A stretch of DNA of 64,000 bases from Salipiger pentaromativorans (GTDB lineage Bacteria; Pseudomonadota; Alphaproteobacteria; Rhodobacterales; Rhodobacteraceae). How positions within the stretch are numbered: position 1 is the stretch's first letter; each line of letters opens with the position of its first letter. Under the pieces are notes generated by a model. The model made no database searches. It was not told the DNA's origin and saw only the letters and a list, made by a program, of their open reading frames with translations. The translations under genes were made by a program, and so were the position numbers. The stretch lies in assembly GCF_024721115.1 (NCBI RefSeq), contig NZ_JAMDHK010000019.1, forward strand, positions 1-64,000, in the 5' to 3' direction. Positions 1 to 64,000 of the stretch are shown here, one piece after another.

Positions 1-72
1 TGGGCAGATTGCCCACCCTACGGGATCAAGCGGCGAAACCTGCAAGGGTAGGGTGGGCAATCTGCCCACCGC
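1..72. repeat. Dispersed inverted-repeat element, copy 1 (cut by window edge)
   Basis: Two arms face each other. The left arm, from base 1, reads TGGGCAGATTGCCCACCC and continues to base 21; the right arm at 48-72 is its reverse complement and is four bases longer, because the left arm is cut by the window edge. Each arm contains the small palindrome TGGGCA-N3-TGCCCA. The same arms recur at 9604-9727 with a different, longer spacer. No transposase is present, so this looks like a REP-like intergenic element that can fold as a large hairpin. Confidence 0.8.
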
Positions 73-170
73 ACCTTTGATCCAAAGGCCATGCCGCCGG
101 TACATCCTTTGCACAACGCTTTATCAAAAACAGGCAAGACTTGCAGAAAGACCAACAAGTAAAGAAACCT

Positions 171-186
171 TTAACCATGGTGTAAC
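171..186 (+). promoter_or_regulatory. CtrA-like box upstream of flgE
   Basis: The sequence is TTAA-N7-GTAAC, one mismatch from the CtrA consensus TTAA-N7-TTAAC. It lies about 60 bases before the flgE start. CtrA activates flagellar promoters in many alphaproteobacteria. Binding here is inferred from the match and from the better copy in front of the flagellin gene. Confidence 0.5.
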
Positions 187-247
187 CGCAATCTGCTATC
201 TCGTTTACGAACGGTGAACCCATCATCGACCAAACGGCGAGGCGGTT

Positions 248-1549
248 ATGAGCATTTCCAACGCGATGGCATCCGGAGTCAGCGGCCTTCTGGCGAACTC
301 CACGGCAGTCGAGCGCATCTCCTACAATATCGCAAACGCGGATACGGTGGGCTACCGCCGCAGCTTTGCGCAGATGGTCACCTCCGGGTCGACCGCGGCG
401 GGCAGCAGCCAGGCCACCGGGGTGCGCACCAGCATCACCCATTCCAATACGGTGGACGGCAGCTATTCCGAGACCTCGGTCGCCTCGAACCTCACCATCA
501 GCGGCAGCGGCTTCTTCGTGGTGAACTCGAACATCGACGCCTCTTATACCTCGGGCAATATGTTCACCCGCGTCGGCAGCTTCGAGCCCGACGAGGACGG
601 CAACCTGGTCAATGCCGCCGGGCTTTACCTGATGGGCTACGCCTATGGCGCGGATGGCACGCTTGGCGCGGTGGACCGCAGCAGCTTTACCGATCTGGTT
701 CCGGTGAACATCGCCAACCAGACCATCAGCGGCGCGATGACCCAGAACGTCTCGGTCAGCGGCAACCTGCCCTCGCAGGAAACCGGGCTCGAAACCCCCG
801 GCGACGCCTTTGTCTCCTCGGTGGAATATTACAACGCCCTCGGCGAAGCCCAGCGGGTCACGCTTTCCTTCCAGCCGACCGACACCGATGACCAATGGGT
901 CGTGACGATCTCGGACGACACCACCGATTACGGCACCGTCACCGTCACCTTCAATGACAGCGGCGCCAATGTCGGCTCGCCGGCGAGCTACACCGACATC
1001 GTCTCGACCGCCACCGCACCGGCCGCCTTTGCCTTCGACGCCGCCACCGGCGAGATGACGCTGACCATCGACAATGCGACCATTCCGCAGGAAATCACCC
1101 TGTCGCTCGGCGCGCCGGACAGCTTCGACGGGCTGACCCAGTTCTCCGGCGATTACACCCCGATGATCGTCGAGGCGGATGGCAGCGAAAGCGGCACGCT
1201 CTCGCGCGTCGAGTTCGACGAATTCGGCGATGTCTGGGGCGTGTTCGACAACGGCGCGCGCAAGGCGCTCTACTCGATCCCGCTGGCCACCTTCGCCAAC
1301 CCCAACGGGCTGGAGACGACCAACAACTCGACCTTCACCATGTCGATGGATTCCGGCGCCTTCTATCTTGGCCAGGCCGGCAGCGGCGACACCGGATCGC
1401 TGACTTCGGGCGGGGTGGAATCGGCCAATGTGGACATTGCGCAAGAGCTGACCGACCTGATCCAGCGCCAGCGCGCCTATTCGTCGAACGCCAAGATCAT
1501 CACCACGGCCGACGAGATGCTGACCGAAACGGTGAACCTCAAGCGCTGA
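248..1549 (+). CDS. flgE: Flagellar hook protein FlgE
   Basis: FlgE is the structural protein of the extracellular hook, the joint between rod and filament. The 433-residue protein has the flagellar rod/hook N-terminal signature (GLLANSTAVERISYNIANAD around residues 14-33) and the matching C-terminal motif with ELTDLIQRQRAYSSNAKII near the end. The middle is the variable, Thr/Ser/Asp-rich hook domain. It is first in a plus-strand run with flgK (21 bases downstream) and flgL. A CtrA-like box precedes it. The FlgG rod paralogue is usually shorter (about 260 residues), so the length supports FlgE. Confidence 0.95.
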   Translation: MSISNAMASGVSGLLANSTAVERISYNIANADTVGYRRSFAQMVTSGSTAAGSSQATGVRTSITHSNTVDGSYSETSVASNLTISGSGFFVVNSNIDASYTSGNMFTRVGSFEPDEDGNLVNAAGLYLMGYAYGADGTLGAVDRSSFTDLVPVNIANQTISGAMTQNVSVSGNLPSQETGLETPGDAFVSSVEYYNALGEAQRVTLSFQPTDTDDQWVVTISDDTTDYGTVTVTFNDSGANVGSPASYTDIVSTATAPAAFAFDAATGEMTLTIDNATIPQEITLSLGAPDSFDGLTQFSGDYTPMIVEADGSESGTLSRVEFDEFGDVWGVFDNGARKALYSIPLATFANPNGLETTNNSTFTMSMDSGAFYLGQAGSGDTGSLTSGGVESANVDIAQELTDLIQRQRAYSSNAKIITTADEMLTETVNLKR

Positions 1550-1570
1550 GGCGCTGGATAGGACAATGTT

Positions 1571-2986
1571 ATGGGTCTGACATCCGCCTTCAACGCGGCG
1601 CGCAGCGGGATGAGTGTCACCTCCCGCTGGGCCGAAAGCGTTTCGTCGAATATCGCCAACGCGAACAATGCCAGCTTTGCCCGCCGCGAGACGCAGATCG
1701 TCACGGACGGGCAGGGCGCCGCCAAGGTGAGCGAGATCACCCGCGCGGTCGATGCCTCGCTCGATGCGATGTACCGCACCGAGGTGGGCCGCACCGCCCG
1801 GCAGGACGCGATTGCCACCGGGCTCGCGGCCTATACCACCCTGCTGGGCGACAGCGAGAGCAGCGACACGATCCTCACCCGGCTTACCGATTTCCGGAAC
1901 GCGATGGGGTTGCTGACGGTCTCGCCCTCGGACACCGCCTTGCAGCGCAGCACCGTGTCGGACGCGCAGCAACTGGCAGGCGCGCTGAATCGCGCCGGAT
2001 CGGAGCTGGCCGAGGCCGTGGAGAGTGCCGAAGGCGGCATTGCCTCGGACATCGCCGAGATCAACGCGGCGCTGGCCCGTCTGGAGGGCTATAACGAACA
2101 GATCGCCTCGGGCGGGCTCGGGACCAGCGAGGCGCAGCTTGCGCTTCAGGACCGGATCGGCGCGGAACTCGATGCGCTGGCGGAATATATGGATTTCACC
2201 CTGCGCACCGACAGCCAGGGCCGGATGGAACTCTTCGCCGCAGGCGGCGCGCCGCTGCTGACCGGCGGCGAGGCAGAGCTTCTGCGCTTTGACGCCGCCA
2301 CCGGCACGCTGATGGCAGGGGATGCCGAAATCACCCCCGGCGTGGCCGGGGTGCGGGGCATCTCGGAAGGCGCGCTCGCCGGGCAGATCGAGCTTTACAA
2401 CACGGTCCTGCCGGAAATGCAGGCACAGCTCGACGAGGTGGCGCGCGCGCTGATCGAGGGCTTGCAGAGCGCCGATGCCAGCCTCGCGGACGGCGAGCCG
2501 GGGCTGTTCACCGACGCGGGCGCGGCGCTGAGCGATCCTTTTGCGCCGGGGCTGGCCATGCGCATCGCGGTGAACGGTGCGGTTCTGCCCGAAAGCGGTG
2601 GCGAATACTGGCGCATCCGCGATGGCGTCGGCGCCGAGATGCCGGGCGCTGCGGGCGACAACACCCAGATCGAGGCGTTCATCGGGGCTCTGGACGGCGA
2701 TATGCCGTTCGACTCCGGCGTCGGGCTGGGCGACAGCGGGACGCTGTCGAGCTATGTGTCCACGCTGATCGCCAGCCAGAACAGCACCCGCGCCGAAGCC
2801 GAAGGCGCCGCGGAAACGCTGGCGGCCGGGGCGGTCACGGTGCAAAGCACACGTCTGTCGTTCATGGGGGTGAACGTGGATGACGAGTTGCAGCAGCTCA
2901 CCGCCATCCAGCAATCCTACAACGCGAATGCGCAGGTCCTGACGGTTGTCGCCCAGATGATCGACACCCTGATCGACGCCTTCTGA
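1571..2986 (+). CDS. flgK: Hook-associated protein 1 FlgK
   Basis: FlgK forms the first ring of the hook-filament junction. The 471-residue product starts with the rod/hook family motif (SAFNAARSGMSVTSRWAESV, then SSNIANANNASFARRE) and ends with a coiled D0 segment containing DDELQQLTAIQQSYNANAQV. It is shorter than the enterobacterial protein (about 550) but normal for alphaproteobacteria. It sits between flgE and flgL, with only 14 bases to the flgL start, so the three are probably co-transcribed and exported in order of use. Confidence 0.95.
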   Translation: MGLTSAFNAARSGMSVTSRWAESVSSNIANANNASFARRETQIVTDGQGAAKVSEITRAVDASLDAMYRTEVGRTARQDAIATGLAAYTTLLGDSESSDTILTRLTDFRNAMGLLTVSPSDTALQRSTVSDAQQLAGALNRAGSELAEAVESAEGGIASDIAEINAALARLEGYNEQIASGGLGTSEAQLALQDRIGAELDALAEYMDFTLRTDSQGRMELFAAGGAPLLTGGEAELLRFDAATGTLMAGDAEITPGVAGVRGISEGALAGQIELYNTVLPEMQAQLDEVARALIEGLQSADASLADGEPGLFTDAGAALSDPFAPGLAMRIAVNGAVLPESGGEYWRIRDGVGAEMPGAAGDNTQIEAFIGALDGDMPFDSGVGLGDSGTLSSYVSTLIASQNSTRAEAEGAAETLAAGAVTVQSTRLSFMGVNVDDELQQLTAIQQSYNANAQVLTVVAQMIDTLIDAF

Positions 2987-3000
2987 GCCCGGAGACGCAT

Positions 3001-4065
3001 ATGATCTACCTGATGAACCGGGGCCCTTCGACGCTTTATAGCAACCTGCTGCGCCGCAACACCAATGCCGAGCTGCAAACCCAGCTTGTCACCGCCGAAA
3101 AGGAACTGTCGGACGGGGTGAAGAGCGACATCTACCGGTCGCTCGGCGCCAGCGCCGCCGAGGCGCTGAACCTCAACGCCGCGCTGGAGCGCGACGAGGC
3201 GCAGATCGCCGCCAATTCGCTGCTCGGCAGCCGGCTCGACACCATGAGCCAGGCCCTGGGCACGATGCGCGAGGCGGTGCAGTCGACGCTGGAACTGGCG
3301 CTGGCCAACGCCGCCTCGGACGGCGGCACGGCCGACGGGTTGCAGACCTCGGCGCGCGCCGCGCTGGATACGGTGATCGCGCAGGCCAATCTGAACTATG
3401 GCGGCCTGCCCATGTTCGCGGGGATCGCCGATGGCACCACCGCGCTTCAGGTCTGGGATCGCGCGCGCAGCGACACCGGCCTGTCGCCGCAGGGCGTGAT
3501 CGAGGATGTGATTGCCCAGGGGCTCGGCAGCGCGGCAGAGGCCGCCGACCGAATCGCCGAGCTGGACGCGATCTTTGGCAACAGCGCCGCCGATCCCGAC
3601 GAGAATTTCGACAATCTGTTCTTCACCGGCAGCACCGGAAGCGCGCGCATGTCCGCGAGCATCGGCGATGGCGAAACGCTGAGCTATGGTGTGCAGGCCA
3701 ATGACGCTGCGTTCCGCGAGGTGCTTCAGGGTCTCGCGATGCTGGCCGCCACCGACCCGACCGAGATCGCCGACGCAGAGGCTTATGCCGATTGGGTCGG
3801 CACCGCCGCCGAGCGGCTGAACGCCGGGCTGACCGGTCTGCTCGACAGCCAGACCCAGCTCGACACCGCCTCGGGGCGGATCGAGACCGCCAATATGCGG
3901 ATGGAAGACCGCGCAAAGCTCTATAACAGCCGGATCTTCGATCTGGTGGGGGTCGACAGCTACGAGGCCGCGACCCGGATCACCGCGCTGGAAACCCAGC
4001 TTCAGGCCAGCTATGCCGCGACCGCGAGCCTATCCCAGCTGAGCTTTCTGAACTTCATGTTCTGA
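3001..4065 (+). CDS. flgL: Hook-filament junction protein FlgL
   Basis: FlgL is the second junction protein, connecting FlgK to the filament. The 354 residues are flagellin-like at both ends: an N-terminal helix (ELQTQLVTAEKELSDGVKS) and a C-terminal helix ending in LSQLSFLNFMF. A GGAG ribosome site lies just before the ATG. Its last 36 bases overlap the 3' end of the convergent ftcR gene on the other strand, an unusual tail-to-tail arrangement that leaves no room for a separate terminator. Confidence 0.92.
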   Translation: MIYLMNRGPSTLYSNLLRRNTNAELQTQLVTAEKELSDGVKSDIYRSLGASAAEALNLNAALERDEAQIAANSLLGSRLDTMSQALGTMREAVQSTLELALANAASDGGTADGLQTSARAALDTVIAQANLNYGGLPMFAGIADGTTALQVWDRARSDTGLSPQGVIEDVIAQGLGSAAEAADRIAELDAIFGNSAADPDENFDNLFFTGSTGSARMSASIGDGETLSYGVQANDAAFREVLQGLAMLAATDPTEIADAEAYADWVGTAAERLNAGLTGLLDSQTQLDTASGRIETANMRMEDRAKLYNSRIFDLVGVDSYEAATRITALETQLQASYAATASLSQLSFLNFMF

Positions 4066-4788
4066 CGCGGCCAGGGCGAGCGGCACGGGCTGCTCGTCGG
4101 GGCTTTCGGGTGCGAGCTTGTAGCCCCGGCCGCGGATCGTGCGGATATGCGGATCGCCCAGCGGCGACATTTCCTCGATCTTCTTGCGGATCCGGCAGAT
4201 ATAGACGTCGATCACCTTGTCGAACGGCTGCTCCTCGGCCATGCCGTAGACCGCATCGTAGATCCGCGATTTCGACACCACGCGCGGCGCCGCCAGCGCG
4301 ATCTGCTGGAAGATCGCCAGTTCGCGCTGCGACAGTTTCATCGGCTGGCCCGCCACATCCGGGTCGCGCCCGTCGAAATAGGCGGTGACGTCGCCGATAT
4401 GGACCGAGGCCGCCGCGTGACCGTGAAAACGCCGGGTGATGGCGTTGACGCGGCTGCGCAGCTCGAACCCGGTCACCGGTCCCACGATGTCGTCATCGGC
4501 GCCCGCATCCAGCGTTTCCATCGCCGCTTCGGGATCGCGCTGGTCGCGCAGCACCAGAATGGGGTTGCGGCAGCCGGATTTCCGCAGCCGCGCGATATGT
4601 TCGACGATGCGCGGATGCCCCGACAGCAGCACCGGCCGGTCGGCATAGCCATCGGCGGTCAGCAGATCGAGCTGCCGTTCGAAAAAGTCGTCGTTCACCG
4701 CCACGGGCTCCCATTGCGCCTCGTCCAGCTTGGACAGCAAGCCGTGCAGGGCGTTGGATCGCGGCTCGTAAAGGTAGATGTGCACCAC
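4030..4788 (-). CDS. ftcR: OmpR-type flagellar regulator FtcR with degenerate receiver
   Basis: A 252-residue transcription factor with an N-terminal receiver-like domain (about 1-120) and a C-terminal winged-helix OmpR domain (about 145-235). The segments YFDGRDPDVAG, KLSQREL and IYDAVYGMAEEQPFDKVIDV are characteristic of FtcR, the activator of flagellar genes in Rhizobiales and roseobacters. The receiver lacks the usual phospho-acceptor: the strand that should end in Asp reads PVLLSGHP, with Ser56 there. The Lys of the KP motif is also missing (VGPVTG). It may therefore act without phosphorylation. The start is GTG. It is transcribed divergently from flgI. Confidence 0.85.
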   Translation of the reverse strand: MVHIYLYEPRSNALHGLLSKLDEAQWEPVAVNDDFFERQLDLLTADGYADRPVLLSGHPRIVEHIARLRKSGCRNPILVLRDQRDPEAAMETLDAGADDDIVGPVTGFELRSRVNAITRRFHGHAAASVHIGDVTAYFDGRDPDVAGQPMKLSQRELAIFQQIALAAPRVVSKSRIYDAVYGMAEEQPFDKVIDVYICRIRKKIEEMSPLGDPHIRTIRGRGYKLAPESPDEQPVPLALAASEHEVQKAQLG

Positions 4789-4810
4789 GCTCTCCCGATG
4801 GGGGCTTTAA

Positions 4811-4890
4811 TTCTTGTTATCCATGAACGGATAGACCGATCATGCGCAGTATTTTGCTTCTGGTCAAGCATTAGACAAGGATAGCATGAT
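4811..4890. promoter_or_regulatory. ftcR/flgI divergent promoter with GGATAG motifs
   Basis: Between the ftcR start and the flgI start lie TTCTTG-N5-CATGAA (4811-4827) and two GGATAG hexamers beginning at 4829 and 4879, exactly 50 bases apart. The second sits in ACAAGGATAGCATGA (4875-4889), a 15-mer that recurs exactly in the flgB/fliI intergenic region. These are candidate sites for a common flagellar regulator, FtcR being the obvious suspect. Confidence 0.45.
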
Positions 4891-4974
4891 TATCTATGAT
4901 TTAATCATTGCGATTTTTGTGTCCACGATGTTTAATCTTTGCCAAGAGAGCCCCTTCTTTGCCTTCGGAGTCTC

Positions 4975-6087
4975 ATGCGCATCGCAGCTTGCATTGGCGC
5001 CCTGATCGCCGCGCTTTGCCTGGCCCTGCCGGCTGTGGCCGATGTCCGCATCAAGGACATCGCCACCTTCGAGGGCGTGCGGGAAAACCAGCTTGTGGGT
5101 TACGGGCTTGTGGTTGGCCTGAACGGCACCGGCGACAGCCTGCGCAACAGCCCCTTCACCGAAAAGAGCATCGAGGCGATGCTCGAACGTCTGGGCGTGG
5201 GCAATCTTTCGGACGACCGGATCAAAACCGAGAACACCGCCGCAGTGATGGTGACGGCAATGCTGCCGCCCTTCGCGCGGCGCGGCTCGCCGATCGACGT
5301 GGTGGTGTCCTCGATGGGGGATGCCAGCTCGCTGCGGGGCGGCACGCTGATCGTCACCCCGCTGACCGGCGCCAATGGCGAGGTCTATGCGGTGGCGCAG
5401 GGGCCGATTGCGGTGGCGGGATATGCGGCGCAGGGCATCGCCGCCTCGGTGGTCGAGGGCGTGCCCACGGTCGCCCGGATCGAGAACGGCGCCACGGTGG
5501 AGAACGAGATCGACTTCCAGCTTTCCTCGCTGAACTCGATCCGGCTGAACCTGCGCAACCCGGATTTCACCACCGCCACCCGCATGGCCGACGCGATCAA
5601 CGACCGGCTGGGCTCGAACACCGCGACGGCGCTCGATCCGGCGACGGTCGAGGTGGCGCTTTTCGGCGCGGGGAAGGGCGACGTGGCCGGTGTGCTTTCG
5701 GATGTCGAGAACATCCGTGTCGAACCGGACAGCATCGCCAAGGTGGTGATCGACGCGCGGTCCGGCACCATCGTGATCGGCGCGGATGTGCGCATCGACC
5801 GGGTGGCGGTGAGCCAGGGCGGGCTGACGGTGATGGTCCGCGAGGACCCGCTGGTCAGCCAGCCCAACCCGGTCACCATCGGCGGCACCACCGTTGTGGT
5901 GCCCCGCACCAGCGTCGGCGTGAACGACAAAGAGGCGTATTTCACCATTCTGGAAGGCGCCGATGTCAGCCTGCAACGGCTGGTCGATGCGCTCAACGCC
6001 ATCGGCCTGACGGCGACGCAGACCATCTCCATTCTCCAGGCGATCAAGGCGGCGGGCGCGCTGCACGCCGATCTCGAAATCATCTGA
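4975..6087 (+). CDS. flgI: Flagellar P-ring protein FlgI
   Basis: FlgI forms the periplasmic P ring, the bushing around the rod in the peptidoglycan. The 370-residue product opens with a clear Sec signal peptide (MRIAACIGALIAALCLALPA, cleaved near AVAD). The mature protein starts VRIKDIATFEGVRENQLVGY, the family hallmark. I chose the ATG at 4975 rather than an in-frame TTG 36 bases upstream because GGAG is well placed before it and it begins the signal peptide directly. It leads a run with the FlgJ-like and FlgN-like genes. The partner genes flgA and flgH are not in the window. Confidence 0.95.
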   Translation: MRIAACIGALIAALCLALPAVADVRIKDIATFEGVRENQLVGYGLVVGLNGTGDSLRNSPFTEKSIEAMLERLGVGNLSDDRIKTENTAAVMVTAMLPPFARRGSPIDVVVSSMGDASSLRGGTLIVTPLTGANGEVYAVAQGPIAVAGYAAQGIAASVVEGVPTVARIENGATVENEIDFQLSSLNSIRLNLRNPDFTTATRMADAINDRLGSNTATALDPATVEVALFGAGKGDVAGVLSDVENIRVEPDSIAKVVIDARSGTIVIGADVRIDRVAVSQGGLTVMVREDPLVSQPNPVTIGGTTVVVPRTSVGVNDKEAYFTILEGADVSLQRLVDALNAIGLTATQTISILQAIKAAGALHADLEII

Positions 6088-6099
6088 CGGAGGGCCCCT

Positions 6100-6420
6100 G
6101 TGGATATCAAGACGAGTATGGCCGCGCTTCAGGTTACCAGCGCACAGATTGCCGAGCCCGGCGCGGCGGCGCCCGATGCCCCGAACAGCGCGGCGCGGGA
6201 GTTCGAGGCGATGTTTCTCACGCAGATGGTCGATGAGATGATGAAGCAGGTCGATATCGGCGATTTCGGCGGCGGCCAGGCGGAAGAGACCTGGCGCTAC
6301 TTTCTCGCCGAAGCCTTCGGTCGCGAGATCGCCGAACAGGGCGGCGCCGGCATCGCCGCCAGCCTGCGCGGCGCCCTCGAAGCCTATACCGAAAGCCGGA
6401 CCATGGAGCAGCGCTCATGA
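6100..6420 (+). CDS. FlgJ-type rod-binding protein (no muramidase domain)
   Basis: A 106-residue protein matching the N-terminal rod-binding domain of FlgJ: AAREFEAMFLTQMVDEMMK, followed by the WRYFLAEAFGREIAEQGG region. Alphaproteobacteria usually have only this domain. The peptidoglycan-cutting function would then come from a separate enzyme, here plausibly the transglycosylase in flagellar arm B. It starts at GTG 12 bases after flgI and overlaps the next gene by four bases (ATGA), so it is translationally coupled. Confidence 0.82.
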   Translation: MDIKTSMAALQVTSAQIAEPGAAAPDAPNSAAREFEAMFLTQMVDEMMKQVDIGDFGGGQAEETWRYFLAEAFGREIAEQGGAGIAASLRGALEAYTESRTMEQRS

Positions 6421-6827
6421 GCGAAACGACCCACGCCCGCGCCACGCAATTGATCGACCGGCTTGCGCGCCTGCTGCGCGACGAGATCGCCGCCATCGGT
6501 CAGGGCCAGCTTGCCCGCGTCGAAGAGCTGTTTCCCCGCAAGCAAGAGCTTCTGGCCGAGATCGAGACCGCCTTTGCAGATGCCGAACATCTGTTCACCG
6601 AAGAGAGCGCCGCGGCGGAAAAACTGCGCCGCAAGCTGAGCGATCTGCGCGATCTGATCCAGACCGACCTGTCGATGCTGCGCCGGATGACCGATGCCAC
6701 CAGCGCCGTGGCTCGCGAAATCGACCGGATTCGCGACCGTCAGAGCCTGAGCGGGCTTTACGAACGCGACGGCAGTCAGCCGCAGAAATCTGTGTCCTCT
6801 CCGCAACGATTTGACCAGTCCGTTTAG
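6417..6827 (+). CDS. FlgN-like flagellar export chaperone
   Basis: A 136-residue, almost wholly helical protein with long charged heptads (ARLLRDEIAAIGQGQLARVEEL and ELLAEIETAF). This fits the FlgN family of chaperones, which hold FlgK and FlgL before export. It overlaps the rod-binding gene by four bases and ends just before the flagellin promoter. FlgN proteins diverge strongly, so the call rests on size, helical pattern and position. Confidence 0.65.
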   Translation: MSETTHARATQLIDRLARLLRDEIAAIGQGQLARVEELFPRKQELLAEIETAFADAEHLFTEESAAAEKLRRKLSDLRDLIQTDLSMLRRMTDATSAVAREIDRIRDRQSLSGLYERDGSQPQKSVSSPQRFDQSV

Positions 6828-6829
6828 GT

Positions 6830-6845
6830 TTAACCCTGTTTTAAC
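6830..6845 (+). promoter_or_regulatory. Perfect CtrA box upstream of flagellin
   Basis: TTAA-N7-TTAAC matches the CtrA full-site consensus without mismatch. It lies about 97 bases before the flagellin ATG. Together with the near match before flgE it suggests CtrA-type control of the filament and hook genes. Confidence 0.65.
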
Positions 6846-6859
6846 CTTCTGCCCGAAAT

Positions 6860-6911
6860 TGCCGTGTTACGGATCGTCTCACGGCAGGACCGTTTTCGTC
6901 AGAAAGACGAA
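6860..6911 (+). promoter_or_regulatory. Two stem-loops in the flagellin 5' leader
   Basis: TGCCGTG (6860-6866) pairs perfectly with CACGGCA (6880-6886), and TTCGTC (6895-6900) pairs with GACGAA (6906-6911). They lie between the CtrA box and the flagellin ribosome site (GGAG at 6932). In Caulobacter FlbT binds the flagellin leader and destabilises the mRNA; flbT is encoded about 1.4 kb downstream here, so the leader may be its target. Confidence 0.45.
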
Positions 6912-6941
6912 GACCAATAACGATAGAAATCGGAGCAGAAA

Positions 6942-7778
6942 ATGTCTTCTATCCACACCAACGCGAGCGCAATGTCCGCGCTCTCGACGCTGCGCAATAT
7001 CAACAACAGCCTCGCATCGACCCAGGACCGCATCAGCTCGGGCCTGAAAATCGCGTCGGGCAAAGACAACGCAGCGTATTTCTCGATTTCCGAGACGATG
7101 TCGAGCGACTCGCGTATCTACAAGGCCATCGACGAAAGCCTGACCCTGACCCAGAACTCGATTTCGGCCGCTCGTCTGGGCGCTGAAACCGTCAAGGATC
7201 TGGCCTCGGAATTCGTCGAGCGCGTCGCCTTCGCACAGGGCGGCACGGCGGAAACCCGCGCCGAAGTGCAGGCCGAACTGGACGAGCTCGCCGCCCGTAT
7301 CCAGACCACCATCGACCAGTCGACCTTCAACGGCTCCGACCTCGTCAATGGCACCTCGGCCGTGACCGTGGTCACCGGCATCAGCCGTGACGCCTCGGGC
7401 TCGATCACCACCACCACGGTGAGCTTCGACCAGCAGGATCTGGGCGCGATCCAGTCCACCCTGGCGAATATCGACCTGACTGCGGCCTCGACCACCGCGC
7501 TGATGGAAACCGCCCTGCAAGACGCCGAAGGCGCCCTGTCGGACGCCATCGACTCGGCCACCGCTTTCGGCATCGCCGAAAAATCGGTCGAGATGCAGAA
7601 AGAGTTCCTTTCGGAACTGACCGACAAGATCGACGCCGGTGTCGGCGGCATGGTCGATGCCAACATGGAAGAAGAAGCCGCCCGCCTTCAGGCGCTTCAG
7701 GTGCAACAGCAGCTGGCCACGCAATCGCTCTCGATCGCCAACCAGTCGCCGCAGAATATTTTGTCGCTGTTCCGGTAA
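6942..7778 (+). CDS. fliC: Flagellin, filament subunit
   Basis: The only flagellin in the window, 278 residues. The N-terminal D0/D1 helices (NINNSLASTQDRISSGLKIA, ASGKDNAAYFSISE) and the C-terminal helix (LQVQQQLATQSLSIANQSPQ, ending SLFR) are classic. The central domain is very short, as in many roseobacter flagellins. It has its own promoter with a perfect CtrA box, a structured leader, and a strong terminator after the stop, so it is probably monocistronic. FlaF and FlbT, which set flagellin translation, follow. Confidence 0.95.
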   Translation: MSSIHTNASAMSALSTLRNINNSLASTQDRISSGLKIASGKDNAAYFSISETMSSDSRIYKAIDESLTLTQNSISAARLGAETVKDLASEFVERVAFAQGGTAETRAEVQAELDELAARIQTTIDQSTFNGSDLVNGTSAVTVVTGISRDASGSITTTTVSFDQQDLGAIQSTLANIDLTAASTTALMETALQDAEGALSDAIDSATAFGIAEKSVEMQKEFLSELTDKIDAGVGGMVDANMEEEAARLQALQVQQQLATQSLSIANQSPQNILSLFR

Positions 7779-7815
7779 TTTCTCTGGAAAATGCACAACT
7801 TATGATGGCATAGTG

Positions 7816-7839
7816 AAAGGGCGCCGAAAGGCGCCCTTT
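7816..7839 (+). terminator. Rho-independent terminator after flagellin
   Basis: AAAGGGCGCC (7816-7825) and GGCGCCCTTT (7830-7839) form a perfect 10-bp stem closed by a GAAA tetraloop and followed by CTTC. Confidence 0.85.
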
Positions 7840-7849
7840 CTTCGTCGCA

Positions 7850-7902
7850 ACCCCGGATCAACCGGGGTCGGCTATCAAATCGCCTCCGGGATCAGCCGGG
7901 GG
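7850..7902 (+). promoter_or_regulatory. Twin hairpins in the flaF leader
   Basis: ACCCCGG (7850-7856) pairs with CCGGGGT (7862-7868) around the loop ATCAA. CCTCCGG (7883-7889) pairs with CCGGGGG (7896-7902) around GATCAG with one G-T pair. The loops are nearly identical, so this looks like a duplicated element. It lies just before flaF; a role in translation is only inferred. Confidence 0.35.
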
Positions 7903-7921
7903 GAGCAGAGGCAGGAACGGA

Positions 7922-8356
7922 ATGAGCATCAACGCATACAAGCGGACGATTCGCGAAAGCGAGTCTCCCCGCCAGATCGAGGCGCGCGTATTCGCCCGCG
8001 TCACCGGCGCGCTGCAAACGCATCGCGAGGCTTACGAGGCCGCCGAGAGCAACGAGGCGCGCAACACGGTTCTGGCGGATGGGCTGCGCGACGCGCTGGC
8101 CGACAACCGCCGTCTCTGGATCACCCTGCGCGACGATCTCGCCGACAGCGGCAATACCTTTCCGCCCGCGCTGCGCGCCCAGCTGATCTCCATCGCGCTT
8201 TGGGTCGACCGCCAAAGCCAGCAGGTGCTGGGCGGCGGGGCCGGCCTGCGCGCGCTGATCGACGTGAATTCCAGCATTCTCGCCGGGCTGTCCTCGCGCC
8301 CGGCACTGGCAGCGGTATCGGATCATGGCACTCAATCTCACGCTGAAACCCTTTGA
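7922..8356 (+). CDS. flaF: Flagellar biosynthesis regulator FlaF
   Basis: FlaF is a small alphaproteobacterial protein that promotes flagellin translation and acts opposite to FlbT. The 144 residues contain the family pattern (AYKRTIRESESPRQIEARVF, ALADNRRLWITLRDDLAD, LISIALWVDRQSQQVLGG). It overlaps the start of flbT by 32 bases, tighter than usual, so the two are almost certainly translated from one message in a fixed ratio. Confidence 0.9.
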   Translation: MSINAYKRTIRESESPRQIEARVFARVTGALQTHREAYEAAESNEARNTVLADGLRDALADNRRLWITLRDDLADSGNTFPPALRAQLISIALWVDRQSQQVLGGGAGLRALIDVNSSILAGLSSRPALAAVSDHGTQSHAETL

Positions 8357-8771
8357 ACGGCTGGTCGTCAACGGCTGCATGATGCGCAACGGCGGCCGCA
8401 AAAGCACGATCACCGTCGAAAACCGCGCAGACATCATCCGGGAATCCGACCTGCTGAAACCCGAGGCGGCGGCGACGCCGGTCAAGGCGGTCTATTTCCT
8501 GATCCAGAGCGCGCTGATCTATCCCGAAAAGCGCGAGGATCTGGCCAAGGCCGCGCAAAAGCGGCTGGCCGAGCTGGCCACCGTGTTTTCCGCCGATCTG
8601 CGGTTTCACGTCTTCAGCGCGGCGAACAACGTCAGCCGGATGGAATATTACACCGCGCTGCGCGATCTGCGCCCGCTGATCGCCCGCGAGGCCGAGGTGC
8701 TGGGGGCGGTCGGGCTCGATCCGACGCAACTGGCCGCCGAGGCCGCCGATCCCGAAAGGAAACGCGCATGA
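8325..8771 (+). CDS. flbT: Flagellin mRNA regulator FlbT
   Basis: FlbT represses flagellin synthesis after transcription until hook assembly is complete. The 148-residue product has the family opening LTLKPFERLVVNGCMMRNGG, the FLIQSALIYPEK segment and EYYTALRDLRPL. It overlaps flaF at the 5' end and the DUF1217 gene by four bases at the 3' end. The likely RNA target is the hairpin-containing flagellin leader in this same locus. Confidence 0.92.
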   Translation: MALNLTLKPFERLVVNGCMMRNGGRKSTITVENRADIIRESDLLKPEAAATPVKAVYFLIQSALIYPEKREDLAKAAQKRLAELATVFSADLRFHVFSAANNVSRMEYYTALRDLRPLIAREAEVLGAVGLDPTQLAAEAADPERKRA

Positions 8772-9589
8772 TCTCGATTTCGGGCCTGTCGACCCTGGTC
8801 GCCCTGAAACTGGTGGATGCCACCGAGGACAAGGAACAGGCGCTTCTGCGGGAAGAGCCCGAACATGCGCGCGCCATCGACTATTTCCTCGAAAACATCT
8901 CGGATGTCGAAAGCGTCGACGATCTGATGGGGGATTACCAGCTCTACAGCTTCGTGATGAAAGCCTACGATCTCGAGGATCAGATCTTCGGCAAGGCGAT
9001 GATGGAGAAGATCCTCAAGAGCAATATCGAAGAGCCCGATGCGCTGATCAACCGGCTGACCGATCCGCGTTTCAAGGAGCTCTACAACGCCATGGGATTC
9101 GGCACCGATGGCGAGGGCAATATCAACACCGCGCTGAATTCCTGGCGTAATCGGGTCGTCGCGAAATATGTCGACACGCAATATGTGAACGACAAGACCG
9201 ACGAGAACGAGGCGCTTGGCACGGTGCTCGAATTCCGCCGCAAGGCGGCGGAGATCGAGAGCCCCTTCGACATTCTCAAGGACACCGAGATGTCGGAGTT
9301 TTTCCGCACCATCCTCGGGCTGCCCGCCGAGATGGCCGCGCTCGACATCGACCGTCAGGCGGCGATGCTGACCGACCGCATCGACCTCGCGACGCTGAAG
9401 GACCCCGAAGAGGTCGAGAAGCTGGTGCGGAAATACGTGGCGATTTCCGATGCGAACACGGATTTCTCGAGCACCAACGGCGCGGTTCAGCTTCTTTCCG
9501 GCGCGCTGAGCGCCGGATCGGGCAGCTTCGTGCCGGTGACCATCGACATCGAGGCGATCGCAGGCTTCAGCGGCTACAAGCTGCGCTGA
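8768..9589 (+). CDS. DUF1217 flagellar-locus protein
   Basis: A 273-residue protein of the DUF1217 family, found in flagellar clusters of Rhodobacterales and Rhizobiales. Visible family features are YSFVMKAYDLEDQIFGKAMM, LTDPRFKELYNAMGF and LRKYV-like helices spaced as repeats. Its molecular role is not established; mutants of relatives affect motility. It is coupled to flbT by an ATGA overlap and ends in front of the inverted-repeat element, facing fliG. Confidence 0.8.
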   Translation: MISISGLSTLVALKLVDATEDKEQALLREEPEHARAIDYFLENISDVESVDDLMGDYQLYSFVMKAYDLEDQIFGKAMMEKILKSNIEEPDALINRLTDPRFKELYNAMGFGTDGEGNINTALNSWRNRVVAKYVDTQYVNDKTDENEALGTVLEFRRKAAEIESPFDILKDTEMSEFFRTILGLPAEMAALDIDRQAAMLTDRIDLATLKDPEEVEKLVRKYVAISDANTDFSSTNGAVQLLSGALSAGSGSFVPVTIDIEAIAGFSGYKLR

Positions 9590-9603
9590 GCTGTTTTCCG
9601 GGA

Positions 9604-9727
9604 GCGGTGGGCAGATTGCCCACCCTACGGATCTGATCGCGGGGTCTCGCGGCGGCACCTCAAGATACGGACATCTTGCTGCGGTTTCCGGTGCGCGGCC
9701 CTGTAGGGTGGGCAATCTGCCCACCGC
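9604..9727. repeat. Dispersed inverted-repeat element, copy 2, between convergent genes
   Basis: Two perfect 25-bp arms (9604-9628 and 9703-9727) flank a 74-base spacer. The arm contains TGGGCAGATTGCCCACCC and matches copy 1 at the left window edge. It fills the gap between the DUF1217 gene and the convergent fliG, and could serve both as a bidirectional terminator. Confidence 0.85.
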
Positions 9728-9732
9728 ACGCC

Positions 9733-10791
9733 TCAGAACATCTCGTCGTCTTCGTCGTTGATCGGCAGGCGGACCTGGTCTTCCTCGGCCAGCGTGCGAG
9801 CGTAATCGAGCATCATCGACTGTGCCGCGCTCACCTCGCGGCGGCGCACCGGGCCCATGCTGTCCATCTCTTCCTGGAGCATGTCGCGCGACCGCGCGGG
9901 CAGGGCGTTGAGGAAGGCGTCGCGCGCACCCTGGCTGGCGCCGCGCAGCGCCGTGGGCAGCGTGTTGCCCGGCATGCCGCGCATGATCTTGGCCAGATCC
10001 ATCGCGTCCATCTTCACCAGATCCTCGAAAGTGAACATCTTGGCCTTGATGGCGTCGAACGTGTCGGGGATCGACTCTTCCAGCGCCGGGGCCATGGCGT
10101 CGAACGCATTGCGGTCGAGCTTGTTGAAGAGATCCGCCATGCGCTGGTGCTGTTCCGTGGTGGTCGGCTGCGCACCGGCGTTGATGATGTCGCTTTGCAG
10201 CGATTCCTCGATCTGCTTCATCATGTGATGCGGCACCGCCTCCATGCGGATCATCCGCTCGACCACGTTCTGCATCTTCTCGGGCCCGAGGATCGGCAGC
10301 ACCTTGGCGGCCACGTCGGTTTTCACATTCGACAGGATCGCCGCGATGGTCTGCTCATGCTCGCCCTTGAGGTAATTGGCGATGACATTCTCCGACAGCG
10401 CCCCGAACCGCGCCCAGAGATCGCGCTCCTTCAGCGGGCCGCGAATATCCTTGAGGATGCCCTCCACCTGATCGCCCGGCAGCAGCGATCGCAGCAGGTT
10501 TTCGGCCACGGCGAAAGAGCCGACCACGCCGCCGCCATTGGTGATGTCCTCGACGAAATCGCTCAGCACCTGCTCGACCGTCTCGGAGGAAATCGAGCCC
10601 AGCCCCGACATCGCCCGCGTGACCTGCTGGATCTCCACATCGTCGAGCTGCTGGAGCAGCGCCGAGCCGCGCTTTTCACCGAGGCACAGGAACAGGATCG
10701 CGGCCTTTTGCGGGCCGGTCAGCTTGCGCCGCCGGGCGGCGGCCGCGTTCGCCCCGGTTGAGGTGGCGCGTTTGAGATTTGCAACTGCCAT
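9733..10791 (-). CDS. fliG: Flagellar motor switch protein FliG
   Basis: FliG is the torque-bearing switch component at the MS-ring/C-ring interface. The 352-residue product has the N-terminal FliF-binding region (LTGPQKAAILFLCLGEKRGS), the middle domain with EKMQNVVERMIRMEAVPHHM, and the C-terminal domain with TFEDLVKMDAMDLAKIMRGM carrying the charged torque residues, then SRDMLQEEMDSMGPVRRREV. It is the last gene of the fliF operon; a purine-rich AGGAG precedes its ATG. The acidic tail ends NDEDDEMF. Confidence 0.95.
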   Translation of the reverse strand: MAVANLKRATSTGANAAAARRRKLTGPQKAAILFLCLGEKRGSALLQQLDDVEIQQVTRAMSGLGSISSETVEQVLSDFVEDITNGGGVVGSFAVAENLLRSLLPGDQVEGILKDIRGPLKERDLWARFGALSENVIANYLKGEHEQTIAAILSNVKTDVAAKVLPILGPEKMQNVVERMIRMEAVPHHMMKQIEESLQSDIINAGAQPTTTEQHQRMADLFNKLDRNAFDAMAPALEESIPDTFDAIKAKMFTFEDLVKMDAMDLAKIMRGMPGNTLPTALRGASQGARDAFLNALPARSRDMLQEEMDSMGPVRRREVSAAQSMMLDYARTLAEEDQVRLPINDEDDEMF

Positions 10792-10812
10792 GGTCCTGCT
10801 CTCCTGCCTGTC

Positions 10813-11661
10813 TTACCCACCCCCGGAGAGGGGGATGTAACTTTCCATGAGACTGCCCGCCAGCATGTACCAGCCGTCGATCAGAACGAAAAAGATCACC
10901 TTGAACGGCAAGGAGATCAGCACCGGCGGCAGCATCATCATGCCCGCGCTCATCAGCACCGATGCGACGATCAGGTCGATGACCAGAAACGGCAGGTAGA
11001 TGAGAAAGCCAATGGAAAAGGCACGCCGCAGCTCGGAAATCATGAAGGCCGGCACCAGCTCGCGCCAGCCCGCCTCCTGCGCCGTGGCGGGCAGGGGGCC
11101 GGGCTCGATCTCGGCCCCGCCCGCGTCGCTGCGCTGAGAGATGTCGTGGAAGAGGGCCAGATCCTTCTCGCGCGTGTTGGCGAACATGAAGCTCTTGAAC
11201 GGATCGCCGATCCGCCCCAGCGCCTGTTCCTCGGTGATCGCGTTGTCCATGAGCGGCTGCACGCCGCCCTCCCAGGCATCCTCGAAGACCGGCTGCATGA
11301 CGAAGAAGGTCATGAAGAGCGCCATGGAGGTCAGCACCATATTGGGCGGGGTCTGGTTCAGCCCCAGCGCCGAGCGCAGCATGGAAAACACGATCACGAA
11401 GCGGGTGAAGCTGGTCATGATCACCAGCAGGCCGGGCGCCAGAGACAGCACCGTCATCGCGGCGATAAGCTGGATGATCCGGCCCGAGAGCGTGGCCCGC
11501 TCGTCCGAGCCCGCCGGCGCGCTGCTCAGCGCGTCGCCGATGGCGCCCAGCAGGTCCGAACCCGCCGATTGCGCCTGTGCCTGAGAGGCGGCCAGCACGC
11601 AAAGCCCCGTTGCCAGCAGGCAGAGGGGCAGGGCACGCGAAAGACCGCCGCATCGGGTCAT
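10813..11661 (-). CDS. fliP: Flagellar export gate protein FliP
   Basis: FliP forms the core of the export gate pore with FliQ and FliR. The 282-residue product begins with a cleavable-type signal sequence (PLCLLATGLCVLAASQAQAQ) and has four membrane segments. Family motifs are SFTRFVIVFSMLRSALGLNQ, PPNMVLTSMALFMTFFVMQP and FLIYLPFLVIDLIVASVLMS. It overlaps fliN by four bases. Placing fliP in the fliF-H-N operon, away from fliQ, fliR and flhA, is usual for this lineage. Confidence 0.95.
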   Translation of the reverse strand: MTRCGGLSRALPLCLLATGLCVLAASQAQAQSAGSDLLGAIGDALSSAPAGSDERATLSGRIIQLIAAMTVLSLAPGLLVIMTSFTRFVIVFSMLRSALGLNQTPPNMVLTSMALFMTFFVMQPVFEDAWEGGVQPLMDNAITEEQALGRIGDPFKSFMFANTREKDLALFHDISQRSDAGGAEIEPGPLPATAQEAGWRELVPAFMISELRRAFSIGFLIYLPFLVIDLIVASVLMSAGMMMLPPVLISLPFKVIFFVLIDGWYMLAGSLMESYIPLSGGG

Positions 11662-11999
11662 TCTTCGGACACGTAATCCTTGACGATCTCGATCAGCGAG
11701 ACGCCAAGGCGGTCGTCGGGCAGCTTGACCAGATCGCCGCGCGCGACGAGCCGGTCGTTGATCACCACCTCGACGGGCTGGCCGATGCTCTTGTCGAGCT
11801 CGATGATCGAGCCGCGGCTGAGCTTGAGCAGATGCGCGATGGGCATGCGCGTGCGGCCCAGAACGATCTGCACGTTCAGCCCCACGTTCAGCATCGCGTC
11901 GATGGTCTTGCCCGCCTCGCCCGGCTTGGCCCCGGCGGCGGCCTCTTCGGCGATTGCCTCTGCGACGGTGCCCTCGGGGGTTTCCACCTCGTCGGTCAT
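11658..11999 (-). CDS. fliN: Flagellar motor switch protein FliN
   Basis: FliN builds the lower C ring and docks the FliH-FliI complex. The 113-residue protein has an acidic, Ala/Glu-rich N-terminus (about 1-30) and the SpoA fold, with MLNVGLNVQIVLGRTRMPIA and the signature LDKSIGQPVEVVINDRLVAR. It overlaps both neighbours by four bases (fliH upstream, fliP downstream), indicating tight coupling. Confidence 0.93.
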   Translation of the reverse strand: MTDEVETPEGTVAEAIAEEAAAGAKPGEAGKTIDAMLNVGLNVQIVLGRTRMPIAHLLKLSRGSIIELDKSIGQPVEVVINDRLVARGDLVKLPDDRLGVSLIEIVKDYVSEE

Positions 12000-12670
12000 G
12001 CGTTTTCTCCTGCCTGTGTCTGCCCGAGCTTCAGCGCGATGTCCTGCCGCGCCACTCCGAGCGCGCCCAGAATGCGGGCGCAGATTTCCCGGAAGCTGTA
12101 TTCCATGACGCCCTGATCCCAGTCGGCGCGCACGTCACCGGGCCCTAGCGCCGGATCGGATTTGACCGTCAGCCGCCCGCCAAAACCTGCCTGACGCGCC
12201 GCCAGTTCTAGCTCGGTACTGGCGGTCTGAAGCGCCTCGGGCGCCACCCAGAGGATGAGCTGCGCCGATCCCAGCGCCATGCGCACGGCACCCTTCGCCT
12301 CGCGCAGCGCCTGGTCCCCGGCCAGGGCCGCGCTCACATCGGGCGCCACCTGACGAAAGACCGACAACACGAAATCCACCATCTGCGCCTCAAGCGCCGC
12401 ATGATGCCGGTCGGCATCGGCGAACAACGCCTGCATCGCCGGAAGCACCGCTTCGGCAACGGCCAGACGGCGCGCGCTCTCGGAACTCTGCGCGGTCTCC
12501 GATGCCTCGGCCCGCCCCTGCTGAAGCCCGGCCTGAAAGCCCTCGGCACGGGCCAGCGCAACCGCGTCTTCATATTCGGCACGGGTAAAGACCGCGCCGA
12601 TCACCGGCGCTTCGCCGCGGCGGAGGGCATCCTCCTCGGCGTCGAAATTGCGGTCGAAAACAAAGCTCAT
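11996..12670 (-). CDS. fliH: FliH-like export ATPase regulator
   Basis: FliH binds and restrains the FliI ATPase and tethers it to FliN. The 224-residue product has a charged N-terminal helical half with small-residue repeats (AEGFQAGLQQGRAEASETAQ, the AxxxG pattern typical of FliH) and a C-terminal domain with LTVKSDPALGPGDVRADWDQ. Sequence conservation in this family is low. The position between fliF and fliN, with four-base overlaps on both sides, supports the call. Confidence 0.8.
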   Translation of the reverse strand: MSFVFDRNFDAEEDALRRGEAPVIGAVFTRAEYEDAVALARAEGFQAGLQQGRAEASETAQSSESARRLAVAEAVLPAMQALFADADRHHAALEAQMVDFVLSVFRQVAPDVSAALAGDQALREAKGAVRMALGSAQLILWVAPEALQTASTELELAARQAGFGGRLTVKSDPALGPGDVRADWDQGVMEYSFREICARILGALGVARQDIALKLGQTQAGENA

Positions 12671-14367
12671 GCGCTCGGCCCTTCTGCCAGCCAGGCCCGG
12701 ACGACCTTGATCGCGTCATCGGGCTCGCGCTCGATCAGCCCGCCTACGGTGTTGATCCAGCCACGCTGCACCCCGCCCTGAACCGAGGCGACCGAGACGG
12801 TGTCGTCTTCGCTCCCCGGCGGCAGCGGGTCGAGCACGGTGCCGCTGTGATAGACGGTCTGATCCGTCGCCCCCTGCCGCGCGGTGTGGATATGGGTGAC
12901 ATTCGAGGTGGTGCCGCCCTCGGCGGTCGCGCCGGGAAGGGCCGCGGGCGTCTCGGGGGCGGGCAGATCGCCGCCCGTGCCGGCCGCCTCTGCCTGGCCG
13001 AAGGCGCGGTTGAGCATCGGGCGCACGCCCAGCACCAGCACCGCCACCACCAGCGCAAGGGCAAAGAGCCCGCGCAGCACCGTACCGATGTTTTCCGAAA
13101 GAATCTGCCCAAAGCTGCGCGACACCGGCTCGCCCACATCCATGGAATAATCCATGAACCGCAGGCTCACCACCTCGACGCTGTCGCCGCGCGCCTCGTC
13201 GAACCCGACCGCGCTGCGCACCAGCGCCTCGAGGCTTTGCAGTTCTTCGGCGCTGCGCTCCTGATAATCGACCGCGCCGCCATCCTGCACGTTGTAGATA
13301 CCGTTCACCAGCACCGCGACCGAGACCTTCTGCACCTCGCCCGGCTCGCGCACGGTTTCCGAGGTGGTGCCGCCGATCTCGTAATTGACGATCTCGTTTG
13401 TGCTGTTCGAACTGTTGCGATTGGTGCCCGGGGCGCCGTCGGCCAGCGCAGCGGGAATGTCGTCGGCCACGCCGACCTCGCCGCCGGCGGCCTTCTGATC
13501 CTCACGGGTTTCCTCGCGGGTCTCGGTCGAGCGCACGACGCGCTGATCGGGGTCGAAGGTCCGCTCCTGCAACACCTGCCGTTCGGTCGAGAGATCGACA
13601 CTCACCTGCACCCGCGCGTTGCCCGCGCCCACGCGCGCGGTCAGAATCTGCGTGATCCGCTGGCCCAGCCGGTCCTCGATCTGCGCCCGCGCCGATTGCA
13701 GCGAGGCCTCGCTGCCCGCCTCGCCATCGTCGGCCAGGATGGTTTCGCCAGACGCCGACAGTACCGTCACCTGCGCCGGCGCCAGATCGGGCACCGCCGC
13801 CGCCACCAGCGAGCGGATCGCATGGGCCTGCTTGAGACTGACCTGCCGCGCGCCGCGCACGATGACCGAGGCGGAGGGGCGGGCACGCTCGCGGCTGAAG
13901 GGCTCGCGCTCGGGCAGCACAAGGTGCACCCGCGCCGCCTCGACCCCGTCGATGGTCTGGATCGAGCGGGCCAGCTCCCCCTCCATGGCGCGCAGCCGGT
14001 TCACCCGCTGCATGAAGCTGTTCATGCCTAGCCCGCTGGCCTCGTCGAAGATCTCCCAGCCGGGGGTGCCGTCGCTGGGGAGCCCGGCGCCGGCCAGCTC
14101 CATCCGCGCCCGCGCCAGATCCTCGGCGGGGACGCTCACCGCGGTGCCCGCCATCTCGGCCCGCGCGGGAATGCCCGCCTGCTCCAGAGATTCGGTGATG
14201 CGCCCAGCCTCGGCCGGCGACAAATCACGGTAAAGCGACACGTAGTCCGGGGTGGAAACCACTGAAAGTCCGATGAACATCGCAAGAACCAGCGCGACCC
14301 CCGTCCCGCCAAGAACCGAGAGTCGCCGCCATCCGAGCGACTTCAGATTGTCGAGAATCGCCTGCAC
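12667..14367 (-). CDS. fliF: Flagellar MS-ring protein FliF
   Basis: FliF oligomerises in the inner membrane as the MS ring on which the basal body is built. The 566-residue product has a transmembrane helix near residues 17-35, the ring-building motifs (VSLYRDLSPAEAGRITESLE; MNSFMQRVNRLRAMEGELAR; ARVHLVLPEREPFSRER), a second membrane helix near 440-460, and a C-terminal FliG-binding tail with VRAWLAE. It starts at GTG. It leads the operon fliF-fliH-fliN-fliP-fliG and is divergent from fliL. Confidence 0.95.
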   Translation of the reverse strand: MQAILDNLKSLGWRRLSVLGGTGVALVLAMFIGLSVVSTPDYVSLYRDLSPAEAGRITESLEQAGIPARAEMAGTAVSVPAEDLARARMELAGAGLPSDGTPGWEIFDEASGLGMNSFMQRVNRLRAMEGELARSIQTIDGVEAARVHLVLPEREPFSRERARPSASVIVRGARQVSLKQAHAIRSLVAAAVPDLAPAQVTVLSASGETILADDGEAGSEASLQSARAQIEDRLGQRITQILTARVGAGNARVQVSVDLSTERQVLQERTFDPDQRVVRSTETREETREDQKAAGGEVGVADDIPAALADGAPGTNRNSSNSTNEIVNYEIGGTTSETVREPGEVQKVSVAVLVNGIYNVQDGGAVDYQERSAEELQSLEALVRSAVGFDEARGDSVEVVSLRFMDYSMDVGEPVSRSFGQILSENIGTVLRGLFALALVVAVLVLGVRPMLNRAFGQAEAAGTGGDLPAPETPAALPGATAEGGTTSNVTHIHTARQGATDQTVYHSGTVLDPLPPGSEDDTVSVASVQGGVQRGWINTVGGLIEREPDDAIKVVRAWLAEGPSA

Positions 14368-14415
14368 GTCTGTTTCTGCCTATGTCCAAATGTCCCCCAA
14401 GAATAAACACAACTG

Positions 14416-14432
14416 TTCTTGTCTATCAAGAA
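14416..14432. promoter_or_regulatory. fliF/fliL divergent promoter: TTCTTG-N5-CAAGAA
   Basis: A perfect 6-bp inverted repeat with a 5-base spacer lies in the 148-base gap between fliF and fliL. It resembles TTCTTG-N5-CATGAA in the ftcR/flgI promoter. A shared regulator is inferred. Confidence 0.4.
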
Positions 14433-14515
14433 GTTCATGGGGATTTATACTTGCTTAAACCCAGTTTTTCCCGCATGGTGATGCAAGATTAGAACGACTG
14501 CAAAAGTGACGGTTC

Positions 14516-15085
14516 ATGGCCGATTCGTCTCAGACCTCCCAGAGCGACGCCGCGCCCCGCAAAAAGGGACGGCTGCTGCGTGTCGTCGCGCTGCTGGCGA
14601 TCTGCCTTCTGGCGCTGGCCGGCGGGCTGGTGGCCGCTGTCGGCCCGCAGCGGGCGCTGGCGCTTTTCGGCGGCGGCGAGGCGGACCCCGCCGCCACGCA
14701 TGAAACCGAAGCCGCGGCTCATGCGGCGCCGGAAGCGGTCGGTCATGGTGCGACCACTCAGAAGAACATCGTGGTGACGCCCTTCAAGGAGATCATCGTC
14801 AACATCACCTCGACCACCGCCACCGGGCGGCAGACGACGCGGTTTCTCAAGCTGAACCTCGCGCTGGCCTATGACACGCGCCTGCCCGGCGCCGAGAACA
14901 TCGAAGAGCGCAAGCTGTTCCTGCGCGACAGCTTTCAGGATTATCTACGGCAGCTCAACGAAAGCGATCTTCAGGGGACCATCGGGCTGGTGCGGCTGAA
15001 AAGCGAGCTGCTCCGCCGCGCCCGCGCCATTTCGGACAGCGACGCGCCTCAGGAATTCCTCATCGCGGATCTGATCGTGCAATGA
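14516..15085 (+). CDS. fliL: Flagellar basal body protein FliL
   Basis: FliL is a single-pass inner-membrane protein that surrounds the stator and supports torque. The 189-residue product has a short basic cytoplasmic start, one membrane helix (about 21-42, VVALLAICLLALAGGLVAAV), a low-complexity Ala/His/Glu linker, and the periplasmic domain with FKEIIVNITSTTATGRQTTR and LFLRDSFQDYLRQLNESDLQ. It heads the plus-strand operon and overlaps fliM by four bases. The stator genes motA and motB are absent from the window. Confidence 0.9.
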   Translation: MADSSQTSQSDAAPRKKGRLLRVVALLAICLLALAGGLVAAVGPQRALALFGGGEADPAATHETEAAAHAAPEAVGHGATTQKNIVVTPFKEIIVNITSTTATGRQTTRFLKLNLALAYDTRLPGAENIEERKLFLRDSFQDYLRQLNESDLQGTIGLVRLKSELLRRARAISDSDAPQEFLIADLIVQ

Positions 15086-16023
15086 CCATCGAAACCCCCA
15101 TCCAGCCCGACACCCGCGCCGTTCAGGAGCTGATCGTCGAACGCGCGAAATACTCGTATGCGCGGCTGCCGATGCTGGAAGTGGCCTTTGACCGGTTCTC
15201 GCTGTCCATGGCGCAGGTGCTGAAAAGCTATCTCGGCGCCATGGCCGACATCAGCGTCAAGCAGATCGACTATCTGACCTGTCAGGATGCGCTGGACGAT
15301 TTGCCCGATCCGGCGCTGATCGCGGTCACCGACGCCGAGAACTGGGGCGGCACCATCGCCGCGATCCTGCGGCCCGAACTGCTGTTCAGCATTCTCGAGA
15401 TCACCTTTGGCGGCCGTGCGGTTCCCGGCAGCGCGCGCAATCCGCGCAGCTTTACCGGGATCGAAAAGCGGGTGGGGCAGGGGTTCTGCGAGGAAGTGCT
15501 CAAGGAACTGTCGAACGCTTTCGCCAATGTCTCTCCGGTGACCTTCAAGATCGACCATCTTGAGACCAATCCCAAGGGTCTGCTGCTGGCGCCGCCGGCC
15601 AGCGCCTGCGTGCGCGCCGTGCTCAGCATCGACATCGAGGACCGCGTGGGCGAGATGGTCTTTGTCCTGCCCAACACCGCCTTTGAAAAGGTCAGCGACG
15701 TGCTGTCCCAGCACTTCACCGGCGGCCAGCTTGGCGGCGATACCGGCTGGCGGATGAAGATGACCGATATGCTGGGCCATACCAGCGTGGCGATGGCGGC
15801 GGTGATGGGCCAGGCCGAGCTGCCCATGCGCGACGTGCTGGCCTGGGTGCCGGGCCAGGTGCTCGATCTCGGGATTCAGGTGGACGATCCGGTCACGATC
15901 TGCTGCGCCGGCAAGGAAATCGCGCGGGCCGAGGTCGGCCGCCGCAAAAACGGCCGGATCGCGCTGAAACTCTCGGAAAAGCTCTACGAAGAAGAGGAAC
16001 TCCCCAATGTCCTTCGCGATTGA
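15082..16023 (+). CDS. fliM: Flagellar motor switch protein FliM
   Basis: FliM is the middle C-ring protein that normally receives CheY-P. The 313 residues show the family core (YSYARLPMLEVAFDRFSLSM, the GGRAVPGSARNPRSFTGIEK segment, and a C-terminal SpoA domain with VLDLGIQVDDPVTICCAGKE). The usual N-terminal CheY-binding peptide is short or missing; the protein starts almost directly with the core. It overlaps fliL by four bases and the next gene by 17. Confidence 0.93.
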   Translation: MTIETPIQPDTRAVQELIVERAKYSYARLPMLEVAFDRFSLSMAQVLKSYLGAMADISVKQIDYLTCQDALDDLPDPALIAVTDAENWGGTIAAILRPELLFSILEITFGGRAVPGSARNPRSFTGIEKRVGQGFCEEVLKELSNAFANVSPVTFKIDHLETNPKGLLLAPPASACVRAVLSIDIEDRVGEMVFVLPNTAFEKVSDVLSQHFTGGQLGGDTGWRMKMTDMLGHTSVAMAAVMGQAELPMRDVLAWVPGQVLDLGIQVDDPVTICCAGKEIARAEVGRRKNGRIALKLSEKLYEEEELPNVLRD

Positions 16024-16363
16024 CGTAGCTATTCTTGTGCTGCTTGCCGGAACCATGGCCTATGCTTGGATCGTGGATCGCCGCGTGCGCCTGCTCATGC
16101 AGGTGCTGAAGGATATGGAGCCGATGATCGGCACGTTCTCGGCCGCAGTGGACCGCAGCGAAAGCACCGTTTCGGCGCTGCGCTCGATTGGCCAGCCGCC
16201 GCTGGGCAGCCCGCGTCAGCCGGCGCCAGAGGCCCCGCGCGAAGAGCCGGCCTTCCGCACCACGCGCGAGCGTCCGTCGCGCCCCATCGGCGCCACCCCG
16301 GTGCCGGGGAAATCCGAGCTGGTCCGCGGCTTTTTCGAAACCGTCCGTCAGCGCGAGGCATAA
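16007..16363 (+). CDS. PflI/DUF6468-like bitopic membrane protein of the fliL operon
   Basis: A 118-residue protein with one N-terminal membrane helix (about 4-22, IDVAILVLLAGTMAYAWIVD), then a charged helical segment (RRVRLLMQVLKDMEPMIGTF) and a Pro-rich, Arg-rich tail. Genes of this kind follow fliM in many alphaproteobacteria; the Caulobacter counterpart PflI affects flagellar positioning. I assign it by position and topology rather than by detailed sequence identity. It overlaps fliM by 17 bases. Confidence 0.65.
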   Translation: MSFAIDVAILVLLAGTMAYAWIVDRRVRLLMQVLKDMEPMIGTFSAAVDRSESTVSALRSIGQPPLGSPRQPAPEAPREEPAFRTTRERPSRPIGATPVPGKSELVRGFFETVRQREA

Positions 16364-16369
16364 GATCCG

Positions 16370-17002
16370 ATGCGGCCGCTTACGCTTATTCTTGCCGGTC
16401 TCGCTGTGGCCGGTGCCGCCAAGATCGGCCTAGCGCTGATGGAAGAGCCCCGGAGCGCCTCGGTGATTCCCGCCGAAACCGAGCAGACGGCCTTTGTCTC
16501 GGCCGCTTCCGCTGCCACCAGCACCGAGCCAGCCCCGGCGCCCAAGCCGGTGGCGGCAGAGCCGCTGCAATGCGATGCGCCCGAGGATCTTCTGGCCTCG
16601 ATCCAGCAGGAGCGCGCGCTTCTGGAGGCGCAGAAGGACCGCAATGCGCAGCACGAGGCCGAGCTGGACCTGGCGAGCGAGACGCTGGCGCTCGAACAGC
16701 AGCGGCTGGCGGATCTCAAGACCGAGCTGGAAGGGCTGCTGGCCAAGGTCGAGGCGGCGCATACCTCGGATGTCGACCGTCTGGTGGCGCTTTATCAGAA
16801 CATGAAGCCCAAGGATGCCGCCGCGATCATGAACGATCTCGACATCGAGGTGTCCGTCATGGTGCTGGGCACGATGAACGAGCGTGACGCGGCCCCGATC
16901 CTCGCGGCGCTGAATCCGGTGCGCGCGCGGGCAATTTCGCAGATCATCCTCGAGCGCTCCAAGCTGCCCGGCGATCAGCGTCTGGACGATATTCGGCTCT
17001 AA
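16370..17002 (+). CDS. MotE-like protein (MgtE N-terminal domain family)
   Basis: A 210-residue exported or bitopic protein: an N-terminal hydrophobic helix (LTLILAGLAVAGAAKIGLAL), an Ala/Pro linker, a coiled coil (about 85-135, ERALLEAQKDRNAQHEAELD), and a C-terminal MgtE-N-like domain with LYQNMKPKDAAAIMNDLDIE. This matches MotE, the periplasmic chaperone-like stator factor of alphaproteobacteria. It closes the fliL operon and flagellar arm A; a terminator begins at its stop codon. Confidence 0.75.
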   Translation: MRPLTLILAGLAVAGAAKIGLALMEEPRSASVIPAETEQTAFVSAASAATSTEPAPAPKPVAAEPLQCDAPEDLLASIQQERALLEAQKDRNAQHEAELDLASETLALEQQRLADLKTELEGLLAKVEAAHTSDVDRLVALYQNMKPKDAAAIMNDLDIEVSVMVLGTMNERDAAPILAALNPVRARAISQIILERSKLPGDQRLDDIRL

Positions 17003-17023
17003 CCCGGCCCAAGCTCGGGTTTT
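17001..17023 (+). terminator. Terminator at the end of the fliL operon
   Basis: AACCCG (17001-17006) pairs with CGGGTT (17016-17021), and a short T run follows. The stem begins inside the TAA stop codon of the motE-like gene. Confidence 0.55.
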
Positions 17024-17172
17024 GCCCTGGTCCCGCATTGTCGGCGGGGCCAAGGCGATCTGCATTTTACATAAGATGGATTATCGGGGAAACAGGGACC
17101 GATCCCGACGCCGTTGCAGCGTGGCCTGCCCCCAGGAAAGCACCGTCGTATTCGGGCCGTGGCGGCGCAAAC

Positions 17173-17916
17173 CTAGTGAACCACTTTCGACAGGAAGGAC
17201 TGGAGCCGCGGCGACTGCGGCGCGTCCAGCACCTGCGCGGGCGGGCCCATCTCGCCGACCTTGCCGCCATCCATGAAGACGACATTGGTCGCCACGTCGC
17301 GGGCAAAGGACATCTCATGCGTGACGACGACCATGGTCGTGCCGTCCTCGGCAAGCCCTTGCATCACTTCCAGCACCTCGCCCACCAGCTCCGGGTCCAG
17401 CGCCGAGGTCGGTTCGTCGAACAGCATCACCTCGGGGTCCAGCGCCAGGGCGCGGGCAATCGCCACCCGCTGCGCCTGTCCGCCGGAAATCTGGTTCGGC
17501 ATGAGATGGGCGCGTTCCGACAGGCCGACGCGGGCCAGCAGCTCATCCGCCTTTTCGCCCGCCGCCTTGCGGCTGAGAATGCGGTTCAGGAACGGCCCCG
17601 ACATCACGTTCTCGCGCACCGTCATATGCGGGAACAGGTTGAAGCCCTGAAACACCATGCCCGTCGAGGCGCGGAACTTGGCCTTGCGCGGCTCGGAGAC
17701 CTTGCCGCCCGGCTCGAATTCCAGCCGCTGGGTGGCGATCTCCAGCCGTCCGGCGGTGGGCTCTTCCAGCAGGTTCAGGCAGCGCAGAAAGGTCGACTTG
17801 CCGCAGCCCGACGGGCCGATCACCACCGCGACATCGCCGCGTTCGATCTTCAGATCCACCCCTTTCAGCACATGGATGTCGCCAAAGCTCTTCTTCAGGC
17901 CCTTTACATGGATCAT
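17173..17916 (-). CDS. Polar amino acid-type ABC transporter ATPase
   Basis: The 247-residue ATPase of a GlnQ/HisP-type importer. Walker A is GPSGCGKST (about 33-41), the signature is ISGGQAQR, and Walker B is VMLFDEPTSALDPE, followed by the His-loop VVVTHEMSFA. It is 13 bases downstream of its permease gene on the same strand. The substrate-binding protein is encoded divergently. Because the amino-acid-type transporter at 45-47.7 kb has no ATPase gene, this protein might also serve that system; that is inference only. Confidence 0.92.
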   Translation of the reverse strand: MIHVKGLKKSFGDIHVLKGVDLKIERGDVAVVIGPSGCGKSTFLRCLNLLEEPTAGRLEIATQRLEFEPGGKVSEPRKAKFRASTGMVFQGFNLFPHMTVRENVMSGPFLNRILSRKAAGEKADELLARVGLSERAHLMPNQISGGQAQRVAIARALALDPEVMLFDEPTSALDPELVGEVLEVMQGLAEDGTTMVVVTHEMSFARDVATNVVFMDGGKVGEMGPPAQVLDAPQSPRLQSFLSKVVH

Positions 17917-17929
17917 GTCGCGTCCTCCT

Positions 17930-18577
17930 TCAGTGCTTCAGTTCGTAACGGCTGGCGATGAGCGTCACCGGCGTCAGGATCGCCAGATACAGCAGCGCCG
18001 CAAAGGTGTAGACCTCGAGCGGCCGGTAGGTGGACATGGTCAGGCTGCTGGCGGCGTACATGATGTCGGGGACGGCGACGACCGAGAGCAGCGAAGTGTT
18101 CTTGAGCTGCAGGATCGACTGGCTGACGATGGGCGGCACCATCCGGCGGGTGGCCTGAGGCAGAATGATGTGGCGCATCTTGGTGGCGTAGGAAAAGCCC
18201 AGGACCGTCGAGGCCTCCCACTGGCCCTTTTCGATGGAGATCACACCGGCGCGGAAAATCTCGGCCGAGAAGGCGCCCATATAAAGCGTGAGCCCGAGCC
18301 CGGCGGCGAACCAGTCGGGCAGCGCATAGCCTGTCACCATCGGCAGCGCATAGAAGAACCACACGATCTGCACCAGCAGCGGCGTGCTGCGGAACAGCAG
18401 CACATAGGCCGAGGCGACCCAGCGCAGCACCGGCACGCGGGCGACGAGGATCAGGCCGAAGACCACTCCGATCAGAAGCCCGGCGATCGAGGTGACGACG
18501 GCATAGGCCAGCGTGATCTTGATGGCGTTCAGCCAGAGTGCCCCGTCGAGGACCACCGACCAGTCGAATTCATACAT
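17930..18577 (-). CDS. Polar amino acid-type ABC transporter permease
   Basis: A 215-residue integral membrane subunit of the HisM/GlnP type. It has about five membrane helices, the segment VLLFRSTPLLVQIVWFFYAL, and the ATPase-contact EAA loop (EASTVLGFSYATKMRHIILP). I chose the ATG at 18577 because GGAAGGAAA sits before it, although the frame stays open 96 bases further upstream. Only one permease gene is present, so the pore is probably a homodimer. It is transcribed with the ATPase gene. Confidence 0.9.
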   Translation of the reverse strand: MYEFDWSVVLDGALWLNAIKITLAYAVVTSIAGLLIGVVFGLILVARVPVLRWVASAYVLLFRSTPLLVQIVWFFYALPMVTGYALPDWFAAGLGLTLYMGAFSAEIFRAGVISIEKGQWEASTVLGFSYATKMRHIILPQATRRMVPPIVSQSILQLKNTSLLSVVAVPDIMYAASSLTMSTYRPLEVYTFAALLYLAILTPVTLIASRYELKH

Positions 18578-18714
18578 CAGGTTTCCTTCCATCTCGCGCC
18601 GCGCCGACGGACAGGCAGGGTGCTGCGGCAGGACAGTCCTACATCCGCGAGCGGCGGCTGCGCCAGAGCACATTCTGAGACACTAGCAAAATACACCAAA
18701 ATTTCGATAAAAAT

Positions 18715-18727
18715 ATTGCATTGCAAT
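18715..18727. promoter_or_regulatory. 13-bp palindrome, candidate IclR operator 1
   Basis: ATTGCA-T-TGCAAT lies in the 299-base divergent region between the permease gene and the binding-protein gene, which is AT-rich and holds nothing else I recognise. The identical palindrome, read on the other strand, occurs at 22196-22208 next to the IclR gene of this cluster. Confidence 0.6.
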
Positions 18728-18876
18728 AAAAGTCTATCATTTTTACATCACTCCCCTGGAAAGGGCGTTTTTCCCCTCCCGGCCCCGGCGGTTTGCCTTG
18801 CCATCCGCTGATTCGCGTCGCTTGAGTAGCCTCAGAGCCGCGCCAGGTGCCGGCCGACAGAGACAGGGAAACCATA

Positions 18877-19713
18877 ATGAACACCTTCAAACTGACTGTG
18901 GCCGCCGCCGCGCTGTGCTTCTCCGCCGTCCCGGCGCTGGCCGATTCCATCTGGGAGAACATCGAAGCCTCGGGCGAAGTCGTCTGCGGCGGCATCCAGA
19001 ACTACCCGCCGACCTCGTTCCATGTGGGCGGCGACCTGGAATACGCGGGCTACGGCCCGAACATCTGCCGCCAGATCGTTGCCGATCTGGGCGCGGAAAT
19101 GGGCAAGGAGCTGAAAGTCGTCTGGAAGGAAACCACCTGGCAGAGCGTGGTTCTGGACCTTCAGGCCGGGCGGATCGACCTCTTCCCCGGCATGACCGCC
19201 ACCGAAGAGCGCAAGAAGGCGCTGGATATGGCCGGTCCGCTCTACCGCATGACCGACTGCGTGATCGCCCGCAAGGGCACCGAGCCGATGGCGACCTGGG
19301 AAGAGTACAATACCGCCGACAGCACCTTTGCGATGGTGACGGGCACGGCGCAGGTGGCCTTCCTCGAATCCGACGTGCCGGAAGCGAAGATCATGTCGCT
19401 CAAGGAAATGAGCGAGTCGATCATGGCGGTTCAGGCAGGCCGGGCGGAGTATCTTGTGCAGGAACTGCCGATCTGCCTCCAGACCTTCACCACGACGCCG
19501 AATATCTTCGAAGCCTACACCGTGCCCAAGCCGGAGCATGGCAGCCCGTCCTCGGCGGGCATCCGCAAGGATGACGATGGCCGTTTCAGCGATTTCGTGC
19601 AGGCCTGGGCCGATGGACACCGCGCCGAAGGCACCGTGGCGCCGCTGATCATCGACGGCTTTGCCGCCGCGGGCATGGATGTGTCCAACATCCCCGCCGG
19701 CATCGAGTTCTGA
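18877..19713 (+). CDS. Amino acid-type ABC substrate-binding protein (SBP family 3)
   Basis: A 278-residue periplasmic binding protein. A Sec signal (KLTVAAAALCFSAVPALADS) is followed by a family-3 bilobed domain with VVCGGIQNYPPTSFHVGG, LQAGRIDLFPGMTATEERKK and FAMVTGTAQVAFLE. The start at 18877 places the signal peptide correctly. It is divergent from its permease and ATPase, and ends at a strong terminator. The neighbours (CoA ligase and crotonase) suggest a carboxylic acid or betaine-like ligand rather than a standard amino acid. Confidence 0.9.
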   Translation: MNTFKLTVAAAALCFSAVPALADSIWENIEASGEVVCGGIQNYPPTSFHVGGDLEYAGYGPNICRQIVADLGAEMGKELKVVWKETTWQSVVLDLQAGRIDLFPGMTATEERKKALDMAGPLYRMTDCVIARKGTEPMATWEEYNTADSTFAMVTGTAQVAFLESDVPEAKIMSLKEMSESIMAVQAGRAEYLVQELPICLQTFTTTPNIFEAYTVPKPEHGSPSSAGIRKDDDGRFSDFVQAWADGHRAEGTVAPLIIDGFAAAGMDVSNIPAGIEF

Positions 19714-19739
19714 TCCCTCGCATCCCTTGTGAGACCCGG

Positions 19740-19767
19740 AAAGGGCGGCCTTCGGGCCGCCCTTTTT
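19740..19767 (+). terminator. Terminator after the SBP gene
   Basis: AAAGGGCGGCC (19740-19750), loop TTCG, GGCCGCCCTTT (19755-19765), then further T residues. A textbook rho-independent terminator. Confidence 0.9.
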
Positions 19768-19785
19768 CATTGGAATCCTCAGGGC

Positions 19786-19814
19786 AAAAAAGAAAGGCGG
19801 CCCGAAGGCCGCCT
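19786..19814 (-). terminator. Terminator after the crotonase gene
   Basis: AGGCGGCC (19795-19802) pairs with GGCCGCCT (19807-19814) around CGAA. On the minus strand the stem is followed by T-rich sequence (complement of the A run at 19786-19791), which terminates the crotonase transcript and faces the previous terminator. Confidence 0.8.
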
Positions 19815-19837
19815 GTCCTGACGTTCCGGCGCGGGGC

Positions 19838-20608
19838 TCAGGCCCGCTTGCGGTCCAGAAACTTCTTCATGTGTTTCTGGGTGTCGCCCTCTTCAAAGGC
19901 CCGGTGGTGGATCTGGCGGGCCAGCTCGAAGGTTTCGTCAAAGCTGTGCTGGGTCGCGGCGCAGATGCGCTGCTTGTTCAGCGCATAGGCCCGTTTCGGC
20001 AGGGCCGCGAGCTCGCGTGCCAGCTCCAGAGCACGGGGCAGCACCTGCTCGGGGGCGACCAGCTCGTTGATCAGGCCGACGCGATGGCATTCCTCCGGCG
20101 AGACGATGCGGCCGGTCTGCACCAGGTCGATGGCGCGCGACAGGCCGAGCATTTCCTTGATGATCCAGAAGCCGGTGACAGAGGCGATGCCCTGCTTGAT
20201 TTCCGGCTGCCCCATCGGCGAGTTGGCGCTGCCGATCCGCATATCCGCCAGCAGCGTGACCTGAAAGGCCGACCCGGCGGCGATGCCGTTCAGCGCCACG
20301 ATGAAGGGTTTCTCGAAGCGGCGGATCGCGTTGTAGAGGATGCGCCATTCCTCGATCCAGAGCTCGGCGCGGTCGGCGTCGAAATCCTTGCCTTCGTTCA
20401 GGTCCTGGCCCGCACAGAAGGCCCGCGCCCCGGCGCCGGTCAGCACGACCGCCTCGACCTCGGGGTCGCGCCCGGCGCGCTGGATCGCCAGCACCAGATC
20501 GTCGCGCATGGGCTTGTCCCAGGCGTTGAGGATCCTGGGCTTGTTCAGAGTGATGACGCGGATGTTGCCATCCATCGTCAGCAGGATCGGATCGGTTTCT
20601 TCGGTCAT
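19838..20608 (-). CDS. Enoyl-CoA hydratase/isomerase family protein with altered catalytic Glu
   Basis: A 256-residue crotonase-fold enzyme acting on a CoA thioester. The oxyanion-hole region (AFCAGQDL, about 64-70) and GQPEIKQGI (about 133-141) are present, so the second catalytic Glu (Glu136) is kept. The first is not: where hydratases have GGGCEL the sequence is GSAFQV, with Gln116. This suggests dehydratase, isomerase, hydrolase or dehalogenase chemistry rather than standard hydration. It lies 17 bases downstream of the CoA ligase gene and presumably uses its product. CaiD-like function is one possibility. Confidence 0.82.
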   Translation of the reverse strand: MTEETDPILLTMDGNIRVITLNKPRILNAWDKPMRDDLVLAIQRAGRDPEVEAVVLTGAGARAFCAGQDLNEGKDFDADRAELWIEEWRILYNAIRRFEKPFIVALNGIAAGSAFQVTLLADMRIGSANSPMGQPEIKQGIASVTGFWIIKEMLGLSRAIDLVQTGRIVSPEECHRVGLINELVAPEQVLPRALELARELAALPKRAYALNKQRICAATQHSFDETFELARQIHHRAFEEGDTQKHMKKFLDRKRA

Positions 20609-20625
20609 GGTCTTTCCTTTCGGTA

Positions 20626-22146
20626 TCAGTGTCTTGTCCAGTCCCCGCCGCGCATCGGATCAAGCTTGTGCTTCATGATCCGCTGGCTTGGGGTGCGTTC
20701 GAAATCGGTGACGAAGCTGATGAACTGCGGCAGCTGGTGCGGGGCCAGACGCCCCTTGAGCCAGTCGAACAGGCTTTCGCCCGTGAGCTGCTGGCCGGCC
20801 ACCGGCTGCACATAGATCTTGATGTCGGCCTCGCCGATCTCGGCCTTGACCGGGATCGCGGCGCAGGCGGCAACCCCGTCATGCTGCTCGACCACGTTCT
20901 CGACCTCCCAGGCCGAGACGTTCTCGCCCCGCACCCGGATCGTGTCCTTCATCCGCCCGTGAAAGCGCAGCCGCCCCTCGGCATCCAGCGAACCCATGTC
21001 GCCGGTAAAGAGGCGCCCGCCGCGCAGCGCCTCGCGCGTGGCCTCGTCGGAATTGGTGTAGCCTGCGAAGAGCGCGCTCTCCCGGCCGGGGCGTGGCGTG
21101 ACGACAATCTCGCCCTTCTCGCCCTGCGCGACGGGGGCGCCGTCGCGGTCGAGGATCGCCACGTCGAACCAGGGCAGCGGACGGCCCACAAGGCCCGGCA
21201 GCCCCTCTGTGTTGACCGTTGTCAGGCTCGACGCCTCGGTCATGCCGTAGCCCTCGTGCACCTTCACGCCAAAGCGCGCCTCGACCGCCCGCCAGGTGTC
21301 GGCGTCGCAGCCGCCGCCCCAGGCCACGCTCACCTTGTGGTAGCGGTCGTCGGGGCGGGGCGGCTGCTTCAGCAGCATTTGCAGGATACCGCCCAGATGG
21401 TGGATGCGGGTCGCGCCGGTGGTCCGCACCTCGTTCCAGAAGCCCGAGGCGGTAAAGCGCGGCGCCAGTGCCAGCGAGACCTTGCGGATCAGCGGCAGGA
21501 TGATCACCTGCGCGCCGCCGATGTGGTGGAACGGCTCCCAGGTGTAATAGACCGCGCCGTCTTCGGCGGCCGAGGAAATCGCGGCGCTTTCGGCGGAATA
21601 ACGCAGCATGGCATGGGTCACCGGCACGCCTTTCGGCTTGCCCGTGGTGCCGGAGGTGAAGCTGATCATCATCAGGTCGGAGGGATCGGGCGCGGCAAAG
21701 GCGATCTCGGGCGCGCCGCCCAGAACCCCGTCGAGCCCGGTTTCGGGGCGCAGCAGCACGGGGCATCCGGCCTCCTGCACCACGTCGGCGACCGCGTCCT
21801 CGGCGATCAGCAGCGAGACCTGTGCCTCGCTCACCGCGAAGCTGACCGCGCTGCCTATCTGCCGCAGCCCGACCGGCACCCAGACGGCGCGCAGCATCGC
21901 CAGCCCCAGCACGGCGGCGCAATAGTCGAAATGGGTGCCCAGCATCAGCGCGACGCGGTCCCCGGCACCGATCCCGCGCGCCGACAGGCCGCAGGCGATC
22001 AGCCGGGCGCGCGCGGTCAGGTCGCCGACGGTCCGGCTTGTCCAGACGCCGTTCTCCGGTTCGCTGGCATAGGGTTGCTCGGGGGCCGCCCGCTCCAGCA
22101 GGTGCAGAAACCCGTCACCTTCCCAATTTTTGGATGTCAATGCCAT
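20626..22146 (-). CDS. AMP-dependent acyl-CoA synthetase/ligase
   Basis: A 506-residue class I adenylate-forming enzyme that activates a carboxylate to a CoA thioester via an acyl-AMP. Visible motifs are the phosphate loop MISFTSGTTGKPKGVPVTH, the YGMTEAS motif, TGDMGSLDAEGRLRFHGRMK, and a C-terminal SQRIMKHKL containing the likely catalytic Lys. I chose the ATG at 22146, which has GAAGG before it. It is first in a two-gene operon with the crotonase. The layout recalls carnitine/crotonobetaine CoA ligases (CaiC), but the substrate is unproven. Confidence 0.88.
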   Translation of the reverse strand: MALTSKNWEGDGFLHLLERAAPEQPYASEPENGVWTSRTVGDLTARARLIACGLSARGIGAGDRVALMLGTHFDYCAAVLGLAMLRAVWVPVGLRQIGSAVSFAVSEAQVSLLIAEDAVADVVQEAGCPVLLRPETGLDGVLGGAPEIAFAAPDPSDLMMISFTSGTTGKPKGVPVTHAMLRYSAESAAISSAAEDGAVYYTWEPFHHIGGAQVIILPLIRKVSLALAPRFTASGFWNEVRTTGATRIHHLGGILQMLLKQPPRPDDRYHKVSVAWGGGCDADTWRAVEARFGVKVHEGYGMTEASSLTTVNTEGLPGLVGRPLPWFDVAILDRDGAPVAQGEKGEIVVTPRPGRESALFAGYTNSDEATREALRGGRLFTGDMGSLDAEGRLRFHGRMKDTIRVRGENVSAWEVENVVEQHDGVAACAAIPVKAEIGEADIKIYVQPVAGQQLTGESLFDWLKGRLAPHQLPQFISFVTDFERTPSQRIMKHKLDPMRGGDWTRH

Positions 22147-22195
22147 CTTGCCTTCTTTTCTCGCCGATACAGCGAAAATTCCCGTTGAACTTGTT

Positions 22196-22208
22196 ATTGC
22201 AATGCAAT
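22196..22208. promoter_or_regulatory. 13-bp palindrome, candidate IclR operator 2
   Basis: ATTGCA-A-TGCAAT lies between the divergent CoA-ligase and IclR genes, 50 bases before one start and 68 before the other. The same 13 bases, inverted, occur in the transporter promoter at 18715-18727. IclR-family proteins commonly bind such palindromes next to their own gene. Confidence 0.65.
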
Positions 22209-22275
22209 ACAAAGTATTGACAGTTAATCGCGCCGCATTGGCGGTGTCAATGCGACTCCGTCAGGAAGGGCGAGC

Positions 22276-23058
22276 ATGGCGAACACCGGCGAAAAAAATG
22301 ATCCTTTGATGGTCAGGGCGGTGGAAAAGGCGTTCCGCGTTCTTTCCACCTTTGACGAAAGCAGGCCCCGGCAGACGCTGACGCAGCTTGCGGAAAGCGC
22401 CGGGCTCGACCGCTCCGCCGCGCAGCGCTTTTCGCATACGCTGTGGAAGCTCGGCTATCTGCACAAGGATCAGCGCAACAAGACCTTCGAACTGACGCCC
22501 AAGGCGCTGAGCCTCGCCTATCAGTACACGCGCTCCAGCCCCATCGTGCTGCGTGCCCACCCCTACCTGTCGCATCTGAACAAGGCGACCGAGGAGACAA
22601 TCTCGCTGACCGTCCTCGACGGGACCGAGGTCATTTACCTCTCGCGCTACCTGTCGCCCAACGTGCTGGACACGGATGTGATGATCGGCTCGCGCCTGCC
22701 GGCCTATTGTTCGGCGGGCGGGCTCGCGATCCTGTCGACGATGCCGGATGCCGAGGTCGATGCCCTGCTCGACGCCTCCGACCTGCGCGCCTTCACCCGG
22801 CGCACGATCTTTGACCGCGAGGGGATCAAGGCGGCGGTGGAGACCGCGCGCACGCGCGGCTTTGCCATGGTGGAAGAGCAGATCTATGCGGGCGACATCA
22901 CCATTGCCGTGGCGCTGCGGCTGCCCGGCAGCGACCGGGTGGCCGCCGTCAGCCTCGGCGCGTCGCTCTTCCGCTACGATGCGCAGCAGATCGTCAGCCG
23001 CTTCGCCCCGATGCTGATGGGCGCGACACGTTCCATGTCGCAGGGCGTTCCGGTCTGA
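22276..23058 (+). CDS. IclR-family transcriptional regulator
   Basis: A 260-residue regulator with an N-terminal winged helix (about 12-72, AVEKAFRVLSTFDESRPRQT and GLDRSAAQRFSHTLWKLGYL) and a C-terminal effector domain (about 85-255) with the family pattern RLPAYCSAGGLAILSTM and FAMVEEQIYAGDITIAVAL. It is divergent from the CoA ligase gene. The palindrome shared by the ligase and transporter promoters makes it the probable controller of the whole 17-23 kb unit, with the substrate or its CoA ester as effector. Confidence 0.92.
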   Translation: MANTGEKNDPLMVRAVEKAFRVLSTFDESRPRQTLTQLAESAGLDRSAAQRFSHTLWKLGYLHKDQRNKTFELTPKALSLAYQYTRSSPIVLRAHPYLSHLNKATEETISLTVLDGTEVIYLSRYLSPNVLDTDVMIGSRLPAYCSAGGLAILSTMPDAEVDALLDASDLRAFTRRTIFDREGIKAAVETARTRGFAMVEEQIYAGDITIAVALRLPGSDRVAAVSLGASLFRYDAQQIVSRFAPMLMGATRSMSQGVPV

Positions 23059-23064
23059 GGGCGC

Positions 23065-23415
23065 TCAGCTCATCGGGCGCCGGTGCTGGTTCGCCTTATT
23101 GTGGTAATTCCAGATGTCCTCGTGGTGATGGATCATCGGGGTCATGGGGAAGTTGATGTTGCGCAGCGGCAGAGGGCGCAAAAGCCGCATGATGGATTTG
23201 GTGGTCCGGATGAACTTGGCCTTCGGGTTGATGGTCGTGAGCAGCAGCAAAGCGCGACCGTCCGGGCGACGCACCATCATGTACCAGCCCTCGACATCCC
23301 AGGAGCCGGGCTCGCCGACCGAGATCAGTTCAACGGTGGCACCGGCCTCGACTTCGTCTTTCACGCCGCGCTCGAATACCACAAAATTGTCGTCTTGAAG
23401 CGCCTGGCTGTCCAT
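23065..23415 (-). CDS. Conserved-looking hypothetical protein
   Basis: A 116-residue protein I cannot place in a family. It has a balanced composition with a hydrophobic beta-rich centre (GWYMMVRRPDGRALLLLTTI) and a basic, His/Asn-rich C-terminus (MIHHHEDIWNYHNKANQHRR). No signal peptide or membrane helix is evident. The start has AGGG close upstream. It is convergent with the IclR gene, only six bases apart, and precedes about 1 kb without genes. It is more likely real than not because the residue usage is unlike that of the high-GC antisense frames. Confidence 0.5.
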   Translation of the reverse strand: MDSQALQDDNFVVFERGVKDEVEAGATVELISVGEPGSWDVEGWYMMVRRPDGRALLLLTTINPKAKFIRTTKSIMRLLRPLPLRNINFPMTPMIHHHEDIWNYHNKANQHRRPMS

Positions 23416-24463
23416 TACCCTACGTGTGCCTCGCCTACAGGTTGCTCTCGCGCCGTCTCAGTCGTTCGGGTTATTTCAGATCAGCACCCTGATCTCAAGT
23501 TTTCCCGCACACCACCATCCTCGGAAAAATCGCGCGCACGCTGTGATTTTCGCCCAGCCTCTTGGCAAAGAGAGAATATTTTTCAGGATCTTTGCTCTGG
23601 CCGCCAGGGATACCCCACACCGACCAAGGCAAACTGGCCCCAACTTTAGAATTAGCACTCTTATCAAAAATAAGATACCTATTTTCAGGTTTCGATCGCC
23701 TTTTCTGATGCCAATGCGCATCACCTCCCCCCAGAGACCCGCCCGATACGGAGCGCCCGGCGGCCTTTTGGCGCAGAGCGAGCGCCCGCATGGGGCGCGG
23801 CGGGTCGGCGCGATGCCGGTCGCAAGCGACTCGACGCGCCAGATCGGGTCGCCGCGAACAATCGGCCAGGCGACGCGCCCTCTGCGGCACATGGCCCAAC
23901 GCCAGCTTCGAGACGCGAAATCCGGAGAACGCCTCATGCGCCCGGCGCGCAGATTCTTCGCGAACCGGCGGCAAGAAAACCGCAATATACTGAAAATAAA
24001 TACGTTACCTGGAACCCTATGCCCCCGGGCGCAGACCATGCATGCCGCACGGAAGGCCCGCCGCACCAGACAGGCAGAGCGCCAATGCCCCGCCCCTCCC
24101 GCTCTCAACCCCAGCGCAACCGAGCCCGCTCCCAGACCGGCACGCGGGACACCCCGCGTGAGTCGGGAGGCTCGCGACCGCAGGGCACGGGTTGCGGCGC
24201 GCCCAGGAAGATCAACTTCCGGACACAGCCCTGCGACGCAAATTTCGCCCAAAATACAGACGGATTGCCGAAAAATAGAGCAAGTATTGAGCAATCTTAG
24301 GATTCTGTTTCAAATATTAGGATACTAATTTTATAAAAGAGGTCTCCTTCTCATAATCAAGGTGGTGCCAGCGCCCAGCTGCTCTTTGGTCCCGACGTTC
24401 CGTCGTGCCCCGCAGGCAAGCGCCCGTGCAAACAACAACCCGCACCTATCCGAAGGAGCCCCC
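23416..24463. other. About 1 kb without a recognisable gene
   Basis: Open frames here (for example 23476-24294 on the minus strand) are Arg/Cys-rich, lack any motif, and look like frame noise in GC-rich DNA. The stretch alternates GC-rich parts with AT-rich islands, most clearly at 23640-23710 and 24290-24360. It may be a decayed gene region plus the promoter of the downstream cupin/ABC operon. Confidence 0.55.
24297..24326. promoter_or_regulatory. Direct repeat TTAGGATNCT in the cupin/ABC promoter region
   Basis: TTAGGATTCT (24297-24306) and TTAGGATACT (24317-24326) are 20 bases apart, two helical turns, in AT-rich DNA about 140 bases before the first cupin gene. This arrangement suits an operator bound on one DNA face, possibly by the LuxR-type regulator of the cluster. 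Confidence 0.4.
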
Positions 24464-24904
24464 ATGCCTGGCATGCGCAAAACATCGCTCGAAGAGCTCA
24501 CGCTGCACAGCTACACCGACAAGACCGGCGTTAAGACCAACCATCTGACCTTTTACACGAGCGGCCCCGAAGCGCCCGAACCGCTGCAGGTCGGCTATTT
24601 CGAGATGACGCGCTCGGAAAACGCCATGATCTTCCAGCACCAGTTCGAGGAAGGCAAATACGTCATCGAGGGCGAGATCGTGATTGTCGATGTCGAAACC
24701 CGCGAGGTGATCATCGCCAAGAAGGGCGACATGCTGCACCTGCCCACCCTCTCGCGCGCCATCTACTGGACCCCGTCCTATGCCAAGGTCTTCTTCTGCA
24801 GCGGCTCCGACGTTGTGGTCGAAAGCGCCTTCGACTCCGAAATCGCGGTGATCGACGTGCCCGAGCTGTGCGACGCGTTCGGGCTCGTCCCGGCGGAAGG
24901 CTGA
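24464..24904 (+). CDS. Cupin-domain protein
   Basis: A 146-residue single-cupin protein resembling the EutQ-like group: FQHQFEEGKYVIEGEIVIVD is the first cupin box region and GDMLHLPTLSRAIYW the second. Ligand residues are not the complete His/His/Glu/His set, so metal binding is uncertain. The ATG at 24464 was chosen for the AAGGAG before it. It is first in a plus-strand series with an NMT1-type ABC importer, and a second cupin lies at the other end of the transporter genes. It may bind or isomerise the imported ligand. Confidence 0.72.
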   Translation: MPGMRKTSLEELTLHSYTDKTGVKTNHLTFYTSGPEAPEPLQVGYFEMTRSENAMIFQHQFEEGKYVIEGEIVIVDVETREVIIAKKGDMLHLPTLSRAIYWTPSYAKVFFCSGSDVVVESAFDSEIAVIDVPELCDAFGLVPAEG

Positions 24905-25004
24905 CGCCACCTGCCCGGCCGGACACGCGGCACAGCCCCTGCGGCGACAGAACCGCCCCGGCCGGGTATCCCCTTGCCACCCAACTTCCGACAGGAGACC
25001 GCCC

Positions 25005-26327
25005 ATGCAGATCACCATGCAGTTCCATCACGCGAGGTCCGCGCTCAAGCGGGCCACGGCCGGCGTCGCCGCGCTCGTCCTCGGCGGGCTTGTGCTGGCC
25101 CAACCCGCCGCCGCGCAGGAGTTCGAGCCCTCGTCCGGCACCGAGATCCCCGAGGTCGACGTGAACCTGGCCATGTGGCCCTATGCCAACAACATGCTCG
25201 GGATCATCGGTCTCAAGCAGGGCTGGTTCGAAGAGGTCGGCATCGCGCTTCCCGAGGGCGATGCCATCGTCTCCATCGAACAGTCGAACGCGCGCCTGAC
25301 CAATGGCGAGCTCGACGCCTCGGAAGATTACGTGCCCGCGCTGATCGAGGTCTATGCCAGCATGCCGCATGTGCAGCATGTGCTGACCATGACCACTTTC
25401 GTCGGCCAGCACGTACTGGCGAACCCGGAACTCGGCGTGCGGTCCTGGAGCGATTTCATCGCCGAGGGGCAAACGAAGGACGAGGCGTTCCGCTCTGTCA
25501 TCGGCCAGATGCGCGGCAAGCGCGTGGTCTTCTCGACCAATGCGGGCACCCGGCCCTTCGTCAACACCATCCTCGAACTGGGCGGGCTGACGACGGCGGA
25601 TGTCGAGGTGGATGTGCTGGCGGATTCGCGGATCGTACAGCTTGCCCAATCCGGCCAGATCGACTTTGCGATCCCCGGCGGCGCGGCGCAGAACGTGCAG
25701 GTGCAGGACATCGGCTATCAGCGCATGGTCGGCGTGCCCGACCTTATCGCGGGCCTGCCGGCGGGCGACTCGCGGGTGATCAACGCTTTCGGCTTCGGCG
25801 GGCTGACCCTGCAAAGCGAGATGATCGCGCAGGACCGCGAGACCGTGCTGCGCCTCGTCTCGGTCTATTACCGCATTCTCGACCAGATCGAGAACGACCC
25901 GAACACCGCGCTGTCCTATCTGATCCCCTATCTCTCCGCCGCCACCGGCGAGGATGTCGATCTGGGCGATCTCGAACGGCTGTGGACCGGCGGCGATTTC
26001 TACGTGCCGTGGAGCTTCGGGCGGCAGGCCGAGCTGGAAGCGGACGAGAGTTCCGAGCTTTACTACGAGGCCATCATCGGCGCGCAGATCGCCGCCGCCC
26101 AGGCCGGAGGCGTGGTGCCCGCGGCGCTGGAGCTGACGGCGGACAAGATCACCGCCGCACCGGGCATCTACAAGGATATGGTCGCGCTGAAGGAAGGGTA
26201 CGAAACGCTTCTCGCCGATCACCCCGATCTGAGCGGCGCGCTGGTCGAACAGGCGGCAGCGTTCTACGATGGTCGCAACTATCTCGACGCCTACCGCTTC
26301 CTGCGCAGCGCCGCAGAGGGAGAGTGA
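25005..26327 (+). CDS. NMT1/SsuA/ThiY-type ABC substrate-binding protein
   Basis: A 440-residue periplasmic protein with a signal peptide (VAALVLGGLVLAQPAAAQEF) and an NMT1-like domain: AMWPYANNMLGIIGLKQGWF, followed by IVSIEQSNARLTNGELDASE and KRVVFSTNAGTRPFVNTILE. Relatives bind sulfonates, thiamine pyrimidines, nitrate or aromatic amides. It is longer than the usual 330 residues because of a C-terminal helical extension from about 330. ACAGGAG precedes the ATG. The two permeases and the ATPase follow without gaps. Confidence 0.85.
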   Translation: MQITMQFHHARSALKRATAGVAALVLGGLVLAQPAAAQEFEPSSGTEIPEVDVNLAMWPYANNMLGIIGLKQGWFEEVGIALPEGDAIVSIEQSNARLTNGELDASEDYVPALIEVYASMPHVQHVLTMTTFVGQHVLANPELGVRSWSDFIAEGQTKDEAFRSVIGQMRGKRVVFSTNAGTRPFVNTILELGGLTTADVEVDVLADSRIVQLAQSGQIDFAIPGGAAQNVQVQDIGYQRMVGVPDLIAGLPAGDSRVINAFGFGGLTLQSEMIAQDRETVLRLVSVYYRILDQIENDPNTALSYLIPYLSAATGEDVDLGDLERLWTGGDFYVPWSFGRQAELEADESSELYYEAIIGAQIAAAQAGGVVPAALELTADKITAAPGIYKDMVALKEGYETLLADHPDLSGALVEQAAAFYDGRNYLDAYRFLRSAAEGE

Positions 26328-26329
26328 CC

Positions 26330-27169
26330 TTGAGTACGACCGCAGCATCCGCAGGCGGCACCGCACCGGGGAGGCGTGCACTCCGTCGCGCCTCCGTCAC
26401 CGGCGCCTATGCCATCGCGGGGGCGCTGACCGTGATCGTGGCCTGGGCCCTGCTGGCCCGCGCCGTCGGCAACCCCACCCAGTTGCCCGCCCCCGGCGCG
26501 GTGATCGCCGCCATCCAGGCCAATTGGCACACCATTCCCGCCGTGCAATACGTGCTTTTCCGGCCGCTCGGCGTGGCCGCCGCCGTCAGCTATACCGCCG
26601 TCAACGTGATGGTGGGCGTGGCGCTCGGCACGGTTCTGGGCATCGTGCTCGGCCTCATCCTTGCGCGCAACCGGCTGGTGCGCGAGCTGTTCGAAGGGCC
26701 GCTTCTGCTGCTGACCACCACGCCGCTGCTGATCCTCTTGCCCTTCATCACCCTGTGGTTCGGCACCGACCGGATCGCGCAATCCATGCTGGTGATCGTC
26801 TTCACCATGACCACCGTGACCTTCGCGACCAAGAATGCCGCCATCGCCGTGGCCGGTCATTACGCCAACTACGCCGCCTGTCTGGGCGCAAGCGCCGCGC
26901 AGACGCTGCGCGACGTGGTGTTCCCCGCCGCCCTGCCCGCGACCATCGCCAATGTGCGCGTCGCGCTGGCGCTGGGATGGGGGCTTCAGGCGGTGGCCGA
27001 GCTGCTTGGCGGACGTTCGGGCATCGGCCGGGTGATCGAGATCACCGCCCGGCAGCAGGCGACGACCGACCTCTTTGCCGTGGTCCTCGCCATGCTTGTC
27101 GTCGCGCTGGCGGTCGATACCGCCGTGGCCGGTCTCGGGGCCGTCCTGACCCGCTGGAAGGAAGACTGA
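26330..27169 (+). CDS. ABC transporter permease (SsuC/TauC type), first copy
   Basis: An integral membrane protein of about 279 residues with six or so helices, including VTGAYAIAGALTVIVAWALL at the start and the BPD signature AACLGASAAQTLRDVVFPAA. The likely start is TTG at 26330, seven bases after GGGAG; a GTG at 26324 that overlaps the previous stop is the alternative. It pairs with the second permease, so this importer probably has a heterodimeric pore, unusual in the SsuC/TauC family, where one permease normally forms a homodimer. Confidence 0.85.
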   Translation: MSTTAASAGGTAPGRRALRRASVTGAYAIAGALTVIVAWALLARAVGNPTQLPAPGAVIAAIQANWHTIPAVQYVLFRPLGVAAAVSYTAVNVMVGVALGTVLGIVLGLILARNRLVRELFEGPLLLLTTTPLLILLPFITLWFGTDRIAQSMLVIVFTMTTVTFATKNAAIAVAGHYANYAACLGASAAQTLRDVVFPAALPATIANVRVALALGWGLQAVAELLGGRSGIGRVIEITARQQATTDLFAVVLAMLVVALAVDTAVAGLGAVLTRWKED

Positions 27170-28083
27170 TGTCCTCGCAGGCTATGACAAACACCCGCTC
27201 CATGGCGACATCCGCACCCGCAAGGCCCCGCGCCGCAAAGCGCAAACCGCGCCGCAAGACGAAAGACCGTCCCCTGATGGTCGCGCTCTCGGTGCTGGCC
27301 ACGCTGCTGATCTGGAACGCCGCCTCGCTGCTGGCGGGCGTCAGCCCGATCACCGGCGACAGGCTGGTGCCGGGCACGCTCGACGTGATCCGGTCTTTCC
27401 CCAACCTTGCCTATTACGCGCCGGGCAGCCCCGACGCGCTGCTCGCCTCCTCGGGCGCGGGCACCTCTGTGGGTGCCGCCCTGAAGTCGCTGCTCTATCA
27501 CACCGGGGTTTCCGCGCTGCGCCTTGCGATCGGCCTCGTGGCCGGGATCGCGATCGCCTGTCTGGCCGCCGTTCTGATCTCGTGGAACCGGACGATCCGG
27601 CGCGCCTTCATGCTTCCGGCGCAGGCCTTCCGCATGCTGCCGCTGCTCGCGCTGGCGCCGCTCTTCGGGATCTGGTTCGGCTCCGGCCAGACCGGCACCT
27701 ATGCCTATCTCGCCTTCGCCACCTTCGCGGTGATGTTCCCGGTCGCGGTCAGTGCCATCGACCATGTGCCGGGCTATTACACGAATTACGCGCGCAGCCT
27801 CGGCGCGGGCTCGGCGCGGATCTATCTCTCGGTCGTGGTGCCCGCAGCGCTGCCCGGCCTGCGCCCCGGCGTGCTGCTCTCGGTGGCCTTCGGCTGGAGC
27901 ATGGTGCTCGCCGTCGAATACATCTCGCAGGGCAACGGGCTTGGCTTCATCGTCAGCCGCGCGCAGGAGTTCAGCCAGATCAACACGCTGGCGGTGATGG
28001 GCTGCATTCTGGTGATCTACGGGCGGTTTTCCTATGTCGCCGCCGCGCGTGGCTTCGACCGGCTGGTGAGGTGGCAGGAATGA
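27169..28083 (+). CDS. ABC transporter permease (SsuC/TauC type), second copy
   Basis: A 304-residue permease with a long basic N-terminal cytoplasmic region (RPRAAKRKPRRKTKDRP, about 16-34) and the signature YARSLGAGSARIYLSVVVPA followed by LPGLRPGVLLSVAFGWSMVL. Its start overlaps the stop of the first permease (TGATG), and its stop overlaps the ATPase start (ATGA). Two unequal permeases suggest a specialised transporter rather than a general sulfonate importer. Confidence 0.88.
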   Translation: MSSQAMTNTRSMATSAPARPRAAKRKPRRKTKDRPLMVALSVLATLLIWNAASLLAGVSPITGDRLVPGTLDVIRSFPNLAYYAPGSPDALLASSGAGTSVGAALKSLLYHTGVSALRLAIGLVAGIAIACLAAVLISWNRTIRRAFMLPAQAFRMLPLLALAPLFGIWFGSGQTGTYAYLAFATFAVMFPVAVSAIDHVPGYYTNYARSLGAGSARIYLSVVVPAALPGLRPGVLLSVAFGWSMVLAVEYISQGNGLGFIVSRAQEFSQINTLAVMGCILVIYGRFSYVAAARGFDRLVRWQE

Positions 28084-28961
28084 CCCAGACCGCCACCGCA
28101 AGACACGACACAGAACAAAGGACCGCGTCCATGAAGGATCTGCCGCACGCGCGCGAAAGCGCCGCCTCCACCCCGCCGGCCATCGCGCTCCGGGACGTCT
28201 CCAAGGTCTTCGAGCTGGAAACCGGCGAAACGCTCACCGCCGTCTCCGACCTGTCGCTGACCATCGAGCCCGGCGAGTTCGTCTGCGTCCTCGGCCCCTC
28301 CGGGCACGGCAAATCGACCCTGCTCAACCTCGTTGCGGGGTTTCTCGAACCCGACGCGGGCAGCGTCGAAGCCCATGGCGATCCGGTAAAGGGCCCCGGC
28401 CCCGACCGTGGCGTGATTTTTCAGCGCGACACGCTGTTTCTGTGGAAACGGGTCCGCGACAACATCGAATACGGCATGAAGGTGCGCGGCGTCCCGAAGG
28501 CAGAGCGCACGGCCAAGGCCGATGAGCTGATGGAGGCGGTTGGGCTGACCAAATTTGCCTCGTCCTGGCCGCGCCAGCTGTCGGGCGGGATGCGGCGGCG
28601 CGCGGCGATTGCGGCGGTCTTTGCCAATGAGCCGCCGGTTCTGCTGATGGACGAACCCTTTGTCGGGCTCGACTACGCCCGCCGGGCGGTGCTGCACGAT
28701 GTGGTCACCAGCCTCTGGAGCCGCGAGAACAACACGATCTTTTTCGTAACCCATGACATCGACGAGGCGCTTGCTCTGGCCACCCGCGTGCTTGTGGTCG
28801 CGAACGGCTCGGTTGTCTACGACGTCTCCGTCGACCTCCCCCGTCCGCGCGGCACCGACACGCTGAACGGCCCCGAGGCGCTGGAGATCCGCAAGAGCAT
28901 CCTGCGGCATCTCGACGAGGCCATGGCGGTCGAGGAGGAGCGGTTCACACCGGCCGGCTGA
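28080..28961 (+). CDS. ABC transporter ATPase (SsuB/TauB type)
   Basis: A 293-residue ATPase: Walker A GPSGHGKST (about 72-80), signature LSGGMRRR, Walker B VLLMDEPFVGLD, and FFVTHDIDEALALATRV. The Walker A has His in place of the usual Cys or Ser, which occurs in this subfamily. The first 30 residues are a charged extension before the ABC core. It is coupled to the second permease by a four-base overlap. A hairpin lies between it and the second cupin. Confidence 0.9.
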   Translation: MTQTATARHDTEQRTASMKDLPHARESAASTPPAIALRDVSKVFELETGETLTAVSDLSLTIEPGEFVCVLGPSGHGKSTLLNLVAGFLEPDAGSVEAHGDPVKGPGPDRGVIFQRDTLFLWKRVRDNIEYGMKVRGVPKAERTAKADELMEAVGLTKFASSWPRQLSGGMRRRAAIAAVFANEPPVLLMDEPFVGLDYARRAVLHDVVTSLWSRENNTIFFVTHDIDEALALATRVLVVANGSVVYDVSVDLPRPRGTDTLNGPEALEIRKSILRHLDEAMAVEEERFTPAG

Positions 28962-28992
28962 CCCGCAGACATCCCGAGAGAAATTCACCAGC

Positions 28993-29015
28993 GCCGCGCG
29001 AGGCTCTCGCGTGGC
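28993..29015 (+). terminator. Hairpin between ATPase and second cupin genes
   Basis: GCCGCGCGAG (28993-29002) pairs with CTCGCGTGGC (29006-29015), one G-T pair, loop GCT. There is no clean T run, so it may stabilise the upstream mRNA or attenuate rather than stop transcription. Confidence 0.45.
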
Positions 29016-29060
29016 GAGGGCCCCCTTTTACCCGAACGCTGACTTACAGGAGACATCAGC

Positions 29061-29483
29061 ATGAGCGAAACCAACCCCGGCCCGGTCGCGGTCCACCGCT
29101 TCGACGCCGACAGGCTCAAACGCATTCACGTCCGCCCCGGCCCGAACGAGATCGTGACCTGGAACGACATCGCGATTGCGCAAAAGGAATGCTACGCGGG
29201 CTTTCAGGAAGTGCGCAAAGGCGATCCCGTCGGCAGCTGGACCATGTGGTTCGACGAGGTCCAGTATGTGCTGGGCGGCAAGGCGACCATGGTCTACCGC
29301 ATGCCGCCGCTCTACGCCGAGGAATACCGGCGCGAGCTGGGCGAAGGCGATCTTTTCATGCTGCCGCTCGGCTGCGAATTCCGCTGGGAAGTGACCGAGG
29401 AAACGCCCTTCCGCACCATCATTCTTGCATTGCCCTTCCCGCCCAGCATGACGCTTTACGACGAGATGAGCGTCGAGGCCTGA
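29061..29483 (+). CDS. Cupin-domain protein (second of the cluster)
   Basis: A 140-residue cupin. EVQYVLGGKATMVYR and GEGDLFMLPLGCEFRWEV are the two cupin boxes. It differs from the first cupin of the cluster by an N-terminal segment (VHRFDADRLKRIHVRPGPNE). Position after the transporter and before the flavin monooxygenase suggests a role in handling the imported ligand or a labile intermediate. A strong hairpin follows the stop. Confidence 0.7.
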   Translation: MSETNPGPVAVHRFDADRLKRIHVRPGPNEIVTWNDIAIAQKECYAGFQEVRKGDPVGSWTMWFDEVQYVLGGKATMVYRMPPLYAEEYRRELGEGDLFMLPLGCEFRWEVTEETPFRTIILALPFPPSMTLYDEMSVEA

Positions 29484-29490
29484 CCCTTCG

Positions 29491-29515
29491 GAGGCCCGGC
29501 GCCGTGCCGGGCCTC
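29491..29515 (+). terminator. Terminator-like hairpin after second cupin
   Basis: GAGGCCCGGC (29491-29500) and GCCGGGCCTC (29506-29515) form a perfect 10-bp stem with a five-base loop, followed by a pyrimidine-rich stretch (TCTCC). Confidence 0.65.
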
Positions 29516-29739
29516 TCTCCGCTTGCAACGAAAGGATCGAACGATGCGCGCGCTTGTCCCGGACCGGCCTGGCAGGACAGGGAGGCCGGATACGGCCCCG
29601 TCCTGCCGCCCGGAGGCGCGCCCGAAAACCATGCAGCGGGCCGCGCCGGTTTCTCCGCGCATTACAGAAAGAATGGAATTCAGGTCGTGTTATTCTACTA
29701 GTGCATATGGAGAGACTGTCCTCCGAAGGGGAGTGTGGA

Positions 29740-30735
29740 ATGACCGCGAGAACCAAGTACCAGCCGGACATCAGGCAAGCGATGGCCGCGCATCCCGGCT
29801 ACCGCCGCCTGTTTGCGCCGGGCGAGATCACGCTGGGCCTCATCATGCCGCTGGAAACCTATGCCGAGGGCTGCATGCCGACCATGCGGAACCACCTCGC
29901 CACCGCGCGCCACGCGGAGGAGATCGGCATTCCCGGTCTCTGGCTTCTCGACATTCCGTTCTTCGATCCGAGCTATGGCGCCGCCGGGCAGCTTTTCGAA
30001 CCGCTCACCTATATGGCCGCGCTGGCGATGCAGACCGAGAAAATCGCGCTTGGCACGACGGGGATCGTGCTGCCCTTCCGCGACCCGCATCTCTTCGCCA
30101 AGCAGATGGCCAGCGTCGACCAGCTTTCGGGCGGGCGCTGTCTCGCCGGCCTGTCGCTGGGCGACCGCCGAGACGAATACCCGCTCTTTGGCATAGATTT
30201 CGACACCCGCGCAGAGCGTTTCCGCGAGATCTTCCGCCTCTATCGCACGGTGTCGGAACACGACCGTCCCGCCTTTGCCTCCGAGCTCTTCGGCTCTTCT
30301 CCCGGCGGGTTCGACATGCTGCCCAAGCCGCCCTTCGCCCGCACCCCGACGATTGCCATCAACGGCGCGGGGCAAAGCCTCGACTGGGTCGCCCGCGAGA
30401 TGGAAGGCATCATGGTGCCGATCAGCGAGCCGGAGCGGCTGGCCGAGATGACCGCGGAATGGCGCGCGGCCCAGCCCGAGGGCACCTTCAAACCCTTCTG
30501 CATCGTGGGCTTCCTGCATCTGGAGGAAGATCCCGATCAGCCCTTCGAACGGGACCGGGAAGGGTTTCACGTCGGCAGCCGGGCACTGGCCCGCTTCATG
30601 GAGCAGGCCCGCGCCGCCGGGGTCAATCACTTCGCCATGAACCCGCGCTACACGCGGCGCCCGATGGAAGAGGTGCTCTTCGAACTGGAACGCGATGTGC
30701 TGCCGCATTTCCCGGCACTGGAGGCGGCCGACTGA
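29740..30735 (+). CDS. LLM-class flavin-dependent oxidoreductase
   Basis: A 331-residue luciferase-like (F420/FMN) TIM-barrel oxidoreductase: LGLIMPLETYAEGCMPTMRN, then EEIGIPGLWLLDIPFFDPSY, MQTEKIALGTTGIVLPFRDP and QLSGGRCLAGLSLGDRRDEY. The ATG at 29740 was chosen for AAGGGGAG upstream; a longer frame starting near 29554 has a non-domain, Arg-rich leader. Such enzymes use reduced FMN supplied by a flavin reductase; two reductase genes lie 10-15 kb away in the same catabolic region. The substrate is unknown. Confidence 0.85.
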   Translation: MTARTKYQPDIRQAMAAHPGYRRLFAPGEITLGLIMPLETYAEGCMPTMRNHLATARHAEEIGIPGLWLLDIPFFDPSYGAAGQLFEPLTYMAALAMQTEKIALGTTGIVLPFRDPHLFAKQMASVDQLSGGRCLAGLSLGDRRDEYPLFGIDFDTRAERFREIFRLYRTVSEHDRPAFASELFGSSPGGFDMLPKPPFARTPTIAINGAGQSLDWVAREMEGIMVPISEPERLAEMTAEWRAAQPEGTFKPFCIVGFLHLEEDPDQPFERDREGFHVGSRALARFMEQARAAGVNHFAMNPRYTRRPMEEVLFELERDVLPHFPALEAAD

Positions 30736-30864
30736 GCCTGAGCGTTCCGTGTCGGCGGCCTCTCTCGCGGGAGGTTTTCCGCATCCCATGCCCGCGGCAA
30801 GATCCTTCCGGTCGCCCCCGCATCCGACATGTGAACGCTCAATCATCTGAACACGAGGAAAGCT

Positions 30865-31581
30865 ATGATGACACAGGCTCCCCGGCCGGATCTCTCCGGC
30901 GGTCTCGATGGCGTGCTGACTCTGCTCAGCCAGTCGCTTCGGGCTTCGGCGACGGTGGTCTACTGGATCGACGCCACCAAAGGTTCTCCCATCGCCCATC
31001 ATGGCTATGAAAACGCCTATTTCGAACGTTACGAGCAGGGCGCGGGCCGGGACGATCCGATCTCGTTCCAGACGGTCGTGCGGCAGGGATCGCGGCTCGC
31101 GTTCCTGAGCCAGACGCTCAAGACGCTCGACCGCAGCCGCCTTGGCGGGTTCATGCATTTCATGTCCGATTGCGGCTTTGCCGATGCAATGACATTCATC
31201 CTGCGCGACGGGGACCGGCCGATGATCGGCGTCGGCGTGATGAAGACGCATGACGATCCGCCGATGACCGAGGAAACCGCCGCCGTCGCCCAGGCGATCC
31301 AGAGCTATCTCGAAACCAATCTCATCCACCATCCGGGCATCCGGCGGCATTATGTGGACCGGCAGCTCGATGTGAAATTCGGCCTGTCCCGGCGCGAGCG
31401 CGAGGTGGTGGGGCTCATCGCGGACGGCGCGTCGAACCACGATATTTCCGTCGTTCTGGGGATCAGCGAGGCGACGGTAAAGACCCATATCCAGCGCTCC
31501 TTCGACAAGCTCGGGGTCAGCAGCCGGACCGCCACCATGCGCATGCTGCTGCAACCGGAGCACTGGCTGCGCTCCGCATGA
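30865..31581 (+). CDS. LuxR-family transcriptional regulator
   Basis: A 238-residue regulator with a C-terminal LuxR/GerE helix-turn-helix (about 172-232: LSRREREVVGLIADGASNHD and ISEATVKTHIQRSFDKLGVS) and an N-terminal ligand-sensing-type domain (about 15-150) with no phospho-acceptor motif. It lies after the cupin/ABC/LLM genes and is convergent with the amidohydrolase gene. It may control either the NMT1-type unit or the divergent Dpp-type unit, since no other regulator is encoded between 23 and 44 kb. Confidence 0.85.
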   Translation: MMTQAPRPDLSGGLDGVLTLLSQSLRASATVVYWIDATKGSPIAHHGYENAYFERYEQGAGRDDPISFQTVVRQGSRLAFLSQTLKTLDRSRLGGFMHFMSDCGFADAMTFILRDGDRPMIGVGVMKTHDDPPMTEETAAVAQAIQSYLETNLIHHPGIRRHYVDRQLDVKFGLSRREREVVGLIADGASNHDISVVLGISEATVKTHIQRSFDKLGVSSRTATMRMLLQPEHWLRSA

Positions 31582-31591
31582 ACGCGCCCGT

Positions 31592-32818
31592 TTATCGCCC
31601 GATCAACCGCGCGCGCGGGCGTTCGAAGGTCTGCTTCCCGGCTTTCCACCCGGCCAGCACCGGCGCCACCCCGCGCACCGCCGAGGCCGCGTCGGGGGCG
31701 TCGATCAGCACCACATCCGCCGCGCCGCCGACCGCGATGGCGTAATCGGGCACGCGCATCAGCCGCGCGGCCTCCTCCGTCACCATCGCGAAGGCGGCGG
31801 CGAGATCGCTGTCGCACGAGAGCTGCGCCACATTGGCGAAAAGATTGGCCATCCGCGCCAGCGAGGCGTCGCCATAAGGCGTGAACGGGTTCAGCACATT
31901 GTTGGTGGCGATGCTGGTCACCACCCCTTCTTCGCGCAGAACCTGTGCCGGCGCCATGCCGCGCGGCACCAGCCTGTCCCGCCCGCGCCCCATCAGGAAG
32001 AGATCCGTCGCGGGCAACACGGTCAGCGCGACCCCCGCATCGGCAAGGCGGCGGGCGATCCGCGACACCTCCTCCGGTGCCATCGCCGAGAGCTTGCTGA
32101 CATGGCCGATGGAGACCCGTCCGCCATAGCCGCGCGCCTCGGTCTCGCGCAGCACCGCCGGAATGGTGGAGCCCGTCGGGTCGAGATCGAAATCCAGGTG
32201 AAAATCCACATCGGTGCCGTGTTTTTCGGCCAGATCGAAGATCAGCGCGATATGGCGCTCGGGGTCCGGGTCGGCATAGGGGCAGCCGCCCACCATCTGC
32301 GCCCCCTGCCCGAGACAGGCATCGAGCATGTCATAGGTCGCCATCTCCTGCGTCAGCCCCTCCTGCGCAAAGGCGCAGATGTCGAGATCCACCGCATAGG
32401 CGTAGTCCTTCCGCAGCGCGGTCAGCGCCTCGAAGGAGCGGGTGCCCGCGCGCGGATCGACCTCGACAAAGCTGCGCATCCGGTTGGTGCCGTGCAGGAT
32501 GGCCTTTTCCAGCACAGTTTTCGCCCGCGCATAGACATCCTCTGCCGTGAACCCGGCCTTGGCCGCCGCCGTCTGCGCAATCGCCTCGCTCAGCGTGCCC
32601 TCGCAGATCGCGCAGCGGTCCAGAATGCAGGCCTTGTCGAGATGCACATGGCTGTCGGCAAAGCCGGGAAAGGCCAGCGCACCACCCGCCTCCCAGCGCG
32701 GCGCCCCGCCCGGCAGATCCGGCGCGATGGCGGCGATCTTTCCGGCCCGGAACCCGAGATCCACCAGCCCCTCGTGGCCGGGCAGGCGGACATGCGCGAG
32801 GATCGTGTCGAAAGCCAT
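31592..32818 (-). CDS. Cytosine deaminase-like amidohydrolase lacking the catalytic Asp
   Basis: A 408-residue amidohydrolase-superfamily protein of the CodA/TrzA-like branch. It has the HxH metal motif (SHVHLD, His57/His59), a third His (FHLDFD, His207) and a fourth (GHVSK, His239). The strand-8 Asp that completes the site in CodA (HDDVFDP) reads TNNVLNP here, with Asn306-Asn307. The protein may use different chemistry or metal occupancy. It is the last gene of the minus-strand unit SBP-monooxygenase-permease-amidohydrolase, 24 bases after the permease. Confidence 0.8.
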   Translation of the reverse strand: MAFDTILAHVRLPGHEGLVDLGFRAGKIAAIAPDLPGGAPRWEAGGALAFPGFADSHVHLDKACILDRCAICEGTLSEAIAQTAAAKAGFTAEDVYARAKTVLEKAILHGTNRMRSFVEVDPRAGTRSFEALTALRKDYAYAVDLDICAFAQEGLTQEMATYDMLDACLGQGAQMVGGCPYADPDPERHIALIFDLAEKHGTDVDFHLDFDLDPTGSTIPAVLRETEARGYGGRVSIGHVSKLSAMAPEEVSRIARRLADAGVALTVLPATDLFLMGRGRDRLVPRGMAPAQVLREEGVVTSIATNNVLNPFTPYGDASLARMANLFANVAQLSCDSDLAAAFAMVTEEAARLMRVPDYAIAVGGAADVVLIDAPDAASAVRGVAPVLAGWKAGKQTFERPRARLIGR

Positions 32819-32842
32819 GGCAAGGCGCCTTTCCGCGTCGGG

Positions 32843-33862
32843 TCACGCCCGCATGCGCGGGTCGATCAGCATATAAAGGATGTCCACCACCAGAAAGGCG
32901 AGGACATAGAGCAGCGAGGCGTAGATCACGAACCCCTGCAAGGCCACGAAATCCGATTGCTGGATCGCCTGCAACGCGTATTGCCCCACCCCCGGCCAGC
33001 CGAAAATCGCCTCGATCAGCACGGCGCCACCGAAGATGAAACCGATCACGCCGCCGATCAGGGTGATGATCGGCAGCAGCGCGTTGCGCAGGCAATAGCG
33101 GAACAGCACCACCCGCGTGCGGTGCCCCATGGCATAGGCGGTGCGGATGTAATCGCTTTGCAGCGCCTCCACCATCGCCGAGCGGGTCACCCGCGCGATG
33201 GGCGCCAGCGTGCAGAGCCCGAGCGTCACCGTCGGCAGGACCAGCGCCCGCAGCGCCTGCACCCATTTCGCCGGATCGCCGTCGAGCAGCGTGTCGACCA
33301 GCAGGAAGCCCGTCACCCTCGGCGGCATCTCGACCCAGAGCGGCAGCCGCCCCACCGGGCCGGGCAGCCAGTTGAGCTGCACGAAGAACACCAGAAGCAG
33401 AATGAGCCCGATCCAGAATTGCGGGATCGCCATGCCGATCAGGGTAACGATCCGCACGAGGAAATCCGGCCAGCGCTCGCGGCTCACCGCCGCCATGACG
33501 CCAAGCGGCACGCCGCAGACCACCGCCATGATCAGCCCCAGCACGCCCAGCTCCATGGTTGCCGGAAGACGGTTGCTCAGATCCGCCAGCACCGGGTTAC
33601 CTGTGGAAAAGGACGTGCCCAGGTCGCCCCGCACGACCTCGCCAAGATAGCTCAGAAACTGCACCGACAAGGGCCGGTCGAGCCCGAGATCGGCGCGGAT
33701 CATCTCCAGCATCTCGGTGCTGGCCTCGGTCGGCGCATAAAGCTCGGTCGGGTCGCCGTTGAACAGGCGCGCGGTGAAAAAGGTGATGGTGACCACCCCG
33801 AATGCAACCGGGATGATCCAGAGGATACGCTTGAAAAGAACGCGTAACAAAGCCATGGGCAT
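32843..33862 (-). CDS. Dipeptide/oligopeptide-type ABC permease (DppB family)
   Basis: A 339-residue permease. The N-terminal signature (LLRVLFKRILWIIPVAFGVV) and GDLGTSFSTGNPVLADLSNR are typical of DppB/OppB, as are the EAA loop (YIRTAYAMGHRTRVVLFRYC) and the end EAIFGWPGVGQYALQAI. It lies 21 bases after a flavin monooxygenase gene on the same strand. Its heterodimer partner DppC is encoded about 4 kb away on the divergent transcript, so the complete importer depends on both. Confidence 0.92.
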   Translation of the reverse strand: MPMALLRVLFKRILWIIPVAFGVVTITFFTARLFNGDPTELYAPTEASTEMLEMIRADLGLDRPLSVQFLSYLGEVVRGDLGTSFSTGNPVLADLSNRLPATMELGVLGLIMAVVCGVPLGVMAAVSRERWPDFLVRIVTLIGMAIPQFWIGLILLLVFFVQLNWLPGPVGRLPLWVEMPPRVTGFLLVDTLLDGDPAKWVQALRALVLPTVTLGLCTLAPIARVTRSAMVEALQSDYIRTAYAMGHRTRVVLFRYCLRNALLPIITLIGGVIGFIFGGAVLIEAIFGWPGVGQYALQAIQQSDFVALQGFVIYASLLYVLAFLVVDILYMLIDPRMRA

Positions 33863-33883
33863 GTCCTTCCGTCGGGACGGAGT

Positions 33884-35179
33884 TCAGAATTCCAGAAGGT
33901 TCTCGCGGAACTGCGTCTTGCTGAACCCGGTGCGCACCAGGCCGCGCTTTTGCAGCGCCGGGACCAGACCGTCGGTGATCTCGGCCACGTAGCGCCGGTT
34001 CAGATCGCCCGCGATGAGGAAGCCGTCGCCGCCCGCCTCTTCCATCATCTCCTGCATCTGCGCCGCCACCGTGTCGGGCGACCCCGCCACCTCGTCGAGC
34101 GCGAAATGGAAACTGTCGGCGATCTCGCGCAGCGTATTGCCCATGGCCATGAAGCGCTGGAACGTGCCCTGCTGGCCGTTGGTCGTCAGCTCGGCAAGCG
34201 GTGCGTCCAGATCGTAGATGGAAAAGTCGATGTCGAAGATGCTGCCCATGGCGGCGAGAATATCGGCGGGATCCTTGGCCGCCTGCCGCGCCGCGAGGAT
34301 CTCCTGCGCCTGCGAATCCGTCTCGGCGACGATGGGCAGAAACTGATAGACCACCTTGCAGCTGTCCGGGTCGCGCCCGTTGGCAGCGGCGCGCGCGCGA
34401 ATATCCTCGCGGAATTTCTTCATCTCCTCGACGGTGGAGACCGCGGCCATCACCACATCCATATGCTTGGAGGCAAAGGCACGGCCCTGCGGCGAGCCGC
34501 CCGCCTGCACCAGCACCGGATGCCCCTGCGCCGGACGCGCGGTGTTGAGCGGCCCGCGCGAGGAGAAGAACTTGCCCTCGAAATTGATCGGCTGCACCTT
34601 GCCGGGATCGGCGAACATCTGCCCCGCCTCATCGGCGACCACCGCGTCGGCCTCCCACGAGTCCCAGAGCTGCTTGACCACCTCGACGAATTCGTCGGCC
34701 ATCTCATAGCGGGTGTGGTGCTCGATATGTTCGGTCAGACCGAAATTCTGCGCCGCGCGCTCGGCGGTCGAGGTGACGAAGTTGCAGCCGACGCGGCCCT
34801 CCGACATCAGATCGAGCGTCGCCATCAGCCGGGCCAGCAGGAAGGGCGGGTAGAAGGAGGTGGAAATCGTCGGCACGATACCCACATGTTTCGTCGCCTG
34901 AAGCATCAGCGGCACCAGCGGCAGCGGATCGTTCTTGGGCGCACGGCTGGCGCGCTTGAGGTAGAAATCCATCGAACTGCCGTAGTTGTCGGGCACGAAG
35001 GAGGAATCCTCGAGCAGCACGAAATCGAAACAGGCGCGGTCGATGGCGCGGGCGAGGTCGATCTGAAGGCTGGGGTCGGACCAGTTCCGCGCGGTTCCGC
35101 CGCCCCACTGGTCGAGCCAGCCGTGAACGCCATAGCTGTTGCCAAGGAACCAGCCGAGGTGAAACTGAGATTGAGCCAT
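33884..35179 (-). CDS. NtaA/SnaA/DszA-family FMN-dependent monooxygenase
   Basis: A 431-residue two-component flavin monooxygenase. The family pattern is visible in LGWFLGNSYGVHGWLDQWGG, FDFVLLEDSSFVPDNYGSSM, and GRVGCNFVTSTAERAAQNFG followed by YEMADEFVEVVKQLWDSWE and FEGKFFSSRGPLN. Known members oxidise nitrilotriacetate, dibenzothiophene sulfone, pristinamycin or related molecules with FMNH2 from a partner reductase. A flavin reductase gene is on the divergent transcript at 40.4 kb. The gene sits between the binding-protein and permease genes, so its substrate is probably the imported compound. Confidence 0.88.
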   Translation of the reverse strand: MAQSQFHLGWFLGNSYGVHGWLDQWGGGTARNWSDPSLQIDLARAIDRACFDFVLLEDSSFVPDNYGSSMDFYLKRASRAPKNDPLPLVPLMLQATKHVGIVPTISTSFYPPFLLARLMATLDLMSEGRVGCNFVTSTAERAAQNFGLTEHIEHHTRYEMADEFVEVVKQLWDSWEADAVVADEAGQMFADPGKVQPINFEGKFFSSRGPLNTARPAQGHPVLVQAGGSPQGRAFASKHMDVVMAAVSTVEEMKKFREDIRARAAANGRDPDSCKVVYQFLPIVAETDSQAQEILAARQAAKDPADILAAMGSIFDIDFSIYDLDAPLAELTTNGQQGTFQRFMAMGNTLREIADSFHFALDEVAGSPDTVAAQMQEMMEEAGGDGFLIAGDLNRRYVAEITDGLVPALQKRGLVRTGFSKTQFRENLLEF

Positions 35180-35519
35180 GTCTTTCTATTACTCCTGGTC
35201 GTTGCCGGTCGGCCATTGGCGTTCCGGGCGGTCTTATTCCACTTTATCGGCACCTCGGGGCTTCCAGGTCCGTCAAATGGAATTGGGTTTCGTTTTCAAA
35301 AGAGATCGAAAAGCCACAGGGGTTTTCCCGGTAGCCATGCGCGCTTCCTGAAATGACGCAGGTGTTCTTTATATCCTGTGGCATTTCACGAGGCGCGGCG
35401 CTCGATATATGTCCGAAGCCGAAGTTGGAACGCGGCGGAGAGCGAAAGGGAGCAATGAAAACCCTCCGCGCGCGTTCCGGGTGGCGACCGCCGTTTACCC
35501 GGCGGTCGCGCTGTTCAGG
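35180..35519. other. Gap between SBP and monooxygenase genes
   Basis: No gene is apparent. The segment holds the SBP-side hairpin at 35484-35509, and its AT-richer part at 35230-35400 may hold a promoter for the monooxygenase-permease-amidohydrolase genes on the minus strand. Confidence 0.5.
35484..35509 (-). terminator. Hairpin after the Dpp-type SBP gene
   Basis: GCGACCGCC (35484-35492) pairs perfectly with GGCGGTCGC (35501-35509) just past the SBP stop codon. No T run follows, so it probably gives partial termination or protects the SBP message, raising binding-protein level over the genes downstream. Confidence 0.5.
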
Positions 35520-37166
35520 TCACTCCCGCAGCTTCATATAGGTGTAGCGGGCGTAGGGCTCCTGGGTGAAGGTGACCCCTTCGACGCGCTTGCTGGTGGC
35601 AATGGTGCGCCCCATCACGACCAGCGGCACCTGGTTCGCCGCGGCATCGGCCAGACGGTCCTGGATCTTGTGATAGGCCTCGGTCCGAGCCTCGGTGTCG
35701 CCGGAGTTGCGGAAGGTGTAATGCCAGTCGTCGATCTGGGCATCGTCGAAGCGCGACCAGTTCCAGCTTCCGCCACGGTCCGACCAGCTGGTCAGGCAAC
35801 AGTTGGTCTGGGTCACCGGGTCGGGCAGCCAGAACACGCCGTCCTCGAAATACATCCCGCTCATGGTCTCGTTTTCGCGATAGATCCGGTCGCGCACGGC
35901 GGATTTGATCTGCACTTCGGGCGTGCTCTTGAGGTTCGCGGTCACGCCGATCTGCGCCAGGGCGCTTTTGATCAGGATCGCCACATCGTCGTTGTAGGGC
36001 AGCGCGTTGGAATACCACAGATCGAATTGCAGATCCTCGACACCGGCCTCTTTCAGCAGCGCCGCCGCCTTGTCGAGATCGTAGTCATAGCGGGCAAAGC
36101 TGTCGTTGCAGGTTGCGTCGCTGGGGTTGTACTGGCAGGTGGCAACCGTGCCGCGCCCGCCGAGCGCCACGTCGATGATCTGCTGCTTGGGGATCGCATA
36201 CAGCATCGCCTGTCGCACGGTCTGGTTGGTGAACGGCTCTTTGTCCACCGCCATCGACAGCCGCAGAAGGTCGGGTGTGTCGCCGTAAATCACCGGAAAA
36301 CCGGCATTTTCCAGAGCGGAATACTGCCGCCCGGTCATGCCTTCGCCGGCATAGTCGACCACGCCGCCACGCACCAGAGACACGATGTCGGCGTCGCCCG
36401 TCACCCGCAGGATGATCTTGTCGAAATGCGACTGCGGCCCCCAGCTCCGGTCCGGCACCGCGCTCAGGACGATCTCCTGGTTCGGCGTGCGGCTGGAGAT
36501 GTAGTACGGGCCGGTTGAGGCCACGTTCTTTTGCAGCCACTCACGCGACCACGGGTCGTCCTCGGTGGCGTGGCTCTTGGCTTCAACGGAATCGATGATC
36601 CCGAACTGCAGGAATTTCATCGAGGTCAGGCGCACCGCCACCTCGGCGGGGTTGCCCTCGGGCCCATCCATATAGGTGATGCGGACGGTGTGATCGTCGA
36701 GTTTCTCGAACTGATCGGCGGTATAGAGCCCGGCGACGGATGCCTGGTTCTTGCCGTTGGTCGGCAGCGACACCAGCCGGGTGAAGCTGTAGATCACGTC
36801 ATCCGCCGTCATCGGGTTGCCGGTCGGATAGAAGCTGACGTCGTCGCGCAGATGGAAGGTGACGACCGGGCCATCGACCTCCCAGGAAGCCGCGAGGTTG
36901 GGGATGACCTCCATCGGATCGCCGATCATGGCGCCGTCCTCGCGCTCGGTGAATTTCACCTCGACCAGCTTGTCGTAGAGGTTGAGCACCAGATCCTGAT
37001 CCTGCGAAGACCGGGTATCCGCCGGGTCGATGCTGTTGAAATCGGCGGCGACGGCGCGCACCAGCGGCCGGTCCTCCTGTGCCTGGACACTCGCCAGCGA
37101 CAGCAGGACCGCAGCCGCCGAAAGCGCGCCGAGGACCGCGGGTTTTATCCTGAATATTGATTTCAT
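35520..37166 (-). CDS. Dipeptide/oligopeptide-type ABC substrate-binding protein (SBP family 5)
   Basis: A 548-residue periplasmic protein with a signal peptide (VLGALSAAAVLLSLASVQAQ). Family-5 features include PNLAASWEVDGPVVTFHLRD, NPMTADDVIYSFTRLVSL, DRSWGPQSHFDKIILRVTGD and FTNQTVRQAMLYAIPKQQII. It begins the minus-strand unit and is divergent from the permease/ATPase genes. The associated amidase, amidohydrolase and monooxygenase suggest a ligand with amide or ring-nitrogen bonds rather than a peptide. Confidence 0.92.
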   Translation of the reverse strand: MKSIFRIKPAVLGALSAAAVLLSLASVQAQEDRPLVRAVAADFNSIDPADTRSSQDQDLVLNLYDKLVEVKFTEREDGAMIGDPMEVIPNLAASWEVDGPVVTFHLRDDVSFYPTGNPMTADDVIYSFTRLVSLPTNGKNQASVAGLYTADQFEKLDDHTVRITYMDGPEGNPAEVAVRLTSMKFLQFGIIDSVEAKSHATEDDPWSREWLQKNVASTGPYYISSRTPNQEIVLSAVPDRSWGPQSHFDKIILRVTGDADIVSLVRGGVVDYAGEGMTGRQYSALENAGFPVIYGDTPDLLRLSMAVDKEPFTNQTVRQAMLYAIPKQQIIDVALGGRGTVATCQYNPSDATCNDSFARYDYDLDKAAALLKEAGVEDLQFDLWYSNALPYNDDVAILIKSALAQIGVTANLKSTPEVQIKSAVRDRIYRENETMSGMYFEDGVFWLPDPVTQTNCCLTSWSDRGGSWNWSRFDDAQIDDWHYTFRNSGDTEARTEAYHKIQDRLADAAANQVPLVVMGRTIATSKRVEGVTFTQEPYARYTYMKLRE

Positions 37167-37614
37167 GCTTGGAACCTATTTCGGTTTCTCTGACAGACGG
37201 GCAATTACCGGGAACACGATTTTTCGGGACATATCGGAATCCGACATATGCCATCCGGAAAATCGCAATGCTCACGAATTTATTCGACGGAGGCGGTGGC
37301 CTCGCTGTCAAAAAAGGTATCCGAGCGCCCGCGGACCACAATCATACTTTCGGTGGACGGGTTTCGGAACGAAACGAACACGGCAAAACGGAATCCTGTA
37401 AACGGCAAATGTTTATTTTTCGCATAAGTTTTGTTCAGAATTGCGGACACTGCCTTTTTGGCAGCACTGCATGTCAACCTTTCGAATTACAGGCACGCAT
37501 ACCGCATTCCCCGCGTTTGCAACCGCGCCGGAGCATCGCGCTCCGTGCCCATACCGCCACTGCGCTTTCAAAACGCGCGGCAGGCGGACAGACCGACGCC
37601 AACGGAAAGATGCG
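37167..37614. other. Divergent promoter region of the Dpp-type transporter
   Basis: A 448-base gap between the SBP (minus) and DppC-type (plus) genes, AT-richer than its surroundings. It contains an imperfect palindrome around CGGAATCCG flanked by CATAT on both sides (about 37230-37250), close to the SBP start. I see no gene or small RNA signature. Confidence 0.5.
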
Positions 37615-38523
37615 ATGCCAACCACACCGACCGACATACACAGCCCAGACCCCGTCCCGCCGCGCCGGCGGGTGCTGGCGTTTCTTTCGTCCCGCCGGAC
37701 ACGGAGCCGGGCACCGCTGTCGCTATCCATGCGGCTGGGCGCGGCGCTTTTGCTGTTCTATCTGGGGATCGCGCTCCTGTCGCTGGTCTGGACACCGCAC
37801 GACCCGAACCTGCCCGGCGCCGGGCCCAGCTATGCCCCGCCCAGCCTGGCCTTTCCGCTCGGCACCGACCGGCTGGGCACCGATCTTCTGTCGCGGCTCA
37901 TGGCGGGCACGCGCTACGATCTGGGGATCTGCATCGCCGCCGTGGTCCTGTCCTTCAGCATCGGCACGGTGCTGGGCACCATCGCGGGCTATTTCGGCGG
38001 TGCCACCGATGCGGCGATCATGCGCATGGTCGAGATCTTTCAGGCCTTTCCCGCGCTGCTTTTCGCCATGCTTATCGTGCAGGCGGTGGGCGCGGGCGTG
38101 GTCAATGTGATTGCCGTGCTCGCCTTTGTCGGCATGCCCGACTACCTGCGCCTCGCGCGCGGCGAGGTACGGGCGCGGCGCGACTGGCAATATGCCGAGG
38201 CCGCGCGGCTGGTCGGCAACAGCTCCTGGGGCATCGCCTTCAAGCACCTGCTGCCGAACAGCCTCGGGCCGCTGCTGGCCTTCACCTCGATCAACGCCGC
38301 CTTTGCGGTGCTGGTGATCGCAAGCCTCGGGTTCCTTGGCATCGGACTCAGCCCGGACGCGCCGGAATGGGGCAATATGATCGCTCGCGGACAGGATGGC
38401 ATCATGACCGGCCAGTGGTGGGTATCGCTTTTTCCCGGCATCGCCATCCTCGGCATGACCGGCGCGTTCTACATGCTGGGCGACGCGCTGTCCGATCTCT
38501 TTGACCCAAGGAGGCGCGGATGA
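37615..38523 (+). CDS. Dipeptide/oligopeptide-type ABC permease (DppC family)
   Basis: A 302-residue permease with the DppC/OppC traits: an N-terminal Pro/Arg-rich cytoplasmic stretch, one helix ([20 protein letters not shown]), [20 protein letters not shown], and the EAA region ([20 protein letters not shown]). I chose the ATG at 37615, preceded by GGAAAG; the frame is open further upstream without domain content. It overlaps the next ATPase by four bases and needs the DppB partner on the other transcript. Confidence 0.9.
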
Positions 38524-39326
38524 GCGACCCCATTCTTCAGGTCGAGAACTTCAGCGGCGGGTTTCTGAGCAAGACCGGCGAGATGACCCGGATCCTGCAC
38601 GATGTCAGCTATACGCTGGAGCGCGGCAGGATCACCGCCGTGGTCGGCGAGACCGGCAGCGGCAAATCCGTCACCGCACTGTCGGTGCTGGGCCTTCAGG
38701 CGCCGACCTTCCGGCGCCTCTCGGGCCGTATCCTTTTCGACGGCACCGACCTGACCGCAATTGGCCCGAAAGAACTGCGGGCCCTGCGCGGCAGCCGCAT
38801 CAGCATGGTGTTCCAGGACGCACGCGCCGCGCTGAACCCGGTGTTCTCCATCGGTCAGCAGCTGGCCGACACATACCGGCTGCATCATGGCGGCTCACGC
38901 CGGGCGGCGATGGCGCAGGCGGTGGACGCGCTGCGCCGCGTGCATATCCCCGAGCCCGAACGCCGCGCCCGGCAATATCCGCACGAGTTTTCCGGCGGCA
39001 TGGCGCAGCGCGCCATGATCGCCATGGCGGCACTGATCTGCACCCCCGAACTCCTGATCCTCGACGAGCCCACCACCGGGCTCGACGTGACAACACAGGC
39101 CGAGATCATGGATCTGGTGCTCGATCTCGCCCGCGCGCGCAATCTCACCGTCTGCCTGATCACCCACGACCTCGGGGTGGTGGCGGAAACCTGCGATCAT
39201 GTGGTGGTGATGAACCGGGGCGTGGTGGCCGAAACCGGCCCCACCGAGCGCATCTTCACCGCGCCGCGCGATGCCTACACAAAGCGCCTTCTGGGCGCGA
39301 GCCAGCTTGCGGAGGCCGCCGAATGA
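38520..39326 (+). CDS. Dipeptide/oligopeptide-type ABC ATPase (DppD family)
   Basis: A 268-residue ATPase with Walker A GETGSGKS (about 43-50), signature FSGGMAQR, Walker [13 protein letters not shown] and [16 protein letters not shown]. It is shorter than the usual 320 residues and ends without the C-terminal oligopeptide-type Cys motif that its partner carries. It overlaps both neighbours by four bases and pairs with the following DppF-type subunit as the ATPase heterodimer. Confidence 0.92.
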
Positions 39327-40315
39327 GGACCTATCCCAAAGATTACCCCATCGTTCAGATCCGCAACCTGCACAAGCTCTTCCCCGTGGGGCGCGGTCAG
39401 AACCTGCACGCCATCGACGGCGTGGATTTCGATCTGCGTCCGGGGAAGACGCTGGCGCTGGTGGGCGAGAGCGGCTCGGGCAAATCCACCGTCGCGCGCT
39501 GCATCGTGCGGCTGATCGAGCCCAGTTCCGGCGATGTGGTGCTGCACGGCAATTCGATCCTGCCGCTGACCTCGCTGCAAATGGCGCGGCAGTACCGTCA
39601 GTTGCAGATGGTCTTTCAGGATCCCAACGCCTCGCTCAACCCGCGAATGACCGTGCGCAAGGTGCTTGAAGAGCCGCTGAAACTGCATCTCGACATGAGC
39701 GCCGGCACCCGCGCCTCCCGGCTGCGCGAGCTGATCGAAATGGTGGGGCTGACCGCCGCGCATCTCGACCGTTACCCGCACGAGCTGAGCGGCGGCCAGC
39801 GCCAGAGGGTGGGGATCGCGCGGGCGCTGGCGATCAACCCGGAGGTGGTGCTGCTGGACGAGCCCACCGCCTCGCTGGATGTCTCGGTGCGCGGGCAGAT
39901 CCTCGATCTGCTGAAGCGGTTGCAGAGCGAGCTGAACCTCGCCTTCCTCTTCATCAGCCACGACTTGCAGGTCGTCCGCCACGTCGCCGACGAGGTGGCG
40001 GTGATGTATCTGGGCCGGATCGTCGAACAGGGCCCGACGGAGGAGATTTTCCGCCATCCGCGCCACCCCTACACGCAGGCGCTGATCTCGGCGGCCCCCG
40101 TGGCGCAATGGGGGGTGGAGCGCCACCGCGTGCGGCTGGCGGGCGAGATCTCGACCCCGGTCGATCCGCCCGCGGCCTGCCGCCTTGCCGGGCGCTGCCC
40201 CATCGAACAGCCGGTCTGTTCCAGGCGCGACATGCCCTTGCAGGAGATCGGGCCGGACCACCGCGTCGCCTGCCCCTTTGCGGTGCAGGCGCTGCTGGAC
40301 CGCAAAACCGGGTGA
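39323..40315 (+). CDS. Dipeptide/oligopeptide-type ABC ATPase (DppF family)
   Basis: A 330-residue ATPase: Walker [10 protein letters not shown], signature LSGGQRQR, Walker [13 protein letters not shown], and the C-terminal oligopeptide-transporter extension with CRLAGRCP and [10 protein letters not shown], whose Cys residues match the [4Fe-4S]-type site of DppD/DppF proteins. It starts in an ATGA overlap with the DppD gene. The flavin reductase gene follows after 46 bases, linking uptake to the oxygenase chemistry. Confidence 0.93.
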
Positions 40316-40361
40316 GCCACCGACTGGCGACATCCCATAAGACCAAGCGAAAGCGAACGAC

Positions 40362-40913
40362 ATGACCTCAATCCAAACGGCGGCGCAACCCGCCGCCCAG
40401 ATGCTTCCCGACGGCACAGCCGATCTCTTCCGCCAGCTCTGGCGCGGCGTCGGCGCGACCGTTGCGCTGATCGCCACCGAACACGAAGGTGCCCGTCACG
40501 CCATGCTGGCCACCGCCGTCACCTCGGTGTCGATGGCGCCGCCGTCGCTGCTGGTCTGCGTGAACCGCGATGCCTCGGCCTTTGCCGCGCTCGAGGCGCG
40601 GGGGGCGTTTTCGCTGGGCATCCTGCCTGCGGCGCAGCACGGAACCGGGGCGGCCATCGCGCGGGCACCGGGCGCGGAGCGGTTCGACCACGGCACATGG
40701 CAGACACTCGACGCACCCGAGCGGCGCAGCCATGGCCTGCCCTGGCTGGCAGAGACCGAGGCGACGCTGTTCTGCACCGTCGACACCCATTTCGACCACG
40801 GCACGCATTGCCTGTTCATCGCCACGATCGAAACCGCAATCGGCGCCGCGCCACAGGACCCCCTGCTCTATCAGAGCGGCCGCTTCGGACGGTTCGCGGA
40901 AATCGCGTCATGA
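40362..40913 (+). CDS. Flavin reductase family protein, first
   Basis: A 183-residue FMN-binding split-barrel reductase: RQLWRGVGATVALIATEHEG, MLATAVTSVSMAPPSLLVCV and NRDASAFAALEARGAFSLGI match the flavin_reduct domain. It would reduce FMN with NAD(P)H for a two-component monooxygenase, most simply the NtaA/DszA-type enzyme on the divergent transcript, or the LLM enzyme at 29.7 kb. The stop overlaps the amidase start (ATGA). Confidence 0.87.
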   Translation: MTSIQTAAQPAAQMLPDGTADLFRQLWRGVGATVALIATEHEGARHAMLATAVTSVSMAPPSLLVCVNRDASAFAALEARGAFSLGILPAAQHGTGAAIARAPGAERFDHGTWQTLDAPERRSHGLPWLAETEATLFCTVDTHFDHGTHCLFIATIETAIGAAPQDPLLYQSGRFGRFAEIAS

Positions 40914-42379
40914 CCGGGACAAAGAGCGGCGACGACATCTGCCGCATGAGCGGCACCGAACAGGCGCGGCTGATCCGCGAGAAACAGCTTTCTCCGGTCG
41001 AGGTCACAAACGCGGTTCTCGACCGCATTCACGCGCTCGACCCGGTATTGCACGCCTTCTGCACGCTGACCGAAGAGCGCGCCTTGCAGGAGGCCCGCGC
41101 CGCCGAGGCTGCGGTCATGGCGGGCGCTCCGCTGGGGCCGCTGCATGGCGTGCCGGTCTCGGTCAAGGATCTGATCTGCACCAAAGGCGTGCGCACGATG
41201 CTGGGCTCGGAGGCCTACAAGGAGTTCATCCCCGACGAGGACGACATCGTCGTCGAGCGGCTGAGCGCGGCCGGTGCGGTGCTGCTGGGCAAGACCAACA
41301 CCGCCGAGCTGGGCTATGGCGCGGTGGGGCACAACAATATCTCGCCCACCACCCGCAACCCGTGGGACCTGAGCAAGACGCCCGGCGGGTCGAGCGCGGG
41401 CAGTGCTGCGGCGGTGGCCGCCGGTATGGGCGCGCTGACGCTCGGCAGCGACGGCGGCGGCTCGATACGCAGCCCGGCGTCGTTTTCCGGGCTCTTCGGG
41501 ATGAAACCCTCCTTCGGGCGCGTGCCCGCCTATCCCGGCTGCCGCGACCCGCGCTATCCCGGTCTGTCCTCCTGGGAAAGCACCGAACATATCGGCCCGC
41601 TCACCCGGACCGTCGCGGATGCCGCGCTGATGCTCTCGGTCGTCTCCGGCCCCGACATGCGCGACCGCCATTCCCTGCCCGGCCCCGAATTCGACTGGGC
41701 CGACACGCCCCGCCGCAACATCCGGGGCAAGAAAATCGCCTATACGCCGGATCTCGGCGGCTGCCGCGTCGATCCCGAAGTGCGCGCGCTCACCGCCGCC
41801 GCCGCACAGGTCTTTGCCGGGGAATATGGCTGCGAGGTGGTCGAGGACGCGCCGGACCTGATGGATGTGCTGGACCTTCACTGGATGATCATCCTGCGCG
41901 ACAGCGACCTTGTCGGCATGCGCGATCTGCACCGGCAGGGCCTCATCTACATGCCGCATCTGCGCGCTGCCATGGAGCAGAGCCATAGCGCCGAGGATCT
42001 CACCGAGGCCGCCAAGCTGCGGCAGGAGGTGGTCAACCGGATGTGGCGCTTCATGGCGCGATACGACCTCTTCCTTTGCCCGACCGTGGCCTATCCCGCC
42101 TTCGACATCGACACCTATGGCCCGAGCCATATCGGCGGCGCGCCGGTGGAAAGCCTGTCGGGCGGGCTGCCCTCGCTCTGGCCCTTCAACCACACCGGCC
42201 AGCCCGCCGCCTCGGTGCCCTGCGGCTGGACCTCGGAAGGGCTGCCGGTGGGGCTTCAGATCGCCGGGCGCCATCTCGACGATCCGCTGGTCATGGCGGC
42301 CTCTGCCGCCTTCGAGGCCGCGCGGCCCTGGGCGCATCTCTGGCCCGGCATCGTGACGGCAGAGGAGGCGCGGGTCTAA
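40910..42379 (+). CDS. Amidase signature-family amidohydrolase
   Basis: A 489-residue amidase. The catalytic triad is readable: Lys86 (VSVKDL), cis-Ser161 (TPGGSSAGS) and nucleophile Ser185 (DGGGSIRSPA), with the usual 24-residue spacing between the serines. It hydrolyses an amide, carbamate or urea-like bond in the cytoplasm. It is coupled to the flavin reductase gene and ends in a four-base overlap with the convergent MFS gene. The likely substrate is the compound imported by the Dpp-type transporter or its oxidised product. Confidence 0.9.
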   Translation: MTGTKSGDDICRMSGTEQARLIREKQLSPVEVTNAVLDRIHALDPVLHAFCTLTEERALQEARAAEAAVMAGAPLGPLHGVPVSVKDLICTKGVRTMLGSEAYKEFIPDEDDIVVERLSAAGAVLLGKTNTAELGYGAVGHNNISPTTRNPWDLSKTPGGSSAGSAAAVAAGMGALTLGSDGGGSIRSPASFSGLFGMKPSFGRVPAYPGCRDPRYPGLSSWESTEHIGPLTRTVADAALMLSVVSGPDMRDRHSLPGPEFDWADTPRRNIRGKKIAYTPDLGGCRVDPEVRALTAAAAQVFAGEYGCEVVEDAPDLMDVLDLHWMIILRDSDLVGMRDLHRQGLIYMPHLRAAMEQSHSAEDLTEAAKLRQEVVNRMWRFMARYDLFLCPTVAYPAFDIDTYGPSHIGGAPVESLSGGLPSLWPFNHTGQPAASVPCGWTSEGLPVGLQIAGRHLDDPLVMAASAAFEAARPWAHLWPGIVTAEEARV

Positions 42380-43689
42380 CCCCGCGCCTCAGCACCTCCC
42401 GGCCTTGCCCGGCGCGCGAAAACCGCGAAAAGCGCCGCCCCCAGCGTCACCGCCAGCACGCTGGCCCCGAAGAGATAAACCGCCGGTTCCAGACCGATCC
42501 TGTCGACCAGCACCCCGATCCCCATCGTCGGGGTCACACCGCCGATATGCCCGGCGATATAGAACCGCGCGATATAATCCGTGCGCCGCTCCGGCGGAGA
42601 GGCCTGGTTCGCCAGCCCCAGCGCGCCGACAAAGGCCGCCCCGTAGAAAAAGCCCAGCACCGGCATGATGCCCAGCAGCAGCGGCCCGTACCCGCCGGGC
42701 AGACCGAGGATCAGCAGCAGCAGAAACGCCGCCATCCCGATCACCCCGGTCATCAGCGCCCGCACCGTCCCGACCCGCCCGAGCGCGATCTGCCCGGCGC
42801 CGCTGGCCAGCTGGAACAAGGCCGGGAGCATGCCCGCCAGCCCCGCCGAGCCAAGCCCGTAGAGCGTGACGCCGATATGCGGCCCCAGCCCCATCAGCAC
42901 CGAGGCGACATACCAGCCGATCCCCAGCCCGGCGCAGGCCAGCACGAAAAACCGCAGCGGCAGCCCATCGGGGAGGGGCTGCGCGTCCTGCCCCGCCTCC
43001 CCGATCTCGACCGCGCCCACCGGCTGCACATGGCGCGGCCAGCGGGCCAGCATCACCCCCAGAAGCGCCAGGGCGCAAAGCAGCGTGATGAGCAGGAAGG
43101 GCAGCCGCGTCGGCGCGAGATCGAGCGCAAGCGCGGCAGAGGTCAGCATCGGCCCGATGGCGGCGCCCAGGCTGAAGGCCAGGGTCGAGACCGTCGCCGC
43201 CCGCGCCCGGCGGTGTTCCGGCGCCAGCTCGTAAAGCCGTACCGAGGCGATGCCGGTGATCATCCCCGCCCCCGCCCCGTTCAGGATCCGGCCCGCGAAC
43301 AGCATCGCCACATTCTCGGCCAGCGCAAAGACCAGCAGCCCGGCCGCCGTGACGATAAGCCCCGGCACCAGCACATAGCGCTGGTTGCGGATATGACGGT
43401 CGAGCAAAGGCGAGAGCGTCAGCGAGGCCAGAATACCCACCGCATAGAGCGTGAAGATTGCCATGACGGTCACGTCATTCATCTGGAAACGGGTGATATA
43501 GGCCCCGTAAAGCGGGCTTGGCGCCGTGCTGCCCATCAGCGAGGCGATGATCGCCAGCATGCAGGACAGGCGCGCAAAGAAATAGCGATCGGGGATCATC
43601 TCCGACCCGCCCCGGTGCTGCGCCCCAATGGGCTCTGTCTGCGTGTCATGCGGTCTTTCCGTTCTGATGGCCAAACCCGCCCGGTCCAC
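42376..43689 (-). CDS. MFS transporter
   Basis: A 437-residue major facilitator with about 12 membrane helices and the loop 2-3 motif in modified form (SPLLDRHIRNQRYVLVPG). The first about 30 residues are hydrophilic and could be untranslated: an ATG at 43599 is the alternative start, but GGAG lies too close to it. It is convergent with the amidase gene. It may export a catabolic end product or import a relative of the substrate. Nothing in the sequence fixes the ligand. Confidence 0.8.
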   Translation of the reverse strand: MDRAGLAIRTERPHDTQTEPIGAQHRGGSEMIPDRYFFARLSCMLAIIASLMGSTAPSPLYGAYITRFQMNDVTVMAIFTLYAVGILASLTLSPLLDRHIRNQRYVLVPGLIVTAAGLLVFALAENVAMLFAGRILNGAGAGMITGIASVRLYELAPEHRRARAATVSTLAFSLGAAIGPMLTSAALALDLAPTRLPFLLITLLCALALLGVMLARWPRHVQPVGAVEIGEAGQDAQPLPDGLPLRFFVLACAGLGIGWYVASVLMGLGPHIGVTLYGLGSAGLAGMLPALFQLASGAGQIALGRVGTVRALMTGVIGMAAFLLLLILGLPGGYGPLLLGIMPVLGFFYGAAFVGALGLANQASPPERRTDYIARFYIAGHIGGVTPTMGIGVLVDRIGLEPAVYLFGASVLAVTLGAALFAVFARRARPGGAEARG

Positions 43690-44179
43690 GGTCGCGGATC
43701 CTGCGGCCGGGTTTCGAACAAGGTGGGGTGTCTGAATAGGCTCCGATTTTCGAACGCATCAAATGAAGCGTGAAAATTGGCGGACTATTTATCAATTTAC
43801 AGACATGACCTAGCGGAAAAAACTTTCGTTATTCAATAGGAAATTATGTCAGCCGAAAGTATGATTGAAGAGAAAGGTTCATTGCGGGTATTTATAGAAA
43901 TACCTGCGGTGCGCTTCAGGAAACGGAATTGCAGAATCCGGTTGCAGAAAAGAGCTTTCCGGAACGAAAGACTGTACGTCTCATCTCGCGGCAAAGCCGC
44001 GCATGAGAGAGACAACGCTCTGCAAAATAAAAACTCTCATCCTAATAATGACGTCTCCGGAGACCCCCGCAGGATTGTCCGCCGCCTCATCCTTCACATA
44101 TGGCGAGGCGGTTATAATATCAAATCTGAAATTCTCCCTCTCGATAGTTCCATCTCGGCAATAAAACGAGACCGTGGAT

Positions 44180-44203
44180 TCCGGTCTATTTCAATAGACC
44201 GGA
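44180..44203. promoter_or_regulatory. 24-bp palindrome, candidate operator
   Basis: TCCGGTCTATT (44180-44190), TC, AATAGACCGGA (44193-44203): a perfect 11-bp inverted repeat with a two-base spacer in AT-rich DNA, 133 bases before the flavin reductase start. It is not followed by a T run and no gene ends nearby, so an operator fits better than a terminator. Confidence 0.5.
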
Positions 44204-44233
44204 CATGACGGGCTTGCGATTACCGCCCCACTG

Positions 44234-44249
44234 TCATCCAATAGGATGA
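44234..44249. promoter_or_regulatory. Small palindrome TCATCC-N4-GGATGA
   Basis: A perfect 6-bp inverted repeat about 88 bases before the flavin reductase start, just downstream of the 24-bp palindrome. It may be part of the same control region. Confidence 0.3.
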
Positions 44250-44336
44250 TTTCAGAATATCGAAAGCCATGAAACCCTGCGGAAAATCCCGAAACCCGCC
44301 GGGCGCGGGAATATATGAGATCGGAAAGGACTCCGC

Positions 44337-44828
44337 ATGGGGGAGAGCTTGACGCAGGGCATGGGGATCGGCGCGTTCTGGCAAGTGCTGGGCGAACGCG
44401 CCATCGGGGCGACGGTTGTCACCACGCGCAGCCGCGACGGGCGGCCAAACGGGTTTCTCGGCCTCTCCACCGCCCATGTCTCGGCAAGCCCTCCCACGCT
44501 TCTGGTCTCGATCGACCGCAAGACCTCGGCGCTGGCCGATATTCTGGAAAGCGGTCGCTTCGCGGTGAATTTCCTGGCCGCCGAGGCCATGGACCTGGCC
44601 GCCCAGTTCGGCAAGAGCGGTCCCAAACCCTTCGATGACGCGCTGTGGGAGAGCTTTGCAACCGGCGCGCCCGTTCTCAGAACCGCGCTTGGCCTCTTCG
44701 ATTGCGAGGTCTCCCGCGTCATCGAAGAGGGCGATGTCGCCATCGTGATCGGCAAGGTGGCAGGCGCCCGCTCGACCGGAGAAGGCGCCCCGCTGATCTT
44801 TTTCCGAGGCGCGTTTCAGGGCGCCTGA
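44337..44828 (+). CDS. Flavin reductase family protein, second
   Basis: A 163-residue FMN reductase: FWQVLGERAIGATVVTTRSR, NGFLGLSTAHVSASPPTLLV, and SIDRKTSALADILESGRFAV match the flavin_reduct fold more canonically than the first reductase in this region. It stands alone, with its own palindrome-bearing promoter region. It could serve either flavin monooxygenase of the region. The 223 bases that follow it hold no gene I can see. Confidence 0.88.
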   Translation: MGESLTQGMGIGAFWQVLGERAIGATVVTTRSRDGRPNGFLGLSTAHVSASPPTLLVSIDRKTSALADILESGRFAVNFLAAEAMDLAAQFGKSGPKPFDDALWESFATGAPVLRTALGLFDCEVSRVIEEGDVAIVIGKVAGARSTGEGAPLIFFRGAFQGA

Positions 44829-45051
44829 CCCCGTTCCGCACCTTCTGGCCCCTTGCCGGGTCACACGCGACAGCCGGCCACCCCCTGCGGCCCCTGCCCC
44901 ACCGTTCCAGAGAACGGATGTCTGCGGCAGGTCGAGCGAGCCTTGCAGCAGAACCGATCCGGCCCGCCTCGCCAGCACCCAGCATGCAGGAAAACGCAGG
45001 GCAATCCGGCAGCTCCCCCCGAAGGACGCCCGCCGCCCGGCTTCTATCGCG

Positions 45052-45948
45052 CTACGCCGCCGAGCGCGCGCGCTGCCTTTTCTCGAGCCGCGCAAAGAGG
45101 CGGGAGAGCGCGAAACAGAGCAGGAAATAGAACAGCGCGACCACGATATAGGTCTCGAAACGGCGCTGCGAGGAGACCGCGATTTCGGTGCCCACGAAGG
45201 TCAGCTCCTGCACCGAGATCAGCGAGACGATGGAGCTGTCCTTGACCAGCATGATGAACTGGTTGGCGAGCGGCGGGGTGACCGCCCGGAATGCCTGCGG
45301 AAAGACCACCAGACGGAAGGTCTGCCAGGGCCCGAGCCCGAGGCTCTTCGCGGCTTCGGTCTGCGCCAGCGGCACGGACTCGATGCCCGCCCGCACGATC
45401 ACCGCGATATAGGCGGCCTCGAACATGGCGAGGCTCAGAACCCCTGCGATGAAATTCTCGAACCGTTCCGGCGGTCCGGCGAGCAGGCCGAGAACACGTT
45501 CGCCGGTGGGTCCGAGACCCCGCGCCCAGCTGTCGACCCCGAGTGCGGGGATGATCTGGGACGACACGAAGAAATAGAAGACGAAGACGAAGACCAGCGG
45601 CGGCACATTGCGGATGAGCCCCACATAGGCGCTGCTGCCGAGCCGGGGCAGCAGCCGCTTGCGGCTGGCGAAGACGCCCAGAAGAATGCCGAGGACGCTG
45701 GCCAGAACCATGGCCCAGATCGACATGCGGATCGTGGTCAGCAGCCCTTCGACCAGAAGGTTCGGTTCCCACCAGCCGGTTTCGGGATTGGGGCGCACCA
45801 GCGCGCGCGGCAGGAAGGACCAGTCCCAGCGATAGACCAGCACCTCCGACACCCGGTACCAGAGAAAGAAGAGAAAGCCCGCCACCGCGCCGACGATGAC
45901 GAGATCGACAAGGCCGAAGCGGCTTTTCCGGTCGGGATCGGGATACAT
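45052..45948 (-). CDS. Amino acid-type ABC permease (distal)
   Basis: A 298-residue permease of the AapQ/BztB-like type, larger than HisM because of an N-terminal extension with an extra membrane helix (LVDLVIVGAVAGFLFFLWYR) and a periplasmic insertion. EAAKSLGLGPWQTFRLVVFP is the ATPase-contact loop. It follows the SBP gene on the minus strand and ends the operon. No ATPase gene follows, which is unusual, because aap/bzt-like operons normally end with the ATPase. Confidence 0.88.
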   Translation of the reverse strand: MYPDPDRKSRFGLVDLVIVGAVAGFLFFLWYRVSEVLVYRWDWSFLPRALVRPNPETGWWEPNLLVEGLLTTIRMSIWAMVLASVLGILLGVFASRKRLLPRLGSSAYVGLIRNVPPLVFVFVFYFFVSSQIIPALGVDSWARGLGPTGERVLGLLAGPPERFENFIAGVLSLAMFEAAYIAVIVRAGIESVPLAQTEAAKSLGLGPWQTFRLVVFPQAFRAVTPPLANQFIMLVKDSSIVSLISVQELTFVGTEIAVSSQRRFETYIVVALFYFLLCFALSRLFARLEKRQRARSAA

Positions 45949-46002
45949 GTCCTGCGCGTGTCCTTGTCAGGCGGGGGCGGGTGGGCCGCCCCCGTCCGGG
46001 GA

Positions 46003-46836
46003 TTATTCCGCGACGAGATCCGCCCAGGGGCGGCCGCCGAACCAGTAATCGTGACGCTCTTCAAGCCAGCCGTCCTGCGTGCGCACGAGGATCCAGTTGT
46101 TGAAGAAGTTCAGCGCGTCCGGGTCGCCCTTGCGCACGGCAAAGGATTCCGAGGACGGGTCGATCATCACGTCGGTGGGGGCGAAGACCACATCGGGGTT
46201 TTCATAGATCGTGAAGGCGGGCAGCGGCTGCGAGGACAGCATGACCGTGGCGTTGCCGTTCAGCACTTCCTGCACCACCTGCGCCTGATCGTCGAACAGC
46301 CGCAGCGTGGCCTTGGGGAAATGCGCCTTGATATATTCGCAGGGCGTCGCGCCCCGGCGGCAGGAGAAGGTCACGTCGCTCGCGTTGAAATCGTCGGGCC
46401 AGGTCTTGCCCTCGGATTCGGCGATATGCGCCATGACACCGACCGAGCTGTGCGCGTAAGGCGCGGTGAAGTTGACCGTCAGGTTGCGCGCGGGCGTCAC
46501 CGACATGCCGCCGATGATCACGTCGAACTTGCCCGCGATCAGCGCCGGAATGATGCCGTCCCAGGCGGTGGGCACGAATTCCACCTCGACGCCCATGTCC
46601 TCGGCGAGCTTGGTGGCCACGTCGATCTCAAAGCCGATCAGGTCGCCGTTCTTGTCGCGCATCGCCCAGGGCACGAAGGTGGACATGCCGACCTTGAGCA
46701 CGCCCGAACGCTTGATGGATTCGATGACGCTGTCCTGCGACAGCGCCGACTGGGTGTCCTGCGCGACGGCGCCCTGCGGGGCCGCAAGGCTGACCGCGGC
46801 CAGCGCGGCGAGCAATATCTTCCGGATCGGTTTCAT
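46003..46836 (-). CDS. Amino acid-type ABC substrate-binding protein (SBP family 3)
   Basis: A 277-residue periplasmic protein with signal peptide (LLAALAAVSLAAPQGAVAQD) and the family-3 core: VLKVGMSTFVPWAMRDKNGD, LIGFEIDVATKLAEDMGVEV, and FDVIIGGMSVTPARNLTVNF. The Asp and Arg positions that clamp the alpha-amino and carboxyl groups in amino-acid binders appear kept (FEIDVATKLA; TPARNL). It lies between the two permease genes, and so belongs to one transporter, likely for an amino acid or close derivative. Confidence 0.9.
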   Translation of the reverse strand: MKPIRKILLAALAAVSLAAPQGAVAQDTQSALSQDSVIESIKRSGVLKVGMSTFVPWAMRDKNGDLIGFEIDVATKLAEDMGVEVEFVPTAWDGIIPALIAGKFDVIIGGMSVTPARNLTVNFTAPYAHSSVGVMAHIAESEGKTWPDDFNASDVTFSCRRGATPCEYIKAHFPKATLRLFDDQAQVVQEVLNGNATVMLSSQPLPAFTIYENPDVVFAPTDVMIDPSSESFAVRKGDPDALNFFNNWILVRTQDGWLEERHDYWFGGRPWADLVAE

Positions 46837-46888
46837 TGGGAACTCCTGTTGGTGTTGGGTCTGGTTTTTGTTTGGTCTTGGTGGCTGG

Positions 46889-47740
46889 TTATCGGTCTTG
46901 CCGGCTGCGCCGGGTGCGGCGTTCCAGCCATGTGGCCACCGCGGACAGGCTGACGGTGAGCAGGAGATACATGCCCGCCACCGTCAGCCAGATTTCGAAG
47001 GTCATGAAGGTATCGGCAATGGCGTTGCGCCCCTCGTTCGTCAGGTCGAAGACGGCGATGGTCGAGACGATGGCCGAGCTTTTCGTCAGGTTCACGAGCG
47101 ACGAGGTGAGCGGCGGCAGCATCAGCGGCACCGCCTGCGGCAGCACCACCTTGGCATAGGCCGGGCCGGGCCGCAGACCGAGGGAGGAGGCCGCCTCCCA
47201 TTGCGAGCGGGGCACCGACAGGATGCCGCCCCGGATGATCTCGGAGATAAAGGAGGCCTCGAAAACCGCGAGGCAAAGCACGCCGGTCCAGAACCGCTCG
47301 ATCCCGAGGATCGGCGAGAGCACGAAATAGAAGAGATACATCTGCACCAGCAGCGGCGTGTTGCGGATGGCCTCGAGATAGATGGTCGAGAGCCAGCGCC
47401 CGGCAAAGGAGCGCGACAGCCGCATCAGCGCCACCGCGAGGCCGATGGCAAAGGCCAGCAGCGCCGCCCAAAGCGTGATTTGCAGTGTCACGCCAAGCCC
47501 GCGCATCAGCGGCCCCCAGATCAGCTCGCCGTCGATGACGCGGTAGAAATAGCGCGGCACCCGATACCATTGCCAGTTGTAGCGCATCGACTGGGCGCCC
47601 GCGACGACGCCCCAGAGGATCAGCCCGCTGCCCAGGGCGAAGATCAGCCAGTCCGAAAGGTTGCGTTTGCGCAGTTCCAGCCGCGTGCGGCGCTGGTGCT
47701 CGAGAAACGCTCCCTCGTGATCTGTATCGGTCATCGTCAT
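46889..47740 (-). CDS. Amino acid-type ABC permease (proximal)
   Basis: A 283-residue permease with an N-terminal helix (WLIFALGSGLILWGVVAGAQ), IYLEAIRNTPLLVQMYLFYF, and the EAA loop EAASSLGLRPGPAYAKVVLP. It is first in the minus-strand operon permease-SBP-permease and is divergent from the XRE-cupin regulator. Candidate operators lie in the divergent promoter. The two permeases would form the heterodimeric pore. Confidence 0.88.
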   Translation of the reverse strand: MTMTDTDHEGAFLEHQRRTRLELRKRNLSDWLIFALGSGLILWGVVAGAQSMRYNWQWYRVPRYFYRVIDGELIWGPLMRGLGVTLQITLWAALLAFAIGLAVALMRLSRSFAGRWLSTIYLEAIRNTPLLVQMYLFYFVLSPILGIERFWTGVLCLAVFEASFISEIIRGGILSVPRSQWEAASSLGLRPGPAYAKVVLPQAVPLMLPPLTSSLVNLTKSSAIVSTIAVFDLTNEGRNAIADTFMTFEIWLTVAGMYLLLTVSLSAVATWLERRTRRSRQDR

Positions 47741-47808
47741 GTCTTGCCCGGGCTACCTCAGAAAATGCATATTGCGTGTGGGTAATTTTTCCCAGCCGCA
47801 TGGTGAAA

Positions 47809-47843
47809 TTTTCTTCTGATGAAACAGTTTTCTTCTCAAGGTG
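47809..47843. promoter_or_regulatory. Two TTTTCTTC-type sites in the transporter/regulator promoter
   Basis: Site A is TTTTCTTCTGATGAAA (47809-47824); site B begins 19 bases later with TTTTCTTCTCAAGGTG (47828-47843). A third copy, inverted, lies at 48604-48619 before the desaturase-type gene. Tandem copies between the permease and XRE-cupin genes suggest autoregulated control by that protein. Confidence 0.5.
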
Positions 47844-48004
47844 TGTTACTTTTTGGGCGCCGAGTCCTGGCGGTGGCTTTGCGGGCAGACGATCACGGCG
47901 TTCATGGCGCTCTCCCGGGCCGGACCGCCAGCGGGGCCAGAGCTTGCAAAAGCCTCTCCGATACGGTCTGAACGACGGATACTCGCGAAAAGGATGGTAG
48001 CGCC

Positions 48005-48613
48005 ATGGGTGACGAGGGCGACCGGGAAGCGCAGAAAAAGAGCCTCGATGTGCTGGTCGGGCTTGCGGTGCGCAGCCATCGCAATCAGGCCGGGCTGACG
48101 CTGTCCGAGCTTTCGGAGCGCTCCGGCGTCTCCACTCCGATGATCTCGAAGATCGAGCGCGGCCAGGTCTCGGCCTCGCTGAGCACGCTCAACGCGCTGG
48201 CCAGTGCCGTGGGCGTGCCGATCATCAATTTCTTCGCGGCGACGGTCGAGATCGGAGAGGTCTCTCTGGTGCGCGCGGGCGAGGGGATCTCGGTGCGCCG
48301 GGCGGGCTCGACCTATGGGCACAATTACAAGCAGATCGGCCGGATCGAGATCGAGGGGCAGTCCTTTGAATCCTATCTCATCACGCTTGAGAACGAGGTG
48401 ACGGGCACGCCGATCTTTCTGCATCCGGGCGTCGAGCTCATGCATTTCATCGAAGGCGCGCTGTCTTATCGGGTCGGCGCCGAGATCTACGACCTCAAGG
48501 CAGGGGATACGCTGACCTTTCAGGCGACGGTGCCGCATGGCCCTGTGCGTATGGAATCAGCGCGGGTGCAATTTTTGACGGTTATCTCGCGTACCGGCAA
48601 AAATTTCACTTGA
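48005..48613 (+). CDS. XRE-family regulator with C-terminal cupin domain
   Basis: A 202-residue one-component regulator. The N-terminal HTH_3 domain (about 16-72) contains GLTLSELSERSGVSTPMISK and IERGQVSASLSTLNALASAV. The C-terminal cupin (about 110-198) contains FLHPGVELMHFIEGALSYRV and LKAGDTLTFQATVPHG. XRE-cupin proteins generally sense a substrate of the adjacent catabolic operon. It is divergent from the transporter and directly upstream of the six-gene operon, with a candidate site overlapping its own stop codon, so it probably controls both. Confidence 0.92.
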   Translation: MGDEGDREAQKKSLDVLVGLAVRSHRNQAGLTLSELSERSGVSTPMISKIERGQVSASLSTLNALASAVGVPIINFFAATVEIGEVSLVRAGEGISVRRAGSTYGHNYKQIGRIEIEGQSFESYLITLENEVTGTPIFLHPGVELMHFIEGALSYRVGAEIYDLKAGDTLTFQATVPHGPVRMESARVQFLTVISRTGKNFT

Positions 48614-48619
48614 AGAAAA
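48604..48619. promoter_or_regulatory. Third TTTTCTTC-type site, before the desaturase operon
   Basis: Read on the minus strand this is TTTTCTTCAAGTGAAA, matching site A at 13 of 16 bases. It overlaps the stop codon of the XRE-cupin gene and ends about 50 bases before the next start. Confidence 0.5.
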
Positions 48620-48637
48620 AATTATCCCCTGAGTATA

Positions 48638-48659
48638 CCTCCGATATGCGTATCGGAGG
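48638..48659 (+). promoter_or_regulatory. Hairpin enclosing the Shine-Dalgarno site of the desaturase-like gene
   Basis: CCTCCGATA (48638-48646) pairs perfectly with TATCGGAGG (48651-48659) around the loop TGCG. The GGAGG at 48655-48659 is the ribosome site, nine bases before the ATG at 48669. The folded leader would hide it completely. There is no T run, so a terminator is unlikely. It could equally be a palindromic DNA operator. Confidence 0.55.
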
Positions 48660-48668
48660 ATCTTTCCC

Positions 48669-49640
48669 ATGGCCCAAGAGGTCCTGACCCCCATCACCCA
48701 GGCGCTGAACGACGGTGCCCTGACCCGGCGCGAGCTGAAGGCGCTGATGCGGCGCTCCGACGGGCCGACCTTTGCGCGGCTGGCGATCTGGATCGCGGCG
48801 CTTGGCGTCACCGGTTCGCTGGTCTGGCTCGCCATGGGCACATGGCTGGTCTGGCCCGCGATGTTCCTGCACGGCATTCTCATGGTGCATCACTTCGCGT
48901 TGCAACACGAATGCGTGCATTACACCCCGTTCCGCACCCGCTGGCTGAACGATGTGGTGGGCAATATCTGCGGCTTCCTGATCGGGCTGCCGCATCAGTA
49001 TTTCCGCTACGAGCATTGCGACCACCACACCCACACCCAGCTCAAGGGCTACGACCCCGAGCTGATCGAACTGCCGATCTCGGTGTGGAAATATCTCTGG
49101 TATATCTCCTCGGTCCCCTACTGGACCGCGAAGGTGAAAGAATTCTCGCGCCATATCGCGGGCAGGATGTCGGAGGGCGACAAGGTCTTCGTGCCGAAAG
49201 AGGCCTATGCCACGGTGTTCTGGGAAGCGCGGATCATGGCGGGGCTTTATGCCGCGATCCTCGTGCTGATGATCGCCACCGGCTGGTGGGCGCCGCTCTG
49301 GTACTGGTGGCTGCCGGTGCTGCTGGGCGAGCCGGTGATGCGCTGGATCCGGCTGACCGAACATGTGGGCCGGCCCAATGTGCGCGACATGCGCGAGAAC
49401 ACCCGCACCAACCTGATCTCGGCCCCGCTCGCCTTTCTGAGCTGGAACATGAACTATCACGCCGAGCATCACTACGCCGCCTCGGTGCCCTATTACGCGC
49501 TGCCGAAACTGCACAAGAAGCTCGACGGCTATGTCTATGTGGAGCCGCGCGGCTATCTCGGCGCGCATCTCGACATCCTGGCGCAGCTGCGCGGGCGCAA
49601 GCCGCGCAGTGACACGCCCGCAGAGGGCGGCGCCGCATGA
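48669..49640 (+). CDS. Membrane fatty acid desaturase-family di-iron enzyme
   Basis: A 323-residue integral membrane enzyme with the three His boxes of the desaturase/hydroxylase family: HECVH (80-84), HCDHH (116-120) and HAEHH (264-268), and membrane helices near 36-56, 60-76 and 188-222. Such enzymes desaturate or hydroxylate with O2 and electrons from a ferredoxin or cytochrome. The Rieske ferredoxin gene overlaps it by four bases, a direct hint about the electron donor. The setting with amino-acid-type uptake and hydrolases suggests hydroxylation of an amphiphilic or amide substrate rather than membrane lipid desaturation. Confidence 0.87.
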   Translation: MAQEVLTPITQALNDGALTRRELKALMRRSDGPTFARLAIWIAALGVTGSLVWLAMGTWLVWPAMFLHGILMVHHFALQHECVHYTPFRTRWLNDVVGNICGFLIGLPHQYFRYEHCDHHTHTQLKGYDPELIELPISVWKYLWYISSVPYWTAKVKEFSRHIAGRMSEGDKVFVPKEAYATVFWEARIMAGLYAAILVLMIATGWWAPLWYWWLPVLLGEPVMRWIRLTEHVGRPNVRDMRENTRTNLISAPLAFLSWNMNYHAEHHYAASVPYYALPKLHKKLDGYVYVEPRGYLGAHLDILAQLRGRKPRSDTPAEGGAA

Positions 49641-49963
49641 CCACGGCCCGGCGCGAGAAAACCTGGCAGGATCTGATCGCCGTGGCCGATCTCGAACCCG
49701 GCGACGCGACACCGGCCCTGCTTGGGCGGCGCGAGCTGGCGGTTTACGACACGGTGGACGGCATCTTCGTCAGCCTCGCGCGCTGCACCCATGGGGCGGC
49801 CAATCTCTGCGACGGCTATTTCGACGGGCGCCATATCGAATGCCCGCTGCATCAGGGTCTGTTCGACGCCCGCACCGGCCAGCCCAGGGCGGCGCCCGCG
49901 CGTGTGCCGCTGCGGATGATCGAGGCGCGGGTGGTGGACGGCACGGTGCAGGTCTTTCTCTAG
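49637..49963 (+). CDS. Rieske [2Fe-2S] ferredoxin
   Basis: A 108-residue soluble Rieske protein. The cluster ligands are Cys50-x-His52 (ARCTHG) and Cys69-x-x-His72 (ECPLHQG). It resembles ferredoxin components of ring-hydroxylating or nitrite-reductase small-subunit type. It overlaps the desaturase-like gene, so it most likely donates electrons to that di-iron centre. No dedicated ferredoxin reductase is encoded in the operon. Confidence 0.92.
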   Translation: MTTARREKTWQDLIAVADLEPGDATPALLGRRELAVYDTVDGIFVSLARCTHGAANLCDGYFDGRHIECPLHQGLFDARTGQPRAAPARVPLRMIEARVVDGTVQVFL

Positions 49964-49975
49964 GAGGCAACGCGA

Positions 49976-50563
49976 ATGACAGCCTGGATCAAGATGATCC
50001 CCGATGACGAGGCGGACGACACGCTGCGCGAGGTGCTGGATCTGGCGCGCACCCCGCATGGCACGGTGGACAATGTGATGCGCGTGCATTCGCTGCGCCC
50101 CAACACGATGCGCGGCCATGTGATCCTTTATCGCGCCGCGCTGCACGACCCGGCCAACACGCTGCCCGAATGGCTGCAGGAGACGATCAGCTCCTACGTC
50201 TCGATCCTGAACGACTGCCCCTATTCGCTGGCCAACCACTGGAAGAACGCCAGCCACCTGATCGGCGATCCCGAACGGGCGGAGGCCATCAAGGCCGCGC
50301 TCGACCGGCGGAGCCCGGACGCGGCGTTCGACGGGCGCGAGCTGGCGCTGCTGCGCTATGCCGAAAAGCTGACGCTGCATCCCGGCCAGATGGCCGAGCC
50401 CGATGTGGCGGCGCTGCGCGAGGCGGGATGCGACGACGGGCAGATCCTCGAAGCGAACCAGATCGTCGGCTATTTCAACTATGTGAACCGGCTGCTGAAC
50501 GGGCTTGGCGTCAGCACCGCCGGGGATGTGGTGGGCTACTACGCCCCGGACGAGGCATCATGA
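49976..50563 (+). CDS. AhpD/CMD-like peroxidase-related protein with CxxS
   Basis: A 195-residue all-helical protein of the carboxymuconolactone decarboxylase/AhpD superfamily (peroxidase-related subgroup): HSLRPNTMRGHVILYRAALH, ISSYVSILNDCPYSLANHWK and LTLHPGQMAEPDVAALREAG. The redox motif CxxCxxxH is changed to CPYSLANH: Cys81 and His88 stay, but the second Cys is Ser84. Disulfide cycling in the usual way is therefore not possible, and a non-redox or altered role is likely. It overlaps the AstE-like gene by four bases. Confidence 0.82.
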   Translation: MTAWIKMIPDDEADDTLREVLDLARTPHGTVDNVMRVHSLRPNTMRGHVILYRAALHDPANTLPEWLQETISSYVSILNDCPYSLANHWKNASHLIGDPERAEAIKAALDRRSPDAAFDGRELALLRYAEKLTLHPGQMAEPDVAALREAGCDDGQILEANQIVGYFNYVNRLLNGLGVSTAGDVVGYYAPDEAS

Positions 50564-51612
50564 CCGAAGGCTTCGCCACGCCAGATTTCAGCGCCACGCG
50601 CCTCTCGCCCGAGATCGAGCTGTCCCGGCGCGGCAAGCACAGCGGCTGGTTCGGTCTGGTGCATTCGGACAACGCCAACCCGCTGGGACTTTACCCGATC
50701 CCCGCGCTTTGCATCGCCGGGCGGCCCGGCCCGACGGTGCTGCTGACCGCCGGGGTTCATGGCGACGAATACGAAGGCCCCGCCGCGCTGATGCGGCTTT
50801 TCGAGGCGCTCTCGGACGCGGACATAACGGGCCGGCTGATCATCTTGCCGCAACTCAACGCCCCCGCCTGCCGCGCGGGCACGCGGGTGTCGCCGCTCGA
50901 CGGCGGCAACCTCAACCGGCTCTGCCCCGGCTCCGCCGAGGGCACACCCACGGAACAGATCGCAGACCTGCTTTGCCATGTGCTGTTCCCGGTGGCCGAT
51001 GCGGTGATCGACTTGCATTCCGGCGGCGCGGCCTCGTGGTTCGTGCCCTGCGCGCTGGCGGCGCGGCGCCCCGATGGCGGGCTCGACGCGGCGAATATGG
51101 CGATGGCGGCGGCTTTCGGCACCAAAACCGTCTGGGTGCTGGGCGCCGCCAATGACAGCCGGTCCGTCAATGGCGCGGCCACGGCGGCGGGGCTGCCCTG
51201 CATCGCTGCCGAGCTTGGCGGCGGCGGCTCGGTCGGGCTGGCGGCGCTCGGCGCGGCAGAGGCCGGGCTGCGCGGCACGCTCGCCCATCTGGGTGTGCTG
51301 GCCGAGGGTCCGGCGCCGTGCCGCGAGCAGAAATGCGTGGAGCTTGCCGGTCCCGGTTACCGGGTCGTGGCACCCGAGCGCGGGCTTTTTGTGCCCTTCG
51401 TCGAGGCGGGGGAGAGCGTGACAGCAGGCACCCCATTGGGCGAGCTGCGCTTTCCCGACACCCCCGCCCGCCCCGCTTTGCCGGTCCTTGCCACGGTCTC
51501 CGGCCTCATCCTCGCCGAGACCCGCCGTGCCGCCGTGTTGCAAGGCGATTTCCTGATGTTCGTCGCCCCGGAGATCCCCGAGAGCGGCCCCGGAGAAGGA
51601 GCAACCCCATGA
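50560..51612 (+). CDS. Succinylglutamate desuccinylase/aspartoacylase-family deacylase
   Basis: A 350-residue zinc hydrolase of the AstE/AspA branch of M14-like enzymes. Zinc ligands are visible as His67 and Glu70 (AGVHGDEYEG) and His153 (DLHSGG), and GNLNRLCPG supplies the substrate-site Asn-Arg. The C-terminal half has the beta-barrel-like segment found in deacylases such as DoeB (VVAPERGLFVPFVEAGE). It would remove an acyl group from an N-acyl amino acid-like substrate. It overlaps both neighbours by four bases, so it is central to the operon. Confidence 0.87.
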   Translation: MTEGFATPDFSATRLSPEIELSRRGKHSGWFGLVHSDNANPLGLYPIPALCIAGRPGPTVLLTAGVHGDEYEGPAALMRLFEALSDADITGRLIILPQLNAPACRAGTRVSPLDGGNLNRLCPGSAEGTPTEQIADLLCHVLFPVADAVIDLHSGGAASWFVPCALAARRPDGGLDAANMAMAAAFGTKTVWVLGAANDSRSVNGAATAAGLPCIAAELGGGGSVGLAALGAAEAGLRGTLAHLGVLAEGPAPCREQKCVELAGPGYRVVAPERGLFVPFVEAGESVTAGTPLGELRFPDTPARPALPVLATVSGLILAETRRAAVLQGDFLMFVAPEIPESGPGEGATP

Positions 51613-52574
51613 CCTACGCCACCGCACGCAAGACCCTTGCGGACGAAATCCCCGTCATCGACATCACGCCGCTGCGCGATGGCAGCGATCCCGACGGGGT
51701 GGCCCATGCGCTGCACGCCGCAAGCACCGGGCTGGGCTTTATCTATGTGCGCGGGCACGGCATCCCCGAGGCGGCGATCGACGCCGCGCGCGCCGCCGCC
51801 TATGCGTTCTTCCATGCCGACCCCGCGCAGAAGGAAGAGGTGCGCGCCGGCAGCAACCATCGCGGCTGGCTCGCTCAGGGTGGGGCCAAGATGCAGGACG
51901 GCGCCAAGGCCGATCTCAAGGAAAGCTTTATCTGGGGGTTTCAGGATGCCGATGGCGTCACCCCCGACGATCACCCGCTGCGCGGCAACAACCGCTGGCC
52001 CGGTTTCCAGCCGGAGCTGGAAGAGGCCGCGATGACCTATTTCAGCGCCGCCCATGAGGTGGCCCATCACCTGATGCGGGGTTTTGCGTGCGGGCTCGGG
52101 CTGGAGGAGGGGTTCTTCCTCAAGACCGCCGACAAGCCGCTGTCGCGCGGGTCGTTCGTCTATTACCCGCCGCAGGATGCCAGCCATGGCGCCGATCAGT
52201 TCGGCGTTGGGCCGCATACGGATTTCGGCGTGCTGACCGTGCTTTGCCAGGACGATGTGGGCGGGCTTCAGGTACAGGACGTGACCGGCGAGTGGATCGA
52301 GGCGCCGCCCATCCCCGGCACGCTGCTGGTCAATGTCGCCGATCTGCTCGCCCGCTGGACGGACGGCGCCTATAAATCGACGCCCCACCGGGTGGTCAAC
52401 GCCTCGGGCCGGGAACGCATGTCGCTGGTGGTGGCCTACGATCCCAACCCCGAAACCCGCATCGACCCGCGCGAGGTCTTTGGCCCGGAGCATGGCGCGG
52501 CGGAAGAGCCGATCACCTGCGGCGACTATCTGGTCTGGCGCTTCGGCAAGGCCTTTACCTACGGGAAGAGCTGA
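51609..52574 (+). CDS. Fe(II)/2-oxoglutarate-type oxygenase (isopenicillin N synthase-like)
   Basis: A 321-residue double-stranded beta-helix oxygenase. The N-terminal DIOX_N-like region has IPVIDITPL and GFIYVRGHGIPEA. The iron ligands are His203 and Asp205 (GPHTDFG) and His260 (STPHRVVN), and Arg270 with Ser272 (RERMSL) would hold the 2-oxoglutarate carboxylate. It would hydroxylate or oxidatively cleave an operon intermediate. AAGGAG precedes the ATG, which overlaps the stop of the deacylase gene. Confidence 0.9.
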   Translation: MTYATARKTLADEIPVIDITPLRDGSDPDGVAHALHAASTGLGFIYVRGHGIPEAAIDAARAAAYAFFHADPAQKEEVRAGSNHRGWLAQGGAKMQDGAKADLKESFIWGFQDADGVTPDDHPLRGNNRWPGFQPELEEAAMTYFSAAHEVAHHLMRGFACGLGLEEGFFLKTADKPLSRGSFVYYPPQDASHGADQFGVGPHTDFGVLTVLCQDDVGGLQVQDVTGEWIEAPPIPGTLLVNVADLLARWTDGAYKSTPHRVVNASGRERMSLVVAYDPNPETRIDPREVFGPEHGAAEEPITCGDYLVWRFGKAFTYGKS

Positions 52575-52576
52575 GC

Positions 52577-53641
52577 ATGGACGGCGTCGTTCCCGGACCG
52601 GAGGCGCAGGCCCTGACCGAAGCCGCGCGCAATCTGCTGCTGGATTGCGCCGGGCTTGTGCCGGGCGACCGGGCGGTGATCTGCGTCGAGGATGCGGCGG
52701 ATCGCTGGTACGATGCCGCCACGCCCTTTGCCGTCGCCGAAGAGGCCGCGCGGCTTGGCATCGCGGTGACCTTCTGCGCGGTGCGCCCGCCGCAGGAGGC
52801 GCAGGCCGCCGAGGTGGACGCGCTGCTGGCCGGTCCCGAAACGGTGATCTTCTTCGCACGGCTTGGCGATCAGGGGCGGTTTGCCGCCGCCGAGGCCGGG
52901 CGGCGCGTCATGGTCTATGCCCGCAACGCCGCCGATTTCGCCTCGCCCTTCGGGCAGGTGCCCTACCGCGTGACCCATGCGGTGAAACAGGCCGTCGACC
53001 GCATCCTGCTGAGCGCCGGGCAGATCGAGATCCTGTGCCCGAACGGCACCCGTCTTACCGGCAGGGCCGCGGGCGACAGCCCGGCCAGCCCGCCCGATGT
53101 GACCACGCTGCGCTTTCCCCTCGGCGTGCCAGCGCCGGTGCCCGCGGCGGGCTTTTCCGGCGAGATCGTGCTGACCGACAGCCTCACGCCCACCGGGAAC
53201 CGCGCCTATGCTACTCCGGTGCTGCTGCTGGAAACCCCCGTCGTCGCGCAGATCGAAAACGGCCGGATCGCTGGGTTCGAGGGCGCCGCGCGGGATGTCG
53301 GCGCGATCCGCGCCCATCACGAGCGGGTCGGCGAGCTTTTCGGGATCGACCCCTATGTCGTGCACAGCTGGCACGCGGGGCTGCATCCCGGCTGCCGTTT
53401 CTTTCCGCCGGTGGGGCGGGATCGTGATTACTGGTCGAACACCGTGTTCTCCAGCCCGCGCCTGCTGCATTTCCACACCTGCGGCACCGCACCGCCGGGC
53501 GAGATCAGCTGGAACATCATGGATGCGACGGTGCGTGTCGATGGCGTGCCGCTCTGGTCGGCGGGCCGTCTGCATGTGGCGCATTTCCCCGAGCTTGCCG
53601 GGGCGGCGGCCAGCGACGCCCGGCTGGCAGCGCTCTACTAA
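52577..53641 (+). CDS. M29 aminopeptidase/NicX-superfamily-like protein, metal motif altered
   Basis: A 354-residue protein whose overall pattern resembles the M29 aminopeptidase T fold and its ring-cleaving relative NicX (2,5-dihydroxypyridine dioxygenase): GQIEILCPNGTRLTGRAAGD, VAQIENGRIAGFEG, then YVVHSWHAGLHPG and WSNTVFSSPRLLHFHTCGTA. The usual H-x-D metal pair near the C-terminus seems to read S-x-N (Ser311-Trp-Asn313), although His263, His266 and His270 could supply other ligands. It ends the six-gene operon, two bases after the oxygenase gene. I regard the family call as probable, the reaction as open. Confidence 0.6.
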   Translation: MDGVVPGPEAQALTEAARNLLLDCAGLVPGDRAVICVEDAADRWYDAATPFAVAEEAARLGIAVTFCAVRPPQEAQAAEVDALLAGPETVIFFARLGDQGRFAAAEAGRRVMVYARNAADFASPFGQVPYRVTHAVKQAVDRILLSAGQIEILCPNGTRLTGRAAGDSPASPPDVTTLRFPLGVPAPVPAAGFSGEIVLTDSLTPTGNRAYATPVLLLETPVVAQIENGRIAGFEGAARDVGAIRAHHERVGELFGIDPYVVHSWHAGLHPGCRFFPPVGRDRDYWSNTVFSSPRLLHFHTCGTAPPGEISWNIMDATVRVDGVPLWSAGRLHVAHFPELAGAAASDARLAALY

Positions 53642-53716
53642 GGCGGCGGGCTTGCAAAGCCGCCGCCCGAGCGCGTACCACTTGCCGGGTGCCTGCCTCT
53701 GAAAGAGCGTGACCGC

Positions 53717-54913
53717 TTGCCCCTGCCCGTCATCGACAACCGCGCCGCCCGCCGCCTGTTTCTCGACCGGCATCTTCTGCTGCGTCCGGCAGGCGGGCCG
53801 GGCAGGGGCGCGGATCTCGACGGGGTGCTGCACGGGCTGGGTTTTGTGCAGGTCGACAGCGTCAACACGCTGGCGCGGGCGCATGACCTGATCCTCTGGT
53901 CCCGGCGCGGGCAGTACCGGCCTCGGGCGCTCGACCAGCTGGTCGCGCGCAGCCGGACCGCGTTCGAGCACTGGACCCATGATGCCGCCGTCATCCCGAT
54001 GTCGTTCTACCCGATGTGGCGGCTGAAATTCACCCGCGACGAGGCGCATATGCGGGCGCGCTGGCCGCAATGGCGGCGGGACGGCTGGGCGGACGAGGTC
54101 GACACCGTGCTCCGGCATGTGGCCGACAACGGCCCCACCTCCTCGCGCGATGTGGGCGAGGGCGAACCCAAGGGCTCGTCGGGGTGGTGGGATTGGCACC
54201 CGTCGAAGACCGCGCTCGAATTTCTCTGGCGCTCGGGCCGTCTGGCGATCTGCCACCGCGAGGGCTTCCGCAAGGTCTACGATCTCAGCGAGCGGGTGAT
54301 CCCCGAGGATCCCTTCGCCGCCCGCTCGCAGACGGCAGAGATCGTGGACTGGGCCATGTGGGAGGCGCTTTCCCGGCTCGGGTTCGGCACCAGCGGCGAG
54401 TTGGCGGCGTTTTTCGAGATCGTCACGCGCGACGAAGCCAAAGCCTGGTGCGCCGGGGCGCTGGCCTCGGGCCGGATCGTCGAGGCCGAGGTCGCGATGG
54501 CCGATGATACGCGGCGGCGCTGCGTCACGACCCAAGCGACGCTCGACGGGCTGGCGGCGCTGCCCGAGCCTTCGGCACGGGTGCGGCTGCTCTCGCCCTT
54601 CGATCCGCTGCTGCGCGACCGGGCGCGGGCGGAACGGCTGTTCGGGTTCCACTACCGGATCGAGATCTTCGTGCCCGAAGCCAAGCGGCGTTACGGCTAT
54701 TACGTGTTTCCGGTGTTGCAGGGCGACCGGCTGATCGGGCGGATGGACGTCAAGCGCGAGGGGCCGGTACTGAAAGTGCAGGCCTTCTGGCCCGAGACCG
54801 GCATTCGCATGGGCAAGGCCCGCAGCGCCGGGCTGCTGGCCGAGCTGGAGCGGATCCTGCCGCTTGCGGGCTGTGACGATCTGGCCTTTGCGGAAGGCTG
54901 GATGCGGGGATAA
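53717..54913 (+). CDS. YcaQ/AlkX-type winged-helix DNA glycosylase
   Basis: A 398-residue protein of the HTH_42/YcaQ family, which unhooks DNA crosslinks and removes alkylated bases. It has GFVQVDSVNTLARAHDLILW, including the QxD catalytic motif of the AlkX group, then SRRGQYRPRALDQLV, HDAAVIPMSFYP and a C-terminal part with LLSPFDPLLRDRARAERLFG and FHYRIEIFVPEAKRRYGYYV. The start is probably TTG at 53717. It is 75 bases after the catabolic operon and may be co-transcribed, but functionally separate. Confidence 0.85.
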   Translation: MPLPVIDNRAARRLFLDRHLLLRPAGGPGRGADLDGVLHGLGFVQVDSVNTLARAHDLILWSRRGQYRPRALDQLVARSRTAFEHWTHDAAVIPMSFYPMWRLKFTRDEAHMRARWPQWRRDGWADEVDTVLRHVADNGPTSSRDVGEGEPKGSSGWWDWHPSKTALEFLWRSGRLAICHREGFRKVYDLSERVIPEDPFAARSQTAEIVDWAMWEALSRLGFGTSGELAAFFEIVTRDEAKAWCAGALASGRIVEAEVAMADDTRRRCVTTQATLDGLAALPEPSARVRLLSPFDPLLRDRARAERLFGFHYRIEIFVPEAKRRYGYYVFPVLQGDRLIGRMDVKREGPVLKVQAFWPETGIRMGKARSAGLLAELERILPLAGCDDLAFAEGWMRG

Positions 54914-55287
54914 CCCCCCGCGCAGCTCCCGGCTAGATGTATGGCGCGCTTTGGATGCCCCCCGGCGCAAAGCTCCGGCGCGACCCGCATCGCCCTGGCC
55001 GAAAAGCCACAATTTCAAAGCTTTCCACAAACCCCCATGACCGGCAGACAGATCCGGCATATCGTGCCGGAACGCGATCCGACGACCGCACGCGCAGGCC
55101 GCATCCCAGGCAAGCCTTCCCCAGCGGCGCTTTTTCCGTAAAAATCCAACTCAAACCGCCCCACCTGTCTGCCCTCCCTTACGTCCAATAACAGGGCATC
55201 CGGGCTGCGCCTGTACGGACAGTCCCATCTTGAAATCCGCCCCGGAATTAGCTAAGTTAGCTACATCGCTTTCCCGGAGCCCTCGCC
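54914..55287. other. Gap before the toxin-antitoxin pair
   Basis: A 374-base stretch without a gene. It ends with the palindromic candidate operator of the antitoxin gene (55249-55263). The rest shows no motif I can name. Confidence 0.5.
55249..55263. promoter_or_regulatory. Palindromic operator of the toxin-antitoxin pair
   Basis: TAGCTAA-G-TTAGCTA is a perfect 7-bp inverted repeat with one central base, 25 bases before the antitoxin start. Antitoxins of this class autoregulate through such sites. Confidence 0.6.
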
Positions 55288-55515
55288 ATGCAATTCACCG
55301 TCCACACCGCCAAAAGCCAGCTCTCGCGCCTGATCGAAGCCGCGCTTGCCGGCGAAGAGGTGGTCATCGCCAAGGGTGCGCGGCCGGTGGTTCGACTGGT
55401 GCCCATTGCGCAATCGGGGTTCCGGCTCGGCACGCAACAGGGCAAGCTGGGCCCCCTGCCCGACTTCCTCGAACCGCAGGATGCGGAAGATCTGGATCTC
55501 TGGGAAGGCCGCTGA
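55288..55515 (+). CDS. Phd/YefM-type antitoxin
   Basis: A 75-residue antitoxin. The N-terminal DNA-binding half is typical (FTVHTAKSQLSRLIEAALAG, EEVVIAKGARPVVRLVP). The C-terminal half is acidic (DFLEPQDAEDLDLWEGR) and would thread into the toxin site. It ends directly before the toxin start with no spacer, so the two are coupled. The palindrome upstream is the likely autorepression site. Confidence 0.9.
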   Translation: MQFTVHTAKSQLSRLIEAALAGEEVVIAKGARPVVRLVPIAQSGFRLGTQQGKLGPLPDFLEPQDAEDLDLWEGR

Positions 55516-55905
55516 ATGCCCGCCGTCCTGCTGGACACCCATGCCTGGGTCTGGTCCTTCGCCGACGACAGCCTTCTCTCCCCCGCCGCCCGTGCCGCGA
55601 TCCTAAGTGCCGAGGCGGTGCTGGTGAGCCCGATCTCCTTTTTCGAGATCGGCCAGAAGGTGCGCATCGGGAAATGGCCCGAAATGGCTGGAATGGTCTC
55701 TGATCTGCCGCAGATCCTGCGCGATCAAGGCGGACTGCTGGCACCCTTCACGCCCGAAATCAGCCTGCACGCCGCGCTCTGGGACTGGGTGCATCGCGAC
55801 CCGTTCGACCGGATCATCGGAGCCACCGCCGCCGAGGCGGGGCTGCCGCTGATCACCCGTGACGCGGCCTTTGCCGGACGCTCCGAACTGCAAATCGTCT
55901 GGTGA
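55516..55905 (+). CDS. PIN-domain toxin (VapC-like ribonuclease)
   Basis: A 129-residue PIN-domain protein with the acidic cluster: Asp7 (LLDTHAWVW), Glu in SPISFFEIGQKV, Asp in DPFDRIIGATAA, and Asp in ITRDAAF. VapC-type toxins cut tRNA or rRNA unless bound by the antitoxin. Lying six bases from the flhB 3' end, it may act as a stability module for the plasmid and protect the neighbouring region from loss. Confidence 0.9.
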   Translation: MPAVLLDTHAWVWSFADDSLLSPAARAAILSAEAVLVSPISFFEIGQKVRIGKWPEMAGMVSDLPQILRDQGGLLAPFTPEISLHAALWDWVHRDPFDRIIGATAAEAGLPLITRDAAFAGRSELQIVW

Positions 55906-55911
55906 GCCGCG

Positions 55912-57039
55912 CTAGGCTTCGTCCTCGTCGCGCAGGCGCGAGCCGGCGGGCGGCGCGCGGCGGATATTGCGCTCCAGATCCAGCACATAACCGATGATCG
56001 CCGCCACCGCCTCCCAATGCGCGACGGGGATCTCGCGGTCGATCTCGGCCACGTCGTAAAGCGCCCGCGCCAGCGGGCGGTTCTCGACGATGGGGATCTC
56101 GGACTCGCGCGCCAGCCGGCGGATCTGCGCCGCCATCAGATCGGTGCCCTTGGCCAGACAGACCGGCGCCAGATCGACCCCGTTTTCGTATTTCAGCGCC
56201 ACCGCGTAATGCGTCGGGTTGGTCAGGATCACCGTGGCGCGCGGCACCGCCGCCGTCAGACGCTGCCGGGCGCGCTCGCGCCGCAGGGTCATCCGCTTGG
56301 CGCGGATCATCGGGTCGCCCTCGGTCTCCTTCATCTCGTCCTTGATTTCCTGCATCGACATGCGCTGCTTGCGGCGGTGGTCAAAGCGCTTCCACAGAAT
56401 GTCGGCGATGGTGATCACCGCCACCAGCGCGAGGGTGATCAGCAGCATCTGCCCCGCCGCCTGACGCGCGTAATCGGCCAAAAGCTCGGGAAAGAGCCCC
56501 TGCCCCTGCCAGATCTCGCGCACCGCGCGATAGGTGACCCAGGCCGCGATCGCCCCCACCGCCAGCACCTTGCTCACGCTTTTCAGGAACTCGACGAAGG
56601 CCGCCAGCGAGAACATCCGCTTGAGCCCCGCCGCGGGCGAAATCTTTGACCATTTCGGCCGCAGACGCTCGGCGGCGACCACCACCTCGCCCTGCAAGGC
56701 GACCCCGGCCAGCGCGCCCAGCACCATCAGCAGGATAAGCGGCGCCAGCATCAGCATCACCCCGCGCAAGAGCCCCCGCGTCACACCGCCCAGATCGCGC
56801 AGCCCGGTCAGATCGCCGCCGATCTCCACCTGCCCCGCCGTCTCGAACACGCCGCGCAAAAGCCCGGTGAGCGGTGCCGAGACCGAGGGCAGCACAAAGG
56901 CGGTGATCGCGAAGAGCGACAGCACGGCCATCAGCGTGCCCGCCTCCTTGGAAGAGGCAACGTCGCCTTTCTCGCGCGCTTTTCGCAGCCGGCGCTCTGT
57001 CGGCTCTTCTGTCTTGTTGTCCTTGTCCTCGTCGGCCAT
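55912..57039 (-). CDS. flhB: Flagellar export switch protein FlhB
   Basis: FlhB is the export-gate subunit that switches specificity from rod/hook to filament proteins. The 375-residue product has four membrane helices (about 35-57, 94-118, 148-170, 190-215) and a cytoplasmic domain that self-cleaves at Asn274-Pro-Thr-His (ILTNPTHYAVALKYENG). It is last in the flgB-to-flhB operon and convergent with the PIN toxin gene. fliK, which triggers the switch, is not in the window. Confidence 0.95.
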   Translation of the reverse strand: MADEDKDNKTEEPTERRLRKAREKGDVASSKEAGTLMAVLSLFAITAFVLPSVSAPLTGLLRGVFETAGQVEIGGDLTGLRDLGGVTRGLLRGVMLMLAPLILLMVLGALAGVALQGEVVVAAERLRPKWSKISPAAGLKRMFSLAAFVEFLKSVSKVLAVGAIAAWVTYRAVREIWQGQGLFPELLADYARQAAGQMLLITLALVAVITIADILWKRFDHRRKQRMSMQEIKDEMKETEGDPMIRAKRMTLRRERARQRLTAAVPRATVILTNPTHYAVALKYENGVDLAPVCLAKGTDLMAAQIRRLARESEIPIVENRPLARALYDVAEIDREIPVAHWEAVAAIIGYVLDLERNIRRAPPAGSRLRDEDEA

Positions 57040-57042
57040 GGC

Positions 57043-57798
57043 TCAGAACACCAGCAGGCCGAGCCAGTCGGCGAAACGCTCGGCGAATTCGCGCATCATC
57101 ATCGGCGCGGCAATGCCCAGCACCAGCAGCCCCGCGAGGATCAGCACCGGCGCGGCGACAAAGAACACCGGCAGCGAGGGCATCATCCGTGCCGCAAGCC
57201 CCATCCCGAGGTTCATCAAAAGCCCCATCACGTAGAAAGGCGCGGCCACCGAGAGCCCGAGGTAAAAGCTCTGTCCCACCGCCTTGACGATCTGCTGCGC
57301 CAGATCGCCGGTCAGGATCTGGCCCGGCGGGAACATGTCATAGCTCATCACCATCGCGCCGATGATCAGGTGATGCAGATCAGTGGCAAAGATCACCGCC
57401 ACCGCCCCCAGCATCAGCCCGGTCGAGATCAGCGTCGAGCCCTGAAAAGAGCCCAGATCGGGGGAAAACGCGTTCGACAGGCCCGCAATCAGCCCGATCT
57501 GATAGCCCGCGAATTGCAGCCCCGACATCAGGATGCGCGCCGTCATGCCGATCCAGAGCCCCAGCGTCAGCTCGATGCCGAACGCGGCGATCATCGGCCC
57601 CGGCGCATCCAGCGCCAACGGCCCCACGGGCAGCGCCGGATAAAGCGCCAGCGACAGCAGCACGGCGAATGCCAGCCGGTGGCGCATGGGGATAAAGCTC
57701 TCGCCAAGCGCCGGCATATACATCAGCACGCCGCCGATCCGGGCAAAGACCATCGCCACCCCCAGGAACTCGACGGTGAGCAGCGCCGAGAGGTTCAT
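57043..57798 (-). CDS. fliR: Flagellar export gate protein FliR
   Basis: FliR is a 251-residue gate component with about six membrane helices. ARIGGVLMYMPALGESFIPM, LIAGLSNAFSPDLGSFQGST, LHHLIIGAMVMSYDMFPPGQ and GLLMNLGMGLAARMMPSLPV match the family. It lies one base downstream of flhA and three upstream of flhB, indicating strong translational coupling of the three gate genes. Confidence 0.95.
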   Translation of the reverse strand: MNLSALLTVEFLGVAMVFARIGGVLMYMPALGESFIPMRHRLAFAVLLSLALYPALPVGPLALDAPGPMIAAFGIELTLGLWIGMTARILMSGLQFAGYQIGLIAGLSNAFSPDLGSFQGSTLISTGLMLGAVAVIFATDLHHLIIGAMVMSYDMFPPGQILTGDLAQQIVKAVGQSFYLGLSVAAPFYVMGLLMNLGMGLAARMMPSLPVFFVAAPVLILAGLLVLGIAAPMMMREFAERFADWLGLLVF

Positions 57799-57799
57799 G

Positions 57800-59896
57800 C
57801 TACTGCCCGATCGTCGCCACGGTGCGCAGCGCTGCCTTGCGGTGGATCTCGTTATGCGACAGCACCACGGTCATCGGGCTCACCCGCTCCAGCATCGAGC
57901 GCACAAAGCTGCGCACCTCGGGGCTGACCAGCAGCGCGGGCCACATGTCCTGCTCGGCGAATTTCTGGATCTCGCGGCGGGCCTGCAACACGAATTCCTG
58001 CACCCGCTGTGGCGACATCACGAAATTCCGGTCGTCGCCATTGACGCGCAACGCCTCGAGGAACTCCTTCTCCCAGGCGGGCGACATCGACAGCACGGAA
58101 ATGAACCCGGTGTCGTCGATCAGCGATTTGCAGATCTGGTTCGACAGACGCCGCCGTACCAGCTCGGTGATCTGCACCACATTCGAGGTGCTGCGCTTGG
58201 CCTCGGCGATGGATTCCACGACCAGCGGCAGGTTGCGGATCGAGACACGCTCGGCCAGCAGGTTCTGCAACACATGCTGGATCAGCACCACCGGCGCGTT
58301 GCCGGGGATCTCGTTGGCGAGCTTCTGATATTCCCGGTCCAGCCCGTCGATCAGATCCTGCGTCGCGCCATAGGTCATCAGCTCGGGCAGATGTTCCTTC
58401 ACCACCTCGGTCAGATGGGTGATGATCACGCTTTCCGGATCGACCACGGTCAGCCCCATCGCCTCGGCCTGCGGCGCGGTGGCGGCGTCGACCCAAAGCG
58501 CATCGAGCCCGAAGGTCGGGTCCTTGCCGCGCTCGCCGGGCAGCCCGCAATCGCCGGGGTTCACCACCATGAGCCCGGCGGGCCGCACCTCGCCGCGCGC
58601 CACCTCGACCCCCTGCACCACCAACGCATAGCTTTGCGCGGGCAGCATCGGCTCGTCCTTGATCCGCACCGAGGGCAGCACAAAGCCGAATTCACGCGCA
58701 AAGAGGTTGCGCAGGCTCTTGATCTTGCCCGCCAGCGCCGCATCGCTGCTGGAGATCAGCGGCACCAGCGCCTGGCCCAGCTCCAGCCGCAGGCTGTCGA
58801 GTTTCAGCGTGTCCTTGATGTTGTCCTCGGGCGCCGCGGCTTCGGCTTTTTGCTTGGCCGCCTCGACCCGCGCGGCAGAGACCTTTTCAGACCGCGCCTG
58901 CTGCGCAACCACCACCCCCAGCGACACCATCAGCCCCGCGAGAAGCGTGAAGACGACGCTGGGAAAGCCCGGCAGCAGGCCGATGCCAAACAGCAGCACC
59001 GAGGCCATGAACAGCGCCTTCGGGAAGCGCGAGAGCTGGCCCAGAACCGCCTCGTTGGTGGCACCCACGGTGCCGCCCTTGGTGACGATGAGGCCGGCGG
59101 CCAGCGACACGATCAGAGCCGGAACCTGCGTCACAAGCCCGTCGCCGATGGTCAGCGAGGTGTAGAAATTCGTCGCTTCCGACAGGCTCAGATCGTGCTG
59201 CGCCACACCGATCAGGATGCCGCCCACCACGTTGATCAGGGTGATGATAAGCCCCGCCATCGCGTCGCCGCGCACGAATTTCGAGGCACCGTCCATGGCG
59301 CCGTAGAAGCTGCTTTCATCCTCCAGCATCTTGCGCCGGGTGCGGGCCTGTTCCTCGTCGATGAGCCCTGCCCCCAGATCGGCGTCGATGGCCATCTGCT
59401 TGCCCGGCATCGCATCCAGCGAGAAGCGGGCCGACACTTCGGCGATCCGGGTCGAGCCCTTGGTGATCACCACGAAGTTGATCACCACGAGGATGGCGAA
59501 AACCACGATCCCGATGACGAAATTGCCCGAGACGATGAAGCGCGAGAACCCCTCGATCACCCCGCCGGCGGCCCCTGCCCCGGTATGGCCTTCGGACAGG
59601 ATCAGCCGGGTCGAGGCCACGTTGAGCGACAGGCGCATCATCGTGACGACCAGCAGCAGCGTGGGGAAGCTGTTGAATTCCAGCGGCTTGGGGATCCACA
59701 GCGCCACCATGAGGATCAGCACGGAAACCGCCAGCGACACCGCCAGCCCGAAATCGAGCACAACGGCGGGCAGCGGCACAAAAAGCACCGCCAGGATGAG
59801 GATGACGCCCACCGCGAAGCCCACGTCGCGGTTGCTGCGGCCGCGCGTCAGCCAGCCTGCGGCGCCGGTGGAGGGGAAGGAATCGGAAAGCGCCAT
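57800..59896 (-). CDS. flhA: Flagellar export protein FlhA
   Basis: FlhA is the major export-gate subunit, 698 residues. The N-terminal half has eight membrane helices and the conserved FHIPEP-type loop (the segment TRIAEVSARFSLDAMPGKQM and AIDADLGAGLIDEEQARTRR). The C-terminal cytoplasmic domain (about 340-698) forms the nonameric ring that docks chaperone-substrate complexes. Its start overlaps the last base of the transglycosylase gene. Confidence 0.96.
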   Translation of the reverse strand: MALSDSFPSTGAAGWLTRGRSNRDVGFAVGVILILAVLFVPLPAVVLDFGLAVSLAVSVLILMVALWIPKPLEFNSFPTLLLVVTMMRLSLNVASTRLILSEGHTGAGAAGGVIEGFSRFIVSGNFVIGIVVFAILVVINFVVITKGSTRIAEVSARFSLDAMPGKQMAIDADLGAGLIDEEQARTRRKMLEDESSFYGAMDGASKFVRGDAMAGLIITLINVVGGILIGVAQHDLSLSEATNFYTSLTIGDGLVTQVPALIVSLAAGLIVTKGGTVGATNEAVLGQLSRFPKALFMASVLLFGIGLLPGFPSVVFTLLAGLMVSLGVVVAQQARSEKVSAARVEAAKQKAEAAAPEDNIKDTLKLDSLRLELGQALVPLISSSDAALAGKIKSLRNLFAREFGFVLPSVRIKDEPMLPAQSYALVVQGVEVARGEVRPAGLMVVNPGDCGLPGERGKDPTFGLDALWVDAATAPQAEAMGLTVVDPESVIITHLTEVVKEHLPELMTYGATQDLIDGLDREYQKLANEIPGNAPVVLIQHVLQNLLAERVSIRNLPLVVESIAEAKRSTSNVVQITELVRRRLSNQICKSLIDDTGFISVLSMSPAWEKEFLEALRVNGDDRNFVMSPQRVQEFVLQARREIQKFAEQDMWPALLVSPEVRSFVRSMLERVSPMTVVLSHNEIHRKAALRTVATIGQ

Positions 59897-60705
59897 CAGA
59901 ACATCTTTCGGAAGGCAGGCAGAACAGGTTCCATCACCTGACGGCCAAAGAGGCTGCGCGCGCCCTCCTCCGCGGCGCCGGAGCGGCGCGTGAGCTCGGA
60001 GGTCCAGAAATGGCCCGCAGGCAGCGGTTCGGCCGCCAGCGTCACCGTCTGCCCCGAGCCCGCCCCTGCCCCGCGCGACGCCAGCGCGCGAAAGATGTCG
60101 AGCCGGTCATTCGCGATGTCCACATTCTGCTTGAGCCGGGTCAGATAGGCGTCCTTGTACTGATCGGTGGCCGAGTGATAACGCCCCGCCGCCTCGATCC
60201 AGTCGTCCGTCTGCTCATAAAGCCGCACCAGAAGCTGCGCCGCGTAATCCACGTTGCGGGCCGGGTCGAACCCGTCGGACAGCACCGGAAATGCGTCGGG
60301 GTGCCAGCGCAGATTGACCTGCATGCACCCCACGTCGATCGACTCCACCCCCTGCGCCTGCCGCGCGCGGACCCAGCTTTCCGCCGTGCCGGGGCTGTTG
60401 AAGAAGCGCCCGTCGCCATCGGCATTGGCGACCCAGGGCCAGACGGTCAACTCGCCCTCATGCATCATCCCCGCCTCTTGCAGCCCGATGCCGAGCAGCA
60501 GATTGCCGGGGATCTTGTGACGAAGCTGCGCGCGCAGGATCTCCTGAATGCAGACCCCGCCCGGATCGACCGGCCCACGCCGTGGCGAGGCGGCTTCGGC
60601 CCCTGCCGAGGGGCGGTAGAAATTGCTCCAGTCCGCCTTGGCGCCCTGCCCTGCCAGAAGCACCCCGATCAACGCCAGCATCACCCCGCGAAGCCAGGTC
60701 ATCAC
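59896..60705 (-). CDS. Lytic transglycosylase-like flagellar protein
   Basis: A 269-residue exported protein with a signal peptide (LRGVMLALIGVLLAGQGAKA) and an SLT family-1 domain: Glu77 in LLLGIGLQEAG as the likely catalytic acid, DVGCMQVNLRWHP as the GxMQxN motif, and AAGRYHSATDQYKDAY at the end. It would open peptidoglycan for the rod, the job done by the second domain of FlgJ in enterobacteria, which the FlgJ-like protein here lacks. It overlaps fliQ by four bases. Confidence 0.85.
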   Translation of the reverse strand: MMTWLRGVMLALIGVLLAGQGAKADWSNFYRPSAGAEAASPRRGPVDPGGVCIQEILRAQLRHKIPGNLLLGIGLQEAGMMHEGELTVWPWVANADGDGRFFNSPGTAESWVRARQAQGVESIDVGCMQVNLRWHPDAFPVLSDGFDPARNVDYAAQLLVRLYEQTDDWIEAAGRYHSATDQYKDAYLTRLKQNVDIANDRLDIFRALASRGAGAGSGQTVTLAAEPLPAGHFWTSELTRRSGAAEEGARSLFGRQVMEPVLPAFRKMF

Positions 60706-60971
60706 GAGCCCCCGCTGACGATGAGATCGAAGGCGCGGTCCGACAGCGCCTTGACCATGGCATACATGAAGGGCGTAAAGACCAGCAGCCCGAGAAAGAT
60801 CGCGACGATCTTCGGCACGAAGGTGAGAGTCATTTCCTGGATCTGCGTCAGAGCCTGGAAAAACGCGATGAGCAGACCCACAACCAGCGCAATCGCCATG
60901 ATCGGGCCCGCCGCGTAAAGCACGGTGAGAAAGGCGTCCGACAGGATTGTGTGGGTGTCGCTCTCGGTCAC
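60702..60971 (-). CDS. fliQ: Flagellar export gate protein FliQ
   Basis: FliQ is an 89-residue protein with two long membrane hairpin helices: FLTVLYAAGPIMAIALVVGL and the segment with TLTFVPKIVAIFLGLLVFTP. Together with FliP and FliR it makes the export pore. It is 28 bases downstream of fliE in the flgB operon. Confidence 0.95.
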   Translation of the reverse strand: MTESDTHTILSDAFLTVLYAAGPIMAIALVVGLLIAFFQALTQIQEMTLTFVPKIVAIFLGLLVFTPFMYAMVKALSDRAFDLIVSGGS

Positions 60972-60999
60972 AGTGCCCCCTGCCCGATCAGACCGCTGC

Positions 61000-61329
61000 T
61001 CAGACCGGCATGCGGATGATTTCCTGATAGGCCTCGACCAGCTTGTCGCGCACCGACACGGCGACTTTCACGGTCGAATCCAGCTCCAGCGTCGCCTCGA
61101 CCACCGCCTGGGTGTCGGCATTGCCCTGCAACCCGGTCTGCGCCACGGCCTCGGCCTGACGCACGGTCTGCACCGCATCGCGCCCGGCATCCGCAAGCAT
61201 GTCGGAGAAGCTGGGCTTGTCGGCCTCCGCCGGCGCGGCCACGGCCGGGGCGCTCTCCATGTCCCGCGAGGCGCGATAGGCCCCCGAGGCTGCGTTTACC
61301 GACAAAAGCGAGGAGGAAGGCTCTGCCAT
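61000..61329 (-). CDS. fliE: Flagellar hook-basal body protein FliE
   Basis: FliE connects the MS ring and export gate to the proximal rod. The 109-residue product has a disordered N-terminus and the C-terminal rod helices, with FSDMLADAGRDAVQTVRQAE, VVEATLELDSTVKVAVSVRD and the end KLVEAYQEIIRMPV, the family signature. It lies 11 bases after flgC. Confidence 0.93.
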   Translation of the reverse strand: MAEPSSSLLSVNAASGAYRASRDMESAPAVAAPAEADKPSFSDMLADAGRDAVQTVRQAEAVAQTGLQGNADTQAVVEATLELDSTVKVAVSVRDKLVEAYQEIIRMPV

Positions 61330-61340
61330 AGATCTTTACC

Positions 61341-61751
61341 TTACTTGAGCAAATCGAGAAGTTGCGAGCGCATGTTGCGCCCGGTTTCGAACATGTTGAG
61401 ATTGGCCTGATAGCTGCGCGAGGCTTCGCGCATATTGCTCATCTCGAGGATCGTCTTGACGTTCGACACCTTGACGAAGCCGTCCTGATCCGCCGCCGGA
61501 TGGGCCGGATCGTAGCGCAGCTCGAAATTCGTATCGTCACGCCGGATGCCCGAGACATCGACCATCGAGGCGCCGCTTTCGCGATCGACCATCTCCTCGA
61601 AGGAGATGACCTTGCGGCGATAGGGTTCCTCGCCCGGCGTGGTGCCGGTGGAATTGGCGTTGGCGACATTTTCCGAAACGACCTTGAGCCGCTCGCCCTG
61701 CGCCCGCATCCCGCTTGCCGCAACCGAAAGAATGGATTTCAGCGTGTCCAT
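61341..61751 (-). CDS. flgC: Proximal rod protein FlgC
   Basis: FlgC is one of the proximal rod subunits. The 136-residue product has ILSVAASGMRAQGERLKVVS and ENVANANSTGTTPGEEPYRR at the N-terminus and MSNMREASRSYQANLNMFET at the C-terminus, the paired rod motifs. It lies nine bases after flgB. The distal rod genes flgF and flgG are not in this arm. Confidence 0.95.
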   Translation of the reverse strand: MDTLKSILSVAASGMRAQGERLKVVSENVANANSTGTTPGEEPYRRKVISFEEMVDRESGASMVDVSGIRRDDTNFELRYDPAHPAADQDGFVKVSNVKTILEMSNMREASRSYQANLNMFETGRNMRSQLLDLLK

Positions 61752-61760
61752 GTGGCCCCC

Positions 61761-62162
61761 TTACCGAATGCCCGTCACCGCAATGGTCAGCAGCGTGTGA
61801 CCCTTGCGGTAAAGCTCGGCCGCAAGGCGGTAATTCCCCGCCACCTCGGCCGCCTTGATGGTCTGCTGTTCCAGCGCCACGGTGTTGCCGTCGAGGCTCG
61901 CCTCCCAGGCGTCCTCGTCAAGCTCGACCCGCACGCCGTTCGGGGCGCCGCCCACGCTCTGGATATGCCGGGCATTGGTCACGTTCAGCCCGCGCATCGC
62001 GTTCGACCCTTCGAGCATCGCATCGAAGGAGCTGATCTCCTTGGATTTGTAATCCGGCGTATCGGCATTCGCGATGTTCTCGGAAATCACCGATTGCCGC
62101 GCGCCAAGCCACTTCATGCGCTGGGACGCGAGCTGGAAAAACGACATACCGGTGAGCTTCAT
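61761..62162 (-). CDS. flgB: Proximal rod protein FlgB
   Basis: FlgB is the most proximal rod subunit, 133 residues. It opens MSFFQLASQRMKWLGARQSV then SENIANADTPDYKSKEISSF, and ends with EQQTIKAAEVAGNYRLAAEL. I placed the start at 62162, preceded by AAGGGAA; the open frame runs further but without rod-family sequence. It leads the operon flgB-flgC-fliE-fliQ-transglycosylase-flhA-fliR-flhB and is divergent from fliI. Confidence 0.93.
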   Translation of the reverse strand: MKLTGMSFFQLASQRMKWLGARQSVISENIANADTPDYKSKEISSFDAMLEGSNAMRGLNVTNARHIQSVGGAPNGVRVELDEDAWEASLDGNTVALEQQTIKAAEVAGNYRLAAELYRKGHTLLTIAVTGIR

Positions 62163-62184
62163 GAACAGTTCCCTTTTCGTCAAA

Positions 62185-62224
62185 ACAAGGATAGCATGAA
62201 TAAATCCGGGATAGCAATGGATAG
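62185..62224. promoter_or_regulatory. flgB/fliI divergent promoter with phased GGATAG repeats
   Basis: ACAAGGATAGCATGA (62185-62199) is identical to 4875-4889 in the ftcR/flgI promoter. GGATAG begins at 62189, 62209 and 62219, spaced by 20 and 10 bases, so all three face the same side of the helix. A shared flagellar activator is the simplest explanation. Confidence 0.5.
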
Positions 62225-62229
62225 AGACC

Positions 62230-63576
62230 ATGCATACAGCCTTTTCAGAGCTTTCTAGCCTTACAAGGACCATTGAAAGGGCAAGTATAACCGGTCAGGT
62301 CACCTCGGCGCTGGGTCTGGTGCTCACGGTCTCGGGTCTTGAGCGGGCCATGGGCATCGGGGCGCATTGTGTGGTGCAGGGCAGCGGCGGGCCGGTGCTG
62401 GCCGAAGTGGTGGGGATCGACGCGCAGGGCACCCGGCTCCTGCCCTTCGGAAGCTGGGACGGCGTGCGCGCCGGAGACCCGGTTGCAGTCACCCACACCG
62501 CCGCCGACATCCGCCCGGACGAGGCCTGGATCGGCCGGGTGCTGGATGCGCTGGGGCGTCCGCTCGACGGCAAGGGACGGCTGCCCGAAGGCGGCACGCC
62601 GCGCGCCATCCGCGCGGCCCCTCCCCCGGCCTTCCAGCGCCGCCGCGTCGGCCCGCGTCTGGCCACGCGCCTCAAGGTGATGGATGTGTTCGCGCCGCTC
62701 TGCCGTGGTCAGCGCATGGGGGTCTTTGCGGGCTCGGGCGTGGGCAAATCGACCATGATGGCGATGCTGGCGCGCAATGCCCAGGCCGATGTGATCGTGG
62801 TGGGCCTCGTCGGCGAACGGGGACGTGAGGTGCAGGATTTCCTCCAGGACGATCTGGGCGAAGACGGTCTGGCTCGTGCCGTTGTCGTGGTCTCGACCGG
62901 GGACGAGCCGCCGCTGATGCGCCGTCAGGCCGCCTGGACTGCCACCGCCGTGGCCGAGCATTTCCGCGATCAGGGCAAACAGGTGCTGCTGCTTATCGAC
63001 AGCGTGACCCGCTTTGCCATGGCGCAGCGCGAAATCGGCCTGGCCGGGGGCGAGCCGCCGACCGCCAAGGGCTACCCGCCGACCACCTTCGCCGAGCTGC
63101 CGCGCATGATGGAACGCGCGGGTCCGGGCTCTGACACGGCGGGCGACATCACCGCGCTTTACACCGTGCTGATGGATGGCGACGACATGGACGATCCCAT
63201 CGCCGATGCGGTGCGCGGTATCCTCGACGGGCATGTGCTGCTCGATCGAAAGATCGCCGAGCAAGGACGTTTCCCGGCGGTGAACCTGCTGCGCTCGATC
63301 TCCCGAATGCTGCCCGACTGTCACAGCGAAGAGGAATACGCGCTCTACCGTGCCGCCCGCCGCGCCGTCGCTCGCTACGCGGATATGGAAGAGCTGATCC
63401 GCATCGGCGCCTACCGTCTGGGCAGCGATGCCGAGGTCGATGCCGCCATCCGTCTGGCCGAGCCGCTCGACGCGCTGTTGTCCCAGGCCAAGCGTGACGC
63501 GATGGAGCCGGAAGAGACCTTTGCCGCGCTCGCGCAATGTCTGGCGGATGCCGGTATACAGGTCAAACCCGTCTGA
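62230..63576 (+). CDS. fliI: Flagellum-specific ATPase FliI
   Basis: FliI is the soluble ATPase of flagellar export, 448 residues. Walker A is GSGVGKST (168-175); LVGERGREVQDFLQDDLGED, the Walker B strand VLLLIDSVTRFAMAQREI, and GDDMDDPIADAVRGILDGHV follow. It is monocistronic on the plus strand, divergent from flgB. No FliJ-like gene follows it; instead there is the plasmid parS site and the convergent repC. Confidence 0.96.
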   Translation: MHTAFSELSSLTRTIERASITGQVTSALGLVLTVSGLERAMGIGAHCVVQGSGGPVLAEVVGIDAQGTRLLPFGSWDGVRAGDPVAVTHTAADIRPDEAWIGRVLDALGRPLDGKGRLPEGGTPRAIRAAPPPAFQRRRVGPRLATRLKVMDVFAPLCRGQRMGVFAGSGVGKSTMMAMLARNAQADVIVVGLVGERGREVQDFLQDDLGEDGLARAVVVVSTGDEPPLMRRQAAWTATAVAEHFRDQGKQVLLLIDSVTRFAMAQREIGLAGGEPPTAKGYPPTTFAELPRMMERAGPGSDTAGDITALYTVLMDGDDMDDPIADAVRGILDGHVLLDRKIAEQGRFPAVNLLRSISRMLPDCHSEEEYALYRAARRAVARYADMEELIRIGAYRLGSDAEVDAAIRLAEPLDALLSQAKRDAMEPEETFAALAQCLADAGIQVKPV

Positions 63577-63591
63577 CCGTGACAGGGGAAT

Positions 63592-63607
63592 GTTGACAGC
63601 TGTCAAC
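63592..63607. other. parS: parS-like centromere palindrome of the RepABC replicon
   Basis: GTTGACAGCTGTCAAC is a perfect 16-bp palindrome and fits the repABC parS consensus GTTNNCNGCNGNNAAC at every fixed position. It lies 18 bases beyond the repC stop, a common place for these partition sites, which are bound by RepB. A role as terminator is less likely because the stem has no T run. Confidence 0.75.
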
Positions 63608-63624
63608 TCGGGCAGCCGCATGGT

Positions 63625-64000
63625 CTAGGCTGCCCGCCGGGAAAGAGCGGCAATCATATCATCAGGGTCGAACCCGCCGTCTCGCGCCTTTTTCGACAGA
63701 CTTCTGAGATAGGCTCCGGGCGAACGAATGCTGCCGATCCGCTGGATGATGCCTGCCAGTGTCGTGGCCGCATCCACCGAGCCCATACTGCGGCACGCTT
63801 CCTGCCATGTGGCTCTATCTATGCCTGTCATGGGCGCCATACGGGCCATAAGCTGTACGAATTCCTCCCAGCTATGTAGCCCTTTCTCTGCATAAGGCAG
63901 AACATCGGGGCAGGCCCGGAGGATGGGGGACAGAGATTTCCTCTGCGGCGCTTTCAAATCAATAAGACTCTTATCTGAGTCCTGTATGTGCCGCTCATTC
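63625..64000 (-). CDS. repC: RepC replication initiator, C-terminal part (continues past right edge)
   Basis: The last 124 residues of RepC, the initiator of RepABC plasmids; the open frame runs without interruption to the window edge. The readable segment NERHIQDSDK leads into SPILRACPDVLPYAEKGLHS and RIGSIRSPGAYLRSLSKKAR, matching the conserved RepC C-terminal domain. The N-terminal DNA-binding part and the repA-repB genes should lie to the right. A TTG at 63957 could mimic a start, but the upstream codons belong to the family pattern. Its presence indicates that this contig is an extrachromosomal replicon. Confidence 0.88.
   Translation of the reverse strand, partial: NERHIQDSDKSLIDLKAPQRKSLSPILRACPDVLPYAEKGLHSWEEFVQLMARMAPMTGIDRATWQEACRSMGSVDAATTLAGIIQRIGSIRSPGAYLRSLSKKARDGGFDPDDMIAALSRRAA

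Follow-up and report, generated by a model that had tools for sequence, protein, structure and literature searches.

Homarine is N-methylpicolinate. An operon for homarine was reportedly described by Ferrer-Gonzalez et al., Nat Microbiol 2026, 11:1531, with an abstract that is said to name homABCDER. DoeB is the N-acetyl-diaminobutyrate deacetylase of ectoine catabolism. NicX binds Fe(II) with His265, Ser302, His318 and Asp320 (NicX numbering). The background literature comprised PMC13390433, PMC9038784, PMC12817926, PMC9723723 and PMC7910607, the last presenting NicX of Pseudomonas putida as 2,5-dihydroxypyridine 5,6-dioxygenase. In the literature searched by gene-type terms, no paper combined four of the six gene types of the operon compared here with these systems. 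The statement of an earlier sequence-only reading that no published pathway has this gene order stands within that search. The 2026 homarine-catabolism paper may already cover this operon family. A widespread bacterial pathway seems to exist in several interchangeable versions, of which this operon looks to be one, and chances are about even that the operon encodes an inducible aerobic ring-opening route for a small carboxylated N-heterocycle without a free alpha-amino group.

The window, the whole stretch of 64,000 nucleotides analysed from contig NZ_JAMDHK010000019.1 of Salipiger pentaromativorans, contains the following features:

45052..45948, - strand: amino-acid-type ABC permease perm1, importer type I (Pfam BPD_transp_1)
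46003..46836, - strand: periplasmic solute-binding protein, SBP_bac_3 (Pfam)
46889..47740, - strand: amino-acid-type ABC permease perm2 (Pfam BPD_transp_1; kept in L002 and L003)
48005..48613, + strand: XRE-family regulator with a C-terminal cupin (Pfam HTH_3, Cupin_2)
48610..48639, + strand: putative promoter TTGAAG-18-TATACC where the regulator ends (partial conservation in an alignment of four loci)
48669..49640, + strand: predicted membrane di-iron hydroxylase, fatty-acid-desaturase family (Pfam FA_desaturase, 131 bits)
49637..49963, + strand: Rieske [2Fe-2S] ferredoxin (Pfam Rieske, 54 bits)
49976..50563, + strand: AhpD/CMD-family protein with CPYS for CxxC (Pfam CMD, 25 bits; TIGR01926 over cut-off)
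50560..51612, + strand: predicted AstE/aspartoacylase-type zinc hydrolase (Pfam AstE_AspA_cat, 130.6 bits)
51609..52574, + strand: predicted 2-oxoglutarate/Fe(II) oxygenase, IPNS-like (Pfam DIOX_N, 79 bits; 2OG-FeII_Oxy, 89 bits)
52577..53641, + strand: NicX-fold protein of the M29 superfamily, proposed ring-cleaving dioxygenase (structure model)

All six ORFs of the operon (48669-53641, + strand) were confirmed, and the gene types first assigned from the letters agree with Pfam for five and with the structure model for the sixth. The gaps are -4, 12, -4, -4 and 2 bases, matching the four-base overlaps and gaps of 2-12 bases described before, and 55 bases separate the stop of the regulator from the first operon gene. 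The consensus promoter scan did not list TTGAAG-18-TATACC among its sites. A genome-neighbourhood search for the six-gene order, proposed by the sequence-only reading, found it again in Pseudoruegeria and Actibacterium (L002, L003), where all six genes have the same order, together with regulator and importer, at 58-88% identity. L103 has the order minus AstE. Since the order recurs in this way, the arrangement is more than chance. Between the AhpD and 2OG genes, AstE is absent in L103 and L004.

The regulator and amino-acid-type importer described upstream are both present, with the refinement that the importer (45052-47740) is divergent and no ATPase gene was found beside it; the closest match that the window has to a related ATPase lies at 17179-17916. 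Perm1 shares 80-81% identity with proteins at the same position in L002 and L003. The regulator has 69-76% identity in L002, L003 and L103; against the regulators of five CMD-type loci it has 49-54%. By residue counts, the solute-binding protein retains the carboxylate-binding arginine and has serine for the amine-binding aspartate. Among the binding proteins of the loci, the arginine is kept in 51/51 and the aspartate in 0/51, counted without matches of 180 or fewer aligned residues. Seven other binding proteins of the same genome served as a control: five have Asp at the amine position, one has Glu and one is not alignable, a comparison that rests on alignments of just 22-31%.

After removal of four duplicate loci, the desaturase was present in 26/30 loci with the type I binding protein versus 5/25 without, an association inflated by loci picked by their desaturase. 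For the 32 loci selected through their NicX-fold gene, the figures are 6/10 versus 2/22 (p 0.005). Both importer types occur in 5/59 loci by the cut-offs applied (L002, L105, L107, L114 and L119); the type II call in L114 concerns a distant protein, perhaps part of a different importer. In L103, which has the desaturase, the importer within reach is of type II only.

The first operon gene has the general Pfam domain and the His boxes of desaturases, and all three boxes were found in 31/31 relatives above 50% identity. Two bacterial DesA/DesB-type equivalogs scored 41 and 33 bits versus cut-offs of 500, and no solved relative was found at E 0.1 or better. A Rieske ferredoxin accompanies the hydroxylase in 27/27 desaturase-selected regions and is likely its electron donor. 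Three oxygen-related chemistries had been counted in the operon, and the AhpD-like protein should not be one of them. CxxC occurs in 0/35 relatives and CxxS/A in 34/35 (duplicates removed from both motif sets), and a peroxidase role was dropped with the missing redox pair.

The AstE-like protein carries the motifs HxDE and DxHSG. The zinc motifs of the AstE/AspA acylase superfamily (HxxE...H) are present in the window protein and 10/10 relatives. It shares family and zinc motifs with DoeB, its nearest solved relative (6twm, 6twl; E 5e-53), which would suit an ectoine-like substrate and DoeB-like deacetylation. This is very improbable: the protein reaches 189.5 bits of the 402.7 needed for the DoeB equivalog, the solute-binding protein 62 bits versus the 191 required for EhuB (nearest solved relative of the binding protein: 9e2b, E 4e-86), the partner genes of DoeB are unlike those of this operon, and AstE is missing or replaced in most loci. 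We propose a deformylase or deacylase near DoeB and distinct from it.

For the sixth protein, no Pfam match was found. Searches of PDB sequences gave nothing significant (best E 0.94 alone, 0.49 as a profile), so the relationship to NicX surfaced through the structure model only. NicX is the top structural match of the predicted model, 6.5 Z units above the second-ranked M29 aminopeptidases. The model thus strongly bears out the first guess of an M29/NicX-like protein and favours NicX over M29. Peptidase_M29 (PF02073) matched neither the window protein nor any other protein of the genome, and a true M29 peptidase was dropped on the missing Pfam match and the higher rank of NicX. Identity to NicX is 15%, and the sequence alignments show no clear equivalent of NicX His318 and Asp320. 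The family has invariant H266, H298 and H300 and a near-invariant E309, which do not align one to one with the NicX ligands. We recognised none of the other nicotinate genes of the NicX system in this operon. From the predicted fold, we propose that the protein may be an oxygen-dependent ring-cleaving dioxygenase.

These results bear on the substrate classes first suggested. A heterocyclic amino acid derivative is the best supported of the three, an N-acylated compound is more fitting for an intermediate than for the substrate, and a long chain has no support besides the desaturase name; it was dropped on the equivalog scores. In an N-acylated or long-chain amino acid route, the desaturase would act on the acyl chain, AstE would remove it and an M29-like peptidase would follow. 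Amide hydrolysis is typical of the AstE and M29 superfamilies, and M29 aminopeptidases rank second among the structural matches. The low desaturase scores, the lead of NicX over peptidases and the restriction of AstE relatives (more than 50% identical to the references) to 9/55 loci make this route quite improbable. A small polar compound would agree with the oxygenase swap and with the type-3 small-molecule importer.

Parts are exchanged among the related loci. Beside the NicX-fold gene, 52 loci without duplicates have a VanA-type Rieske oxygenase in 38 cases, a 2OG oxygenase in 9, both in 0 and neither in 5; these loci are not independent: four of the nine 2OG loci found outside the window come from related AT-rich assemblies. 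When the NicX-fold gene was the sole criterion of choice (32 loci), the counts were 23, 8, 0 and 1. The 2OG oxygenase stands in place of the Rieske oxygenase found in most relatives. Hydrolases follow the importer: AstE occurs solely with type I (9/30 versus 0/25) and creatininase solely with type II (11/20 versus 0/35). The VanA-type loci L049-L053 on plasmids of Ruegeria, Leisingera and Paracoccus share the NicX-fold gene, annotated there as 'hypothetical protein', and an AhpD without CxxC, and 4/5 have an amino-acid importer. They carry the Rieske oxygenase instead of 2OG and a creatininase or other hydrolase; L051 also has a desaturase and Rieske ferredoxin. L053, a CMD-type locus, comprises AhpD, the NicX-fold gene, Rieske oxygenase, a small CMD, creatininase and an XRE regulator. 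The family extends to AT-rich alphaproteobacterial assemblies, with protein clusters that hold as many as 577 sequences.

Among the 52 loci, HutH and HutG (N-formylglutamate deformylase) matched in 6 each, HutU in 5 and HutF in 3; in L053, hutH, hutG and hutU are some 7 kb distant, separated by a glycerol-3-phosphate cluster. The substrate could be a histidine derivative such as methylhistidine or hercynine, with the NicX-fold protein as ring opener and Hut enzymes for the last steps. We consider this unlikely, as 46/52 loci lack a HutH match, an N-formylglutamate end product in common would explain the linkage equally well, and histidine carries a free alpha-amino group whereas the binding proteins have lost the amine aspartate. 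Sarcosine-oxidase-type beta subunits in 14/52 loci, with such genes in L050-L052, and PurU in L050 suggest an N-methyl group.

On contig C38 of the own genome, SoxB/SoxA-type genes over the subfamily cut-offs lie beside GlnIII/GmaS-like and PurU genes in a cluster that also has trimethylamine monooxygenase genes. By this neighbourhood they may be Mgd (N-methylglutamate dehydrogenase) genes. The close Mgd clade was found in 12/23 genomes with the NicX-fold gene (26 matching genomes minus three short fragments, E >1e-5) versus 50/175 without (p 0.03), and just two of nine genomes with 2OG-type loci have an Mgd match of 73-74% grade. Co-occurrence is at most a tendency, and a strict dependence on Mgd was dropped.

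A paper citing the homarine study has Mgd take part in homarine catabolism. The operon could be a version of the 2026 homarine operon, new in its swapped oxygenases and hydrolase alone. The wide spread of the family, the N-methyl amino acid end products and the amino-acid-type importer are possible likenesses, and the gene count of L053-like CMD-type loci fits the name homABCDER. The operon studied here has a desaturase with Rieske ferredoxin, a 2OG oxygenase and AstE. R. pomeroyi is absent from the named plasmid matches and from the best 120 of 1446 protein matches, and the importer of the desaturase/AstE loci is not that of the CMD loci, a sign of a second substrate. We regard such a version as doubtful. 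Homarine is the most likely single substrate, a tentative choice at best. An equally tentative reading is that the desaturase-type loci form a second upper branch, not described before and served by its own importer, in which the di-iron hydroxylase and Rieske ferredoxin would prepare a non-homarine N-heterocyclic carboxylate for a shared core of oxygenase and NicX-fold protein, with equivalent 2OG and Rieske oxygenases and a new iron-ligand set.

The ring-opening route that we infer is favoured by the rank of NicX, the mutual exclusion of the two oxygenases, the pairing of hydrolases with importers, the deformylase HutG in some loci, the hints of an N-methyl group and the binding-site residues; the NicX ligand alignment, the modest Mgd tendency, the Hut matches and the loci that lack AstE weigh against it. 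It would start with uptake of the heterocycle, best read as an N-substituted carboxylate, by the divergent importer. The membrane di-iron enzyme would hydroxylate it with electrons from the Rieske ferredoxin, and the 2OG oxygenase, or the VanA-type Rieske oxygenase in most relatives, would add a second hydroxyl. Ring cleavage by the NicX-fold protein would leave an N-formyl-type group. Its removal by the AstE-like hydrolase may yield an amino acid, N-methylated or not. If methylated, it could lose that group to a sarcosine-oxidase-type enzyme whose gene lies at another place in the genome. The AhpD-like protein, by its motif not a peroxidase, would be accessory.

If this is true, a large family of 'hypothetical protein' genes would gain a testable role in the turnover of dissolved organic nitrogen. 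The loci would be a natural experiment in which two unrelated oxygenases, and likewise two or three unrelated hydrolases, may be alternatives for the same positions, around a NicX fold whose metal ligands are possibly different. The pairing with importers offers a direct route to the substrates through binding assays.

The sequence-only reading had proposed a six-gene operon, and its genes, coordinates and shared plus strand were confirmed exactly. Family assignments are from Pfam/NCBIfam:

48669-49640, plus strand, desaturase-family membrane enzyme
49637-49963, plus strand, Rieske ferredoxin
49976-50563, plus strand, AhpD/CMD protein
50560-51612, plus strand, AstE/aspartoacylase-type hydrolase
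51609-52574, plus strand, 2-oxoglutarate (2OG) oxygenase
52577-53641, plus strand, NicX-fold protein, without Pfam or NCBIfam match
48005-48613, plus strand (as the operon), regulator, 55 bases upstream of the first operon gene
45052-47740, divergent from the operon, importer (permease, binding protein, permease)

The operon genes are spaced by -4, 12, -4, -4 and 2 bases. Two boxes, TTGAAG and a TATA-like one, lie at the end of the regulator gene with 18 bases between them. They are partly kept in the related loci L002, L003 and L103 and suggest a putative promoter for the six genes; it was absent from the consensus-scan output. An inverted repeat with 9-base arms (48638-48659, CCTCCGATA TGCG TATCGGAGG) spans the ribosome-binding region of the desaturase gene and was not kept in these three loci in the alignment. 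An AlkZ-like DNA glycosylase gene (53717-54913) follows immediately 3' of the operon, and a PIN-domain (VapC-like) gene (55516-55905) lies beyond it.

In a neighbourhood search, Pseudoruegeria sp. HB172150 (L002) and Actibacterium naphthalenivorans (L003) showed the same six genes in the same order, together with the regulator and the importer; their operon proteins are 58-88% identical to those of the window. L103 keeps the order without AstE. A search of 390 genomes with the desaturase gave 28 matches scoring 435 bits or more, spread over 27 genomes including its own; the next match had 204 bits. In the 26 other genomes, the Rieske ferredoxin was present in 27/27 desaturase regions and the NicX-fold gene in 24/27. 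Among 198 genomes of the family, 26 had a match to the NicX-fold gene, of which 23 remained once three fragmentary matches were removed. Genus g44, which includes R. conchae, placed by a near-identical locus, had the gene in 24 of its 54 genomes. Further copies lie on 12 plasmid records from Ruegeria, Leisingera, Paracoccus and their relatives, as well as in AT-rich assemblies of Alphaproteobacteria (30% G+C), whose AG- and AH- names suggest single cells or bins of marine origin. Protein searches yielded 1446 relatives with a Ruegeria copy and 453 with the copy of L006, an AT-rich locus, the best 120 of each set being covered individually; among the best 120 of the 453 matches, clusters comprised up to 577 sequences. 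The AT-rich loci L006, L007 and L008 encode AhpD, CMD, 2OG and NicX-fold proteins, an importer, a class-V aminotransferase and an FAD oxidase; L006 and L008 also have a distant desaturase (27%).

Three His boxes are present in 31/31 desaturase relatives and zinc motifs in 10/10 AstE relatives; CxxC occurs in 0/35 AhpD relatives. DoeB is the nearest solved relative of the AstE-like protein, despite a score of 189 bits against the DoeB model, below the 403-bit cut-off. A further NicX/M29-superfamily protein (L152, 5151-6224), weakly similar to NicX (E 5e-7), shares its genome with a NicX-fold locus that lies about 20 kb away.

Part swapping was assessed in 59 loci outside the window; duplicate removal left 55, and 52 of these carry the NicX-fold gene. 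The oxygenase was a VanA-type Rieske enzyme in 38 of the 52, 2OG in 9, both in 0 and neither in 5; for the 32 loci picked by the NicX-fold gene alone, the numbers were 23, 8, 0 and 1. AhpD was found in 35 of the 52, a sarcosine-oxidase beta-type protein in 14 and HutG in 6. Similarity to the window's binding protein separates two types, with five loci mixed: type I, including the window, accompanies desaturase, AstE and MATE, and type II a small CMD protein and creatininase, in counts that carry selection biases. The window's regulator is 49-54% identical to those of five CMD loci versus 32-38% for most type I loci, with the type I locus L111 (56%) as an exception. The window's operon is a mixture: importer and desaturase are of type I, yet the regulator is nearer to the CMD loci. 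Read most simply, the loci share a core (one oxygenase, the NicX-fold protein and the AhpD-like protein) into which two branches feed, and one slot is occupied by unrelated hydrolases.

No ATPase gene was found adjoining the importer. Within the window, the nearest segment matching a related ATPase (17179-17916, 50% identical) is a candidate partner; it belongs to a second amino-acid-type importer (17179-19638, binding protein 18898-19638). Elsewhere, at positions 37400-42379, genes of an ABC importer, presumably of the oligopeptide type (ATPase matches 38529-40060), precede a flavin reductase gene (40362-40913) and an amidase gene. With another flavin reductase gene at 44337-44828, this is possibly a separate catabolic island.

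In HisJ/GlnH structures of this binding-protein family, an arginine binds the alpha-carboxylate and an aspartate the alpha-ammonium group. The arginine is kept in all 51 binding proteins compared (31 of type I, the window's among them, and 20 of type II), and the aspartate is replaced by serine (43) or alanine (8). Solved relatives 5t0w and 3k4u have aspartate, 9e2b does not; seven other binding proteins of the same genome have Asp (5) or Glu (1), one being not alignable. These residues make a carboxylate without free ammonium, a betaine or pyridinium carboxylate, the likely ligand.

Sarcosine-oxidase-type genes and PurU near some NicX-fold loci suggest that the substrate carries an N-methyl group. 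Homarine (N-methylpicolinate) fits. NicX opens its ring between C5 and C6; a like opening of homarine would give N-formyl-N-methyl-glutamate-like material, from which a deformylase would release N-methylglutamate. N-methylglutamate dehydrogenase (Mgd) participates in homarine catabolism according to a 2026 paper, as cited by PMC13390433. The own genome has an Mgd-like cluster on contig C38 (84001-120000; L071, L072) with SoxB/SoxA-type genes, a GlnIII/GmaS-like gene (type III glutamine-synthetase-like), PurU and a trimethylamine monooxygenase above the curated cut-off, a predicted trimethylamine/N-methylglutamate pathway. The weak enrichment of the Mgd clade (12/23 genomes with the NicX-fold gene versus 50/175 without, p 0.03) is a point against homarine.

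Of the substrates first envisaged, a heterocyclic compound is the best supported, and an N-acylated or long-chain one is unlikely. The family of loci to which the operon belongs may be that of the published homarine pathway. Most likely, the six genes encode one version of a widespread pathway that opens the ring of an N-heterocyclic carboxylate.
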